Below, one piece after another: positions 1 to 64,000 of a stretch of DNA of 64,000 nt. The notes below the pieces were generated by a model. It ran no database searches, had not been told where the DNA came from, and worked only from the letters and a program-made list of their open reading frames with translations. Source of the DNA: Escallonia rubra (taxonomy: Eukaryota; Streptophyta; Magnoliopsida; Escalloniales; Escalloniaceae); contig JAVXUO010002571.1 in assembly GCA_033065855.1 (NCBI GenBank), forward strand, positions 248,001 through 312,000, written 5' to 3'. How positions within the stretch are numbered: the stretch's first letter is position 1; each line of letters starts with the position of its first letter. Made by a program: the position numbers and the translations under genes.

Positions 1-170
1 TACAAATGCACTGACAGACAAAGGTGACATGGATATCGTTTGCGTATAGAGTACCTTAAAGGAAGAGAGCCGCGAGAAAGGGCATGTGTTCTCCAATGAT
101 AGCGGCAGCGACGCTGGTGGACATAGAGGTGGAGGTGGGCCCCGGAGGGGTTGCTGTAGCGAGAAATATT
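1..170. repeat. Inverted repeat arm (left), cut by the window edge
   Basis: Bases 1-170 match the reverse complement of about 5990-6159 almost base for base (base 1 pairs with 6159), and the match fades near 165-170. The segment is GC-richer than its surroundings. Its reverse strand holds a short open stretch ending PFLAALFL-stop, which I do not recognise. The arm may continue left of the window. Confidence 0.8.
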
Positions 171-479
171 TACGTGACCATTAAGCCAGATCCTTACAAG
201 TTTACGAAAATTATTTTAAGCGACTCTTTCGTAAAATTATGTGCTTTTCCGTCGATTCGTGACATTTCTTTTTCTTTTTTTTTTAAAAAGGAATAAAAAC
301 TCTACCATTAATACTGAAGACAGCACTCGGATGACAACCACATCCGATAGAAATTACAGTAGAATAATAATCGACAACAACAACAACAAAAGTAAGAGCA
401 AGTAAAAAGACATAAAACCTAAACAAGTAAGTCTCTTTTTATTTTTATATTTATTTTTTATTTTGGGTGACATAAAACC
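171..479. other. AT-rich spacer, no gene seen
   Basis: Contains a poly-T tract near 265-285, a CAA-rich stretch near 373-390 and a short direct repeat (CATAAAACCT at about 411 and 471). No coding signal was found. Confidence 0.5.
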
Positions 480-1320
480 TAATCCGTGACATTTCAAATT
501 TGGGTGACTATACTGTGCAAAATTGGGAATGGCAAAGGGACATGGCTCTGGTATGATAATTGGCTATCTCAAGGTAGCCTAGCTGCAAAGTATGGTAATA
601 GAATTATATATGATTCTGGCCTAAGCAAGGATGGCAAAGTGAGTGCTATAATAGAAAATGATCACTGGAAACTACCTCAAGCAAGATCCCAAGCCCTCAG
701 ACGGTGGCATGATGATATGAGCAGCATTAGTCAACCCAACTAGATAAAGATGAATAAACAAGCCAAATTTTCAGTTAACTCAGCATGGCAGTCCTTAAGA
801 ACCAAAGGGTTGTGGTACCATGGTGGAAAATAATTTGGTTCCAAGGCAATATTCCTAAGTGTGCAGTTATACTGTGGATGTTATGCAAAGGAGGACTGAA
901 AGACCAAAGACAAATTGGTGAAATGGAATAATAACATGGATGAGGAATGCCCCTATGTGATAATCACAGGGAAGATGAAGATCATCTCTTTTGAAAATGC
1001 ACTTACACCAGGAAAGCATGGATAGAGGTGCTGAAAAAATTGATGGTACAAACTCAAAGGGATTCTTGGAAGCAATTCCTTGACTATGCTTCTAAGGAAT
1101 TCAGAGGAAAAAGCTTTCAAGCAAGGATAAAGATGTTGGGATTGGCAGTGACTGTGTACATGATCTGGTTTGAGAGGAATATGAGGATATTTGAGCAGCA
1201 ACATAAATCTATTAATAAGCTTACCATGTTAAACAAACAGTGGTTGCAATGGTGCATTAGAAGCTGGAAGCAGGTAAAAGGACACAACATCAACAGAAGA
1301 CTTTGCTCTAATTAGGGAAT
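480..1320 (+). pseudogene. LINE (L1-type) ORF2 C-terminal remnant
   Basis: Translation on + gives the cysteine/tryptophan-rich region that follows reverse transcriptase in plant L1 ORF2 (zf-RVT type). The first block reads IGNGKGTWLWYDNW, the next frame reads IWFQGNIPKCAVILWMLC, and a further block reads VYMIWFERNMRIFEQ. The three pieces lie in order but are separated by stops and frame changes (for example the stop at 741-743), so it is dead. Only the 3' part of ORF2 is present, as expected of 5'-truncated LINEs. It points the opposite way to the larger LINE at 2.8-6.0 kb and its zinc-region sequence differs, so it is a separate insertion. Confidence 0.75.
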
Positions 1321-1663
1321 CAATGAAGGAATTTTGATATCTTAGAACACAGTGGTAGAGATACTTATTATAGAAAATTAAGAGAGATGAGATAGAATCA
1401 GAAATGTAATCCATGGATTGGCAATAAAGATGACTTTCACCCAAAAATATTGTGCGAACGAGCCTTGAGACTTGCATAATGACAGCTATGCCCCTGAATT
1501 CGTCTCAAATTTCTCTCTATCACCGTTATCTCATACATTACTTTTTTGTTGGATTTGATCGATCCAATCCAATTAGGTGGCCTAACCGGTCATGCTATTA
1601 TTGACTATTTATTTGACTTGGACATTAATTAATTAAATTGGCTAAATAACTTTATGGGCCTAT
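1321..1663. other. Spacer, no gene seen
   Basis: AT-rich sequence between the LINE remnant and the Mutator-like element. No ORF, repeat or RNA gene is recognised. Confidence 0.4.
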
Positions 1664-1672
1664 TTAATTTTA

Positions 1673-2662
1673 GGGATAATTACAGTTATGTCCCTTAGGT
1701 CATAGTGAAATTATACGCGTGTCTATTAATTTCGACAAATAACACTTATATCCATTGACCGAACGAAATACCGTTATATATAACGGCTTGAAAGGAAAAG
1801 ACTAGATTACCCATGACTTTGGAATCTAAGTTTTCAAATGCCATTCATTCTTCTCTTCTCTAATCTCTATCTTTTCCCTCCTGTAACTCCAGTCTCTATC
1901 TTTTTCCCCTGCAACTCCGACCACAAGCACCACCTCGTCAGCGACACTGGCCCATAATGAACCTTAAAGCTGGGGAAAAAGAAAAGCCTAGCCAAACAAA
2001 GCAAACTAGCTAAAAGGTAAAACTCATCCAGCCCCATTCTATCTACCTGGCAATACCTGTGGATTTTACATTCTAACTTGAGAGAATAACTTTACATCCG
2101 AGGCAGCAGATGACACAACAACAAGGAACATATCTAGATTAGAAACATGGCAAATTTACATGGTGGAGACGTGCCGAAGATCTTGCATCTTATCTTCAAG
2201 AATCCGAGAGACATGAAGAAATAAATTACACTAAAAAAGAACCATAGCCTTATTCATGTAAAAATTGGAAGGCTAGATTTTCAAGAAGTTCTTCGGCAGG
2301 TTTTGCATCCGAGAAATCCTTCTCATTGATAGAATTGCTTATCTCATCAACCGAAAAAGGAATGCTGCAATTAAACAGTACTGGGGAGAATGATTGATGT
2401 GGAGTTGGGAAAGATGGAGAATTAGGGTTCAAACCCGAATTTGAACAAAAATAGGGTCCAAATCTGTATATAACAATATATATTACGTATATACCAAATA
2501 AAGGTAGTATTGGTATTTTAAAAATACCTACCGCTGGCATGAGCAAAAATATACAATTTTTTAACAGATTAATGACGGAAGGACACGGCTGATACTTTTT
2601 GAAATTTAGTGTCCTTGACTGTAATTTTACCCTAACCTCAGGGACTTTGCCGTAATTATCCC
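1673..2662. mobile_element. Non-autonomous Mutator-like element, family M1, copy 1
   Basis: A 990 bp element with inverted ends (left GGGATAATTACAGTTATGTC; the right end reads as its complement). It is flanked by a perfect 9 bp duplication TTAATTTTA at 1664-1672 and 2663-2671, the size made by Mutator transposases. No transposase is seen. The interior (about 1900-2330) is less AT-rich and may be captured host DNA, but I recognise no protein in it. Three relatives lie at 48.6, 53.9 and 56.1 kb. Confidence 0.85.
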
Positions 2663-2776
2663 TTAATTTTATCATCCAATATACTAAATTTTTATAGTGT
2701 ATAAGAGGCTTGTAGACCCTAATCTCTTAACTTTGATGAACGGTTGAGATTTGATAAGTTTAGGATTGAACTCACT

Positions 2777-5700
2777 ATTCTTTTTTTCTTTTTCTTTTTT
2801 GGAAAACAGAAGAAATTTTATTTAAGTCACACAATTTTAAGTCACACAACGTGGGGTGACTCCCTCAAATATCATTTTGCAGAAGGTGGTGCAAAAAGAT
2901 CGGCTCGTGCTGCCATGACTAGTAAGCACACTGCTGATCACCCGCCCTCTTAGTTAGTTGATCCGCACAAAAGTTTGCTTCCCAGTAGATATGGGACACA
3001 TGAACCTGCCAAGAACGCTTAAGTGGTACCCTGCAATCAGTAATAAGAGTATCAAATAAAGGGGCTAAGGGATTTCATTTAGTAAGTAGTAAACCATGTG
3101 TTGATCATCGGTCTCGAGCAGAATTTTCCTATGATGTAAATTCGAAGCCACAAGTAGCCCATCACGAATTGCCCACCACTCAGCAGTGTGGATATTGGGT
3201 GAATGGAATTTTCGGGAGCATCCCGAGATCCACCTACTATGGTTGTCACGAAGAATTGATGCCCCTCCTGCTTTGCCCGAGCGTTTGTTAACGCTTCTGT
3301 TAGTGTTAATTTTAATCCATCCTTCTGGGGGGTTCTAGTTAATGTATCGAAAAGAGGCGCATTGGGTAGTTGTGCTTGGACGGTTTATGAAGAAACAATA
3401 GTCTCTTGCAGCCAAAGTGGCCTCTCGAATGATAGTCGCATGAGAGGGAAAAGGGGTCTTTAGGATAGCAAGCTTGTTTCAATGGTGCCAGATTTTGGAA
3501 AGGTGGAAACCGAATAGTGTTGGCCAAGGGGTAAGATGAGGCGCTGAGGTGGCGGGAGTAGTTAAGAGTGACTGAGACCATTTTTCCAGAGAGAAATTTC
3601 AGCAACAGGAGTAAACCCGGAAGGGAGTGATTGTTTTCTAGATCATTTGAACATGAGGACAACTTCGCAGCGCGTGATCTAGGGTCTCGATAAGTCTGCA
3701 ATTATTGAGGCAAAAATTATTTGGGAGCCATCGAAGCTTTGATCTGACAGGGAGGCCAGAACGGGCACACTTCCAAATGAGAGTTTGAATCCGAGGACGG
3801 AGTTGAAGGTGCCATATCTAGGACCAATCGTTGGGAGTGGAGGTTTGAGGTGTGAACAGAGAGCTGTATGCAGAAGTGACTGTACCCTCTCCTTTGTCGA
3901 GCTGCCACACTAGGGTGTCAATCGCGTCGTGCTGAGTAGGAAGTGGTATATCGAGGACATGGTTGATAATATGTGGAGGGATAAAGAAATGGAGTCGTCC
4001 CTGGTCCCAAGCATTGTCATGGATGACATCTCAGACTTTCAATGAATGAGCATCGCGCGGGAGAGGGCCCATAATCAGATTTCTAAGGGTATCAGATGGT
4101 AACCATCTATCATACCAGAAGAATATATCTGCCCCATTTCCCACCTTCCAGCAAAGAAAGTCCAGCCAGTCGATCTCTGGCAAGGATGAGATGATTCCAA
4201 AGTTTTGATCTCGTCTTTTTACTTTTCGCAGTTCAGAGGGAGTCATGAGGGAAATATTTGTTCTGAAGCACTTTTGCCCAGAGAGTGTCCTTATTTGTCC
4301 ACAAGCGCCAGACCTGGTTCATAAACATAGCGAGGTTCATATTGGAAGTTTGCCTAATTCCTCTTGCCCCTTTCTCTTTGGGGAGCGTGTCAGTGCTCCA
4401 TGATATACCGTGCCATTTATGATTATTTTCGAAGTGGCCCCAAAGAAAGTTTCTACTTAAGCTGTCTATTTGGTTGGTAATGGACTGGGGGAGCATGCAG
4501 GCTTGCATCGTGTAAACTGGAATAGAATTGAGGACTGTTTTTACAAGGGTAGTCCGCCCCGCGAAAGATAGGAAATTTGTTTTCCAGGCAGCAAGTTTAT
4601 GACGAATTTTGTCCAAAATGGGAGAGAACTGCTCTATGTGCACTCGTCAGTGATTTAGGGGGACCCCTAAATATGCGTCAAACTTATCAGTGGAAGGGAT
4701 GGCAATAGTAGCTTTAAAAAATAGGCGGATATCACAAGGCATATTTGAGGAAACAAGATTTTTGACTTAGTGGCGTTGATGTGAAGATTTGCATCATTGC
4801 TGGAGGAGTTTAAAATATTCAAGAACTGACGACAATTTTCTTTAGTTGCCCGGCCGAACAGAAGAATGTCATCCGCAAAAAGGTGGTGTGAAACACCTAA
4901 GCCCGAGTGGGCTACTTTGATTGGTCTTATGACGTTTGAGTCCTCTGCTTGAGTCAAAGCATCAGAAAGCTCATTTAGGCAAAGGATAAAGAGGTACGGT
5001 GATAAGGGTTCTCCCTATCGTAGGCAGCAAAAAGGTTGGAAGAATTCCGATGGTTTATCGTGCCAGAGAACAGCGTACTGCAGGTTAGATATGCAATTCA
5101 TGATTAACTTTATGGTCCCCCTCGGAAGACCATGCTTTTGGAGGTTTTTGAAGATGAATTGCCAGGAGAGGTGGTCATACGCTTTTTCCAGGTCAAGTTT
5201 GGCCATAAAAAGACCCCCAGTTCCTCTTTTCTTCCGGATGCAATAAAGGATTTCATTTGTGATGATTATGTTGTTCGCGGCACGCCTTCCCTTTAGGAAA
5301 CTCGTCTGGTTTGGATTGATTATGGAATTGATAAAAGGACGGAGGTGGTTGACAAGAATGCGAGAGACGATTTTATAACTAGTGTTGCAGAGGCTAATGG
5401 AGCCGAAGTAGGATACGACTTCACGATGCTGGATCTTGGGTATTAGGGAGATATGAGTTTTATTTATGTCCTGTGGAATGTTGTGGGTGAGAAAATAATT
5501 CCGGACAAAACCCGTAATGTCCGATCCAAAAATGTCCCAATATTTTTGAAAAAACCCTGGGTGGTAACCATCAGGGCCTGAAGCTTTTGAAGGACCCATG
5601 TCAAAAGGGCATTACGAGTTTTGCTATTTGACGGGGTTTCACTGAGGCTTGAATAGATAAGAGTTTCTGTGTAGCTAGCTGGGGGGCCGCGAGGTGACGT

Positions 5701-5996
5701 TGGATGTTGAACATTAAATATGTTTCGAAGGTGGTTTTAAACATGTCCTTTATCTCATGCTCTTTGGAAGTCCAATTTTCGTCATTGTCTTTCAGATGGT
5801 AGATGTGGTTACGACGACGGCAATTTATAGTAGCTAAATGAAAACAGTGAGTGTTACAGTCACCCTCACAAGCCCAGTGCATTTTTGCACGAACCTTCCA
5901 ATAGTCGTGTTCTTGAGCTAACAACATGTGAAATTTCTCTTAGAGATCATCCTCAATATTGGTCAGGAACGAAGAAGTGTGATGGTCTAGAATTTT
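2777..5996 (-). pseudogene. LINE (L1-type) ORF2, 5'-truncated and decayed
   Basis: Read on -, the blocks run in L1 ORF2 order. About 5927-5601 is the pre-RT region (YWKVRAKMHWACEGDCNTHC). 5599-5015 is RT with GPSKASGPDGYHPGFFQKYW and KLDLEKAYDHLSW. 4957-4667 holds the RT active site as HLFADDILLFG. 4643-4233 is the RT thumb (FAGRTTLVKTVLNSIPVY). 4246-4031 is the zinc region (WKVGNGADIFFWYDRW). About 3300-2950 is a plant-LINE RNase H tail (WQVHVSHIYWEANFCADQLT). A T-rich tract at 2777-2803 is the antisense poly(A) end. Several stops and frame changes break it; one is an in-frame TAA on - upstream of the pre-RT block near 5940. The 5' end stops next to the inverted repeat arm at 5990. No target duplication was found. 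Confidence 0.88.
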
Positions 5997-6159
5997 CTCG
6001 AAACAGCAACCCCTCCGGGGCCCACCTCCACCTCTATGTCCACCAGCGTCGCTGCCGCTATCATTGGAGAATACATGCCCTTTCTTGCGGCTCTCTTCCT
6101 TTAAGGTACTCTATACGCAAACGATATCCATGTCACCTTTGTCTGTCAGTGCATTTGTA
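5990..6159. repeat. Inverted repeat arm (right)
   Basis: Reverse complement of window bases 1-170. It begins where LINE-like coding sequence stops (about 5990-5996). Sequence to the right of 6159 cannot be compared because the partner arm runs off the window. Confidence 0.8.
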
Positions 6160-6965
6160 ATTTCTTCTCCGAAGGGCCACCACATGTTTGATAAAATGTC
6201 TCAAAGATGAAAAGTTTTGTTTGCTAGTGTGAAACGAATTGATTTGTTAAAGGAAGCGCTGCGAGCCCATTTTTGCCCCTTTATTGAAACTGTAAGCTAA
6301 CATTACGTAGTTCATGAACTTCTTTGCAGTTGTGGGTTGATCTTGGTTTTACTAGTGAATCTGAAAGTAACATTGCTACGCTGTATAATTGGATGGTATC
6401 AAGAAATATTAAGCCCCAATATTCAATTTTTTAGGTTTTATGCAATTGAGGCTAGACTATTGCTGGCCAGTTTTGATCGGTCGGTGATAATTTGCAGAGC
6501 TACTCTATATTACTTGCTCAGTTCGTCCCATTTGATTTTCCTCTTCTGATATTTTTTTGAGCTCCTAGGATAGATCAAGTAACTGTAAGTTCTGATCTCA
6601 CTCGTTGTTTATACTCTAGCTTGACTTGCGTTATTGTGTTTAATCTGATGTTCTCATGGTACGGAATATATCCTTGTAACTCGCAAAAAGTTAAAGGAGA
6701 AAATCCAATGAACGGAGTTGATATGTGTCCCAGGATATCAATGAGAATGTAATTCTGAGAAACGCAAGCAATGTTACTGCGCTAATGTTCGATGTCTAGT
6801 TTACATCTTGCAATACGTCAGTTGAGAGCTTGAAATAGCTTAAGAAACATTATGTTGCAAAATGACATAAGAATCAAATCAAATGCTGCATATGCATGAG
6901 AAAGAGTGAGCGAGACAGAGAGAGTTACGCAGCAATAACGAGAAATGGAATTACTAACTGGAAAT
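6160..6965. other. Spacer, no gene seen
   Basis: No ORF of recognisable family is present. A GA-rich patch lies at about 6898-6925. Confidence 0.4.
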
Positions 6966-6973
6966 GTTATATT

Positions 6974-7077
6974 CTAGGTAGCACGGACACGGTGTCCGAC
7001 ACCGACCGGGACACCGCATTTTTCAAAAAATTACATTTTGGACACCGCTAATATATTTTTATACATATACACATATG

Positions 7078-7159
<82 letters not shown>

Positions 7160-7698
7160 CATGTATGTATATTTATACACACATCTCAATTGAAGCAACT
7201 GAGTTCCGTTCAAAACGGATGAGAAAGAAAGCAAGTAACAAGAAAAAAGGTCGGCAACATGAAAGTAGTTGAATAACAGTAGCTAGATTAGTGTCAAACA
7301 ATAACAAGATAGAAGGGAAAAAGACATGAGACCAAAGGCATGAAGAAGAGGTTTTTATATAGTTAGATGGGTCTATAAATGAGGTCGGAGATGTTGACCT
7401 ATCTTACTCTAGATTGGCAAGCTTGGATGCTTTAGACAATAAAAAGAAGGAAAAGAGAGAGAGAGGAGAGGGAAAGGAGAAGGTACCTTTTGCTAGGTCG
7501 AGCTGATTAGGGTTTGGCCTAAAAGTTTATTTCTAAAAAATCCCAGATTTATCCCTCAAATAAATTTGGGATATTGAATTTTGGCCCCATAAGCGAATAA
7601 ATTCAGACATCGCTGAGAGGTGTCGGACACGTGTCCGGAGGTGTCGGTAGGTGTCGGACACCATACCTCGACCTATAAGAGGTGTCGGTGCTTCCTAG
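6974..7698. mobile_element. hAT-type non-autonomous element, family H1, copy A
   Basis: A 725 bp element starting CTAGGTAGCACGGACAC and ending with the complement of CTAGGAAGCACCGACAC. It is flanked by a perfect 8 bp duplication GTTATATT (6966-6973, 7699-7706), typical of hAT transposases. Subterminal repeats of the type GTGTCCGACACC occur at both ends, as expected of transposase-binding arrays. The interior carries an AC/AT microsatellite and no transposase. It is inverted relative to copies B and C. Confidence 0.88.
7078..7156. repeat. (AC)n(AT)n compound microsatellite
   Basis: About 18 AC units run straight into about 20 AT units. It lies inside hAT copy A. The ORF that crosses it (starting YTHTHTH) is a repeat artefact. 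Confidence 0.95.
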
Positions 7699-7706
7699 GT
7701 TATATT

Positions 7707-8351
7707 CAACTATTTCCAAAAAAAAAAAGGAAAATTGTAACTTTCAGTTTGTCTTAGTGTCATGCAATATGCTATCGGGGGTAACAAATTGCCATTTTGC
7801 CCCCCCCCCCCCCCCCCGTTCTACCTATCCCCTTTAGGTCAAAGATTGTAACTACCTATGTTTCTGGAGTCCTAGGATTTTTTAAAAATTTCTGGAAGCT
7901 AGGTAAGATTTTACTGAAAAACAGATACCGTGGCCTTTTATACTAAATGTGACTTACGATTATGTACTTTACTTATTGCAGTCTCTGTTTTCTTAATTGC
8001 AAGTTAAAGAAAGAAAAACGTTCCAATTAGCTACAAAATTTATTCAAAGGTCATTCGCTTTATGATATTACAGCAGCTTCAAGAAGAAGCTAGTCGATTA
8101 TAGTTGATCAAGGTAATTTGGTCGTGTCAGTATTGAAATCACTCTTTCTGGTTGTTTGGCACACTATCAGTGCGAACTTGTGAGAAAATTGGCTAGCTTC
8201 AGGACGTGGTACTTGCAGCATACATATAATCATGTTTTGCTGTAATTATTAGTTTTAATAACTAGGTTATTGGCACGCCATATGAATCATAGATATTTCA
8301 AAAGGCTAAAGTGTCAGTTTCCCGTTCGTCTGCCACGCGCTTGATGTATTG
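7707..8351. other. Spacer with an 18-base C run
   Basis: No gene is seen. A homopolymer of 18 C lies at 7800-7817, rare in plant DNA and prone to length error. Confidence 0.6.
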
Positions 8352-8359
8352 CTATACAT

Positions 8360-9246
8360 CTCTGAAGCACGGACACCCCACAGCCTCCGGACACCGCCCG
8401 ACACGTGTCGGACACCGCCAATCGGTGTCCGGATTTTTTTTTTAAATTTTTTTGGACACTGTGTCGGACACGGCAATCGGCAGTGTCGGAACGTTTGGGG
8501 CCAATTTCAGATTTATTAAACTATTACCGTCTTCTTCTCTCTCACCTCACGGCCGTCTTCTTCTCTCTCACCTCAAGTCTGCTGTCTGTCGACCACATCA
8601 AGGCTGTTGCCGGTGTTGCCGGAGCTGTCGCCGGTGTTGCCGGTGTTGCCGGAGCTCAGTCGACGAAGATTCGAAGCCGAAGCCAACGGATTTGACAGCT
8701 ACAGTCGCCGAAGGAAGAGAAGTAAGCTGTTGTCGCCGTCGCCGTCGCCAGAGTCTCACCGGAGGTCCTCCGCCGCTGACCCGCAGGTTTCTTTCTTCTC
8801 TTATCCTCATCTCGTCTCCTGTTCTAGTCCTCTTTCTTTTCTTTCCTGAGAACAGTCCTCTCGTTTCTCTCTTTTCTTTTTTTCCTTTTCTCCCTTTGTC
8901 GTCACTCCTCTCGTTTCTTGCCTGTTATGTTTTCTTTTCACCCTTTGTCCTCTCGTTTCTTTCTTTTCTTTTCTTTTCTTCCTTTGTCGTTGCATTTCCA
9001 GTACATTGGACTAAATAAATATTGACCAAATAAATTATGACTTGTATTTAAATTCCTTATTTTAACAGTTTTTCATTATTGTTTGTTATTTTAGATTGTA
9101 GAATATATTTGATATTTATTAAATATATATATATATATATATATATAATAAAAAAATAGCGGTTTCCAAAATCTGATTTTTTGGAAATTGCGGTGTCCGG
9201 TGTCGGTGTCCGACACCGACACTGTGTCCGTGTCCGTGCTACCTAG
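8360..9246. mobile_element. hAT-type non-autonomous element, family H1, copy B
   Basis: An 887 bp element with ends CTCTGAAGCACGGACAC and the complement of CTAGGTAGCACGGACAC. The flanking 8 bp duplication is CTATACAT (8352-8359, 9247-9254), perfect. GTGTCCGACACC-type subterminal repeats lie at both ends. The middle (about 8540-8790) is a GC-rich, exon-like block followed by CAGGTTTC, a plausible splice donor, then T-rich sequence. Copy C has the same layout. The block may be the first exon of the autonomous parent, but no transposase domain remains. Confidence 0.9.
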
Positions 9247-9497
9247 CTATACATGCAGAACACAGCTCTACAGTGTTCGCACTTTTAATGATTTCCTTAA
9301 ATCTATGACATGATTTGGGCAATCAATGCCGAGGTTGAGACACCACCGCTCATGTCTAATATATGTATATATTTATTGGGCATAATAAGAAGATCATGAA
9401 GGATTGGTCAACTATACATCTAATGGCATGGTGTTACCTTCTTTTCATGAAATTTTAACTTACTTCTGTTAGGTAACTTTTTATGTGAACCTTCTCC

Positions 9498-12400
9498 ATG
9501 GCAGCTGATTTTTTTCTTCCCCTCTTGCCTAAACTCTTCCTTGCAGTTGCTTCAATTGTTTTGCTGATAACAAACATGATGAGAGAAAGAAAGGGTGCTG
9601 CTATTGCAGCAGACAAATATAAGGTTGAAAGTCCTGAATATTTTGGAGGAAAAGAAAAGGGAACCATAAACAATACTGTACTTTCTTCATCAAAGAGAGT
9701 TTTTGTACTGTGTTTGGCTCTGCGAATGGCGAATTCACTATTGGTACAAACTTATTTTAACCCAGATGAACACTGGCAAGCCCTAGAAGTTGCACACCGC
9801 TTAACTTTTGGGTGATATTGGTTTATCCTGCTCTTTTTCTTTGCATTATGCTTAAGCTTAGTTTATCTCTCTGTAAACTGCTGCAGTGTGAAATGACAGA
9901 TATGGACATTTAACATGGGAATGGAAAAAAGGTATACGCAGCTACCTGCATCCGATGCTGTTTGCTCTTCTATACAAAGTTCTTTCAGTTTCCCGTCTCG
10001 ACAGTCCATGGGTCATGGTAAATCATACCTCTCTTTTTGTGTTTGGAGTGATGCTATATACTCAACTTTTTAAGAGATTAGTTACATTATATGTACTTCG
10101 ATTAAAAAGGAAAGAGAGTACTTGTGTGAAGAGAACCCACACCCACATCCACACCCACACCTACACACACACCCACGCACATACACACACGCACAAAGCC
10201 ACAAAACTCACACATTGACAGAGTTCGAACTTTGCTCCAATGTGACCTGGAGGCCAGTGGCTCAAAAGGCAGAATTATCCTCTCTGCAATAGTTGTGTAT
10301 TTTGCATTCCAAAACAGCCTCTCTGCAATAGCAGTGGTTTAAACTGTGTGCTAGCCTTTTTTAGATGCATTTTCCATTCCATCACAATGGTTTTGAAGCA
10401 TGCTTGCACACACACATGAATAAATGTACTTGGATACCTTATTATGAATAAGTCATCAAGTCCTTAAAGAATACTAAAAAAAGGGTCAGGGCTCCTGTGA
10501 AGCTCATTGTTATCTTATGTTGGCTTATCAGTAAACTTCCTTGTGAATTTTCTAGAGAGTTTCGGAGTTCCGTTGTCTGTGTGTGTTTCGCGGTTTTTCT
10601 TCCATTTCCGTTTGTAAGAGCTTTATCGACCTGAATGGACAATATGATTTGAAATTTTTTTGTAGCAAAGTTGTGCTGTATATTTTGCTTACCAAAGCAG
10701 CAAAGCGGTTACTTCGGAAGGAACTTCCTAGAAACCATGTCACTTAAAACTAAAATGAAACCTCAGAAAGAGTAAGGTTTCATCTGAAATCACCCCCCTT
10801 GAAAGTAACATAGAAATACCATATGCCAAACGGACCTGCTCAAACTCCTAATCTTCCAGCGTTCTATTCAGTAGAATGAGTCTGCATTTCCTCCTTGCCT
10901 TCCATCACAAAGGCGTCTAGACTTCAATCCTGCCTAAAACAAACAGGTCACAATCGGAAGCTTCCCTATCAGTAAAATGCCCTCAAGGAACCTATTGGCA
11001 GCCACAGGCTTATCGTCTCCTCATCCCCACCATGAAGCTCATTGCTTCCGGGTTCCCCCTGACCTTTCCTGTTCCCCCACGAAAACAAAAGCTACTTCAA
11101 ATGGATTCCTACAGATCTCTTTTATCTAGTTCCCTTCACCAACATCTGCATGGAGCCTTTTTATCTGTAAATCTCCAGAAACCATTTAGAAGCAAAACAC
11201 GTTTCAGTGTTTCACTATTCAAATAATTAAATTTGCAAGTTCAACCCTGTCTACTGACCCAATTTTTTTTTCCCTTAATGCCTTAAGATTTCGTTGCAGA
11301 ACTGTTCACATTCTACACGTTTGTCTTTGTTTTTAGTCTGGCACTTGTCTTACGTTTTCTTTTCTTCTTCTTCTCCTCCTCCATTTTGAAAAACTGTCGT
11401 CCTCTCAACTCTCACTTCCTATCTCCCTCTCTTAAATAATAATAGTTGTAGACTAGAACTGAAATTTGGTACTAAGAACCATGTTGCAGGAACATTGTTC
11501 AGAGAATGAAAATATTCGTACTCTCTCACGGGCAAGAATTTTTAGTGTACATCTGCTTAGCTTTAATTTCCACGTAACCTGATACTGGGTGCAAGAAACA
11601 CGGTGTTTTTCTGTTGACGCTTAGGTATCAAGTTCTCTATTGTAACCATGTGCGTTTTCTTCAGATGAAGGCTCCACGACTGCTGCAGTCGATCTTTTCT
11701 GCATTTGGTGATCTCTACTTCTACAAACTTTGTAAAGTCCTATTTGGTGACCACATCGCGCAGTGGGCAGTATCCTTTTCTGTTGTTCTTTAATAGCTTG
11801 AACTATGACAGATTAACAATTCATTCTCTCTATTTTCTTGTTTTTTCTTCTTTTATTTCGTACTGGGAGCTCTCAATCGCTTCCACGCTATATTCCTAGT
11901 GGTGAGTACAAAGCTATAAATTCTTTCCTTGATCAATTTTGTGCTTGACTCTACCTACAGCTTTTTGCCCAGTTGACGAACTGGTTTATGCTTTACTGTA
12001 TCACACGCACTTTATCGAATAGCTTGGAGACTCTACTTACCCTTGTGGGCCTATATTACTGGCCTTGTATTAGAATGTCTGACAAAATTCCATTGGCATC
12101 AAGAAAGTGGGGTTTGGTAGCAGCAGCTTTAGCATGTGCCATCCGACCCACAAGTGCTATTACATGGATTTATGTTGGTCTTCTAGAGCTGTTGCTAACA
12201 CGCGAAAGACTGAAGTTCATTTTTCTTGAGGTGGCTCCTATTGGGTAGGTATAACTCCATCTTCTTTTCTTAGGATAATGTCACTTTTTTTGCATGTAGT
12301 CTTTACTGTTTCTTCTCCTGCTGCTTTTGTATCATTTGTTGGGTACTGAATTCATTCAAACTTGAGTCAAGAGATTCCTCTTTGATCAGCCTTTTTTGGC

Positions 12401-15400
12401 TGTAACATACGTTTTTGATGAGATGAAAGCGCCTTGATTGGCTAAATGATTTTGATGAGTTGCGCTCCTTGTTTTTGCTTGCAAGAGTTGCCCCTGTAGG
12501 TTTGAGGGAATTACAGAGTTCATGTCCATAAAACATGCATGCGCTCGCACTAAGACAGTGTATAGATTAGCTAGGGAATATAAATCTTTATGTTGTACAC
12601 TGTGTGACGCATATATTGTAGCAACATACATAGAAATCTCGTAATCAATATGCAAGTACAATGCCAATACGTTATAATAGATGCATATTCCTTACATTCT
12701 TTCACACCACCATAAGTTCTTTCCGATGAACTGATAAAATAAGAATCTTCAAGATGACATTGATGTACCATATAAGACAGGCACATTATGTATGTTGTTT
12801 AAGTAGGTAGAGGTTCAGGTGTCTTTAAAGCAGCATGAGCAGAAAGGACCCATGCACAAGACATTGTTGCATATCATTTGCTAGGGTGGGATTACCTATA
12901 TATATTGCTATGTACCTACTGTGCATGTACAACCACAATCTTATCTCGGAAGACGTTATCCAAGACGTTGCAAAACCAGTGAGTTCATGAACCAAGATTA
13001 AAGGATCTCTACAGTTAGAGGACAGATAGTACAACTCTCTCCATCTTTAGCAATATCTGATGAATGGCTGTCCAGAATAATTAGACAACAGTTTTTCTTC
13101 TAGATTGTTTTATGAACAAACTTTGGGTTCTACCCGGATTGTAGGAATCTTCCTCCAATCCCGTATATAGTGACAATTAATAGTCACTAAATATTTCTAG
13201 TGGCTTTTCTTCTAACACATTCATAAACAATTATTAACAACATTTTTTTAGCGTCACTAAATAAATGTCATTAGAGACATTTAGAGACAATTGATTGTCA
13301 CTGTATAGGGGGTAGGAAGAAGATTCCTCCAACCGGGGTAACAACCAAATTTTTTTCTTGTTTTATTGCCAACAACCTGCCAACACCACATCTGTTGAAA
13401 AGAACCGCCAATTGGCACTGTTTGGTTGTACTCTTAAAAGAGTATGGTCCTTATGATTTTCTATGTAACATGGACTCGGTACAAGTGGCCGGGTCGGATA
13501 CGTGTCCAAGTGTCGGATTCGTCTAAATTTTAATACATAAGACATCGAGACACGGCAAATTATTCATTTATGTTAATATTTTTAGTTATTTCTGAGTAAA
13601 ATGGCGTTTTATGTAACGCACATGGTTTTAATTTAGAACTTGTCTCACCTCAAAGTAATAACAAATTAAAAGAAACATTTTAAGACAATGTTCATAGTGG
13701 CATATCTTACAAGACGTGCCGGACACAGATCTCATACCCATGTCCAAGTGTCGAGTGTCCGACACGGGTACCTCTGACATTCAGAAGAGTCCATTTAACA
13801 TAGTTTGATTTTCTTAAGGGTTAATTGCCAATTTATTCCCCGACATATGGCACGTTAGCACAAGTACCCCCCAAAGAAATTTGATTGCAAATCCTCCCCC
13901 TCATATATGGCTGGGATAGCACCCCTTATCCAGATGTAACAGCAGCAACTAAGTCAAGGGTATTGTCGGTAGTTCTAGTTCACTTAAATATAGGGTTGAA
14001 ATTTGCAACTTAAAACTTTGGGATATGTTTTGCAAATTTTGATTAAGACATGTAAAAGAAAAGGGGCAAAAGGAGAATAGAGAGGGGGAGAGCACCATCG
14101 CACCCACCGTCGCAGAACTCGTTGCCTCCAGGGACCTTCTTCGCCGACTGTTAGCATCTTTCCGTCACCGACCTTGGCAAGTTCACATGCCAAGGTAAAT
14201 CTACGCACTCAATGCCAGAGGTAAAACAGTCTCTGACCATCCAACACCACGACTAATCTGTCGGTAACAGCCATCAATTGTTGTGGCGATTAGTCGTGGG
14301 TGCGATCTGTGGGTGATGGAGTTTCGTGCCAGTAGTGTTGTTTAAATTAAAGGATCTATGGGCTTGGTGGCGGTGGGCAAAGCCGGTGGTTTTGGGTTTA
14401 CAATTGGTGGTGGGGTGGTTGCCCATTTGGATAATGGTTGCAGTGTTGGTGGGTGGTGTGCTGATGTGGTGGTGTGTTGATGGTATTGGTGGTGTGGGGG
14501 TGGGTATGCTGATGTGGTGGTGTGTTGATGGTGTTAGTAGTGGTGTAATGGTGGGTCTAGAGTTGTGGTGGGTATGCTGATGTTGTGGTGGGTACATGGT
14601 GTTAGTGGTGTGGTGGGTTTAGGGAGGTGGTGGTTGTGCTGATGTGGTGGTCTGTTGATGGTGTTTTGGTGGTGTGGTGGTGGGTTTGGGGTGGTGGTCA
14701 GTGTGCTAACGTCGTGATGTGTTGATGGTGTTAGTGGTGTTGGTGGGTTTAGGGTGGTGGTTGCTGCCGTTGGTCTAGGCGGCAAGATAGTCCTATCCTT
14801 TAAATGCTGGACACAAACGGCTTATCCGGCCTGTAATCTGGGTTTGATACCAAAGTGGGACATGATTTATATCTTATCCGGCTCATCCTACAGGATATGT
14901 ATCCAGGTTTATCCGCTCATAATTTTGTCTTATCCGATTGAATAATCCAGCACCCGAAACGCAGCCAAACGGACACAAACGACTGAATTATCCGGCCTGT
15001 AATCTGTCCTTGTTAAAGTCAAGCAATCGACCACACATAAAATTGACTTATACTGTCAACCTTGCCACCAAACACCTAATTTCAACGAAGTTTTCTCAAG
15101 CTTTTCTAGTTAGAGCAAAAAGAATATACTTTGGGGGGTTAATAGCGAAAATATACCCTAACATATGGCACGTTTGTAAATTATATCTCAGACCTTTCAA
15201 AATAGCTTTTTTATCCACCAAACTATGGCTAACGTTGCAAACGTTTACCTTCCGTCCAACTTTTTGAAAAAAAACTAGGGTTTGCAAAGTTATCCCCCAA
15301 CATATTGAGGGCATATTGGTAAAATCGCCTTGGCATATTTTAAAGGGAAAGATTGCGGGGCTGTATAGTCCTCTTGTGTAAATTACCAAATATGAAAATT

Positions 15401-18400
15401 CAGATTATACCTTAACGTATAATATTTCCAAATCAGAATTTGAAAATTACCAAAGATTGAATTTGAAAATAAGAAATTTTGAAAATATTAACATTTTGTT
15501 AACAAAAAATGTGAAAATATTATACCTTAACATTCAACTTTTGTTAATGGAAAATATGAAATTTTGTTAAGGTATAATATTTTCTTAATTTTTAGAAAAT
15601 ATTATACCTTAACATTTTGTTAACGAAAAATATGAAATTCATATTTGAAAATTCAGACATTTTGAAATTTTCATATTAACATTTTGTTAACGGAAAATAT
15701 GAAATTTCATATTAACATATTTGAAAATATGAAAGTAGTCGTTAGAATTTTGCATTTTAAATTCTAATTTTCAAATATGCAAATTTCATATTAGAATATT
15801 TAAAAGGCAATATGAAAAATTCATATTCTAATATGAAATTTCATATTCTAATATGAAAGGCAATATGAAAGTTCATATTCTAATATGAAATTACATATTC
15901 TAATATGAAATTACATATTCTAATTTGAAAATTCAGAAATTTTGAAAATATTAACATTTCGTTAACGGAAAATTTGAAAATATTAACATGCATAATTTCA
16001 TATTTTGAAAATATTAACATTTTGTTAAGGTATTTTCAAATTCATATTTTCATATAATATTATACCTTAATGTATAATATTTTAATTCAACTTCAAATTT
16101 TCAAATATGAATTTGAAAAAATGAAAATATGAATTTGAATTTTCAAATTCCGAAAATTCAAATTTTCAAAGATTGCAGGGATGTATAGTCCTCATGTGTA
16201 AATTTTCAAATTTTCATATCTGAATTTTCTAAATTTTTTTCAAAATTTTAAATTCATAATAAATCTGTGTAAACTACCAAATTTTCTAAACTAGGGTTTG
16301 CAAAATTATACCTTAACATTTTGTTAATGTTGTATTTTTATACCTTGGCAAAAAGTGACCTGACCAAAATACCCTCGCAGTTAACGGAAAAACTAACAGG
16401 GTGTGGGCACCAGAATCGTGCCATAGTTTGGCGGATAAAAAAGCTATTTTGAAAGGTTTGAGATATAATTTGCAAACGTGCCATATATGAGGGTATATTT
16501 TCGCTATTAACCCTACTTTGGGGGTTAAATTTGCAAAACCATAAAATTCAGTGTTCGTTTGACAAAATTTTTTTTTAGGTTTTTTTATTTTTGGTGTTTG
16601 GTATCCCTTTTTATTTTGATTTTTTTTTTTGTGGTTTACGGTGGCGGTGGTGGGGTGTAGCGGTGATGGTGGTGGTGGTCGGCGGCCGGAGGTGGCTGCC
16701 GACAGTCGTCGGCGGTGGTCTCCGGCGGCCGGAGGTGGCTGCCGGCAGTCTCCGGCGGCCGGAGGTGGCTGCCGGCGGCCGGAGTTGGCTGCCGGCGGCC
16801 GGAGGTGGCTGCCGGCAGTCTCCGGCGGTGGTTGCCGGCGGCCGGCGGTGGTCGCCGGCGGCCGGAGGTGGCTGCCGGCAGTCTCCGGCGGTGGTCGCCG
16901 GCGGCCGGGGGTGGCAGCCGGCAGTCGCCGGCGGTGGTCGCCGGCGGCCAGAGGTGGTGGCCGGTGGTGGTGGTGGTGGCCGGCGGCCGGAGGTGGCGGC
17001 CGGCAGTCTCCGGCGGTGGTCGCCGGCGGCCGGCGGTGGTCGCCTGAGGTGGCTGCCGGCGGTGGGAGGGTGGTGGTGGTGGTCTAAGAAAAAAAAAGTG
17101 AAAAAAAAAACCAGTTTCTTTTTTTTCACTTTTTTCTTCAGTTTAAAAACTGGTTTTTAAACTGAAAAAAAATGGTTACCAAAACTTTTTTTTTCAGTTT
17201 TTAAAAACTGAAAAACAAAAGAAGAAAAAAATTTTGTCAAACTAGGCCTCAGTGTTTCCTAAAATGCCCTCCATACTTTGGGGGATAAATTTGCAAATAA
17301 TGGTTTAATTGAAACTTTTCTAATAGAAGGCATAACATTGATCTCCCTGCCATAAGTGGGGGAAGCTATGAAGCACGGGTGCGCCACTTCGGTGGACGTA
17401 CCAGCACCGTGTGTGGATCAGGGGCAGGTGCGGCTCGGGTGCGCATAGGTTTCTTGTCCGCCATCTTTTTTTTTTTTGGAATTATATTTCTGGATCTTGG
17501 GTGCGGCTTTGACACGGCAGGGATAGGGACACACACGAAGTCTTTTTTTGACGGAGAGGAGAGAGGTAGAAGAAGAAGAAGAAGAGGAGGAGGAGGAGAG
17601 AAGAGGAGAAGGAACAACCTCCGGCAACGGTCGTCCAGCAGCAGCGGCGACGGCTTCTCACTTGAAGGCTGTTGTTGATAGCTCTGCCGATGTTGTCGGA
17701 AGTGTGGTTTTGATAAGGGTGACAACTGTCTATAAGCTAGGGTGACAGCTGCATCCAACTTCTTGTTTGCTTTGTTTATGTACCAGCTTTATTGACTACT
17801 TTCAAGTAATATCAAAACTTATACAGACTCATATTTGGCTATGCACTTTGACCGCTAAAGCAGCCCATCAAATTAACAAACTCTCTTATTGTTTGTTTAA
17901 AATAGTGTTACTTTTGTTACACCCAAATAAATATATGCTGATAAATATTTGCGGTATCCGCACTGCACCCTTATCCTATTGTTTGAGAAAATGACGTATT
18001 CGCGTATCCGCACCTGTATTGTTTTCACACCTGCACCGTAACCCATGCTTCTTGTTTTGGGGGTGGAGAGGGAGGGCAGGGTTGGAATAAATTGCGATTG
18101 ACCCCTTCTTATTGACAGTAGGTTGCAGTTTCTCTAGAATCCCGTGTGCATGCAGCTGTGTAGAGTGTAGAGATGGCTTGAGCTAGGTCTTGGCATGATA
18201 CCTCAGATAATCACAGCAATCGAATCTCTTCTCCTGTCCCTAATTGTAATTTAATGACACAAGTCCTCTGAAGCACGGACACCCCTCCTAAGGGGGGGTT
18301 TGGTGTCCTAAACGGACGGACACCCCGACACCCTCCGGACACCGCCGGACACGTGTCCGACACCGCCAATCGGTGTCCGAAATTTTTTTATTTTTTTATT

Positions 18401-19116
18401 ATTTTCGGACACCGTGTCGGACACTTCATCGAGGAGTGTCGGACACGGTGATGTGCAGTGTCCGACCGTAAATGTAAGAAGTGGGGGTTTTTTGAAGAGA
18501 AACAGATTGTGCCCTAAATCCCTAAATCCCTAATCTGAAAAATAAACATCTGCGAAGCTCACCTTACGGCCGTCAGCTTCGAAGCACCTCACGGAAGCCA
18601 TTCACCTGTGAATCTCACCTCGCCGGAGCTGTTCGCGACCATTCCGAAGCCGACGCCGACGATTCCAGTCGCCGTCGCGAAGACTGAAGCAGCTGCTGCG
18701 ACTTGCCGTCGCTATCGCCGGAGGTCACTGCATCGTCGCCGGAGCTCCTTGCCGCTGTCGCCGACTCACAGGTACCTTCTCTTGAATCTTCGAAGTCGTC
18801 TGTGTCGCGACTGTCTTGCCTCTCTCTCTTTTTTTATTTCTCTCCCTGTGTTGAGTGTTGGACTCAACACTCAAGACTCGTTTACATATTTTGTAGTTAA
18901 TTTCCAGATGTTGGAAGTTAGTCCTATAGTCAACTTAATTAATTTCAGTAGTTATTTTGTCAACTTATTTTGTAAACTTAATTTCAGTAGTTATTTTATC
19001 AACTTAATTTCAGTAATTATTTTGTCAACTTAATTTCAGAATGCAATGTGTTAGTGTATATTTATTATTAGTTCATTATTAATTGTTATTTTAGATTATG
19101 GAATGTATTTGATATT

Positions 19117-19158
<42 letters not shown>

Positions 19159-21598
19159 AAAATATTAAAAAAATAGCGGTGTCCTGCGGTGTCCAAAATC
19201 CAATATTTTGGAAATTGCGGTGTCCGGTGTCCCCGTCGGTGTCGGTGTCCGACACCGTGTTCGTGTCCGTGCTACCTAGCACAAGTCTATCTTTTTTGAT
19301 GAATATTTAGAGAATTCTTTAGTATTGGGAAGGGTTCGAAACTCGAACCACTCATCCACAGGTGTCATGTAAAACTACGTTGAATCTTATACTTCTTACC
19401 TATTTCAATTTATTACTGAAATGAATACAACTGCATTTGATCTCCTCCATATATACGAGAATACCACGACACACGTGAATCGAGTGAATTCATGCTCATG
19501 TATAACTTGACTCTGTCATTCTGGTTTTTGCTCCCCACCCCTTCTCTTAGTGTTAGCTTAAGTAACTGTAAGGGAGAATACAAATATTTGCGCTTTATCT
19601 TTTGGCTGAGCTGGGAGATTCATTTATAAAATTTTAATGGGATTCTGTGTCCGAACAGTTTTGATAAAAAGAATTTCTTTAGTTGATTTTACTGACAAGT
19701 GGAATTCTGTGTCTGAAAAAGGACACTCGTTCGTTATTCTTTTGATAAAAGGAATTCCTTTAGTTGATATTACGGGGCAAGTTATTGCCATTGTGATCTA
19801 AAGCACCGTTCTGTCGGACTTTTGCATAAATTATTCCAAACAGATTGAAAAGGCTCCATACTAGCCAATTCAAACAGTTGTTAAATCTATTTTCTAAACA
19901 GCATACAGGTTGATCAAGAAAGAAATTTACTTGGCTCTAGCATACTTGTCTTTACCATTCATTTCTTAAGATAAATAAGCTTCTGAGTTATGCTCTAGTC
20001 AATCAACAATTTTAGGAATTTAGGTGTTCAAGGTGCAATCTACGTAAAAATGGACATGGGAAGACCTTACCGGAAATCTCTCTTATAGAGTTTGAATTCT
20101 AATTATTTATCATGCTGTTCATAATGCATGGTCATGCAATTATTTACCTTTGCTTTGAACTCATGCTGTCAGAGTTGTCGTGCTTGGACTCGCGTTTCTG
20201 TTGGATCGTCTGATGTATGGCTCGTGGGTCTTAATGCCTTTTAACTTCCTGAAGTTCAATGTTCTCTCTTCTGGTGGAGACTATTATGGAACTCACAAGT
20301 GGCACTGGTACTTCACTCAGGGATTCCCAGTCATGGTCTTTACTTTCCTACCACTTTCGATATTTGGCATTTTGCTATCTAAACAATGGAAGCTTTCTGG
20401 GCTTGTAGCATGGGTTTTGGGGTTTTATAGTTTACTAGGTCACAAGGAATTCAGGTACCTGCATTTGCCTTTTTTTTGTCTCTCTCTCGAGAGTAACTTG
20501 GTTATCCACTAACCAAACCCTGCGACTGAGTGCTTCCAATAACTTTGATGTTCTCTGGGTATTCATTAGCCATGATCAGCGGGCTTGACTTGTCAAATGG
20601 CAAACAGAAAAGATCTGGAAAGAATCACAACAAACGCTTCTCGAAAATACAATTAACTGTCTTTTTCCTGCTCGCTACAAATATTCCAATGGCTTATTAT
20701 ATGAGTATGGTTCATCAGGTACATTTTTCTTTTCCTTATGAGGATGATATCTCCCTGGGAGTCCCTTGTGTTTTCTTATTCTATCCTTCTCATGCTTATT
20801 AAAGTAAGAAGTTACCTGCAAATACCTGTAGGTAATTAAACATTGAATATGAACACCCTTTTTTACCTGAAAATACTTACAGAAAGAACATAGTTTTGCA
20901 CATTTAATCATGAAGAATGCTGTTTTTTTCTTTTTGGTTGCTTATTGCTCTTGTCTCATTCTTACCTGTACACATATTGCACAGAGAGGAACTGAGGACG
21001 TCATGAATTATCTTGCCAAAGAGGCTCTATATGGGAAAGTGAAAAGTATTCTATTCCTGACACCTTGTCATGCTACACCTTACTACTCGACCCTGCATCA
21101 CAATCTTCCTATGCGTTTCTTAGATTGTTCACCTAGGTACAAGCCTGGACTGTAATGAAAGTTCTTGCTTCTATGTTGTGCTGATGCATGTAGTTTATAA
21201 GTCGACCTTAGGTTTGGGCGTACTCTCTTGGCAGCGAAATGAATGGAACGCTTGACGAGTCTGACCAATTCATGATGGACCCAGCTGGATTTGCGTCAGC
21301 GTTTGCGAAAAGTTGGTCTTTACCCAGTCATATCGTACTATTTGATTCACAGGAGAAACTACTAAAGGATTTTCTAATATTGCATTCGTTTGAGGAGGTT
21401 TGTTCAGTACTTTTTTGATAGCCTTGATATGAATTTTGCAGTTTCCCCTCTTACTTATTTCTGGGTTCTGATGGTCAGAGAAGGAGGTTCTTTCATGCTC
21501 ACTTCAAGGTGGACCGAGACCTTCAAGCATCGGTGGTTGTTTATGCTTTTTTGACTGAAAGGCTGACAAGTCCTAGTTTAACCAAACAGCTTACCTGA
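9498..21598 (+). CDS. PIGB: GPI mannosyltransferase 3 (PIG-B / APTG1-like), nine exons
   Basis: Adds the third mannose to the GPI-anchor precursor in the ER lumen (GT22/Alg9 family, multi-pass membrane protein). Exons by homology and GT-AG sites: 9498-9811, 9900-10017, 11665-11769, 11961-12244, 20173-20454, 20531-20718, 20985-21136, 21235-21397, 21479-21598. Landmarks: the luminal acidic motif TYFNPDEHWQALEVAHR (exon 1), TWEWKKGIRSYLHPM (exon 2), ALACAIRPTSAITWIYVG (exon 4), LLDRLMYGSWV and GGDYYGTHKWHWYFTQGF (exon 5), PCHATPYYSTLHHNLPM (exon 7), FFHAHFKVDRDLQASVVVY (exon 9). The ATG at 9498 is in good context (ccATGg), but homologues as I recall them start near MRERK, so 9579 is a strong alternative. 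All junctions keep phase except exon 5 to 6: exon 5 ends in phase 2 (20454), the only usable acceptor (20529-20530) puts exon 6 one base out, and the conserved RFVLPV stretch is missing. The gene may therefore be defective or wrongly resolved there. Intron 4 is 7.9 kb of transposons. Confidence 0.9.
10133..10205. repeat. Degenerate CA-rich tract in PIGB intron 2
   Basis: Imperfect ACACCC/ACACAC repeats. Intron 2 (10018-11664) otherwise shows nothing recognisable. Confidence 0.8.
12245..13453. other. 5' part of PIGB intron 4, no feature recognised
   Basis: Begins with the donor GTAGGT. AT-rich. A weak repeated motif (GTCACTAAAT / AGAGACAATT) lies near 13170-13300 between two oppositely oriented copies of a GGAGGAATCTTC-like sequence (13145, 13315). 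This could be an old MITE, but I cannot define its ends. Confidence 0.35.
13462..13805. mobile_element. Small hAT-type MITE (copy D)
   Basis: A 344 bp segment with inverted ends (TATGTAACATGGACTC against the complement of GAGTCCATTTAACATA) and an 8 bp direct repeat TGATTTTC at 13454-13461 and 13806-13813. Both ends carry GTGTCCAAGTGTCGG-like repeats, echoing family H1 but with different tips. Confidence 0.6.
14330..14775. repeat. GTGGTGG-rich degenerate minisatellite
   Basis: About 440 bp made of variants of GGTGGTGTGTTGATGGTGTT and GGTGGGTTTAGGGTGGTGG. The strand bias (G and T on +) yields long open frames on both strands that are not genes. Confidence 0.85.
14776..15126. other. Intron sequence with a short direct repeat
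   Basis: The motif ACACAAACG followed by TATCCGGCCTGTAATCTG occurs twice (about 14810-14838 and 14973-15006), with further TTATCCG motifs between. It may be the remains of a small transposon; the ends are not defined. Confidence 0.4.
15136..16513. mobile_element. Non-autonomous Mutator-like element with long inverted ends
   Basis: A 1378 bp element with terminal inverted repeats of about 95 bp starting GGGTTAATAGCGAAAATATA. It is bounded by a perfect 9 bp duplication TACTTTGGG (15127-15135, 16514-16522). The interior is extremely AT-rich and built from degenerate repeats of TTCATATTCTAATATGAAA, which fold locally. No coding sequence. Confidence 0.9.
16556..17248. mobile_element. hAT-type MITE containing a GC-rich minisatellite
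   Basis: A 693 bp element with inverted ends (CGTTTGACAAAATTTTT against the complement of AATTTTGTCAAACTAGGCC) and a perfect 8 bp duplication TCAGTGTT (16548-16555, 17249-17256). Its middle is a GGCGGCCGGAGGTGGCTGCC array. An inner pair of AGTTTTTAAAACTGAAAAA-like palindromes lies at 17105-17215. Confidence 0.82.
16672..17075. repeat. GC-rich minisatellite GGCGGCCGGAGGTGGCTGCC
   Basis: About 400 bp of imperfect copies built from GGCGGCCGG, AGGTGGCTGCC and GGCAGTCTCC. It is open on several frames of both strands only because of its composition, and is no gene. Confidence 0.93.
17369..18054. mobile_element. Probable hAT-type element (copy F)
   Basis: Left end CTATGAAGCACGGGTGCG and right end complementary to CAAGAAGCATGGGTTACGG share GAAGCAYGGGT, close to the tips of family H1. 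Subterminal GTGCGG and ATCCGCAC motifs occur at both ends. It interrupts the right arm of the outer Mutator-like element (13818-18105). The flanking TGGGGG at both sides hints at a worn 8 bp duplication. It includes a GAA/GAG-rich stretch at 17560-17612. Confidence 0.5.
18266..19279. mobile_element. hAT-type non-autonomous element, family H1, copy C
   Basis: A 1014 bp element with tips CTCTGAAGCACGGACAC and the complement of CTAGGTAGCACGGACAC. The 8 bp duplication CACAAGTC (18258-18265, 19280-19287) is perfect. Same plan as copy B: subterminal GTGTCCGACACC arrays, a GC-rich exon-like block (about 18560-18770) ending CACAGGTACC (possible splice donor), then a T-rich part and an (AT)n run near 19123-19155. 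It lies in sense with the host gene's intron 4. Confidence 0.9.
19288..20172. other. 3' part of PIGB intron 4
   Basis: No element recognised. A direct repeat (TTGATAAAAGGAATT-like at about 19661 and 19742) is visible. Ends in the acceptor TGTCAG before exon 5. Confidence 0.4.
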
Positions 21599-21712
21599 CT
21601 TGTGTCATAACCCTTCTGGTGAGGTTCTTTCCCGATCACTTCAAGGTGGATAGTGTCTTAGGTTTATCAGACAGACTACCCGGGTTGTATCCTGATCTTT
21701 CTGGTGCACATT
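21484..21712 (+). repeat. Worn tandem duplication of the last PIGB exon
   Basis: Bases from 21484 (GAGGTTCTTTCATGCTCACT) reappear from about 21622 (GAGGTTCTTTCCCGATCACT). ACCAAACAGCTTACCTGACT and ATAACCCTTCTGGT are echoed by ATCAGACAGACTACCCGGGT and CTGATCTTTCTGGT. The period is near 138 bp. The second copy lies after the stop at 21596-21598, so it would be 3' UTR. Confidence 0.65.
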
Positions 21713-22840
21713 AAAATTCCGTATTTATTTATCCTTTAGAAATCATTTATCATTCAACACTTCAATTTTGGTCGTCACTTGGGAAAACATAATATGCCAT
21801 TTTGCATAGGGCAGTGGTTATTATTTACGCCGAATGGAGACAGGTTATCTGCCTCCATGGGTATGATGAGTTCCTTTCTCGTTATGAGGTTGCATGACAA
21901 GAGAGGGCTGCTTAAATTATGAGCCTTATAGGACTCGCATCTTGCTTGGGAACTCCGGCCCTCGGAACAAATGCAACTCTTGAGGCAGGCATGGGTGTCT
22001 TCCGTGTATAGGTATCCGTCTGTGTTCGCAAAAGAGCAAAAAGCAATGAGAATGTTGAACAGAAAAAAATTAAAAAAACGAGCAGGTTGAGCTTTACTGA
22101 CAGGGAATAACAAAGAATTATTAATAGCTCATCCATCAAGAAAGGACAAAAGTACTGCTTTTTTAGGCCAAACGCCACACCCTATTGATACGACGTTCAG
22201 TAGTCTTGCCAAGTTAAGACGCATCATTCTGACTAAAGAATAAGTCGTTGTAATCGGAAGGGGCTGACGTGATGGTAAGGAAGTTTATTTTTTTTTCTTA
22301 ACTTTTCACGCTCAAATTGAATAACTGGCACAAGAAGAAATTATTTTTTTAAAATGCACCAGACTGACTGACTGAACTATCTTGATTTTATGCACAAACC
22401 GGCGCAAAACAAAACAAAACAAAGGTATCATTAATATTTTTTTTTACCTCAAATTGCATTCAAGCTCGGTATGATGCGTCAATTGGGGAAAGCAAACATT
22501 TTCTTTCCAACTAAGGAGATGGATGCATTTCATCTGGCGCGGTCATTTCTTATATTTTCTCTAGTTATGACTTAACTGCCTGGGCATGTTTTATAATGAG
22601 AAGACCGTTTTTGCAGAGAAGTCATCATAATCTAATGATGAGTAGTTGCCAGATGACATGGCCCGCAGAGTGTTTTTGGATCATCTACATCATTTATTTA
22701 CAATTTCGTAAAAGAAGATACATCCTATATTCAACAATTTGAAACTGATGGGTACATAATTTACATGAATGTACTGAAATGTGCAAATGCATCAACCAAA
22801 GGTTGAATTGTGTTGGTAAGCAAAAGTTATTATGGAACCG
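21713..22840. other. Intergenic region between convergent genes
   Basis: Lies between the 3' ends of the PIGB gene (+) and the Ycf45/SPD1-like gene (-), so it should hold both 3' UTRs. No further gene or repeat is recognised; short A/T runs and an AAAACAAAAC repeat (about 22407) are present. Confidence 0.5.
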
Positions 22841-25800
22841 TTATTCGGGCAAAAGTGGCAGCCTAGCAACACCGCCACCACCCCTAGCTACCGGCGGCTT
22901 AGAGGTTGTATCCTTGTGTAGAATCGAACTGGACTTGGAGTGCTTCAGAGCAGTGATTTTGTTCAGCTTCTGGGGAAGAATCTGCAACCTTGGGTTTAGA
23001 TCAGTTCCTGAGTTCTCCACGGTCAGCTGATAACTCTCCACCAGCTCAAGTTGTCGAGCAACAATCTCTGAGCGTCTTGGGAGAAGTTCTACAGGCTCAC
23101 CACCGGGAATCACAATATACTCGATTGCGAGCCGTACCTCCTGTAACGTACCAAAATCAGTAAAAGGTCAACAATATTCAAACGCTTAGAGCCATTGAGA
23201 GCAAGTCATAAACGATTGAGAGCGGAGTCAAGAAAGAAGACAACTACGCCCGGGTCAGTTAATTCTTGCTTTATGCTAACTAGTAATGTTCGGGCGTACT
23301 TCTCGTTCTAAGGTGCACTTATAGTCTAAGCATCATTGAGGCCTGCACTTAAATGTAAGGACTAATTTGATTGCTGAAGGGTCAAGAACAAAATACATTC
23401 TGTGAAACACTAGCATTAATGGGAAGAAATAGCACCTCTAAGGCATCAATTTCCTCTATCGATGGTTTTCGTTGTGGTGCATCATCTTTAATTTCAAAGT
23501 CAAAAGGACTTTGGAGAGGTTGCTTTGATCGAGAAGTCATTCCGAGAATCATGCGGACTGCCTTCACCATTTGTGCCATAGTATTTGACTGCAATATCAA
23601 CCATTAACATCAGAGCAAGTCATAAACGGATCTAACTACTTTCTCTTTTCGGGAAAAGAGGATACCTTAATAACAAATACTGGCAACTGGTGAAGTTTTG
23701 CTACACCACGGATCCAGGGGTTCTGCTTCAGTTCAGAAGTGGATGCTAAAATAGCATGTGCAGCACTGATGTCATTGGTTACGTCAATGTCATCCTCCAG
23801 CCCCATAACGCTTGCTACTTGTTGTAGATCAGCTTCCAGGGTCTAAATCACAGCCAGACACCAAGTATTTCACTTTCTATAGCTTTGTTAAATAAGTACA
23901 AGCCCTATACCCCTTATAATGCTGTCAATGGGGGGATACAGTCTCTAGCTAAGAGGGGAAATTATAAGTCGAATCTTCTTCAGAATATAGATATAATCAT
24001 CACAAGAAAGCAGCCATTCAAACCCGGTAAAATTAGTAATCGAGTCATCTTCAGAATACAGGTGCGCCTTAGTCAAGAGCCTTCATTCATTGTAGGTGCA
24101 GAGAAAATGTTGTCAATTCATCGAGAGGCTATCTCCTGATGCAAATCTTTGCCGCAAAAATATGTCCCCGTCACAACTGAGTAGAAGCTTATAATGTGAC
24201 TACTCAGAGTCTCAGACATAGATGTAATTATACTTGGCCTTAAAAGCTCTCGCCTTATTAAATGTTAGGACCCCAAGGGAGATACTTACTGTTACTGTTG
24301 TTTGTTAGAACTTTAAGGGGCAATAAAAGATCTTGCCTCAAAAAATACAACAAAGTGCAGACCTTTTGATGTATCAAAGGGTGCATTATTTCCCCTCGAA
24401 CCTCTCGTCCCAATTATAATAGTAAACGTACGAATGACTTAGATCAATATTTTCCAATTAACAAGACAAAACTGCATTTCATCTTGGGTGTTTTTGAATT
24501 TGGAGGAAGATGAAGTAAAATAGGAAACAGAGCTCGGAGTAATATACCTTGTACGTATAGACTAGCACTGGCGAGCTGATGCTCAAAGATCTATGAGGGC
24601 TTAGATTCATAAGATTGAGAGAATATTCTTCTTTCTCTCCATCATCTACTTTCTCAGCATACTCTATTTGGGTCCTCTCCTCGATATCAGCCAGCTCAGA
24701 GTGTTCTAGCTGGTGCTTTTCAGGTGTTGGAATATATTTCAAAGAATTATCAGCTTCAACATCCATACTACGCATTTCAAATAGAGAAGATTTGCCTAAT
24801 GTCCAGAAAAGATTCCATCAGCACTGAGAGCCATAACCTTCCACTTGAAGGTAAAGTAGGAAGAATTTCATTGAATTAGACCACATTCGGAGATTCAAGA
24901 ACTTCATAATACCTGCGAGAATGGCATCTACAGTTGCATCCAATCGGTGATGAACACGACACTCGGTTCTGGTTATCATTTCAACAGCACACGTAAATGT
25001 AGCAGGGCCTTTCCTCTCAAGAATTGTCTTCTGCACCTTCCTTTTCCTAGCTTCCTCGTCACCGAGGGTAACACTCTGTTCAAAAGAACGAACTAGCTTT
25101 AATCACTCGACACTTCTAGTTGAAAAGATTCTACTCCACAGACAAAAATTAAAATTGAAATGTCTAAACTTATGCTTCAATATGTACTACTGAATCAAAT
25201 TACTATACACTCCCTGCATATAGCTAGCACATGCTAAGGCCTACCAAAACTGAAGACAGCATCAGCTTCATTATAAATACAGCCTAATAAAAATCACAGC
25301 AACAAGGGATATGTTCTGCACCTCTATGCCACCAACAAGAAGTTGCAGAGAGGGATTCTTTATTATGTTTTCTATAGTTATTCCATGTGCAGTTCCAACT
25401 AGCTGAACTCCTCTTTGAGCAATAGTACTGGCTGCCAAAGCTTCAAGTTCAGTTCCAATTTCATCAATTATAATGGTTTGAGGCATATGATTTTCAACTG
25501 CTTCAATCATCACCTGTGCAGTAACAAAATTGAGAAAACTAAATAAATTTTATACTCATGGCTTTTCAAACATTAAGCAGGCATTCGAGTTGACCACTCA
25601 CATTGTGCTGCATATGAACATTTGGAACTTGCATCCTTCTTGCCCGACCTATTCCCGAATGAGGAACATCTCCATCACCGCCAATCTCATTGGATGTATC
25701 TACTATTACTACACGTTTCTTGCGCTCATCTGCCAGCATTCTTGCCATCTCTCTGTCAAACAAGTGGCATCTAACATATCAATGCTGTGATATGCAAATA

Positions 25801-27272
25801 TTAGAAAGATATAGATGACAAAGCCATAAATGGAAGAATAATATGCCAAATAACTGTTATCTCAGACACTAGAGCAAACACAACAACATAAAAACCTGAA
25901 CATGACTCTAGAACTAATTTGCATGATATATTACCAATGGTAATGACAGAAAGTTGTCCTCACAATATTTAGAAAGGGAAGTATATATGACAACATTAAT
26001 AACCATATGAAATGCCTTGATCGATCCCAGCTTCAGAAAAAGATAAGAGAAGCTCATGCTGATTATACAAGTTAATAACCTATTGGCAAAGAAATTCTGA
26101 TGCAGTTAACTGATGAGAACTGAAAAGCACTGCATATACCTGATTAAGGTTGTCTTTCCCACTCCTGGAGGTCCTATAACCAAGATGGAACCTCCCCCTT
26201 CAACCAAGTCACGTATAATTTCAGCACTTCCAGATACCGATCGACCTACCCGGCAAGTAAGGCCGATGATCTGCAACTTACGGTTTCGAATAGCACTTAT
26301 CCGATGCAGTGAATGATCAATGCCTGAACGGTTGTCATCCGAGAACTCACCCACCTAAAGGAAATCAAGCAACTCCAATTTGAAAACCTAAATCATACCT
26401 ATTCAGATATGCAAAATGATATTCCCAGTTTCCAACTCCACTTTTGAACTGAACTACCCCACGTTTGTTGCTAATGTTTTTATGTGTTGCTAAAAGTCAA
26501 GTGGAGTGAGAATTACAAAAGAATAATTTGCGCTCAAAATAGTCCTGACCTAATTAATATTACTGGGTCACTTTTAGTCATCAACGTCTCCCCGACTATA
26601 TGGAACTTTTATTACATAATATATGCAAATAAAGTAGATTAATGAAGTATAAACTCTTTTGACCTCAAGTTTTTAAGATTACGGATCCTACAAATGACTA
26701 AAACATATATAAACACGACGCATTATGGGTTAAATAACTATGACTTTATACAGTACTTGCAAAAAGATGTTTACAACCTTTGATATGGCATGGCGGAGAT
26801 CTTCGAGCTGCACAAGCTCTTCCGATATCACGCAATCTCCAGATGGAAACCTAGCAAGAGGCTGCCTACCCAAATCCATCACGACCTCAATCAAATCCCC
26901 AATCTCCGCGTGCCCAAATAGCTCATTTCTCATCCTCAACGGCACCAGTTCAAGAAACAAGTCCAGGTCCGAAACTGCATGCGACTGAGAACTGGAGGCC
27001 GAGTTCGAAGAAACCGACGAGAACCCATTTCCCGGCGTGGGCCATTCATGAGGCCGGCGGACTTCCGGCGAAGTTACCGGCAATCCCGACGACGATATTC
27101 TGATGCGCCCACCACGAGTTCGACGAAATGCCGCTGATAACGAAGTAGAAAAGCGAGTGGCCTGGAGGTAAGCGAAAGTTGAGGCGGGGATTTGGGTAGC
27201 CGAGTTCCATGAGCTGTGTAGATCAATGAGCACAAAATGTGAGTTCAAGGCTCTCATTTTGTGCGTGTGCAT
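22841..27272 (-). CDS. SPD1: Plastid Ycf45/SPD1-like P-loop ATPase, nine exons
   Basis: Nuclear homologue of the algal/cyanobacterial Ycf45 ATPase. The Arabidopsis relative SPD1 acts in seedling chloroplast development; sharing that role is inference. Exons on - (high to low): 27272-26778, 26354-26140, 25752-25602, 25513-25322, 25075-24913, 24795-24548, 23842-23666, 23588-23436, 23140-22841. All junctions are GT-AG and phases agree, giving 698 codons with the stop. Order: Ser/Arg-rich N-terminus fitting a transit peptide (about 1-90), Ycf45 N-domain ([18 protein letters not shown]), Walker [10 protein letters not shown] near residue 226, [20 protein letters not shown], Walker B TIIIDEIG near 300, sensor-like [15 protein letters not shown], then the C-terminal domain with [19 protein letters not shown] (exon 7). 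The start at 27272 was chosen for length; the in-frame ATG at 27257 is equally possible. No damage is seen. A paralogue of SPD1 (the other plant Ycf45-like gene) remains possible. Confidence 0.9.
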
Positions 27273-27660
27273 GTGTTAACCTTTCGCGATGATTGTGATA
27301 TTGTAGGGGGGAGGAGCGGTGTGAAGAGGGAGTTCGAAGGAGGTGGAGAGAGCAAAGAAGATTCGTTGGGATCTCCTTTGAGTTTGGAGCAAGTGAGGGT
27401 CCTAGCAGAACAAAATTTGCACAGCAAGCTATTAACGACCGTTGAAGCCGTGGTCGTGAGGTGACGGAAATGGCAACTGCAGCGGACCACACATTTTGGT
27501 CCTTGGCGTGTTCGCTGAAACTGCTTTTAGTGTGTATAGCGTACACTGCTTTAAATCCCCCACAGATAACAAAATAGGAAAGTGGACTAAAAATACTTGT
27601 TCGGTTAGAAAGGAAAGTTGCATAATCATATCAATCTTGACTTTTGTTCAAAATATTTTT
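27273..27660. other. Upstream region of the SPD1-like gene
   Basis: Should hold the promoter and 5' UTR of the minus-strand gene. No clear TATA box was assigned. The LTR element begins at 27661, so the non-repetitive upstream region is only about 390 bp. Confidence 0.45.
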
Positions 27661-29217
27661 TGATATAACTCAAATATAACTCTCAATAATTGAGAAATAC
27701 TCGGCAATCTCAGTTAAATTGGAAGATCGATAATTATCTTATCACTATTCTAAAAGAGTCTTTAGAGATTGTGACGTGATCCTCGAAGATCCTAACGCGG
27801 TCCTAACACATCTGGCTCACGGCTCAGTCCTACTAAGAGTCTTCTCCTACAGCTAGAGATGTCAAAAGGCGGGTCAGCCCGGCCCTAAAACGGTCTGGGC
27901 TGGCCAGGCCCTAAATGGTGAACAGTGTAGCCCTGGTCCATAGGGCCAAGGGCTAGGGCCAAGGCCAGGCCGTGAAATTTTCCAAAAACGCCTGGTTCGG
28001 CCCCGGCCCTTTAGCCCTAAACCATTTTGAGTTACTTATTTTTTTTCTTTCCCCTTCTTTCTCGCGCCTCATTCTTTCTCTACCTCATATTTTTCTCTGT
28101 TTATTTAACTTTTTGGATATACGCATTTCTTTTCAGCTCATGATGATGGTTCCTACTTCTTTATCTACTTTTACTTGCAATCCTCATCTGTATTAGTTTC
28201 ATTGAATTATGAAGAGAAAATATATGTTTATTTGTCTAGGAACTAGAAACAACACAATTTAGGCAATGAAAATGGGGAACATAACTCCAGAAAGTACGGA
28301 AAAGTTCATAATAAAAGTAGTCTAATGATACATGCTTCTAATGAGATACTTAATACTATGTAAAATGCAAAGCTAGAGGTATGTTTGAGTGAAATTTTTT
28401 AGAAATATGGTGAATCTGATAATGGCATGTGGTGGGTGATAGGTGTTGGTGATGGCGGCGTTGCTAAGGTGGTGGTCGGTACGTTCCTGGTAAGTCGTTA
28501 CCGGTGGTATGTATGATGGCGGAGGTGGTGGGTACCTTGTTGCTTGACTGTTTGTAATGGTGGTGGTGGTCATGGTAACCGGTGGGTGGTGATGAAACAA
28601 GAAGGGGTTACGTTCAATTATCTACGTTTAGAGAGAAATTTGAGAGAGAGGCATTAGCAGTTCAAATCAAAGATCTAGTTCGCAAAAAAAATCCGACTTG
28701 TAAATTGCAAACATACGTTCACTCTGGCGAGAGACTGTAAAGAAATGAGAATGGAACGAAAAGAACTGGGAATGAAATGTTGGAAATGCAATACAAACAC
28801 AGGAATTGAAAAAAAAACATAGGCTCGGCCCCAGCCTTAGGGCTTGGGCCGGGACAGGGCCTTCATTTCCTACCTTTGGGCCCGGCCCAGTTTCCAAGGC
28901 CCAAAGCCCTAAATGGCCCCAGCCCATTTTCTGGCCCTTTGGGCCCAAGCTGGGCCGACTCGAGCCCAGCTCTTTGACATCTCTACCTACAGCTATATAA
29001 AAGGGTTTATCCCCCAGGTATGAGGATAATTACACATACAAAGACACAGTCTTTCATGCTTTTTCAAAGTTACTATCATGTAGTTGCATTATGACTTAAG
29101 CATCGGAGAGTTTTCCGCCGGGAACTCCACCCAGCGGTCACTCGTTTTCTGTCTTGCAGGTCATCGGTTCGGACTCGGATTCCAGAATATACGCAGAGCA
29201 TATTTTTAGCAGCAACA
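27661..29217 (+). repeat. Left LTR of family L1, split by a hAT insertion
   Basis: Starts TGATATAACTC and ends AGCAGCAACA. Without the inserted element (27855-28985) it is about 420 bp. The promoter-like CTATATAAAAGG lies at about 28993. Confidence 0.78.
27855..28985. mobile_element. hAT-type element inserted in the L1 LTR
   Basis: About 1.13 kb with inverted tips AGAGATGTCAAA / TTTGACATCTCT, flanked by CCTACAGCT (27846-27854 and 28986-28994; the 8-9 bp size suits hAT). The uninterrupted sequence is seen in the second LTR (TTACAGCTATATAAAGG), which confirms the insertion. Both ends carry many GGGCCAGGCC / GGCCCTAAA motifs, probably transposase-binding repeats. A GGTGGT-rich stretch sits at 28428-28590. 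No transposase. Confidence 0.85.
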
Positions 29218-31914
29218 GATTGGCGCCATCCATGGGACCCGCCAGCCTAGCCAATCAACCTCGAGAAAACTCAAACAGCCGTTTCGCAAGCGATCGACGG
29301 CAATGCATCAGAACCGTTAACACAAGTGCCGTCAACGCGGGGTCTCTAAGTCAATTATCGTCCTAGTGAAATTTTTTTTTGAGAGTTCATAATTTTCAAA
29401 TAGTGAAATTTTTTTTTGAGAGTTCATAATTTTCAAATTATTTATCACAAGTTTCTACTGTCAGACCGAAACAGCGATCTGCCGCACTGGTGGCGGTCAG
29501 GCAGCATCGTCACAACCAAAATTACAAAGCAGAATCAATGGGTCATGGCCACCACGATTAGCCGCGCCGCCACAGCAGGGCTGCCGTATCAAAAAAGAAG
29601 AGAAAAAAAATCTTATACGGGAACGACCCACCATCGCCGAAAGCAATTGAGGGAGCGTCGTCGCCATCCACCCTGTTCGGTGGCCACTCTTACCGTCACG
29701 GCCCGGGACGAAGCTTGCCGTCGCGGCCCATGACCAAACTTGTCAGATCTGAATGCGCTATGGCGCTACCACAACCACCAACAGCGGCAACGAGTGACGG
29801 AGTTCCACCGGGACAAACCATTCGACGGGCACGCCCTGATCCAGTGACCCTCTAATTAGCCGCGCCACCTCGACCGTGGCGCCAGGCAACCGCCACACAG
29901 TCGCACGGTCGCCACCATCCAAGGAATCTGCTCCACCAAAATCAGTAGCAACGACGCCACTTCGCAGACCACTGTCATTGGTCGTACAACCATCGCCATT
30001 GACCACAAGCGGCCGCTGGGAATCTTGTATGGCTACTACAACAACCAACAAAAAAAAGGAGAAAGAGGGGGAAACAGAGAAGAGTTCAGCCCCATCACCG
30101 CCGCGACATTCTAAGGATCGCCGGCGGCAACCGAGTTAGTGTCGTCACCAAAACTGAGTCTACGGCGCCACGCCATCCAAGACTGTGACGATGCAGTGGG
30201 CATCGCCGAGCTACGTGCCCCCGCGACCTCAACTCCTCCATCAGATTCCTCTTTCGAGCAAACCAGAGAGAATAGATTTCATCGGCCTCTTACTCACCAT
30301 AACTACGCCGCCGTTAGTGCCACCACCGAGGTAACCGATCTGCGCCACCGCCGAGACAGCTGATCAGTGCCACGACCGAGGCAACAGATTGACCCAGACT
30401 TGCACAACGCCGGCGAAAGATCCATGCAGATCTGGCTGATGCCTCCTCAAGCCGCCGTCGACCGCAACGCACGCCTCCATTACGCCACCTCCATGTGGTG
30501 GTCGGAGTTTCCTCGGGGATAACTGCCTTTTGGTCAAGGAAAAGAATAGGCAGATTCATTAAGGTGCATTCTTCCACTTTTTGAAGTATTTAAACATTTT
30601 ACCCCATATATATGGGTATTTAGGTTTAATACCCAAAGGGTCTCCTTTATTTCACACATGCCACAACTTTAGCATGAAGCTTTTAACCCATGCAAGATGC
30701 ATATTTGTGCTTACGACCCAAAGGGTCTTGCTTATTCGACTTAGGCCACATGCTCCTTAAAGCATTAAGCTTTTTATAATGCATATTTGAACAGAAGATA
30801 CACATGGTCTCATTTAATTCGCATATGATGCACATTCTTTAAAGTATGTGCACATGTTATATTTTGTGGCACGTCGTTAAAAAATAAGCGACTGTGACTT
30901 TAAAACAGGATATACTTCATCGCTCATGCGTCGCTAAAAATTTAAGCGACTACGATTGAAGGCCGGCAAGCCTCCCGGAGGCTACTTCTCCTACGCGCTC
31001 GGTATTACCTAGACGCAAGCACGTCACAAAGTTGGGACTCCTGACTACTGTGGCTTTTAAGCTCACCTGCGACATGTAGTGTAGTGCACCCTGTCATCTG
31101 ACTGACAAAGCCCTAATGGGGCCGTGGTGTCTGAACACCGCTCTTAATTTTGTGTTAAAAATATAGTTGAACTTGTAAGTTCATGTGCTTTATTGCTTCA
31201 AAAGCTGTTTTTTCAGTCACGTACTTTTTCTTGTTGTAAGGGCCTTAAACTACGCCCGCGAGCATCAACGGTGATGTATAAATCGCTTCATAAAGCGAGA
31301 GAAAATTCACAGCACCGTACAATTTGAAGACACGTCTAGGGCTTCTGCTGCACTATCATGCCGACTCGGCATTACCTATTATCTTGTGATATTCAATCAC
31401 ACAATGACCTCGATCAGTGAATCAGAGCACATCGCCAACCTCTGCTGATAGCGTCGTTAATATGTTTGGTACAACTGTAAGCTCGAGCTATGCAATCAGC
31501 AGATCAGATCTAGTAGCCTTTCAGTATATCGGTAAACTGTGGCAACTTCTTTAAAAGATCACCCAGTGACATCTTGCTTAGAAGGACTCCGCGTCCTCTA
31601 GCTTATATGCTGGTCCAGTCGAGCAGATAGATTATGGTCTTCTAAATCTCTATTACGCATCCAGGTCTTCTTACGACCGTGCCGTACATATAGGCTGAAA
31701 AGCCTCCTTTATATATATGTACCTTCTTAAAGGCAGGAAGGCTTTATATCTTATGATATTAGCCATATTATGGGCTTAATGCTTCGTGCCCTCGGATACA
31801 GGGGGGCTTCATAACAACGGTCATATTACGAGCTCAATGCCACGTGCCTTCTTAAGCAACGTCATGACGATAAACTACGTGTGTTTCTTCGATTACAGCC
31901 CTCAAGGGCCTTTA

Positions 31915-32420
31915 CAAGAACTTATGTTCCACTAAAACCCTTGAGGGTATTTTTATGAGCTTTGCGCTCTATCCGCTCCCGAGGGTGCATACGACGAGAA
32001 CTCTAAGCTCCGTTGAACCCCAGAGGATATTTTCATTAGCTTGCGCTCCATCTCCCCCTAAGGGCACGTAGGACGAGAACTTTAAGTTCCGTCTAACCCC
32101 CGAAGGTATTTTTATGAGTTTTTCTTGCCATCTGCCCCCGAGGGCACATACAACGAGAACTTTAAGTTTCGTCAAACCCCCGAGGGTATTTTTATGAGCT
32201 TTGCACTCTATCCTCCCCCGAGGGCGCGTACAACGAGAACTTTAAGTTCCGTCAAACCCCTAAGGGTTTTTTCATGAGCTTACGCTTCATCTGCCCCCGA
32301 GGGCGTGTACGGCGAGAACTTTAAGTTCCATCAAATCCCCCAGGGTATTTTTCATGAGCTCTGTGCTCCATTAGCTCTCAAGAGCGCTTACCAGAACTCT
32401 GTGTTCCACTAGCCTCCTAA
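31915..32420 (+). repeat. 80 bp tandem array inside the L1 element
   Basis: The motif ACGAGAACTTTAAGTTCC recurs at 31994, 32073, 32153, 32233 and 32312 (79-80 bp apart), with weaker copies at each end. Each unit also holds CCCCCGAGGG and a TATTTTTATGAGCTTT block. Confidence 0.9.
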
Positions 32421-33087
32421 GGTAATCCCTCGAGGGACGAACACCCCCAAGGGTGACAGGATAGGGCTCGAGTTCTATCCGAACAGTTTAGCTACAGTTC
32501 TAACCCGTGAAACGGCAAAGCACTATGTGGGACTTCATCCCCCCACCATCCTTTACCTAGCCAAGCGTGAGTGTGAGGCTTCTTTGCCAACTCTTAGCTG
32601 ATGATAAGAGTTCACGTCAAAGTAAAATACAGGCATGATGTGGTCAGCTCAAGTTAAAGAACACACACTTGCACAAAACAAACACCTTCCAAAGGAGAGG
32701 TGACCCCTCAAGGGGACATTCAAACACTTAACACATTCAACAACTTGCATGCATAGCTTTTTGTCCTCTCTCAAGAGAGGCTACCATGGGGCACAACCTC
32801 TAAAGGATCTCGAGATCCCATGATTTATCTTCCCAAAGACGATTTCGAAGATCCTGCTTAGGCGATATTCTAAGACCTAGCTCTAAAAAGCTAGAGTTCT
32901 AGCACCCTACTTAGGCATAGTTCCATGGCTTAAGCTCCCGAGAGCTTATGTCCGAGCACAGAGAGTAGAGAAATATTATTTACCCCTACAAGCGGATAGA
33001 GAATCCCTTGCAAACCTAGTGCATGTCTCAAGACATCGGGTATAACTTCCTTAGCCAAACATTTTGGCTAAAGAAGTGGATGGCTTA

Positions 33088-33530
33088 TGATATAACTCCA
33101 ATAATTGGGGAATACCCGGCAATCCTAGTCAAACTGGGAAATCGATAATTATCTTATCAGGATTCTAAAAGAGGGGAAATCGATAATTATCTTATCAGGA
33201 TTCTAAAAGAGTCCTTAGAGATCGTGACGTGATCCTCGAGGATCCTAACGCGATCTTAACACATCTGGCCCACGACCCAGTTCTACTAGGAGTCTTCTCT
33301 TACAGCTATATAAAGGGGTTTACCCCCCAGGTATGAGGACAATTACACACACAAAGACACAGTCTTTCATGCTTTTTTAGAGTTATTATCTTGTAGATGC
33401 GCTCTGACTTAAGCATCGGAGAGTTCTCCGCCAGGAACCCCACCCGACGGTCATTTGTTTTTTGTCTTGCAGGTCATCGGTCCAGGCTCGGGTTCCGAAA
33501 CATACCCAGAGCATATTTTTAACAGCAACA
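33088..33530 (+). repeat. Right LTR of family L1, followed by a second primer-site-like sequence
   Basis: 443 bp, TGATATAACTCC to AACAGCAACA, with TATA-like CTATATAAAGG. It contains a 36 bp internal tandem duplication (about 33141-33212). It is followed by GATTGGCGCCATCTGTGGGA, which normally lies after a 5' LTR. Confidence 0.78.
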
Positions 33531-33917
33531 GATTGGCGCCATCTGTGGGACCCAAAACCACAAACACGACCACTCATTTTCAATATCGTCACAGACTTGT
33601 GAAATAAAATGCCGAGTTACAAGTTTTTGGGCGACTCGTGACAAGTAATTTTTAAGTGCAGTTATAACAGTGTCCATGATTCCATCACGTAAGGATGTGT
33701 CTGCCAAAAGATTATCTAGCTATTTGATAATCGAGATAGAATTTTAGGTGACAAACAATTTAAGTCGAGCTGATGTGATACAGTAAGGTAAATGGTGGAA
33801 TATGGCACTTATGAGGAAACTTTCGATGTTACTGGTGGATGACAGAGAGGCTGATGTTGGGGGGGGGGGGGGGAGAGAGAGAGTTTTTTGACACTATGAT
33901 GGCAAAGAATAGAGGAA
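33531..33917. other. Spacer with a 15-base G run
   Basis: After the primer-site-like sequence the similarity to family L1 stops. A run of 15 G lies at 33859-33873, followed by (GA)n. Confidence 0.55.
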
Positions 33918-35600
33918 ACAACACAAATGGTCCTCAAACTTTCGGCTATTCGCGCGTGTACTCCCTATAGTTTCAATTTTGTAAGAATAGTCTTTGTAGT
34001 TTTTAAATTTGGCATTTCAGTCTTTTTTCACACGACCGTCTGCTTTCAGCCGTTAGTGTGCCCTTTGCTGGGAGTATTTTCATCCCTTCACCTCGTCAGT
34101 TTTCTTCCAAAATTATTCCCATAGCCCATTTTGTCAAAACATAGAGGGAGTTGAATGTTCACGCATAATAACAGGAGATTAGGTACCAATTAGGGCTTTC
34201 TTTGATGTTAAGTACACATAATAACCAAGATTAGGTGTCAATTAGGCTTTGATTAGGGATTAGGGTTTATTGAGTGACTGAATCTGTTTTAGGGTTTTGA
34301 TTTGATCGCGATTCCGTAATTGTCGAATCGAAGCAAAATGACTTGGGTGAAGAGGGAAAGGGACGTCAATTTTGGGAATTATGTGCTTTACCATAAATGT
34401 TCAGACTTTATTTTCTTTAATGATTTAATTCCGCACTTTACAGGAATGCATATTTATGTATGGGACATTGTTGCTTTTTAGGTTTTCTGTTTTATGTATA
34501 TGTTGTGTTGTGATTCTATATTCCAATAGTGACTGCCAAATTGCTTTGACTATAGTATAATTGTGTTTTCTTTTGTTCAATGTGCTATTTAACTATATTT
34601 ATATACTAATATAGAAGTACGTTGTTTTTGTTAGAAATTGAATTAATTATATTATATTGTCAGTGTATTATCTTTGTTGTAATTTGGATCTTCGTCCCCT
34701 AATATGTGGTCATATGTAAATTGTTTGTGTAATGAATGGGCCTGATTATTTTACTCTTGAACTGCACCGTGGGGGACACTTTATGGAAATCCCAATAATG
34801 GACGATGTGGGTGGGGTTGTAGACAACTATGACATGTGTCATACTGATTACTTTTCACTATCTGAGGTTGTTACAACGGTAGAAGAATAGGGTTATAAGA
34901 AAAAATGTTACTTCTACTATATAATACCTGGTATGACTTTAGATGATGGGCTGAGAAGGTTAAAGACTGATGTTGATGTAAGAGTTAGATGGTGTATGTT
35001 GGTCCTAATTATGTGCTAGAGATATACATGGAACCAGGGGAAATAATAGCTAGTGATAATATTAATGACCTTACATTAGTGGGGATGACAAATGAGAGTG
35101 GGTTTTTGGTATCGCATGATGTGATGGATGTAAATGGTAGTCAGTTGGATGGGCTGTTTAATGGTACTCAAACTCAAGTTGTTGGGAATGAACATGAAAT
35201 GCCTCTAAGGAAAACTGTAATAGAAACTCAGCAAATGGTAGTAAAGATGGTAGTGAAGGTGATGTAGGATATGGCACCTTTAAGGACAGTGATTATGACT
35301 TTAGTGAGGAAGACATCCCCAATGAGGGAAATATGGGTTCAGCTGTTGAGGTGTTTGGTGCTGTGGAGATGTTGTTTGCTAGTAGGGAAGAATTCAAGGA
35401 GGCAATTAAAGAGTATGCTATCAACAAAAGGAGGGAGGTAGAGTTTGTAAAAAAATTGTAAGGTTAGGGTGAGGGCAATATGCATGGAAGTGAGCAATAT
35501 AAATGGAAAGTGTATGGGTTCATGATGCAGGGGTCCACAACAAAACATATTCTAAACACCACGATTGTCGTGCTCTTTATCTCAAAGAACAAGCCTTAAT
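33918..35600 (+). pseudogene. MuDR-type transposase (MURA) N-terminal remnant
   Basis: The left part (about 33920-34060) resembles a Mutator end of the CACAAATGGTCCTCAAACT type found in many plants. Downstream, translation in shifting frames gives IPGMTLDDGLRRLKTDVDVR, then VYVGPNYVLEIYMEPGE, and then the MuDR DNA-binding region as SREEFKEAIKEYAINKRREV followed by KVRVRAI. Stops and frame changes (for example the stop at 35265-35267) break it. The catalytic domain and right end are missing, replaced by other sequence after about 35600. Confidence 0.7.
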
Positions 35601-35726
35601 TTTAGATTTTGGAAGGTTTTTAGTTGATTTTTCTGGAAATTTCCTCTAAAAAAACGTGGTACACAAATTAAGCATGAATGCAAAATTCAAAAGGAAGGGT
35701 GTACACCCATACCCAAGAGTCCCTTG

Positions 35727-35870
35727 CTTTGTTTTAGCTTGCCTGTTTAGCTAGATTGCACACTGTGGATGCAAATAAAGCCTTCTGTAAGTTGTCCATT
35801 GTTTTGTTTTAGCTTGCCTGCTTAGCTAGATTGCACACTATGCATGCAAACAAAGTCTTCTGTAAGTTGT
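35727..35870. repeat. 75 bp direct tandem duplication
   Basis: Two copies (35727-35795 and 35802-35870) share TTTAGCTTGCCTG, TTAGCTAGATTGCACACT and TTCTGTAAGTTGT, 75 bp apart. Confidence 0.88.
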
Positions 35871-36079
35871 AATGATGATGTTGAAGTAATGAGAATATTT
35901 GGGACCGTTTTGCCCTTGTGTTGAAATTTACTTCTTTGTGCACTATTTTATGCAATGTTGATGCACTGTTTGCTGTAGATTGTTGAGATTTGTTGGCGGA
36001 CTTTTCTTGCAAGAGGCAAGTCGAGTGTCACACACGGTTTTCTTTGTGCCATCAAAGGCCACCGTGTGTCAGGTTTCAC

Positions 36080-37804
36080 CTGATTTAGACCGGGTCTACC
36101 CCTTCTCTTCTTTAACAGAGAAGCAGCGGCTGGCACGTCGGCGGCGCCACAATGGGGGACACTGCGACGCGCGGGGAGGTCGCGGTGGAGTCGTCGCATG
36201 GTCGCAGATCAGGAGCACAGGTGGCCAAGGTGGCGCAAATCTGCACGGAGTTCCTTGCTGCGGCGGTTCCTCTTCCATGGAGCGACGGACATAATGGAGT
36301 TGAGGCCGCTATGGTGCAGCGCCGGTGGGTGCGATGGTGCAAGCCCAAACAGCGATGGCAAGGTTTTTGAATATCTTCGCGGAGGATACGGCCGGCGACA
36401 TCACTGACTTGGGCGGCGTGACATCGGGGCGATGTCGGGGAGCTAGTGGCCAAGCGGCGTTGTCGCCCTTTGCTCGCGATGGACGACGCGACGTCGAGGA
36501 TGGTCGCGGTTTGATGCCGGCAACTGGTGCGCGAAAATTTCATCGTGGTGCCATCAATGATGGTAAACGGCGGCGCCGCCAATCTACTTGTTCTTTCCAT
36601 TTTTTTTTGAGATGTTGTTTGCTCCGGCAACTTGACAGTGGTGGCCGGTGGCTTATGGTGCCCACCGCGGTTTTCCATCAGTGTTGCGTTACCGGTGACT
36701 CCGGTGGCATGTGCATGGCCGGAGTTGGAGCTGGGGACCACGGTGCAGTGGCGACAGCGCTGCTTGTCGCGGCGGTGACGGAACTGACTGGTGCCACTGT
36801 AGGTCGTGAGTCGCGGTGAGGACGGCGGCTTCGCGATGGTTGGTAGCTGCGGACGGAGCTGCTTGTTGGTCGCAACGATGTTGACTCGAATCGCGACGGG
36901 GCGGCGAATAGTTGAGGATGGCGGTGGTGCCGTTGCCATTTGTTCATGGTGGATGGCGCGACGTCGGGGAAGGTCGCGGTGGACGGTAGGACGTCGCTGA
37001 ATTTTTTTGTGTCGCTGCTCCAGCAGCTTTGTGATGGTTGTACGGTTATGGTGGTTCTACCTGGTTGCCGTCGGATTCCGGAGGCAGCGCTGTTGATAGC
37101 TGTTTGAGTCCAACGGCAACAGCCTGAGATAATTGATCTTGAAAATTTTGAACTCTGAATTGTTTCTCTAATACGGCAGCACGGCTGATCGTTGCTTCCG
37201 CTTGACGGTAGAAACTTTTGATAAATATAATCTGAAAATTCTGAACTCTCAAAATTTTTCTCTTATGACGACAATTTACTTGGAGACCCGCAACGGCTGC
37301 ACTTGTGTTGGCGGTTCAGACACGTTGCCGTCGTCGCTTGCAAAACGAGTGTTTGAATTTTCTTGAGGTCGATTGGCTAGGCTGGCGGGTCCCACAGATG
37401 GCGCCAATCTGTTGCTGCTAAAATTATGCTCCGCGTACTTTGTGAAACTCGAGCCCGAACCGATGACCTGCAAGACAGAAAACGAGTGATCGCCGGGTGG
37501 GGTTCCCGGCGGAGAACTCTCCGATGCTTAAGTCAAAGCGCAGTTACAGAATAATAACTCTGAAAAAACATGAATTGTGTAATTGTCCTCATACCTGGGG
37601 TGTAGACCCCTTTATATAGCTGTAGGAGGAGAGTCTTAGTAGGACTGGGCCGTGGGCCAGATGTGTTAGGATCGCGTTAGGATTCTCGAGGATCGTGTCA
37701 CAATCTCTAAAGATTCTTTTAGAATTCTGATCATAAATCTCTCAGTTTGACTGGGATCCGCCGGGTGTCCCCCAATTTTTAAGAGTTATATTTGAGTTAT
37801 ATCA
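36080..37804 (-). mobile_element. LTR retrotransposon remains of family L1, reverse orientation
   Basis: The 5' LTR on - is 37804-37410 (395 bp in + coordinates 37410-37804). It is followed leftward by the primer-site-like TTGGCGCCATCTGTGGGACC and an interior that matches the start of the 29.2 kb copy (GGACCCGCCAGCCTAGCCAA). The interior is GC-rich and gives a long minus-strand open frame of low complexity, with no gag or pol recognised. No left LTR is seen, so it is truncated. The left limit (about 36080) is approximate. Confidence 0.7.
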
Positions 37805-38719
37805 CTACCTACTCCCTCGGTAACGGGTACATGCAGTACAAGAATACCTTATATAAGTGCACAATTTAATGTTTTTAATAGTCTCTCCAAGCCCCGTGAC
37901 CAAAAAGTGGTGTGGTTGAGTAAAGAAGGCCAAGATCATGAAGGACTGTTGTGTGGGAACATTGAAAGTAGTCCAGGAATTGAACGCCCACTAAATTATT
38001 ACACAGTAGGGCACTTAATATGGGAAGGACCACGCATGCATGAGTAGGGGTCAAGCATATTAACTCTTGATTTGGGTGGTCCACCATGCATCTGTAAACT
38101 AGTACATGGTTTGGTTTGGATTACATTGTTTATTTGAAGAAATGGAATAAATGATCTTTGGAACTAAAGAATTAATTGGTTTCCTTATATTCCGTAGTAC
38201 GTACTAATGTTCATCATACTTATTCTACGGACAAAAAATTGTCAGGTCTAATAACAAGCATACCCTACGAAGCGTATCTAACTAAATACAATAGATTTCG
38301 TTTTTTTTTATTTTCTATCAAAAAGAACAGAAAAGGGTTGCCAAAAGTGTAACATGAATAGAGCTTTAATCAAGGCTAACTTCATATAAAATATTTATAG
38401 GGCTTTCCGGACGTAAATCATGTGGTTTAGAAAGAAGTCTGGGATGAAAGCCACCCCTTGAGACAAGGAACAAGGAACACTCTTTTCTTTTCTGGTGAAT
38501 AAAAATGTCATATAGGGCAAAGGCCGAGAGACTCAAATCACTGTTGAACAAATTGCTTACCTCCTTTATGAGCCAATGTACAGTTGCGTTGTTTGGACAG
38601 TTTAAGAGTCTGTTTGGAATTAATTATCTAAAATAATTATAAATTAAATCTTAATTAATTTTTAAAATAGCTATTTTTAGAAAGAAAAAAAAATTTAGCT
38701 TGAAGCTATGCATAGTGTT
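37805..38719. other. Spacer, no gene seen
   Basis: AT-rich; no recognisable ORF, repeat or RNA. Confidence 0.4.
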
Positions 38720-38728
38720 TAAATAAAA

Positions 38729-39961
38729 GAGTTAATTACGCGGTTGACCACTGTACTATTAGGCAAATTTTATTTTGACCACTGGACATCGATTTGTGTC
38801 ATAGTAACCACTAAACTTTAAAATTCGTTTCAATAAGGTCACTCCGTCAATTTAAGTCCGTTTATTTAGGGGTATAACCGTCCATTCACTGTTCATCGTC
38901 TTCTTTCTTCTTTTTCTTCTTCTTATTCACTGTTCACCTTCTTTCTTGTTCCGTTTTCCCGGACACCCAGAATCAAATTTCGTTGCTTCCCAACAAGGTA
39001 ATCTCATTTCCTTGCTTCGTTTCTCTTGTCTATACTTTTTTTTTTCCCGTTTTGGGTTTTAAATTGCAGGACTTATTATGCAATTGTTGTTGAACCAATT
39101 GATCATATAAGTCAAACTCTAATTATGAGAAATGTTGTTTGTTATGTATGGCTGTTTTAGGAATCTTGGTGGGTTTCTGGTGAACAGTAAAGATGTTGGG
39201 AGATCTCATAACTGGAGGTCTTATGTAAGCCATCAATTGATCCTCTTTTTTTCTTTTCTTGTAATCTTCCTTTTTGGGTTTAAAACTCTCGAGTTATTTG
39301 TGCATACTTTGATTCTTCAGATTGGTTCTTGGATATGCATATCCTGCATTTGAGGCCACCGTTTCCGGCGAAAAGGCCGTCGCCGAGCACGAGGAGGGGG
39401 AGGAAATCGCCGCCGGAGCAGAGTCCACGGGGCTAAGGTTGCTGGGCCTGCTGCTGCAGTGCGCCGAGTGAGTGGCCCCCCAATTCCCCACCCATGAACA
39501 GCAAACGCGCCAGCGACCGCGTTGCCGGCGACCACGACGACAACCTCTCCAACAAGCGCAGCAACTTCTCCGACGAGGCCACCGTTTCTGGCGAAAAGGC
39601 CGTCGCCGAGCACGAGGAGGGGGAGGAAATCGCCGCCGGAGCAGAGTCCACGGGGCTGAGGTTGCTGGGCCTGCTGCTGCAGTGGACAAAATGAGACGGA
39701 AAGGGAGTGAAGAAGAATAAGAGAGAGAGTGAGAGGGGGGGTGGGAGGAGGGAAAGAAGAGAAAGAAGAGGAAAATTCATAAAGACTAGCGTAAAAAGAC
39801 CAATATACCCTTGAGTAACCTAACTCCGTCAATATTAATTTGACAGAGTGACCTGATTGAAACGAATTTCAAAGTTTAGTGGTTACTATGACACAAATCG
39901 ATGTCCAGTGGTCAAAATGAAATTTGCCTAATAGTACAGTGGTCAATCGCGTAATTAACTC
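38729..39961. mobile_element. Pack-MULE-like element carrying GRAS gene fragments
   Basis: A 1233 bp element with terminal inverted repeats of about 115 bp (tip GAGTTAATTACGCG, nearly identical at both ends). It is flanked by a perfect 9 bp duplication TAAATAAAA (38720-38728, 39962-39970). The left interior looks like a 5' UTR with a splice donor (CAACAAGGTAATCTC near 38993). The right interior holds two overlapping copies of a GRAS gene piece. No transposase. The high similarity of the ends suggests recent activity. Confidence 0.93.
39352..39682 (+). pseudogene. Captured, duplicated N-terminal fragment of a SCARECROW-like (GRAS) gene
   Basis: The segment 39494-39682 reads from an ATG as MNSKRASDRVAG ... 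KRSNFSDEATVSGEKAVAE ... ESTGLRLLGLLLQ. This is the variable N-terminus and the first conserved residues of the GRAS domain in SCL23/SCARECROW-like proteins (LLQCAECVA at this point in the family). A partial copy at 39352-39477 covers the last 108 bases with only two differences (offset 223) and runs further, giving CAE, then TGA where the family has Cys, then VA. Neither copy can encode a GRAS domain. GC content and codon use contrast with the AT-rich element around it. SCL23 itself against another SCARECROW-like member cannot be settled here. Confidence 0.75.
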
Positions 39962-39970
39962 TAAATAAAA

Positions 39971-41608
39971 TAAAAAAAAAATCTGAAAGCAGCCTTGGCA
40001 AAATGACAATCACGATGAATAGGGCTATTTTAGTATTTTACATGATCAAACATATTATGAAAAAAGTGATTGATCTATAAATCTCATTTTCTTATATTAT
40101 GATTTAATCAGTTTTTAACTTTTGAAAGTCAAATTAATCAGTTATGTTGGTTTGTACAACATCTATTAACATGATTTAAACCAGATCAGATCAAACCAAG
40201 TTCGAACATTTTAGCATTAATCCCATACTAACAATAGTGTTTTATGTTCAAATGAAATTAAGCCTCCTTTAACGGAACAATTGTGTTTCACTATTTGAAT
40301 GTAACAATAAAGATATTTCGAAAAACGAAAGCAACTAGCCAGCCCCTTTCTGTCAAAACATGTGCCTGATGAGTCAATGCTTGTCTTGGACTTGTAGTTG
40401 TTGGCACACAGTTTTCTGTAGGGAGGAACACAATCTTCCCACAGATTGCCCCACAAGAGATGTGTCAAAAGTCCTTTTGTGGATGAGCCCAAAAGAGCCG
40501 TTAAAGAATAAGAAGCCGTTGGATGCACTTCATAATTTGTGGTCTCCAGGCGTGGCTTACATGAACTGGTTTACTGGCTTGCTGGCCATAAATATTCACC
40601 CGTGGTCTTCATGGTCGGTGATAGTGACAAAATCACGTGTCACCAACAATTCTACAGAATTACTGTACTAGTTTGATGAAGAATAACGGCTACAACTGAG
40701 AGAGAAAAAAAATTAATCATTTGCAGAATGGGAAAAAGGAAAATGCATAGTGGTTGCAGACTTTGCAGCCAAACTTCTATCAAACAGAGTACCCGTGTTC
40801 TTCGGGATCAATTACTGATATTCTTCTGTTGAAGCGTAATTTGATTTCGTGACTAAAGAGCAACGATTCTTCCTTAGAAGTGCAAGCTTCCACCCCTGAA
40901 ATGTACTACAAAAATAAATAATTAGAGATGGGCTGTTAGGGTGTATGTTTTTGCAACGAGTCCCTTTCTTGTTATTGATAAAAAAAAAAAAAAAAGATGT
41001 TGCAGCTGAGATGATGGCTGAGCTTGTAAGGGAGCTTTACCCCTGCCCTTTAGCTGCTTTATCAAGTACTAATGTACCTAAGATTGAGAAATATATAAGT
41101 TTGATGTCATAATATACAAGGAATAACAGAAAGTGCCATTCATATATAACATCCAATTATGCCATTTTTCCTGGACATTCCTACTACTGACAAGATATGG
41201 AGATAAGTGTAACCTATCATTTTCGCCCATAGCACGTGTTTAGCAGTGGTGCAGGCTTTCTTCTTCTTCTTCTTCTTCTTCGCTATTCCAATCTGCTAAT
41301 TTCCATTCCAGCTTTGTGACGTGCGCTTGTTTCAGAGCAGGACTAGTCCTTGCAAAAGTAGCTAGAACCCTAGACATGCATGTGGCCATGTGGGTAAAAG
41401 ACCAACCGACCAAGATGGTCGTGTGGAACACTCTCTTTGACTACTTGGCTTCCACCTAATGTGGTCTGTGTCAATTCACAAGGTTTCTTTTCGCAGATCA
41501 ACTGAACCCGCAGTTTCTTGTATTTTGAACAATTTTTCCCTGAGACATGGGACTCATCCAGCATTTCCAAAATAGAACAAATGGAAGTGTTACCGGATAC
41601 TTTGTATT
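39971..41608. other. Spacer; (CTT)n and an A run
   Basis: No gene is recognised. A CTT microsatellite lies at about 41259-41281 and a 16-17 base A run at about 40980-40996. Confidence 0.5.
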
Positions 41609-41613
41609 GTATC

Positions 41614-42293
41614 TGTTAGAATTTGTTTTATTTTATTTACAAATTCTTTTAGTAAAGCTTTAAAACCTTAATTTATTTTCTTTATTTATGTTAGTCAAAG
41701 TAACCTATGGTATTAAACTTTGTCATAATGTTATTCATAATGTTTTTGACCGTTGTTATTTATTATGTGTGTAACCCCTAGTCTTCTTCTACTATAAAAG
41801 GAGACCACTCCTACCATGGAATATACACATATCAAAACATATTCTTGATATTTCATATGCTCTCTACATTCTATACTTTTGGTTTTTTGGGCAACTTGAT
41901 CGGGCTAGTTCAACCGTCTTCCTGTGGACGCACACATAGAGAAGGCAACGCTGCGAGCCTTGGGTTTTATCTTGGAGGGTTTATCGTTCGTTGGAACCCG
42001 TGCGTAGGGAGACGATAAAGCCTTTAGGACAGCGATTTTATCGCGACTCTCACAGGCCAGCGCAAATTTATTTTAATTCTCTATATCTTGAAATTGCATG
42101 CTAGTTATAATACTTGACATTTGTTTTGTATATTAACTATATGCTTATAATATGCTTATTTTGCATGTCTAATATATTTTAAGTTAGCCATAAGTTTTTA
42201 TTATTTTCATGGTTATGCAATTATATTTTAGTCATACTTTATGATCAATTATTTTGAAATTGACGAAGCAAATCCAAGCTAATTTTCCTAACA
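41614..42293 (+). repeat. Copia 5' LTR
   Basis: 680 bp, begins TGTTAGAATTTG, ends TTCCTAACA. TATA-like ACTATAAAAGGAG near 41790. Confidence 0.97.
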
Positions 42294-45200
42294 ATCTAAA
42301 GGCTTTATCATAGCTTTGATTTGTATATGTTTGATAATCGAGTTTATAATTTTTATTGTTTAAATTGGTTATGTCTAGAAGTGACAATTTGCAATTTTGG
42401 ACTAAGATTTATTAACTTCGTATACTGTTCATGTGTTTTATATATATATACTGTTCACGTAATGTACTGTTCATATTCTTGAGATTACTGTGCACACATA
42501 CTGTTTCGCGTACTGTTCATACTGTTCACGCACTGTTTCGTTACTGTTCGTACTGTTCATGTTTACTGTTTGCATTAAAAAAAAACTGCTTGACTTTTCA
42601 ATTCACAATTAGTCACTTTTATTTACTTCTTTTACTGCTTATATTTTTTAGTCAATTATTTAGTTAAAGTATTGAGACTTAGCCTTTTGTTCTTATTTTT
42701 TTTTTTCTTTGCTTTAGTTATTCCTATGGCATCTAATGATGAAACCATCACCCTTAAACCCGAAAAATTTAATGGACAAAATTTTAAAAGATGGCAAAGA
42801 CAAATGAAATATTGGCTTACCGTTTTAGGCTTCATCTCGGCAATAGAGGAAAACAATAGTCAACCTCGGGAGTCGAGTTCTTTGTATACTCCCGAACAAA
42901 TTGAGTTTCATTGCCTTAATAGAATCCTAAGTGCCCTTTCGGATCGTCTTTATGATGTATATCATGCTACAAAAAGTGCTAAGGAACTTTGGAATCTCTT
43001 ACAAGGTGAATATGGCATTGATGATGCCGGTATAGAACGCTTTAATGCGTCTACCTTTAACAAGTTTGTTATGGTCGAGGGAAAAGCAATTAGTGACCAA
43101 ATTCATGAGTTCCAAGACCATTTAAGGGCCGTTGAGGAGAATGGCTCTAAGTTTAGCGAGGATTATAAAGTGTCTTGCCTTATAGACAAACTTCCTCCAT
43201 CTTGGTCCGACTTTGCTAAAGGTCTTAGACATAAACAAGGAACCTTGACTTTGACCCAAGCCTTCAATTCCCTAAGGATAGAAGAAAAGCATAGGGAAAG
43301 TATCAAACAAAAGGGAGTAACGTCGAATCAAGCTAATTTGGTGGAAAATAATATAACTCCAAATACACCACACCACCTTAGACCTAGATGGAATAACTTT
43401 AGAAACAATAATAGGCGGAACACCCAAGGCAACAATAATTTCCATCGAAGAAACTCCCGCCATAACAATTTCCTAGCCAATCGTTTTCCTCAAAACAACA
43501 ATAACCAACTCGCAAACCTTCCAAATCATAAGAATGCAAAGGATGCTAAGGGCAAAGGAAAGAAGAGACCATGTTACGTGTGCGGAAGGACAAATCATAT
43601 AGCTCGAGATTGCTTTTACAAAAGAGTTGAGGAGTACAAGCCAAATGGTAGAAACCAAGGAGATCAAGTCAACATGTTGCTAGATGATGAACCTCCTATT
43701 AGGTTTGATTCTAATCCTTGTTTAGTGAACTATAGTTATCAAAGTAATGATTGGTGGTTAGATTCGGGTGCTAATGTACATGTTTGCTTTGATCGTGGAC
43801 TTTTTAAAACTTATCAGAACTCAAGTGGAGGAAGCGTGACACTAGGAAATGATACAGCCGCACAAGTGATAGGAATCGGAAGAGTTGATTTAAAGATGAC
43901 ATCAGGGAAGACGCTAACGCTTAACGAAGTGCGGCATGTTCCGGAAGTTAGAAGAAATTTGATTAGTGGATCATCCTTAGTCCGACAAGGATACAAAGTT
44001 GTGATGGAGTCTAATAAAGTTGTAATAACTAGGAATAACGTATTTGTCGGAAAAGGTTATGTTTGTGATGGATTGTTTAAACTAAGCATTTTGATCAATT
44101 CAAATGAAAGTTCTTCTTTAGTTTTAAATGTTGAATCTAGTGAGAAATGGCATGAAAGATTAGGACATGTAAACTATGGGAAGGTCAAGAGGTTGATGGA
44201 TTTAAGCTTGATTCCAAAAGCAAGTATAGATACTAAAAGTAAGTGTAAGATTTGTGTAGAGGCAAAGCAACCTAGAAAACCTCACAAACCAGTCCATAGA
44301 AATACAAGTCTTTTAGAACTTATACATAGCGATGTATGTGACTCAAACCGAACTCCTACTAGAGCGGGTAATAAATATTTTGTGACCTTTATAGATGACT
44401 TTTCAAAATACTGTTACGTTTTTCTAATCAAGACCAAGGATGAAGTGTTTGGTAAGTTTAAGATATATAAGAATGAAGTTGAAAACCAACTAGAAAAGAA
44501 AATAAAGGTCCTTAGGTCTGATAGAGGTGGAGAGTACACGTGGAATGAAATTAAGAATTTCTGTGAAGATAGTGGGATAATTCATGAATTAACACCCCTT
44601 ATTCACCCCAATCAAATGGTGTAGCCGAGAGGAAAAACCGTACATTGTTAGACATGGTTAATGCAATGTTGTTAAATTCTGGTGCACTTGAGTAATTGTG
44701 GGGGTAAGGCGTCTTGTCATCTTGTTTTATACTAAATAGAGTGATCGTTAAGGATCATGACAAGGCTCCATATGAGCTTTGGAAAAAGAGATCTCCTAGG
44801 CTAGATATCTTAAAAGTGTGGGGGTGTTTAGATAAGGTAGCCATACCCGAACCTAAGAGAAAGAAAATCCGGCCCAAAACTATAGATGCCATTTTTATAG
44901 GATATGCTCAAAATAGTAGCGCAAATAGATTTTTGGTTGTTAATTCTGAAATTAGTGAGATTTCAAACAATACTATCATAGAAGCTAGAGATGCTACATA
45001 TTTTGAGGATATATTTCCTTTTAAGACTAGGCTATCTAACCAACCATCTAGCTCTATAATCCAAGTAAGTGGTAAAGCACCTCATAGTAGCACAAATATA
45101 GAACTTGATCTAGATTCTCCTATTGAACCTAGGAGGAGTAAAAGAGTAAGGATAGAAAAGAACTTTGGAGATGGAATTTTCACATATTTAGTTGAGGGAG

Positions 45201-47313
45201 AACCCAAGACTTACCAAGAAGCTATGTCATCCATAGATTCGCCTTATTGGAAAGAAGCAATCAATGATGAGTATCAGTCAATCATTCAAAATAATACTTG
45301 GGTGTTATCTGATCTACCTCCTGGAAACAAACCCATAGGTTGTAAATGGGTGTTTAAAAGGAAGCTAAAACCTGATGGGAGCATAGAAAAATACAAAGCT
45401 AGGCTAGTAGCTAAGGGGTTCACACAAAAACAAGGGATAGATTACTTTGACACATATTCTCCTGTAGCTAGAATAACCACCATTAGAACCCTGTTGGCGC
45501 TAGCATCTATTCACAACCTAGTGATACATCAAATGGATGTTAAGACTGCTTTCCTAAATGGAGACTTAGATGAAGAAATTTATATGGAGCAACCTGAAGG
45601 TTATAAGGTCAAAGGACAAGAAAATAAAGTGTGCAAGTTAGTGAAATCAATCTATGGTCTTAAGCAAGCCCCTAAGCAATGGCATGAAAAGTTTGATGAA
45701 GTTATCCTAGGTTATGGGTTTAAGATTAATGATCATGATAAATGTCTGTATACTTGAAAGGATAATAGTGAACACGTCATACTTTGCTTATATGTGGATG
45801 ATATACTGATTTTTGGGACTAATCTAGATATTATTAAGAATGTGAAGACCTATTTATCTAGGAATTTTGATATGAAAGATTTGGGAGAAGCTCATATAGT
45901 TTTGGGAATGACGTTAGAAAAAACTCATGAAGGGATCATATTGACTCAATCTAGTGCCATAGAAAATATGTTGAAGAGATTTGGATATTACGATACTAAT
46001 CCTGTACAGACTCCATATGATTCAAGTATAGCTTTAAAGAAAAACTTAGGAGAACCGATATCACAATTGAAGTACTCTCAAATCATAGGATCCCTATTAT
46101 ACTACACTAATAGGACTAGGCCTGATATAACATATGATGTTGGGAGACTTAGTCGATATACCCAAAATCCTAACAAGGAGCATTGGAATGCTTTAAAAAG
46201 AGTATTAAAGTATCTTAAAGGGACTTTAGAATATGCATTGTGCTATAAAGGGTTCCCAAATGTGGTAGAAGGGTATAGTGATGCTAATTGGATAACCGAT
46301 AGTTTAGAGATCAAATCTACGACTGGTTATGTTTTTACATTAGGAGGAGGATCTATATCTTGGGGATCTAAGAAGCAAACAATCATTTCTAGAAGTACTA
46401 TGGAGTCTGAGCTGATCGCTTTAGATACAGCATGTACAGAGGCTGAATGGTTAAGAAATCTTTTGCTAGACATACCTTTAGTGAATAAGCCTTTACCAGC
46501 TTTATCTGTGCATTGTGATTGCAAAGTTGTTATAGATCTTATTAAACAGTCCCACACGAACAAAAAGATGAACAGACACATACAAGTAAGGTACAAATCT
46601 GTCAAGGGACTAGTAAATAAAAATGTGATATCTCTTAATTTTGTGAGATCTGAAAAGAATTTGGCTGATAACTTGACTAAAGGTTTACCCAGGAAGGGTG
46701 TATTTGAATCATCGAGGGGGATGGGGCTTAAGCCCACAGGGAGTCACCAGCGGGGGTAACCCAACCTTTATGATTGGAGATCCCATGAAGAAGGTTCAAT
46801 GGGTAGGAACAACCCGTAAAGCGTGACTCATAATGATAGCACTAATTTTACAGGAGAGCGTCTCCTCCTCATCCCTATGGTGATAGTGCTACTTTGTGTG
46901 ATGTTAAGGAAGGGTTTTACCCTGAATGAGCCCGAGGCGGATATTTTCGCGAGGTACAGTCACACGTACCCTTGGAGGACTCACCTAAATGAGAGTGGTC
47001 GTGAGGCCGCGACTGTGGGAACTGGGCTGATCCCTAAAGACTCTCGTGAGAATCAAGATTAGAGCGCATGGCCTTTAATAGCGCTACCCGCTATGAACCA
47101 AGCCCTATATCAATATTGCGTGTGTGACTAATTGAAGTTTGATCAAGGGACCTAATTCAAGGCGTAGTCCATTATGGCTCCCTCAAATGGAAATTGTCAA
47201 CACTAAGTGTAGGTTCAAGCCCGGAAGGCACCTACACCCATTGCGCAATATAAAGTTGCCCATACTTTATATACTATTTTGATGTTTTAAGGTTTTAAAC
47301 CTTTGTGGGGGAT

Positions 47314-47993
47314 TGTTAGAATTTGTTTTATTTTATTTACAAATTCTTTTAGTAAAGCTTTAAAACCTTAATTTATTTTCTTTATTTATGTTAGTCAAAG
47401 TAACCTATGGTATTAAACTTTGTCATAATGTTATTCATAATGTTTTTGACCGTTGTTATTTATTATGTGTGTAACCCCTAGTCTTCTTCTACTATAAAAG
47501 GAGACCACTCCTACCATGGAATATACACATATCAAAACATATTCTTGATATTTCATATGCTCTCTACATTCTATACTTTTGGTTTTTTGGGCAACTTGAT
47601 CGGGTTAGTTCAACCGTCTTCCTGTGGACGCACACATAGAGAAGGCAACGCTGCGAGCCTTGGGTTTTATCTTGGAGGGTTTATCGTTCGTTGGAACCCG
47701 TGCGTAGGGAGACGATAAAGCCTTTAGGACAGCGATTTTATCGCGACTCTCACAGGCCAGCGCAAATTTATTTTAATTCTCTATATCTTGAAATTGCATG
47801 CTAGTTATAATACTTGACATTTGTTTTGTATATTAACTATATGCTTATAATATGCTTATTTTGCATGTCTAATATATTTTAAGTTAGCCATAAGTTTTTA
47901 TTATTTTCATGGTTATGCAATTATATTTTAGTCATACTTTATGATCAATTATTTTGAAATTGATGAAGCAAATTCAAACTAATTTTCCTAACA
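47314..47993 (+). repeat. Copia 3' LTR
   Basis: 680 bp, exactly 5700 bases from the left copy, with four substitutions and no length change. Preceded by TTTGTGGGGGAT, the likely polypurine tract. Confidence 0.97.
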
Positions 47994-48383
47994 GTATCCA
48001 ATATTTCCTATCAGAAATTAAGGAGTGGTCGAAGCCTATACGGGCGGTAATAGTAGCAGTAGCAGTAACAGTAGCAATACCTAGTGTGCTCCTCGTTTCT
48101 GCTTCCGATTGTTGCTAGTCCTCCAAAAAAATACTTACGTTTAATTAGCTTGGTAGATGTTTGAAAGTCGGCCATCCCATTGAACACTTGTATAAATATC
48201 TTATTATTCCTTACATTTACAATATAAAAGGATGACTGACATTAATTGTTATTCATATCAAGTTGTACGAATTATTTAAACGTATCAAAGATCACCAAAT
48301 TGACATAAGGCTGATGATGCGTAATTGGGAACTATTTTCTTGTCTATGCTATTCTCTCATTATGAAACAGTAGTAGTTTCTTT

Positions 48384-48578
48384 TTGGTCTGCACAAAAAA
48401 AGAAAGAAAATGGGAATATGTTGTTGTTGCCGCTGAAGTCAGGATGGAGCTTGCAAAACAATCAAAATTTGCTACCTACACAGCAATCGAAGAGGCAAAC
48501 AGAAGGGTTAATCGTCAGGGAGGGACTGGACCTGAGACTCTAATGCTTAAGTCGATCAGAGCCTATGACATAACATGA
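48384..48578 (+). CDS. Short ORF, unknown, possible gene remnant
   Basis: 64 codons. The middle part (AEVRMELAKQSKFATYTAIE, then EANRRVNRQGG) has a natural, helix-friendly composition unlike most random frames nearby, but I recognise no family. It is cut off by the Mutator-like element that begins at 48588. It may be a fragment of an exon or chance. Confidence 0.2.
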   Translation: MVCTKKERKWEYVVVAAEVRMELAKQSKFATYTAIEEANRRVNRQGGTGPETLMLKSIRAYDIT

Positions 48579-48587
48579 CTTTTTTTT

Positions 48588-49579
48588 GGGATTAATTACA
48601 CTTATGTCCCTGAGATTTAGGTGTAATTACAGTCAAGGACACAAAGTTTCAAAAGGTAACAAACCGTGTCCACAAACGTTAAAAAGGTAACACTTGTGTC
48701 CATCCGTCAAGTATCCGTCCAAAAAGTATACTTTTTCGGTGATGTCATCAATATGTATTTTTTAAATGACAATACTACCCTTGTTAAAAACCTAATTTTT
48801 AAAGAAATGGGTTTCTCTCTTCAAATATTTTTAGAAACTCTCTCTTCCAAATCTGAATTTCCAGTCGGGCCTCCCTCGCCCCATGCTGCCGGCAGCCCCC
48901 TCCCTCACCCTACCTCGCCGCCGGCAGCCCCCTCCCTCACCCCACCTAGCCGCCGACAGCCCCTTCCTTCAGCCCACCCCGGCGGCAGCCCCTCCTTCAC
49001 CCCACCTCGCCGCCGACAGCCTCTTTGCTCTACCAGAACACGATGGGCTCGTTGTGCGGCGGTGGGCTCGTTGTGCGACGGTGGGCCTATTGTCATCGAC
49101 GGAGAAGAAGAGGGGCGGGCAGCAGGTTAGGGAGAGGGAGGGGCGGCGGCGTGTGTAGCGGCAGATATAAGATTGACCGATATGTGGCTCGATGTGCGAC
49201 CGTGGCTGTAATGGCGCCGGCGGGGAGAGAGGGGGCTAGCTGGGGGAAGGGAGAGATAGGCAGCGGGGTTGGGGGGAAGGGAAGGGGGAGCCGGGGTCGT
49301 GGGAGGGAGGCGCCGGGGGGTTGGGACAGGGAGGCGCCGGCGGAGTGAGGACAGGGAGGCATGGGCGGGGTGAGGACATGGATGACTTAGATTGAATAGT
49401 TTCCGGGGATGGCGTTTCAAGTAATTACAGTTTAAGTCATGGGCAATATGGTCATTTCGACAATTCCGTTATGTATTTGGGTATTCCGTAAGGTCAAAGG
49501 ATATAAGTGCCTATTTTTCAAACTTATGGACACGCGTGTAATTACACCTAAACCTCAGGGACATAAGTGTAATTAACCC
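48588..49579. mobile_element. Non-autonomous Mutator-like element, family M1, copy 2
   Basis: 992 bp. Inverted ends match over more than 40 bases (GGGATTAATTACACTTATGT; the right end is the complement of AGGGTTAATTACACTTATGT). Flanks are eight T on each side (48580-48587, 49580-49587), so the duplication is ambiguous. The 12-base CATAACATGACT also occurs on both sides (about 48569 and 49600). The interior (48870-49340) is very GC-rich with CCGCCGACAGCCCC-type repeats and no recognised protein. Confidence 0.82.
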
Positions 49580-49722
49580 TTTTTTTTGTTTTAACATACA
49601 TAACATGACTTTGAAAAGGAGAGAGAGCAAATTTGGCTAGATGAGATCGCATATGCAACAGCTCGAGGTCCCCTAGAGATATATACTGTCTGCTAAAAGC
49701 TTAAGACTGCTACGCTTTGGAG

Positions 49723-50660
49723 TGTTAACGTTATTATAAGTTTATCTATAATTAAAGAGTTATTGCGTTCTTTTTTCTAGTCTAGAATGCTCTTCAGGCT
49801 TCCTAATACTTGTAAGGATATTACATTCATGCCTATAGGAAGGCTCTATTATACATACTATTGCAGACATACAATTTATTTAAGGTCTCTCTCCTATTTC
49901 ATTATGGTACTAGAGACGTAACAACGAAACAAATTGTTATTGTTCATCTGCCGCCCTAGCCACCGCCACCGTTACTGCTTATAAGCCCTAGCTTTTATCT
50001 CTTCTAGTCAAAAAATAAATGTTTCACCTTATTCTGTTGCATCTGTCAATCTCTTTTGGCCAAAACCCTAATCCTACACCACCAAAAGTTTCCTTTTCCT
50101 TCACCGATCTCAATAGTGCCACCACGCCACCGAAATTATCCCCACGCGTTCTCACGTGCCACTGCAGTGTCATGCGCCCCCACAAGTGCATGTTAGTCCA
50201 ACCCGTGATTTAAATTTAGAGATCTGGCTAGATTTCCAGACCCGACTCAGATTCTGGTTTGCTGTTACCGGCTCAGTCAGATCGGTTTTATTTCTTTTGA
50301 CCAGTTCAACTGGTCTTGACCCGATTTTATCCTATCTGAGACTGGGTCCCAACTATTTTCCTCATTATAAACCTATTCCTGCTATCTGTTTGCTAAAATT
50401 TTCTTTCAATTTTTTTGGTTTGAGCCTCTCAGCTTGTTCCTTAATTCTATCTTGCTTTCCTTTTTGTTTGGTGGTTGCAGTAGATCCTCCTTAACCTATT
50501 TCTACTATCCTTTGATGGCTCTAATTATATTCTATGGGCGCAAGCTATGTGCAGCTTCATCAAAAGTAAAAAGTTGTGGCACTACCTTACAGAGGTATTA
50601 CTGTTCCCCACCAAATCGAAGGTGAAACTCCACCCAAATTTGTTGAACGACTTGAAGATA
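49723..50660 (+). mobile_element. Copia-type retrotransposon fragment (LTR and gag start)
   Basis: A short LTR-like segment (49723-49901, TGTTAACG to TATTTCA) is followed by a tRNA-Met-like primer site (ATGGTACTAGAGACG) and a leader. Near 50520-50640 a frame gives YILWAQAMCSFIKSKKLWHY, typical of copia gag. The element stops there; no pol or second LTR is seen. It is a broken fossil of a different family from the 41.6 kb element, and older. Confidence 0.6.
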
Positions 50661-50929
50661 ATTGAAACTATTAAACTTTGTCTGGTTAATTGCAAAATTC
50701 ATCTAATTACAAAGTGATTTTTTAGAGCACAATAATTTTTTTTGTTTGTTTATCCAATTTAAAAACTTTTTACACTCATTTTCATGCCCAAAGTTTGTTC
50801 CCAACCTATGCTGGTCGTACCCAAGGGCCCAATAGGGGTCCCATTTCACGCGAACACGTAGACATTGTCAACGGTCAATTTTCCAACGCATCAAACCGGT
50901 CAGCGCCCGCGCGCCCAAGACACGTGTTT

Positions 50930-51840
50930 TTCTCGTTCCGCGCGCTTCGTGGGTGACTTAGACATTTTATTTCACGTCGACGTCACTAACGCTAGCGCGA
51001 TCGTCACGCCGAGACCATCCGAACACCTTTTCATCAAAAATATCGGCCGACGGCGCATTTGGAGAAACGGGGTCAAGGGGGAAAATGGCCTTGGCCAACC
51101 CCAAGGGGTCGGCCTCGGCCTTCCCCAGGCCATAGGGGTCGGCCTCGGCCTCCTGGGGGGCTTGGCCTTGACCACTTTCCCCCGGTGGTTCACCCCTTTC
51201 CCGCATACCCCTTTTTCGTACTTTTTTCCCCTCGTACGCTTCGTACGTAACCTTGACACCTTGATCCCTACGTGGGTATGATTCTTGGCAACGCGCTCGT
51301 CATAACACAACTTCCGGATTCGTCATTGCTTATCAAAACACCTACTGACGGCGCACCCGAAGTTCGCAAAAGGAGAAATGGCCTTGGGCTCCGAAAAATG
51401 GAAGATGGCCAAATGACCTTGGCCAACCCCAGGGGGTCGGCCTCAGCCTCCTGGAGGGCTTGGCCTCGGCCATTTTCCCCCGGTGGTTCACCCCTCTGCG
51501 CAAACCCCTTTTCGTACTTTTTTCACTTCGTACGCTTTGCACGTAACTTTGACAGCTCGTTCGTCATGTAGGTACGATTCACGTCGACACGCTTGTCATA
51601 ATGCAACTTTCGGATTTGTCTTTGCTCATCAAACCACCTACCGTCGGAGCGCCCGAAGTTCACCAAGAGAGGGGAGTGGCCTTGGGCTCTTTCATAAGAG
51701 TTGGCCATGGCCAACCCCAGGGGGTCGGCCTCGGCCTTCCCCATGCCTAGGGGGTCGGCCTCGGCCTCCACGAGGGGTTAGCCAAGGCCTTCCCCCCATT
51801 TTGGCCAATGGTCTCCCCTCCTGCGCGCACTTGTTTTCTC
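50930..51840 (+). repeat. Tandem array of about 300 bp units (three copies)
   Basis: The block GGTGGTTCACCCCT (51184, 51482, and a weaker one near 51803) and the block TTGGCCAACCCCAGGGGGTC recur 298-327 bp apart. Each unit also holds CGTACGCTTCGTACGTAACC, a GACGGCGCACCCGAAG-like block and a short inner repeat GGGGTCGGCCTCGGCC. High GC. Confidence 0.85.
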
Positions 51841-51864
51841 GAGTCTTTGCACCTCCGCGATGTT

Positions 51865-51950
51865 CACAAACGTTCGTACATCAACCTCGTGACGTTCGTC
51901 GTGCATCAATCTCACGACGTCCGTCGTGCATCAACCTCGGGACGTCCGTT
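51865..51950 (+). repeat. 25 bp tandem repeat (about three copies)
   Basis: Copies of CGTCCGTCGTGCATCAACCT with small changes, 25 bp apart. Confidence 0.8.
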
Positions 51951-52134
51951 GTCCATGACCGCACACCGCTTCCGCGATGCCCATCGCCCAAAGTCGCGCG
52001 CTACTGCCGAATGACCCGTCGCCGACAACCGCATACCATCACTCCCCAACTTTGTCACTACTACATGTTGCATTCATTATCTTGTTATGACAGGTACACT
52101 TAGCTCACATCCTGTCTTCGAGACACCCAACCCG

Positions 52135-52335
52135 CGCCCATGCGCCATTCTCATGATACGTGCCCCGGCACCAAATATTGCTCCGCGACGTTCGTCGCCG
52201 CGCCCTTGCGCCATTCTCATGATACGTGCCCCGGCACCAAGTATTGCTCCGCGACGTTCGTCGCCGCGCCCTTCGTCGCCGCGCCCTTGCGCCATTCTCA
52301 TGATATGTGCCCCGGCACCAAGTATTGCTTCGCGA
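52135..52335 (+). repeat. 66 bp tandem repeat (three copies)
   Basis: GCGCCATTCTCATGATACGT at 52142 and 52208, and with one change at 52289; the last spacing is enlarged by a 15 bp duplication. Each unit holds CCCCGGCACCAAGTATTGCT. Confidence 0.9.
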
Positions 52336-52434
52336 CGATCGTCGCCGCACCACTTTCACAACATGTGCCCCAGGCACCAGGTATTGTCTCATGCTATAAG
52401 CACTGCGCTCATGCGCCACAATCATGTTGCATAC

Positions 52435-52880
52435 TACCGGGATGGACTCACAACCTTATAGCCATCGCCGTCTCAATCAAAAGGGGGGCTTTGGCCTCGT
52501 ACCGGGATGGGCTCACAACCTTATAGCCATCGCCGTCTCAATCAAAATGGGGGCTTCGGCCTCGTACCGGGATGGGCTCACAACCTTATAGCCATCGCCG
52601 TCTCAATCATAAGGAGGGCTTCGGCCCTCGTACCGGGATGGGCTCACAACCTTATAGCCATCGCCGTCTCAATCACAAGGGGGGCTTCGGCCCCATACCG
52701 GGATGGGCTCACAACCTTATAGCCATCCCCGTCTCAATCACAAGGGGGGCTTCGGCCTCACACCGGGATGGGCTCACAACCTTATAGCCATCGCCGTCTC
52801 AATCACAAGGGGGGCTTCGGCCCCCATACCGGGATGGGCTCACAACCTCATAGCCATCGCCGTCACAGTCACAGGGGGCT
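52435..52880 (+). repeat. 65-66 bp tandem repeat (seven copies)
   Basis: The core TTATAGCCATCGCCGTCTCA has its GCCATC at 52461, 52526, 52591, 52657, 52722, 52787 and 52853. Units are nearly identical, so amplification is recent. The open frames across it are repeat artefacts. Confidence 0.95.
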
Positions 52881-53271
52881 CCGGTACGAGGACCCCTCGC
52901 CATGGACTCGGAGCACTGAGCTGCGACCATGTCCGCTCATGTTACCATTGATCGTCGACACCACCAGGGCAATGACCCCCAGGTCACTCCGGGACGGGAG
53001 CAGGTCCTTGGAGGGCATCGCGCCTAGTCCGCCTGGCAGTTGGCTACAGGGGTAACCCTCACCACTGTCAGGTTCTCTGCGCGTCTCGTGACGCACCTCG
53101 TGGGATTCAGTAAGGGCTTGGATTGGTGGCTGGGGCAACGGGTTTACTCTGACCATGCCGTCTGGTATGGTCAGTCTTCTCAGACAGGCAGAGCGACGCT
53201 GTGCGAGGCAGGCAACGCGAATTTGGGAACCGGCAGTCCAACGGAGAACCGGTATTTTGGGTCCCCCTGGT

Positions 53272-53705
53272 GACGTGTCACTCCCAGGGGACGACATGTG
53301 GCACTTTATGACATAAGCACACTGTTTCCTATAAATAGTGAACTTTATGACTCAAAAAATGGACTTCTTCTTCATTCTCACAAAAATCACTTTCTCACTC
53401 TAGAATTGGAGAGCTCTTGGATTCTAGAGAGAGAAACATAAAATTGGACAAAGCTTAAGATCGTAACATTGGACCTCGACTCGGATCCTGACTTGGACTA
53501 TCGACTGCCGGCCCTGTTCGTCTTAGCCTTGCCTTCGCAGCACTGCCATTCCTCACGGCCTGTCTGGGAAGCCTTGCTCTCAGCCCTTACTCCGTCCTTG
53601 CTGTCTCTCACTTTGCATATTTGGAAGCTGACACGGACTGCAGCCTTTGTGGCACCTCCATGTAAGTACGAACCCACTTTCTTTGGCATCAAAGTTTAAC
53701 CACTT
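53272..53705 (+). mobile_element. LTR-like sequence, probably of a Ty3/gypsy or LARD element
   Basis: Begins near TGACGTGTCACTCCC, has a promoter-like CCTATAAATAGTG at about 53329, then a transcribed-leader-like region up to a possible splice donor at about 53661 (CCATGTAAGTACG). The tandem arrays to its left could be the interior of the same element. No coding domain and no second LTR were found, so the family is uncertain and the element is broken. Confidence 0.4.
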
Positions 53706-53916
53706 TTCAAAACCAAACAATTAACCTCACAATTCTTCTCTCACACCAACCATGCCCTCCTTTCTCTCGTCTTTGTTTGTAATATAGTTTGTATGTATTA
53801 ATTCTTATATAGGAACCATTGGTTAATTGCTTTTCATTTGATGACTATCTGCTTGTGTTTTGCAAATGTGCTCTTATATGTGCATTTTTTACTTTTTTTT
53901 TGTTTATAATTAAAAA

Positions 53917-54796
53917 GGGCTAATTACATCAGTACTGTCCTTGAGGTTAGAGTGTAATTACAGTCAAGGACATTAAGTTTCAAAATATATCATGACCAAA
54001 AATCCTAATTTTGTAACACTTATGTCCAAACGTTAGGATTCCGTCCAAAAAGTGTATTTTTTTATGATGTCATCGTTACATATTTTCAAAATGACAATAC
54101 TACCCTTTACTGCATATACAAAATAATTTTTAAAACATTCTCTTATAATTCTTATAATTCTGGAACAATAATTTTTAGAATATTCTTATATGACTAAAAC
54201 CCTGTTGTTTTCACTTTTTCATTTTCAAACCTTTATATTTCAAATTCATATAATTGTTTTTCACAAATTTAAAACCTTGTTATTTTTTTTCCTAAACCCT
54301 AATCATGTCTCTCTTCTCCAACTCTCTGATAAAGACGGTGCAGCCGGAGCGCAAGATGGTAAATTCCATCTTTAATCTCCTTCTCCAAATCTCTCTCGAT
54401 ATTCATTTCAAGCTCACCACGAATCTGCAACTCCTCAGCACACATACATATGCTTGACTCTTGCAATCTCAATCTGCCGCACCAAAATAACCTGCCGGCA
54501 GCTCCATCGCCGTACGTCGACAGCTCCATTGCCGTACACTGGCAGCTCTATCGCCGAAATCAGGCCCCTCTGTAATTTTTAGGTTTGAATCTGAGAGGAG
54601 AGATTGAACAGGAGAGAGAAAATAGATAAAAGAAAATGAAATTTTAATTTCAATCAGGGGCAATAAAGTCTTTTCGTCAAAATCGTTATGTATTTTTATA
54701 TTTCGTCTGGTCAACGGACATAAGTGTAATTTGTCTAAATTAATGGACACGCCTGTAATTATACCCTAACTTCAGGGACACACCTATAATTAGCCC
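53917..54796. mobile_element. Non-autonomous Mutator-like element, family M1, copy 3
   Basis: 880 bp. Ends GGGCTAATTACATCAGTACT and, on the right, the complement of GGGCTAATTATAGGTGTGTC. The inner ends share CAGTCAAGGACATTAAGTTT with the other copies. Flanks (AATTAAAAA, TTATAAAAA) are only partly alike, so the target duplication has worn or is not clear. Confidence 0.75.
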
Positions 54797-56131
54797 TTAT
54801 AAAAATATGTGCATATTTTGATATATGAATGTTAAATTCAAATTCGTTTGAACAATAGAATTGAGGTGCCATACATTTTGCAAAACAAAATCTTTTTAAT
54901 AAATTCAGAAATACAGAAACAAGTACAACGAATTTGTTAACCAAACAAAGAGTTAACTTTTTTTTATCTTTCAAACCGGATGTCATTCCCTTTAGGAAAA
55001 TAGAAACATGCTAACTTATTGCCGTTGAGGATCACTTCTTTTTCTATTTTGTGGAATGATTAGGTTGCCAATGAAGATCGCTTACACGAGAAGAATTAAG
55101 ACCACGAGCAGAAGGAAAGGCGCTGCTCCGCACCATGAATATTAATCTCATCGTTATTCAATGAGTAATGAACCAACTTCTCTCGGGTCTTAACAATAAT
55201 GTAACTATAGGGTGGCCTACACCAGATTGTGCAACCTTTAACTTGCTAATTGAATTCCTACAAATAATCATAGTTCACCTACATTCTTGCCTCCCTCTTA
55301 CCGAATAAAAGCTTGTGATGTGTTGGATGTGACTCTCTAACTCTTTCTACGGTTCAAAGCACAGATTGAAATTCTTGGTTGGGGATAATGCGTGAATAGG
55401 GTGATGCTGGCGCTTCACAGCTGCGTGCGTCACACTTGCGCAAAAGTGTCTAAAGAATGTCTTTTTTAGATATCGATCATATCTAAATGTATCAAAATGT
55501 CGTATCAAAAGACATAAGATTGAACTAGGAGGAGAAAGCTTAGAACTATGAAACGAATCAAGCTAACTTATCTATGCTTGTGCGTTTTTGTTTGGAACAC
55601 GGATTAAAACTCGTTAATAAAGTAACACAAGTACCAAAAGTCAAGTTACTACGTATAAAGCTCGCTCGAGATCAGGTTAGTAAACAAAAAATATATGTTG
55701 AACAAAGAAAACTATCTAGCCCAAGGAAATGCTACCACCAATATACAACTCTGGATCTAATGCTTCAAGTCAAGGCGAAAATTTGGAACAAAGGTATATT
55801 CAACAAAATCAGATTTTTGGTCTCATTACTTCCGGATCATTTAATATTTAATTTCATAAATGTTATCGCATATCATCGTACTTGGATAAACATAGCAAAT
55901 TGACCAAAATACATCCGGTAATTAGTCAAACATTGTCTCCGAGATAACACTCTTACATTAGATATGGAACCGGTTCAACCCGAGTCTTACCTTTTTGCCC
56001 TTTCTGGCGTTGGCCTTTCAATATTTTCATCTTTATTCAGAATTCCAACGGATGATGATGGCAGCCACCCAGACCTAGATAAAGAAATCGTACCTTGTCA
56101 ATGAAAACCATTAACGTTGTTTCCCTAAACT
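54797..56131. other. Spacer, no gene seen
   Basis: AT-rich. The longest open frame (55574-55903, +) has no recognisable family and looks like chance. Confidence 0.45.
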
Positions 56132-56140
56132 TTCCTTCTA

Positions 56141-57179
56141 GGGCTAATTACACCTATGTCCCTGAGGTTTGGGGGTAATTACACTCAAGGACACAAAGTT
56201 TCAAAATGTAACACTTATGTCCATCGACAAACAGAACCCTAAAAATCTTAACGGTTTTAATGAAAAGACTGTATTGCCCCTGAGTTAGAACCTTATTTTT
56301 TTCCAATGCCATTATTTCATCTTCTTCCATTAATTCCAATACTCTTCATCTTATTTTTAATATCATTAATGCCATTACTCTCCCCTCCCCCAGCCCCCTC
56401 CCCCAGCCCCTGCGCAGGTGCCCCCAACCCCATTTCTGTCTCAAAACTTCCTGCAGCACCCTTTCGCCGGCGACTGCCTCACCGCCGCCACCACCTCGTG
56501 AGACGGAAGCACCTCAGCCTCGCCCTAAGCTACCCAATCGCCGTTGGATCTACTCCGTCGCACCGCCTCCGACACGACCGCCGTTGAGATCTTGGAAAGA
56601 CGGGGGTCGCGGTGGCTTGGGAAGGGAGGGAGTGGGGACGGTGGCAATACATCGGGATGACGGAGGGGCTGCCGTTGCGGTGGGATAAGGGGAGGGGCTT
56701 CTACAACTACTTCGGGAACTGAAACTCCCACCGGTGAATCTTCCGGCAGCAAGATCTCCCACCGCGCAGATAAGGGGGAGGGGTGGACGTCGGCGTGGGT
56801 CTTAGGGGAGGGGGCGACGGCGGCATGGATTTGGGGAAGGGGGCGGCGGCGTGGATTTGGGGGAGGGGGCGGCGACGGCATGGATTAAATTAGGGTTGGA
56901 AGGGATGAAAATTAGGGTTTCCTTAAAAAAAATTGAAAGCTTTTGTAATTAAAAAAATATCATAATATGATTTGTAATATTGTATAAGGGTAGTATTGTC
57001 AATTTAAAAATACATGATGATGACATAAGTCAAAAAGTAAATTTTTTTAACGGAACCCTGACGGATGGACACGGGTGATACATTTGAAACACTTTTGGTC
57101 ATGGAATATTACATTTTGAAACTTTGTATCATTGACTGTAATTACCCTATAACCTCAGTGACATAAGTGTAATTAGTCC
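56141..57179. mobile_element. Non-autonomous Mutator-like element, family M1, copy 4
   Basis: 1039 bp. Left end GGGCTAATTACACCTATGTC; right end is the complement of GGACTAATTACACTTATGTC. Flanking 9-mers TTCCTTCTA (56132-56140) and TTCCTTATA (57180-57188) agree at eight of nine bases. The interior (56380-56880) is GC-rich and strand-biased (C/T on the left, G on the right). No transposase. Confidence 0.86.
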
Positions 57180-57188
57180 TTCCTTATA

Positions 57189-59152
57189 AGTAGAGCAACA
57201 CTTTTGTCTTGAACGCAATAGATGCGGCAAAGACCTCTCTTTGTTAAGAGCTGTGACGACCGACCCGCGGGACCCACTTTTCTCCGTATTTTTAGCCGAA
57301 CTGCCAATCGATTGTAAGCCACGTATACTCGACTGAGTCCACGTGTGTGCGCCGAGAAGTTTTACCTCCCTCAAATACGGGAACGGGAACGGGAAGGTGT
57401 GGTCCGTAGGCTCACACGTGTCCGACTTCTGCTGTAGAGAAAGACGTAAAGTCCCCCCATCCCATCAGTGTTTTCTTAGCCTACTCTACCAATGGCCGGC
57501 TTACACGTCAGCTCCTTCATTGCGACTTCTTTGCTCCTCTGGACATAATTTTCCACGTTTTACTAAAGATGCAACTTTTCATTTTTCTTGCAATTTTACT
57601 GCCTATATATATATATATATATATATAAGTCAGAAAAAGATGAGTTCATGTGCGGTGAACAAATATTGTATGCTTTCTAACAATTGAGTTTGACTGCACA
57701 AAATTGTTAAATTTGAGAAGAGAAGAAGGAACAAAGCAAAAGATTATATTTCTGAAATAGATTTAAAAGTTTTAGATGGTTGAAACTGATGATCTCTGAT
57801 ATTATTAGTACGCGAAACTCAAGATTTTTACAAGTCTTAAAGATCGTTTACATAGAAAAACTTGTTACACGATGAAGGGACTGATTTTGCACCGAAATTC
57901 ATCTCATTCAAGTTACGATAAGTTCTTGCTCTTTAAACACTCGAGCACATTACGACGTGTAAATGTGTGATTTTTGTGTGAGGTGGATAGGCGTGTCAGA
58001 TACTGACAGGACCTCGTGCAAAACTCAACTCTTAAGTGATTTTAACGGCTTAGCGGTTGGAGGGAACGTGTCTAATCTGACATACTTAAACGATCAATGA
58101 GGACTTGAGAACATTTTCAGAGTTCTTTTTGCCTAATACTTTAGAAACTTTTAGCATTATTTATGTTATTGCTACTCCTACCTAATCTACTCTTACCCTT
58201 AATCAAACCAAACATAAAATAATGACAGTGTGAATTGGTATGATATTCTTCTCTAAGTAAAGATAAACCTATTTACTTAAGAAAAACAAGAGTATGATAA
58301 CGTAAACTATGTCATAGTCAGTAGTTGGTGCAGAAGAAACTTAAATCAAGCAATATTCTATAATTAAGTTGTAATTATTTGGCATCTGGTCGACCAATAT
58401 GGAGCTGACAAGTGTTTTAGGCATGTTTGTTTTGTTGATCTGTTAACGCCAACTTCTGAGACAATCCAATTTAGAGCAGTCGCATGTCCAAGCGTGCCCG
58501 TTTTATCATTATGTTCATGTTAAGCTTCCTTCAGTGAACTGGCGTCAGTATCTGTTGGGAATGAAGATGACCTCGTTTTACCTTCTTGACTAAAATTTCA
58601 TCCGGCCTTTATCACATTTTTTACAACTCCTATCTGGACAACATGTAGCATAATATAACTTTAAAATCTTATTTGAAGGAGCCATGTGTCCTGCACATGC
58701 TTAGAATTTCTTACGGGTATTTTGTCATTGTTTTCTTTAGTTGACGGTGTGATTTGACAATCATCAACTTATCCAAGTGCATCGGCCTTAAGTGAATACT
58801 TGTTGATAGGTCGGTTTCTCATCCATTAATGACGTGGCATGCTAGATATCTTCAAATGTATCAATCTCGCCTAAGTCGATAAGTTGCAATGTTTTATTTT
58901 TTTAGTATAAACAAAATAAATTTACTGGCCTGCAGATCAATGCATGCCTTACTAGGAATTAAAAGAAAAATCATACGTTTATGGCAATTTTGACGACAAA
59001 TATTATGCGGTATAACGGGGGTACCCTCTTCAGCTTCTCTCTTTATGGATCCAATTCACATGCTAATAGGACCTCTTTGCGAGAAGGATCCGAGATAAAA
59101 TGTTGAAATGAAAGGACTTCTACATGTCCTAGGACAATGTGCTTTATAACAT
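57189..59152. other. Spacer, no gene seen
   Basis: An (AT)n run lies at about 57604-57627. No ORF or RNA gene is recognised. Confidence 0.45.
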
Positions 59153-59161
59153 TTCTCAACA

Positions 59162-59443
59162 GAGTTTTTTTTCTAAATAATACGGTTTTAAAACTTAATT
59201 ATCAATTTACTTTATTTTGAAACTTATTTACCCGCATACCACACTTTTGAAAATCGCTATTTGAAATCACGACTTCAAAGTAGAAATTCTACCTTAAAAT
59301 CGCTGTTTCAAACATCGATTTCTACTTTAAAGTCGTGATTTCAAACAACGATTTCCAAAAGTGTGGTATGCGGGTAAATAAGGTTCAAAATGGAGTAAAT
59401 TGGTAATTAAGTTTTAAAATAATATTATTTAGGAAAAAACTCC
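59162..59443. mobile_element. Foldback MITE (Mutator-like), near-perfect hairpin
   Basis: 282 bp, almost wholly palindromic. The left half (GAGTTTTTTTTCTAAATAAT ... ACCCGCATACCACACTTTTG) pairs with the right half, with a few mismatches, around a centre near 59300. It is flanked by a perfect 9 bp duplication TTCTCAACA (59153-59161, 59444-59452). No coding capacity. Confidence 0.92.
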
Positions 59444-59452
59444 TTCTCAACA

Positions 59453-61207
59453 AGCCAAAAGTTTTATATTATATATATTCATCCTTTCAACTTATTTATG
59501 ATAATTATATATATGATCATTGAGAAGCATCAATGGAATCGACTTGTCTAAGGCATGCTGATTGTATTTTCTTCCCTTTCTTTTGGGAGATAAGAACTAA
59601 GATAAATTTTATGTAAAATATCTATAAATTTATTAAAGTCTAGTACTGATTAAACATAAAAGTTGAGATTGATTTTAAAATCTGGTTAACTAATCTTTCA
59701 TGCCAACATACTTTTGAACTAAATACGTACCAAACTTAAATAAAATCTTTCAGAGAAGGATGATACTTGAAATTAAGTGCACTAGTGCACATAATTATAA
59801 GTCTTATCTAGGTTTAAAATAGCTAGAGATATCAATAACTTTTCTCTCCGTTTCTCCCCTCCCTCCCTCTCTTTCACAAATATAAAACGAAAAGAAAGAA
59901 TCTTGTTGCGGTGCGTAGATGAAAATGACTGATTAATGAACTTACCTCTATATGGATTAATTATTGTATTAAGGTTCTTTGTTTTTACATTCCGTTAAAG
60001 AAGATGTTTTTTAAGTTGTAGGATTTCTTTTTCCAGATATGTTAGCATTTTAAATTGTTTTCTCAGCTCAATATTATAGGGATTAACAGGAACCGTCTTA
60101 TGTGATGGTGTATTATAATAGTACCTCATGTTGGACAGGAAAATGTTATTTTCACTCATTAATACATTTTTCAACTTACTCTTGTCGCTCAAAATTAACT
60201 CTAGAAATAGTTGTTGACACTTTAGCGACAAAAAAATGTTGAATATTAGGTTATCAGGAGATAAGAACATCCCCTCCCTTCGCATATTCACACTAGCTTA
60301 GATAATGGTGACAAATATGTATGTGTTGACAAACAAGGAGAGAATAAACAAGTATTATTGACCAACTCGAAGTTTTAAGACGATTGATACACTCATGGAG
60401 GATTTGAACATATCGCTTCTTTTTCTGTAAATATTTAGTATAAAAATCACTAACGACATTTGATCCCTGCTAATATTGTTAGTGAAATATTAATATTTCA
60501 CCAACTACTACTACTATATAGCGTAAGGACAGTGCATACAAACAAAGGATGTGACAGTAAATTCGATGGACAAACAGAGACCCGAACTTTTCTCTTTTTA
60601 TCTTCTTCAAGTTGAGATGGGTAGTACGTAGCTTTTCACTAAATTACAGCAAATGCAGTGCAAGTGCAGGAGAGCATGACCGATAAACTAAAAATGTGGA
60701 ACAGATGGGGAGGTGGTGGGGTAATGTCACCACAAGCCACAAGATCGGTGAAAGCGAAGTTGATCACAACTCGGTCAGAATAGGTGGTGCCATGGACGGC
60801 AATTATTAACATAGCAAGTCCTCCATTTTGATCATTTTCCTCTAGTTGCTTGGAATCCCGTAAGGTAAAATTTTGGCTGTTATCTTCGGGACATATGAAG
60901 ATGTGTCTTTCGCATAGCAATAATGAATTGTTTTTATATACTTTCACTTGTATTTATTTAGTGAGATTGTCGCTGAATATGACAACAAAAATGTCATTGA
61001 ACATGTTTAGCGACCATCTGTAGTGTCAAAAAAATATCCTTTTAATCACTTCTTTAATCGCACTTCAGCTTTTGTAGAACATATTCGATTCATGAAACTG
61101 CTAGTGGGCCGACGTTCGATGATTCCATTTGATATAGCTAAAAATATCCCTCCAATCTACGGACGACACGTGGCGGTTATGACGCGTAACCCGTACTGAC
61201 TCACTAC
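59453..61207. other. Spacer upstream of the aquaporin, no gene seen
   Basis: AT-rich. Minus-strand open frames at 59995-60291 and 60639-60947 show no family resemblance. Confidence 0.4.
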
Positions 61208-61572
61208 TGATATGGCACTTACCATATCAATCATCGGGCAGTATCCTAAAAAGGCTCTGAGTCTATCAGCTCAGATTGACATAAGATCCTCTAAGATCCT
61301 AACTGGATTCTAATTAGAGTTGGTCAAAGCTCAGTCCTATTAGGACTCCTCCTTCTACCACTATATAAAGGGGTCATGCCCCTCAGGTAAACAAAACCTG
61401 ACACATATACACATTGTGTCTTTACTGCTTCTCAGAGTTCTACATCGTTAGCCTTCTCTGACTTAAGCATCGGAGCGTTCCCCCGCCGGAACCCCACCCG
61501 GCGGTAACTCCGTGTTCTCTTTTGCAGGCCTGATTTCTGCTGCTGTTCCCGATCCAGTTTTTAGCTGCAACA
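61208..61572 (+). repeat. Solo-LTR-like sequence related to family L1
   Basis: Starts TGATATGGCAC, has TATA-like CTATATAAAGGGG at about 61361, shares GACTTAAGCATCGGAG and CCGGAACCCCACCCGGCGGT with the L1 LTRs, and ends AGCTGCAACA. The rest differs, so it is another subfamily. No primer site or interior follows, as in a solo LTR. No target duplication was confirmed. It lies about 500 bp upstream of the aquaporin start. Confidence 0.6.
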
Positions 61573-61937
61573 CCATTAAAGGGTGGAAATTCATTAGAGG
61601 CTCATATTTGACTACAATTGACTTGAAAATGTGATTACTGGAAAAAATTTTGTGGATAAATAACTGTAGCTTAAAGAATGTGCTCAAACCTGATAAAAAT
61701 CATTTGTTGAAGAGCGCCTATTAATGTGTTTTAAGGATAAAAAAATTATTATAAATATTAATAACAATAATAATTTTTTATTACTAAAACTGCTGCAGCC
61801 GGCGGGGTGTTGAGAATTGGCAACGACTAGTATTTGAGAAGAAAATTTTCAAAAATAGCAATGCCCATCTTACTTTGATTTATACAGGTTCAACAAAAAC
61901 TAATAAAAAATTCACGAAAATGCTCACCCCTTCCCCC

Positions 61938-61944
61938 ATATAAA
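61938..61944 (+). promoter_or_regulatory. Likely TATA box of the aquaporin gene
   Basis: ATATAAA, 131 bp before the ATG. It is followed by a C/T-rich leader with (CT)n runs (about 62009-62065), common in plant 5' UTRs. Confidence 0.5.
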
Positions 61945-62074
61945 CCCCCTTACCCTCTCACTCCCCTCCCACTTCCAAACCAGCCCGTCCTCTGCACACA
62001 CACACAATCTCTCTCTATCTCTCTCTCAAGCCTTCTGTTGCTCTCTTTATCTCTCTATATATCTCTAAAAAAAC

Positions 62075-64000
62075 ATGGCGAAGGACGTAGGGGTAGCTGA
62101 GCATGGGTCTTTCACGGCCAAGGACTACCAGGACCCGCCGCCAGCGGCGTTCTTCGACCCCAAAGAGTTAACGAAGTGGTCATTTTACAGGGCTCTCATC
62201 GCCGAGTTCATTGCCACGCTTCTCTTCCTTTACATTACGGTCTTGACCGTGATCGGGTACAAGAGCCAGACCGACCCGTCCAATAACTCCGACCCGTGTG
62301 GCGGGGTCGGAATTCTTGGCATAGCTTGGGCCTTTGGTGGCATGATCTTTGTGCTTGTCTACTGCACCGCCGGTATCTCTGGTGGGTTTCACTCCCTTTC
62401 TCTCTCTCTCAGATTTTTTTGAATATTTTTGGGAGAATGAATTGTGTCAAAAGATTTTCTAAAAAGTACATCCATTTGTGGTATTTATTATATTCATGGT
62501 CAAATGCTATGCAATCCCAAGAAAAATACCTTCTAACTAATAAAAATATCAAATTTAGAAGTGATGCATAGAAATTTCTTTGGAAAGTTTAAGGTTTTTT
62601 TTTTTATCTTTTAATTTTCTGCTTTTACTTTCTTATCTGTTTTAAAAGTTGTTCGTTGTCAATGTATAAAAGTCGTTTTTCCTTTTTATTTTCCAACAAG
62701 ACAAACAACAAGATCTTGAAATTATTAGTATTTTTTAAGACGAGTTATATCGAGAACTTTGGAAAAAGGTTAACAAACGTTTTTTTTTTCATTTTTCTCT
62801 TTTCTGGGTTTTATTCATGGTCAAATGCTATGCAGTCCCAAGAAACTACCTTCTAAATAATAAAAGTATCAAATTTAGAAGTGATGCATAGAAATTTCTT
62901 TGGAAAGTTTAACATTTTTTTTTTATCTTCTAATTTTCTGCTTTTATTTTCTTATCTGTTTTAATAGTTATTCGTTATCCAGAAATAGAAGTCGTTCTTC
63001 CTTTCTATTTTCAACAAGACAAACAAGAAGATAATGAAATTATTAGTATTTTTTAAGACGAGTTGCTGTATAGATAATTTTGGTTAAGGGTAACACACGT
63101 TCTTTTTTATCTTTTTTGGATTTTGTTCTTGAAAATGAAGAAATATTTTATACTACCACAGTCCACAAGTGATGGACTAACGAGTTGGGTACGTGCAGGG
63201 GGTCACATAAACCCGGCAGTGACCTTTGGTCTCTTCCTGGCTCGTAAGGTGTCGTTGATCCGAGCAGTGATGTACATGGTGGCTCAGTGCTTGGGTGCCA
63301 TCTGCGGCGTTGGGCTCGTGAAGGCCTTCCAGAAGCCGTACTACAAGAGGTACGGCGGCGGGGCTAACTGGTTGGCCGACGGCTACAGCATAGGCGTTGG
63401 ACTGGCCGCCGAGATCATCGGGACATTCGTCCTTGTGTACACTGTCTTCTCCGCCACCGATCCCAAGAGAAACGCCAGAGACTCCCATGTTCCTGTAAGC
63501 TCCCTCATGACATCCCTCCAATCTAAATTATGAAACTCCAATATCAGTTGGGTGTCAACAATTCGTAAAAAAACCCCGTCAAGTAACTGCTTTTGGGTTT
63601 AAAAAGTTCTCTTGGGCAGCGCCGAAACTTGAGCTAAGCTGCACCATCTTGGTTGGGCTGTGAGCATTGTGATTGGACCATTTTTGTCATGCACATTTAA
63701 GGTCACATATATTTTTGTTTTCTTTGGAAAAATAGTAAACAGCCGGTTGGAAATGAAACTGTTCCATTCTAGTTTAAGGCATAACCAATTAAGAGCTTTT
63801 CAAGTATGTCATAGTTGTCATTATTAAGCAACCATCTTTGGTGCCCCAGTGCCATGCCATTTTTTGAGTGATTTTGTAGTTCTCTAAAGAATAACAAAAC
63901 GAAATTAGACTTGCGCGTGAACAAGAACGTTAATTTACTTGATTTGTTTGGATCTTGAAATTATTTGGAACTGTATACTTGTAGAAAGCTTGATATAAAG
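62075..64000 (+). CDS. PIP2: PIP2-type plasma-membrane aquaporin, exons 1-2 (3' part outside window)
   Basis: Tetrameric water channel of the plasma membrane. Exon 1 is 62075-62381 and exon 2 is 63199-63494; both junctions keep phase (GT-AG), and the next exon lies beyond 64000. Residues 1-201 are seen. The N-terminus [11 protein letters not shown] with [13 protein letters not shown] is of the short PIP2 kind. Helix 1 is about 40-62 ([16 protein letters not shown]). Helix 2 ends at CTAGISGG, the PIP signature. The first NPA box is [10 protein letters not shown] (Asn107). Helix 3 follows the phosphorylatable Ser121 in ARKVSL. The PIP motif [11 protein letters not shown] precedes helix 4. Loop D carries RDSHVP with His199, the pH-gating histidine position. 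Oddity: residues 4-6 are DVG, where many PIP2 proteins have the diacidic DVE used for ER export. Which PIP2 paralogue it is cannot be told. Confidence 0.96.
62485..63110 (+). repeat. Tandem duplication (321 bp period) in aquaporin intron 1
   Basis: ATTCATGGTCAAATGCTATG occurs at 62492 and 62813. The following blocks (AGAAGTGATGCATAGAAATT, GAAATTATTAGTATTTTTTA) repeat with the same offset and modest divergence. The intron (62382-63198) is thus doubled in length. Confidence 0.93.

Follow-up and report, generated by a model that had tools for sequence, protein, structure and literature searches.

Pack-MULEs are non-autonomous transposable elements with long inverted ends and a 9-bp target duplication. 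They carry GC-rich fragments of host genes and form chimeras from several parents. The plant Pack-MULEs are said to have been described by Jiang et al. in 2004. Helitrons belong to a different class of transposon, without inverted ends or target duplication. In Oryza, according to PMC4858842, about 5–10% of the putative genes derived from MULEs take their frame from at least two parents. How Pack-MULEs acquire DNA is unsettled: PMC3310237 calls the mechanism yet to be understood, and gap filling and fork switching are proposed in PMC8277862.

The family described here comes from Escallonia rubra and was met in a stretch of 64,000 nucleotides, termed ‘the window’. It resembles the plant Pack-MULEs in its probable non-autonomy, its ends, its 9-bp duplication, its GC-rich gene fragments and its multi-parent chimeras. 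It differs in that the order of capture is visible within one lineage and one genome, and in that several near-identical donor places remain. Gene shuffling by Pack-MULEs is of a known kind; what makes this family useful is that its captures can be put in order: a single capture, then a tandem doubling, then separate later captures, with junctions that can be read base by base. In tomato, PM-ZIBP (PMC3310237) is likewise a multi-copy Pack-MULE, with 14 copies; it took up one gene, whose parent sits in that same genome. Its ends are doubled, whereas here the cargo is, and its description gives no evidence of further gene acquisition, in contrast to the gene types added here. The Drosophila Ssk-FB4 Pack-MULE (PMC8277862) is also multi-copy; it captured most of a gene together with sequence upstream, and its copies have distinct target duplications. 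For it proteomics and positive selection are reported, whereas the present family shows no constraint. Stepwise addition of gene fragments to one element lineage is likewise described for maize Helitrons (PMC3288121). Among the papers listed in literature searches there was no GRAS/HVA22 Pack-MULE and no report of this family.

The element in the window occupies 1,233 bp, is Mutator-like, and has long inverted ends and a 9-bp target duplication. It is very probably a real Pack-MULE, and one copy of a multi-copy, probably non-autonomous family with serial capture. Its features, in window coordinates, are these:

38720..38728, no strand: left copy of the target site duplication, TAAATAAAA, a perfect 9-bp match to the right copy
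38729..39961, + strand: the whole element, very probably a Pack-MULE, with GAGTTAATTACGCG ends on both sides, a perfect 9-bp duplication and 38 relatives in the genome bounded by the same terminal inverted repeats
38729..38855, + strand: left terminal inverted repeat; over 128 bp it and its right counterpart are 94.5% identical
38946..39354, + strand: 5' portion captured from an HVA22-family gene, 97% identical to C1674
39193..39471, + strand: possible chimeric open frame, spliced conceptually at GT/AG sites common to the donor gene
39352..39477, + strand: GRAS fragment, first unit, 5'-truncated, parent positions 93 to 218, its GAG common with the HVA22 junction
39478..39684, + strand: GRAS fragment, second unit (parent -16 to 202); its start codon lies at 39494, and a 12-bp deletion is private to it
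39494..39694, + strand: open frame MNSKRASDRV...LLLQWTK* (66 aa), from the list of open reading frames, with the C-terminal end GLRLLGLLLQWTK*
39835..39961, - strand: right terminal inverted repeat, from an inverted-repeat search of the window
39962..39970, no strand: right copy of the target site duplication, TAAATAAAA, a perfect 9-bp match to the left copy

The preliminary description had proposed a transposon holding part of a captured GRAS gene, with a perfect 9-bp target duplication and near-identical ends of 115 bp. The transposon, the capture and the duplication are all borne out; the ends are indeed nearly identical but longer, at 127–128 bp. The arms at 38728–38855 and 39835–39962 pair over 128 nt with ~95% complementarity, which agrees with the long terminal inverted repeats of MULEs (about 100 bp or more), and the perfect TAAATAAAA pair is the duplication usual for them. 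To judge by size and layout, there is little room for a transposase, the element being mostly ends and captured genes; the three frames of at least 100 aa inside it all run antisense to the cargo. When the flanks are joined, they match C1386:171800–172291 (query 30–557, 73% identity), where the element is absent: the alignment continues across its insertion point, interrupted right there by small gaps. This related empty site is paralogous rather than allelic. In the same contig, the wider element-free region (G000:C1386:171750–172350, L064) lies upstream, at a distance of ~115 kb.

The 331-bp GRAS cargo has 46 matching places in the 566-Mb genome. Of these, 43 have E-values from 1.8e-169 to 6.5e-66, and the other three are 53–54-bp pieces of elements already counted; together they collapse to 40 loci, the window included. 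Among the other 39 loci fetched, 38 hold the cargo between the same two ends, a few slightly truncated, so that 39 end-bounded elements with the GRAS fragment, window copy included, were examined. With a tolerance of up to 3 bases in the end positions, 31 of the other 38 show perfect target duplications (29 of 9 bp and two of 8 bp); four have one mismatch and three have more. The duplications vary from element to element and the ends stay constant; 38 further elements with differing duplications indicate that the family was mobile after capture. These counts are lower bounds. The 39 exclude L057 and L061 (longer GRAS parts), L059 and L060 (46-bp remnants) and L058, which have the same ends, as well as C2618 and C1822, additional loci known as sequence matches alone. 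A first look at the whole genome gave 1,295 candidate elements with these ends. No autonomous partner with the family ends is among the findings; MULE transposase domains are abundant in the genome. A first look gave 3,309 candidates for such domains genome-wide, of which the 150 scored all lay above the cut-off, and many of the candidates listed lie in frames of about 777 aa.

One GRAS locus, C2858 (L037), sits in none of the GRAS-carrying elements and has no such ends within 5 kb. Counted from its start codon, its uninterrupted frame is 426 aa long and contains the complete GRAS domain (PF03514, 390.5 bits); the cargo is 87–93% identical to this locus. C2858 is the parent gene of the cargo, in the same genome. 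We take parent and cargo to be SCARECROW-like (SCL23-like). A search for such a parent had been recommended, with the capture to be given up if no GRAS gene matched beyond chance; the parent and the 43 strong matches contradict that outcome. The peptide encoded by the captured fragment ends at the very beginning of the GRAS domain. A Pfam search with the bare GRAS fragment and the chimera described below matched no family, a PDB search with the bare fragments gave a single match at chance level (E 0.12), and an Rfam search of the window gave none.

Within the window element, 39352–39461 is repeated at 39575–39684 over 110 bp at 98% identity, with two differences (39366 and 39435). The doubling and the two differences had been described correctly, with a length of 108 bp. 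In parent numbering, with the start codon as 0, three elements (L030, L035 and L040) hold -263 to 224 as one piece. In 29 of the 39 elements, position 218 is joined directly to -16, giving a 235-bp tandem unit (-16 to 218). L017 has three units, and L031 and L032 have other DNA at or near the unit join; the elements outside these 29, L017, L030, L031 and L032 have one unit each. The early-branching L030 has a separate internal duplication of its GRAS part, parent 42 to 224. A doubling specific to the window element, as at first supposed, is rejected, since the junction occurs in 29 of the 39 elements and the unit is inherited. On a tree, first units and later units fall mostly into separate groups, so the doubling is older than the spread of that branch. 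In most units of the doubled branch that reach that far, TGA replaces the Cys codon after LLLQCAE. This stop is present also in the one-unit copies L034 and L039, and is absent from L030, L033, L036, L038, L040 and the last unit of L014.

The second unit in the window is odd. Besides its 12-bp deletion it has five private changes within parent positions -7 to 25, each replacing A or T by C or G; four of them are scored as singletons in the frame, and the fifth is upstream of the start codon. The private cluster spans 39468–39560. Among the best 40 of 47 candidates, the highest other identity is 87%, and another locus as the source was rejected, the cluster being absent from the 40 other matches listed. 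Sequencing error, a burst of mutation or a lost donor are possible origins.

The left part of the cargo had been read as a 5'-UTR-like stretch with a splice donor. Splice-like sites are there; the segment really stems from another, HVA22-like gene, whose 5' end it represents. This origin, the multi-copy status of the element and the in-frame fusion were overlooked in the preliminary description, and a reading of the single element misleads: only comparison with the sister copies brings out the age, the second gene and the doubling. Outside the elements, 38946–39354 has one match, C1674, at 97%. The predicted product of C1674, with exons joined by eye, contains PF03134 (TB2/DP1/HVA22, 90.9 bits), and the locus has none of these ends, and no GRAS, in 9.5 kb. 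We take C1674 to be the HVA22 donor. With exon limits predicted from GT/AG sites and reading frame, the captured segment comprises a piece of 5'UTR exon to 38997, an intron, an exon at 39161–39224 with the start codon at 39193, a second intron, and the start of the next exon at 39321–39354. All six substitutions and all seven gap columns between window and donor are intronic, leaving donor splice sites and exons unchanged; this is not strong evidence of constraint, because 259 of the 409 bases are intronic.

Three of the 39 elements contain the HVA22 segment: the window copy, L013 and L009. In the latter two it extends to -386 of the donor start codon and includes a TATA-like CTATATATAAACC at -344; in the window copy it starts at -250, without the TATA-like CTATATATAAACC. 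In L009 the first UTR exon and intron are incomplete. Directly before the HVA22 part, L013 and L009 have an inverted, end-like stretch, AACCGCGTAATTAATTC, placed as if an element end had adjoined the donor at capture. At the 3' junction with GRAS, GAG is common to donor and recipient. Conceptual splicing of 39193–39224 to 39321–39471 would give a chimera of 60 aa, MLGDLITGGLILVLGYAYPAFE/ATVSGEK...LLLQCAE*, and the same conceptual frame exists in all three carriers. Outside the HVA22 block and the first GRAS unit the three carriers differ more, and divergence along the element is uneven; exchange between copies is therefore possible.

Further genes have been captured by other members of the family. 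Masking of the ends and the GRAS part left seven groups of inserts of at least 385 bp in the 39 elements, HVA22 included, and one group of 68–80-bp pieces. Three inserts match protein families, all antisense relative to GRAS: LRR in L031 (PF00560, 8.4e-25), PPR in L032 (PF01535, 1.1e-18) and WRC in L026 (PF08879, 2.4e-9). The LRR insert is 99.7% identical to C1345 (2 mismatches in 621 bp), where a long frame has the same LRR peptide. The PPR insert matches C1844 at 99%, and the WRC insert matches C3061 in two blocks separated by about 720 bp, at 97 and 99%. For insert C (C1035, 99%) and insert G (C933, 91%) there are similar places beyond the listed elements; C1844, C3061, C1035 and C933 are candidate donors and may themselves be elements. 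Insert B is carried by L011, L018, L042, L044 and L045. The likely donors of the HVA22, LRR, PPR and WRC captures are thus 97–99.7% identical to the captured pieces, and the GRAS and HVA22 donors establish that the cargo consists of host gene fragments.

A recent move had been deduced from the near-identity of the ends and the perfect target duplication; the deduction from the ends fails. Left and right ends of the same element have a median identity of 93.8% (in the 33 of 39 elements whose left tip is intact), and left ends of different elements one of 96.9% (528 pairs); the ends were compared ungapped, and the low tails of both distributions are unreliable. Since identity is lower within elements than between them, the two ends are separate versions inherited by the family, and their similarity is rejected as a clock for it. 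(In another family, similarity of the ends is used as a sign of youth, according to PMC3310237.) The window insertion nonetheless appears young, because its duplication is perfect, the related site is empty and sister copies match it in the HVA22 block.

The GRAS frame gives no sign of purifying selection in 62 singleton changes, of which 38 are nonsynonymous, 22 synonymous and two stops, against 40.1, 21.2 and 0.8 expected from sequence context (P(N<=obs) 0.31). This count omits misaligned stretches in the first units of L020–L025, in the second units of L026–L029 beyond position 132, and in the first units of L031 and L032 beyond 190. All changes in 36 units, where common ancestry is counted many times, number 105, 77 and 1 against 124.6, 57.0 and 1.4 expected, and would suggest weak constraint; the hint is absent from the context-aware singletons, and constraint on the frame was rejected. 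Among 36 units with a start codon, two are broken within the first 67 codons (a frameshift in L010 and a stop in L019); changes follow immediately beyond them in L025 and L035.

Read from the copies, the history began with an ancestor that copied the 5' end of the GRAS gene, -263 to +224, and multiplied. One branch then acquired a stop in place of the Cys codon that follows LLLQCAE, and its 235-bp piece (-16 to 218) doubled. Later, family members gained further gene pieces, which in the sub-lineage of the window was the HVA22-family 5' part; the window copy appears to have lost the TATA-bearing upstream part that two sisters retain. Template switching may account for capture, or else gap repair; mobility was presumably supplied by a MULE transposase encoded elsewhere. 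The GAG junction happens to preserve the frame, and hence may yield the 60-aa HVA22–GRAS chimera. Most likely, we infer, the cargo is neutrally drifting mobile DNA, and at most a source of transcripts or small RNAs against the two donors.

An ordinary exon or pseudogene of the host, flanked by coincidental ends, is a hardly credible reading of the segment: splice-like sites and open frames are present, but the duplications differ between elements while the ends stay, both parents lie elsewhere without ends, and a related site exists without the element. A better case, if still a doubtful one, can be made for the family as a source of small RNAs against the GRAS and HVA22 donors, through read-through transcripts or hairpins of the inverted ends. 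Counted against assumed parent transcripts, the 39 elements have 16–183 perfect 21-mers each in common with the GRAS parent (union 257 of 1,383), and the three carriers have 93, 95 and 126 in common with the HVA22 parent (union 132 of 283); the window copy itself has only 16 of the former, against 93 of the latter. In maize, Helitrons, Pack-MULEs and Sireviruses with captured sequence are siRNA reservoirs, according to a review (PMC13317346). Against it, no inverted repeat of the cargo itself is listed within the window element.

That selection keeps the HVA22–GRAS chimera, or the truncated N-terminus of GRAS, as an expressed and functional new gene is very unlikely. The in-frame junction, the unchanged donor splice sites and exons of the window copy, the 60-aa frame common to all three carriers and the TATA-bearing upstream part retained in L013 and L009 would favour it. 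But a join is in frame by chance one time in three, the HVA22-bearing copies are too alike for a selection test, the GRAS-frame singletons fit neutrality, frames are broken in L010 and L019 and changed further on in L025 and L035, and the peptide stops where the GRAS domain starts. Slightly less improbable, though we would still bet against it, is that the family is a living ‘gene-splicing chassis’ that repeatedly recaptures pieces of genes unrelated to one another (HVA22, LRR, PPR and WRC), with an HVA22 branch whose promoter-proximal part, UTR pieces, splice sites and in-frame start would produce an expressed short membrane-segment/GRAS-N-terminal peptide in the TATA-keeping L013 and L009. 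Neutral drift of a mobile cargo remains the reading we prefer.

Other parts of the window also contain recognizable sequences. A Copia-like retroelement, its family read by eye, occupies 41614–47500, with frames at 42594–46759; stretches of 187 bp at 41614 and 47314 are 100% identical and are probably LTR starts, the second ending at the edge of the stretch searched. Also by eye, frames on the minus strand at 4233–5939 resemble a broken non-LTR (LINE) reverse transcriptase, those at 9489–20512 a GPI mannosyltransferase gene, and those at 62069–63533 a PIP-type aquaporin gene.
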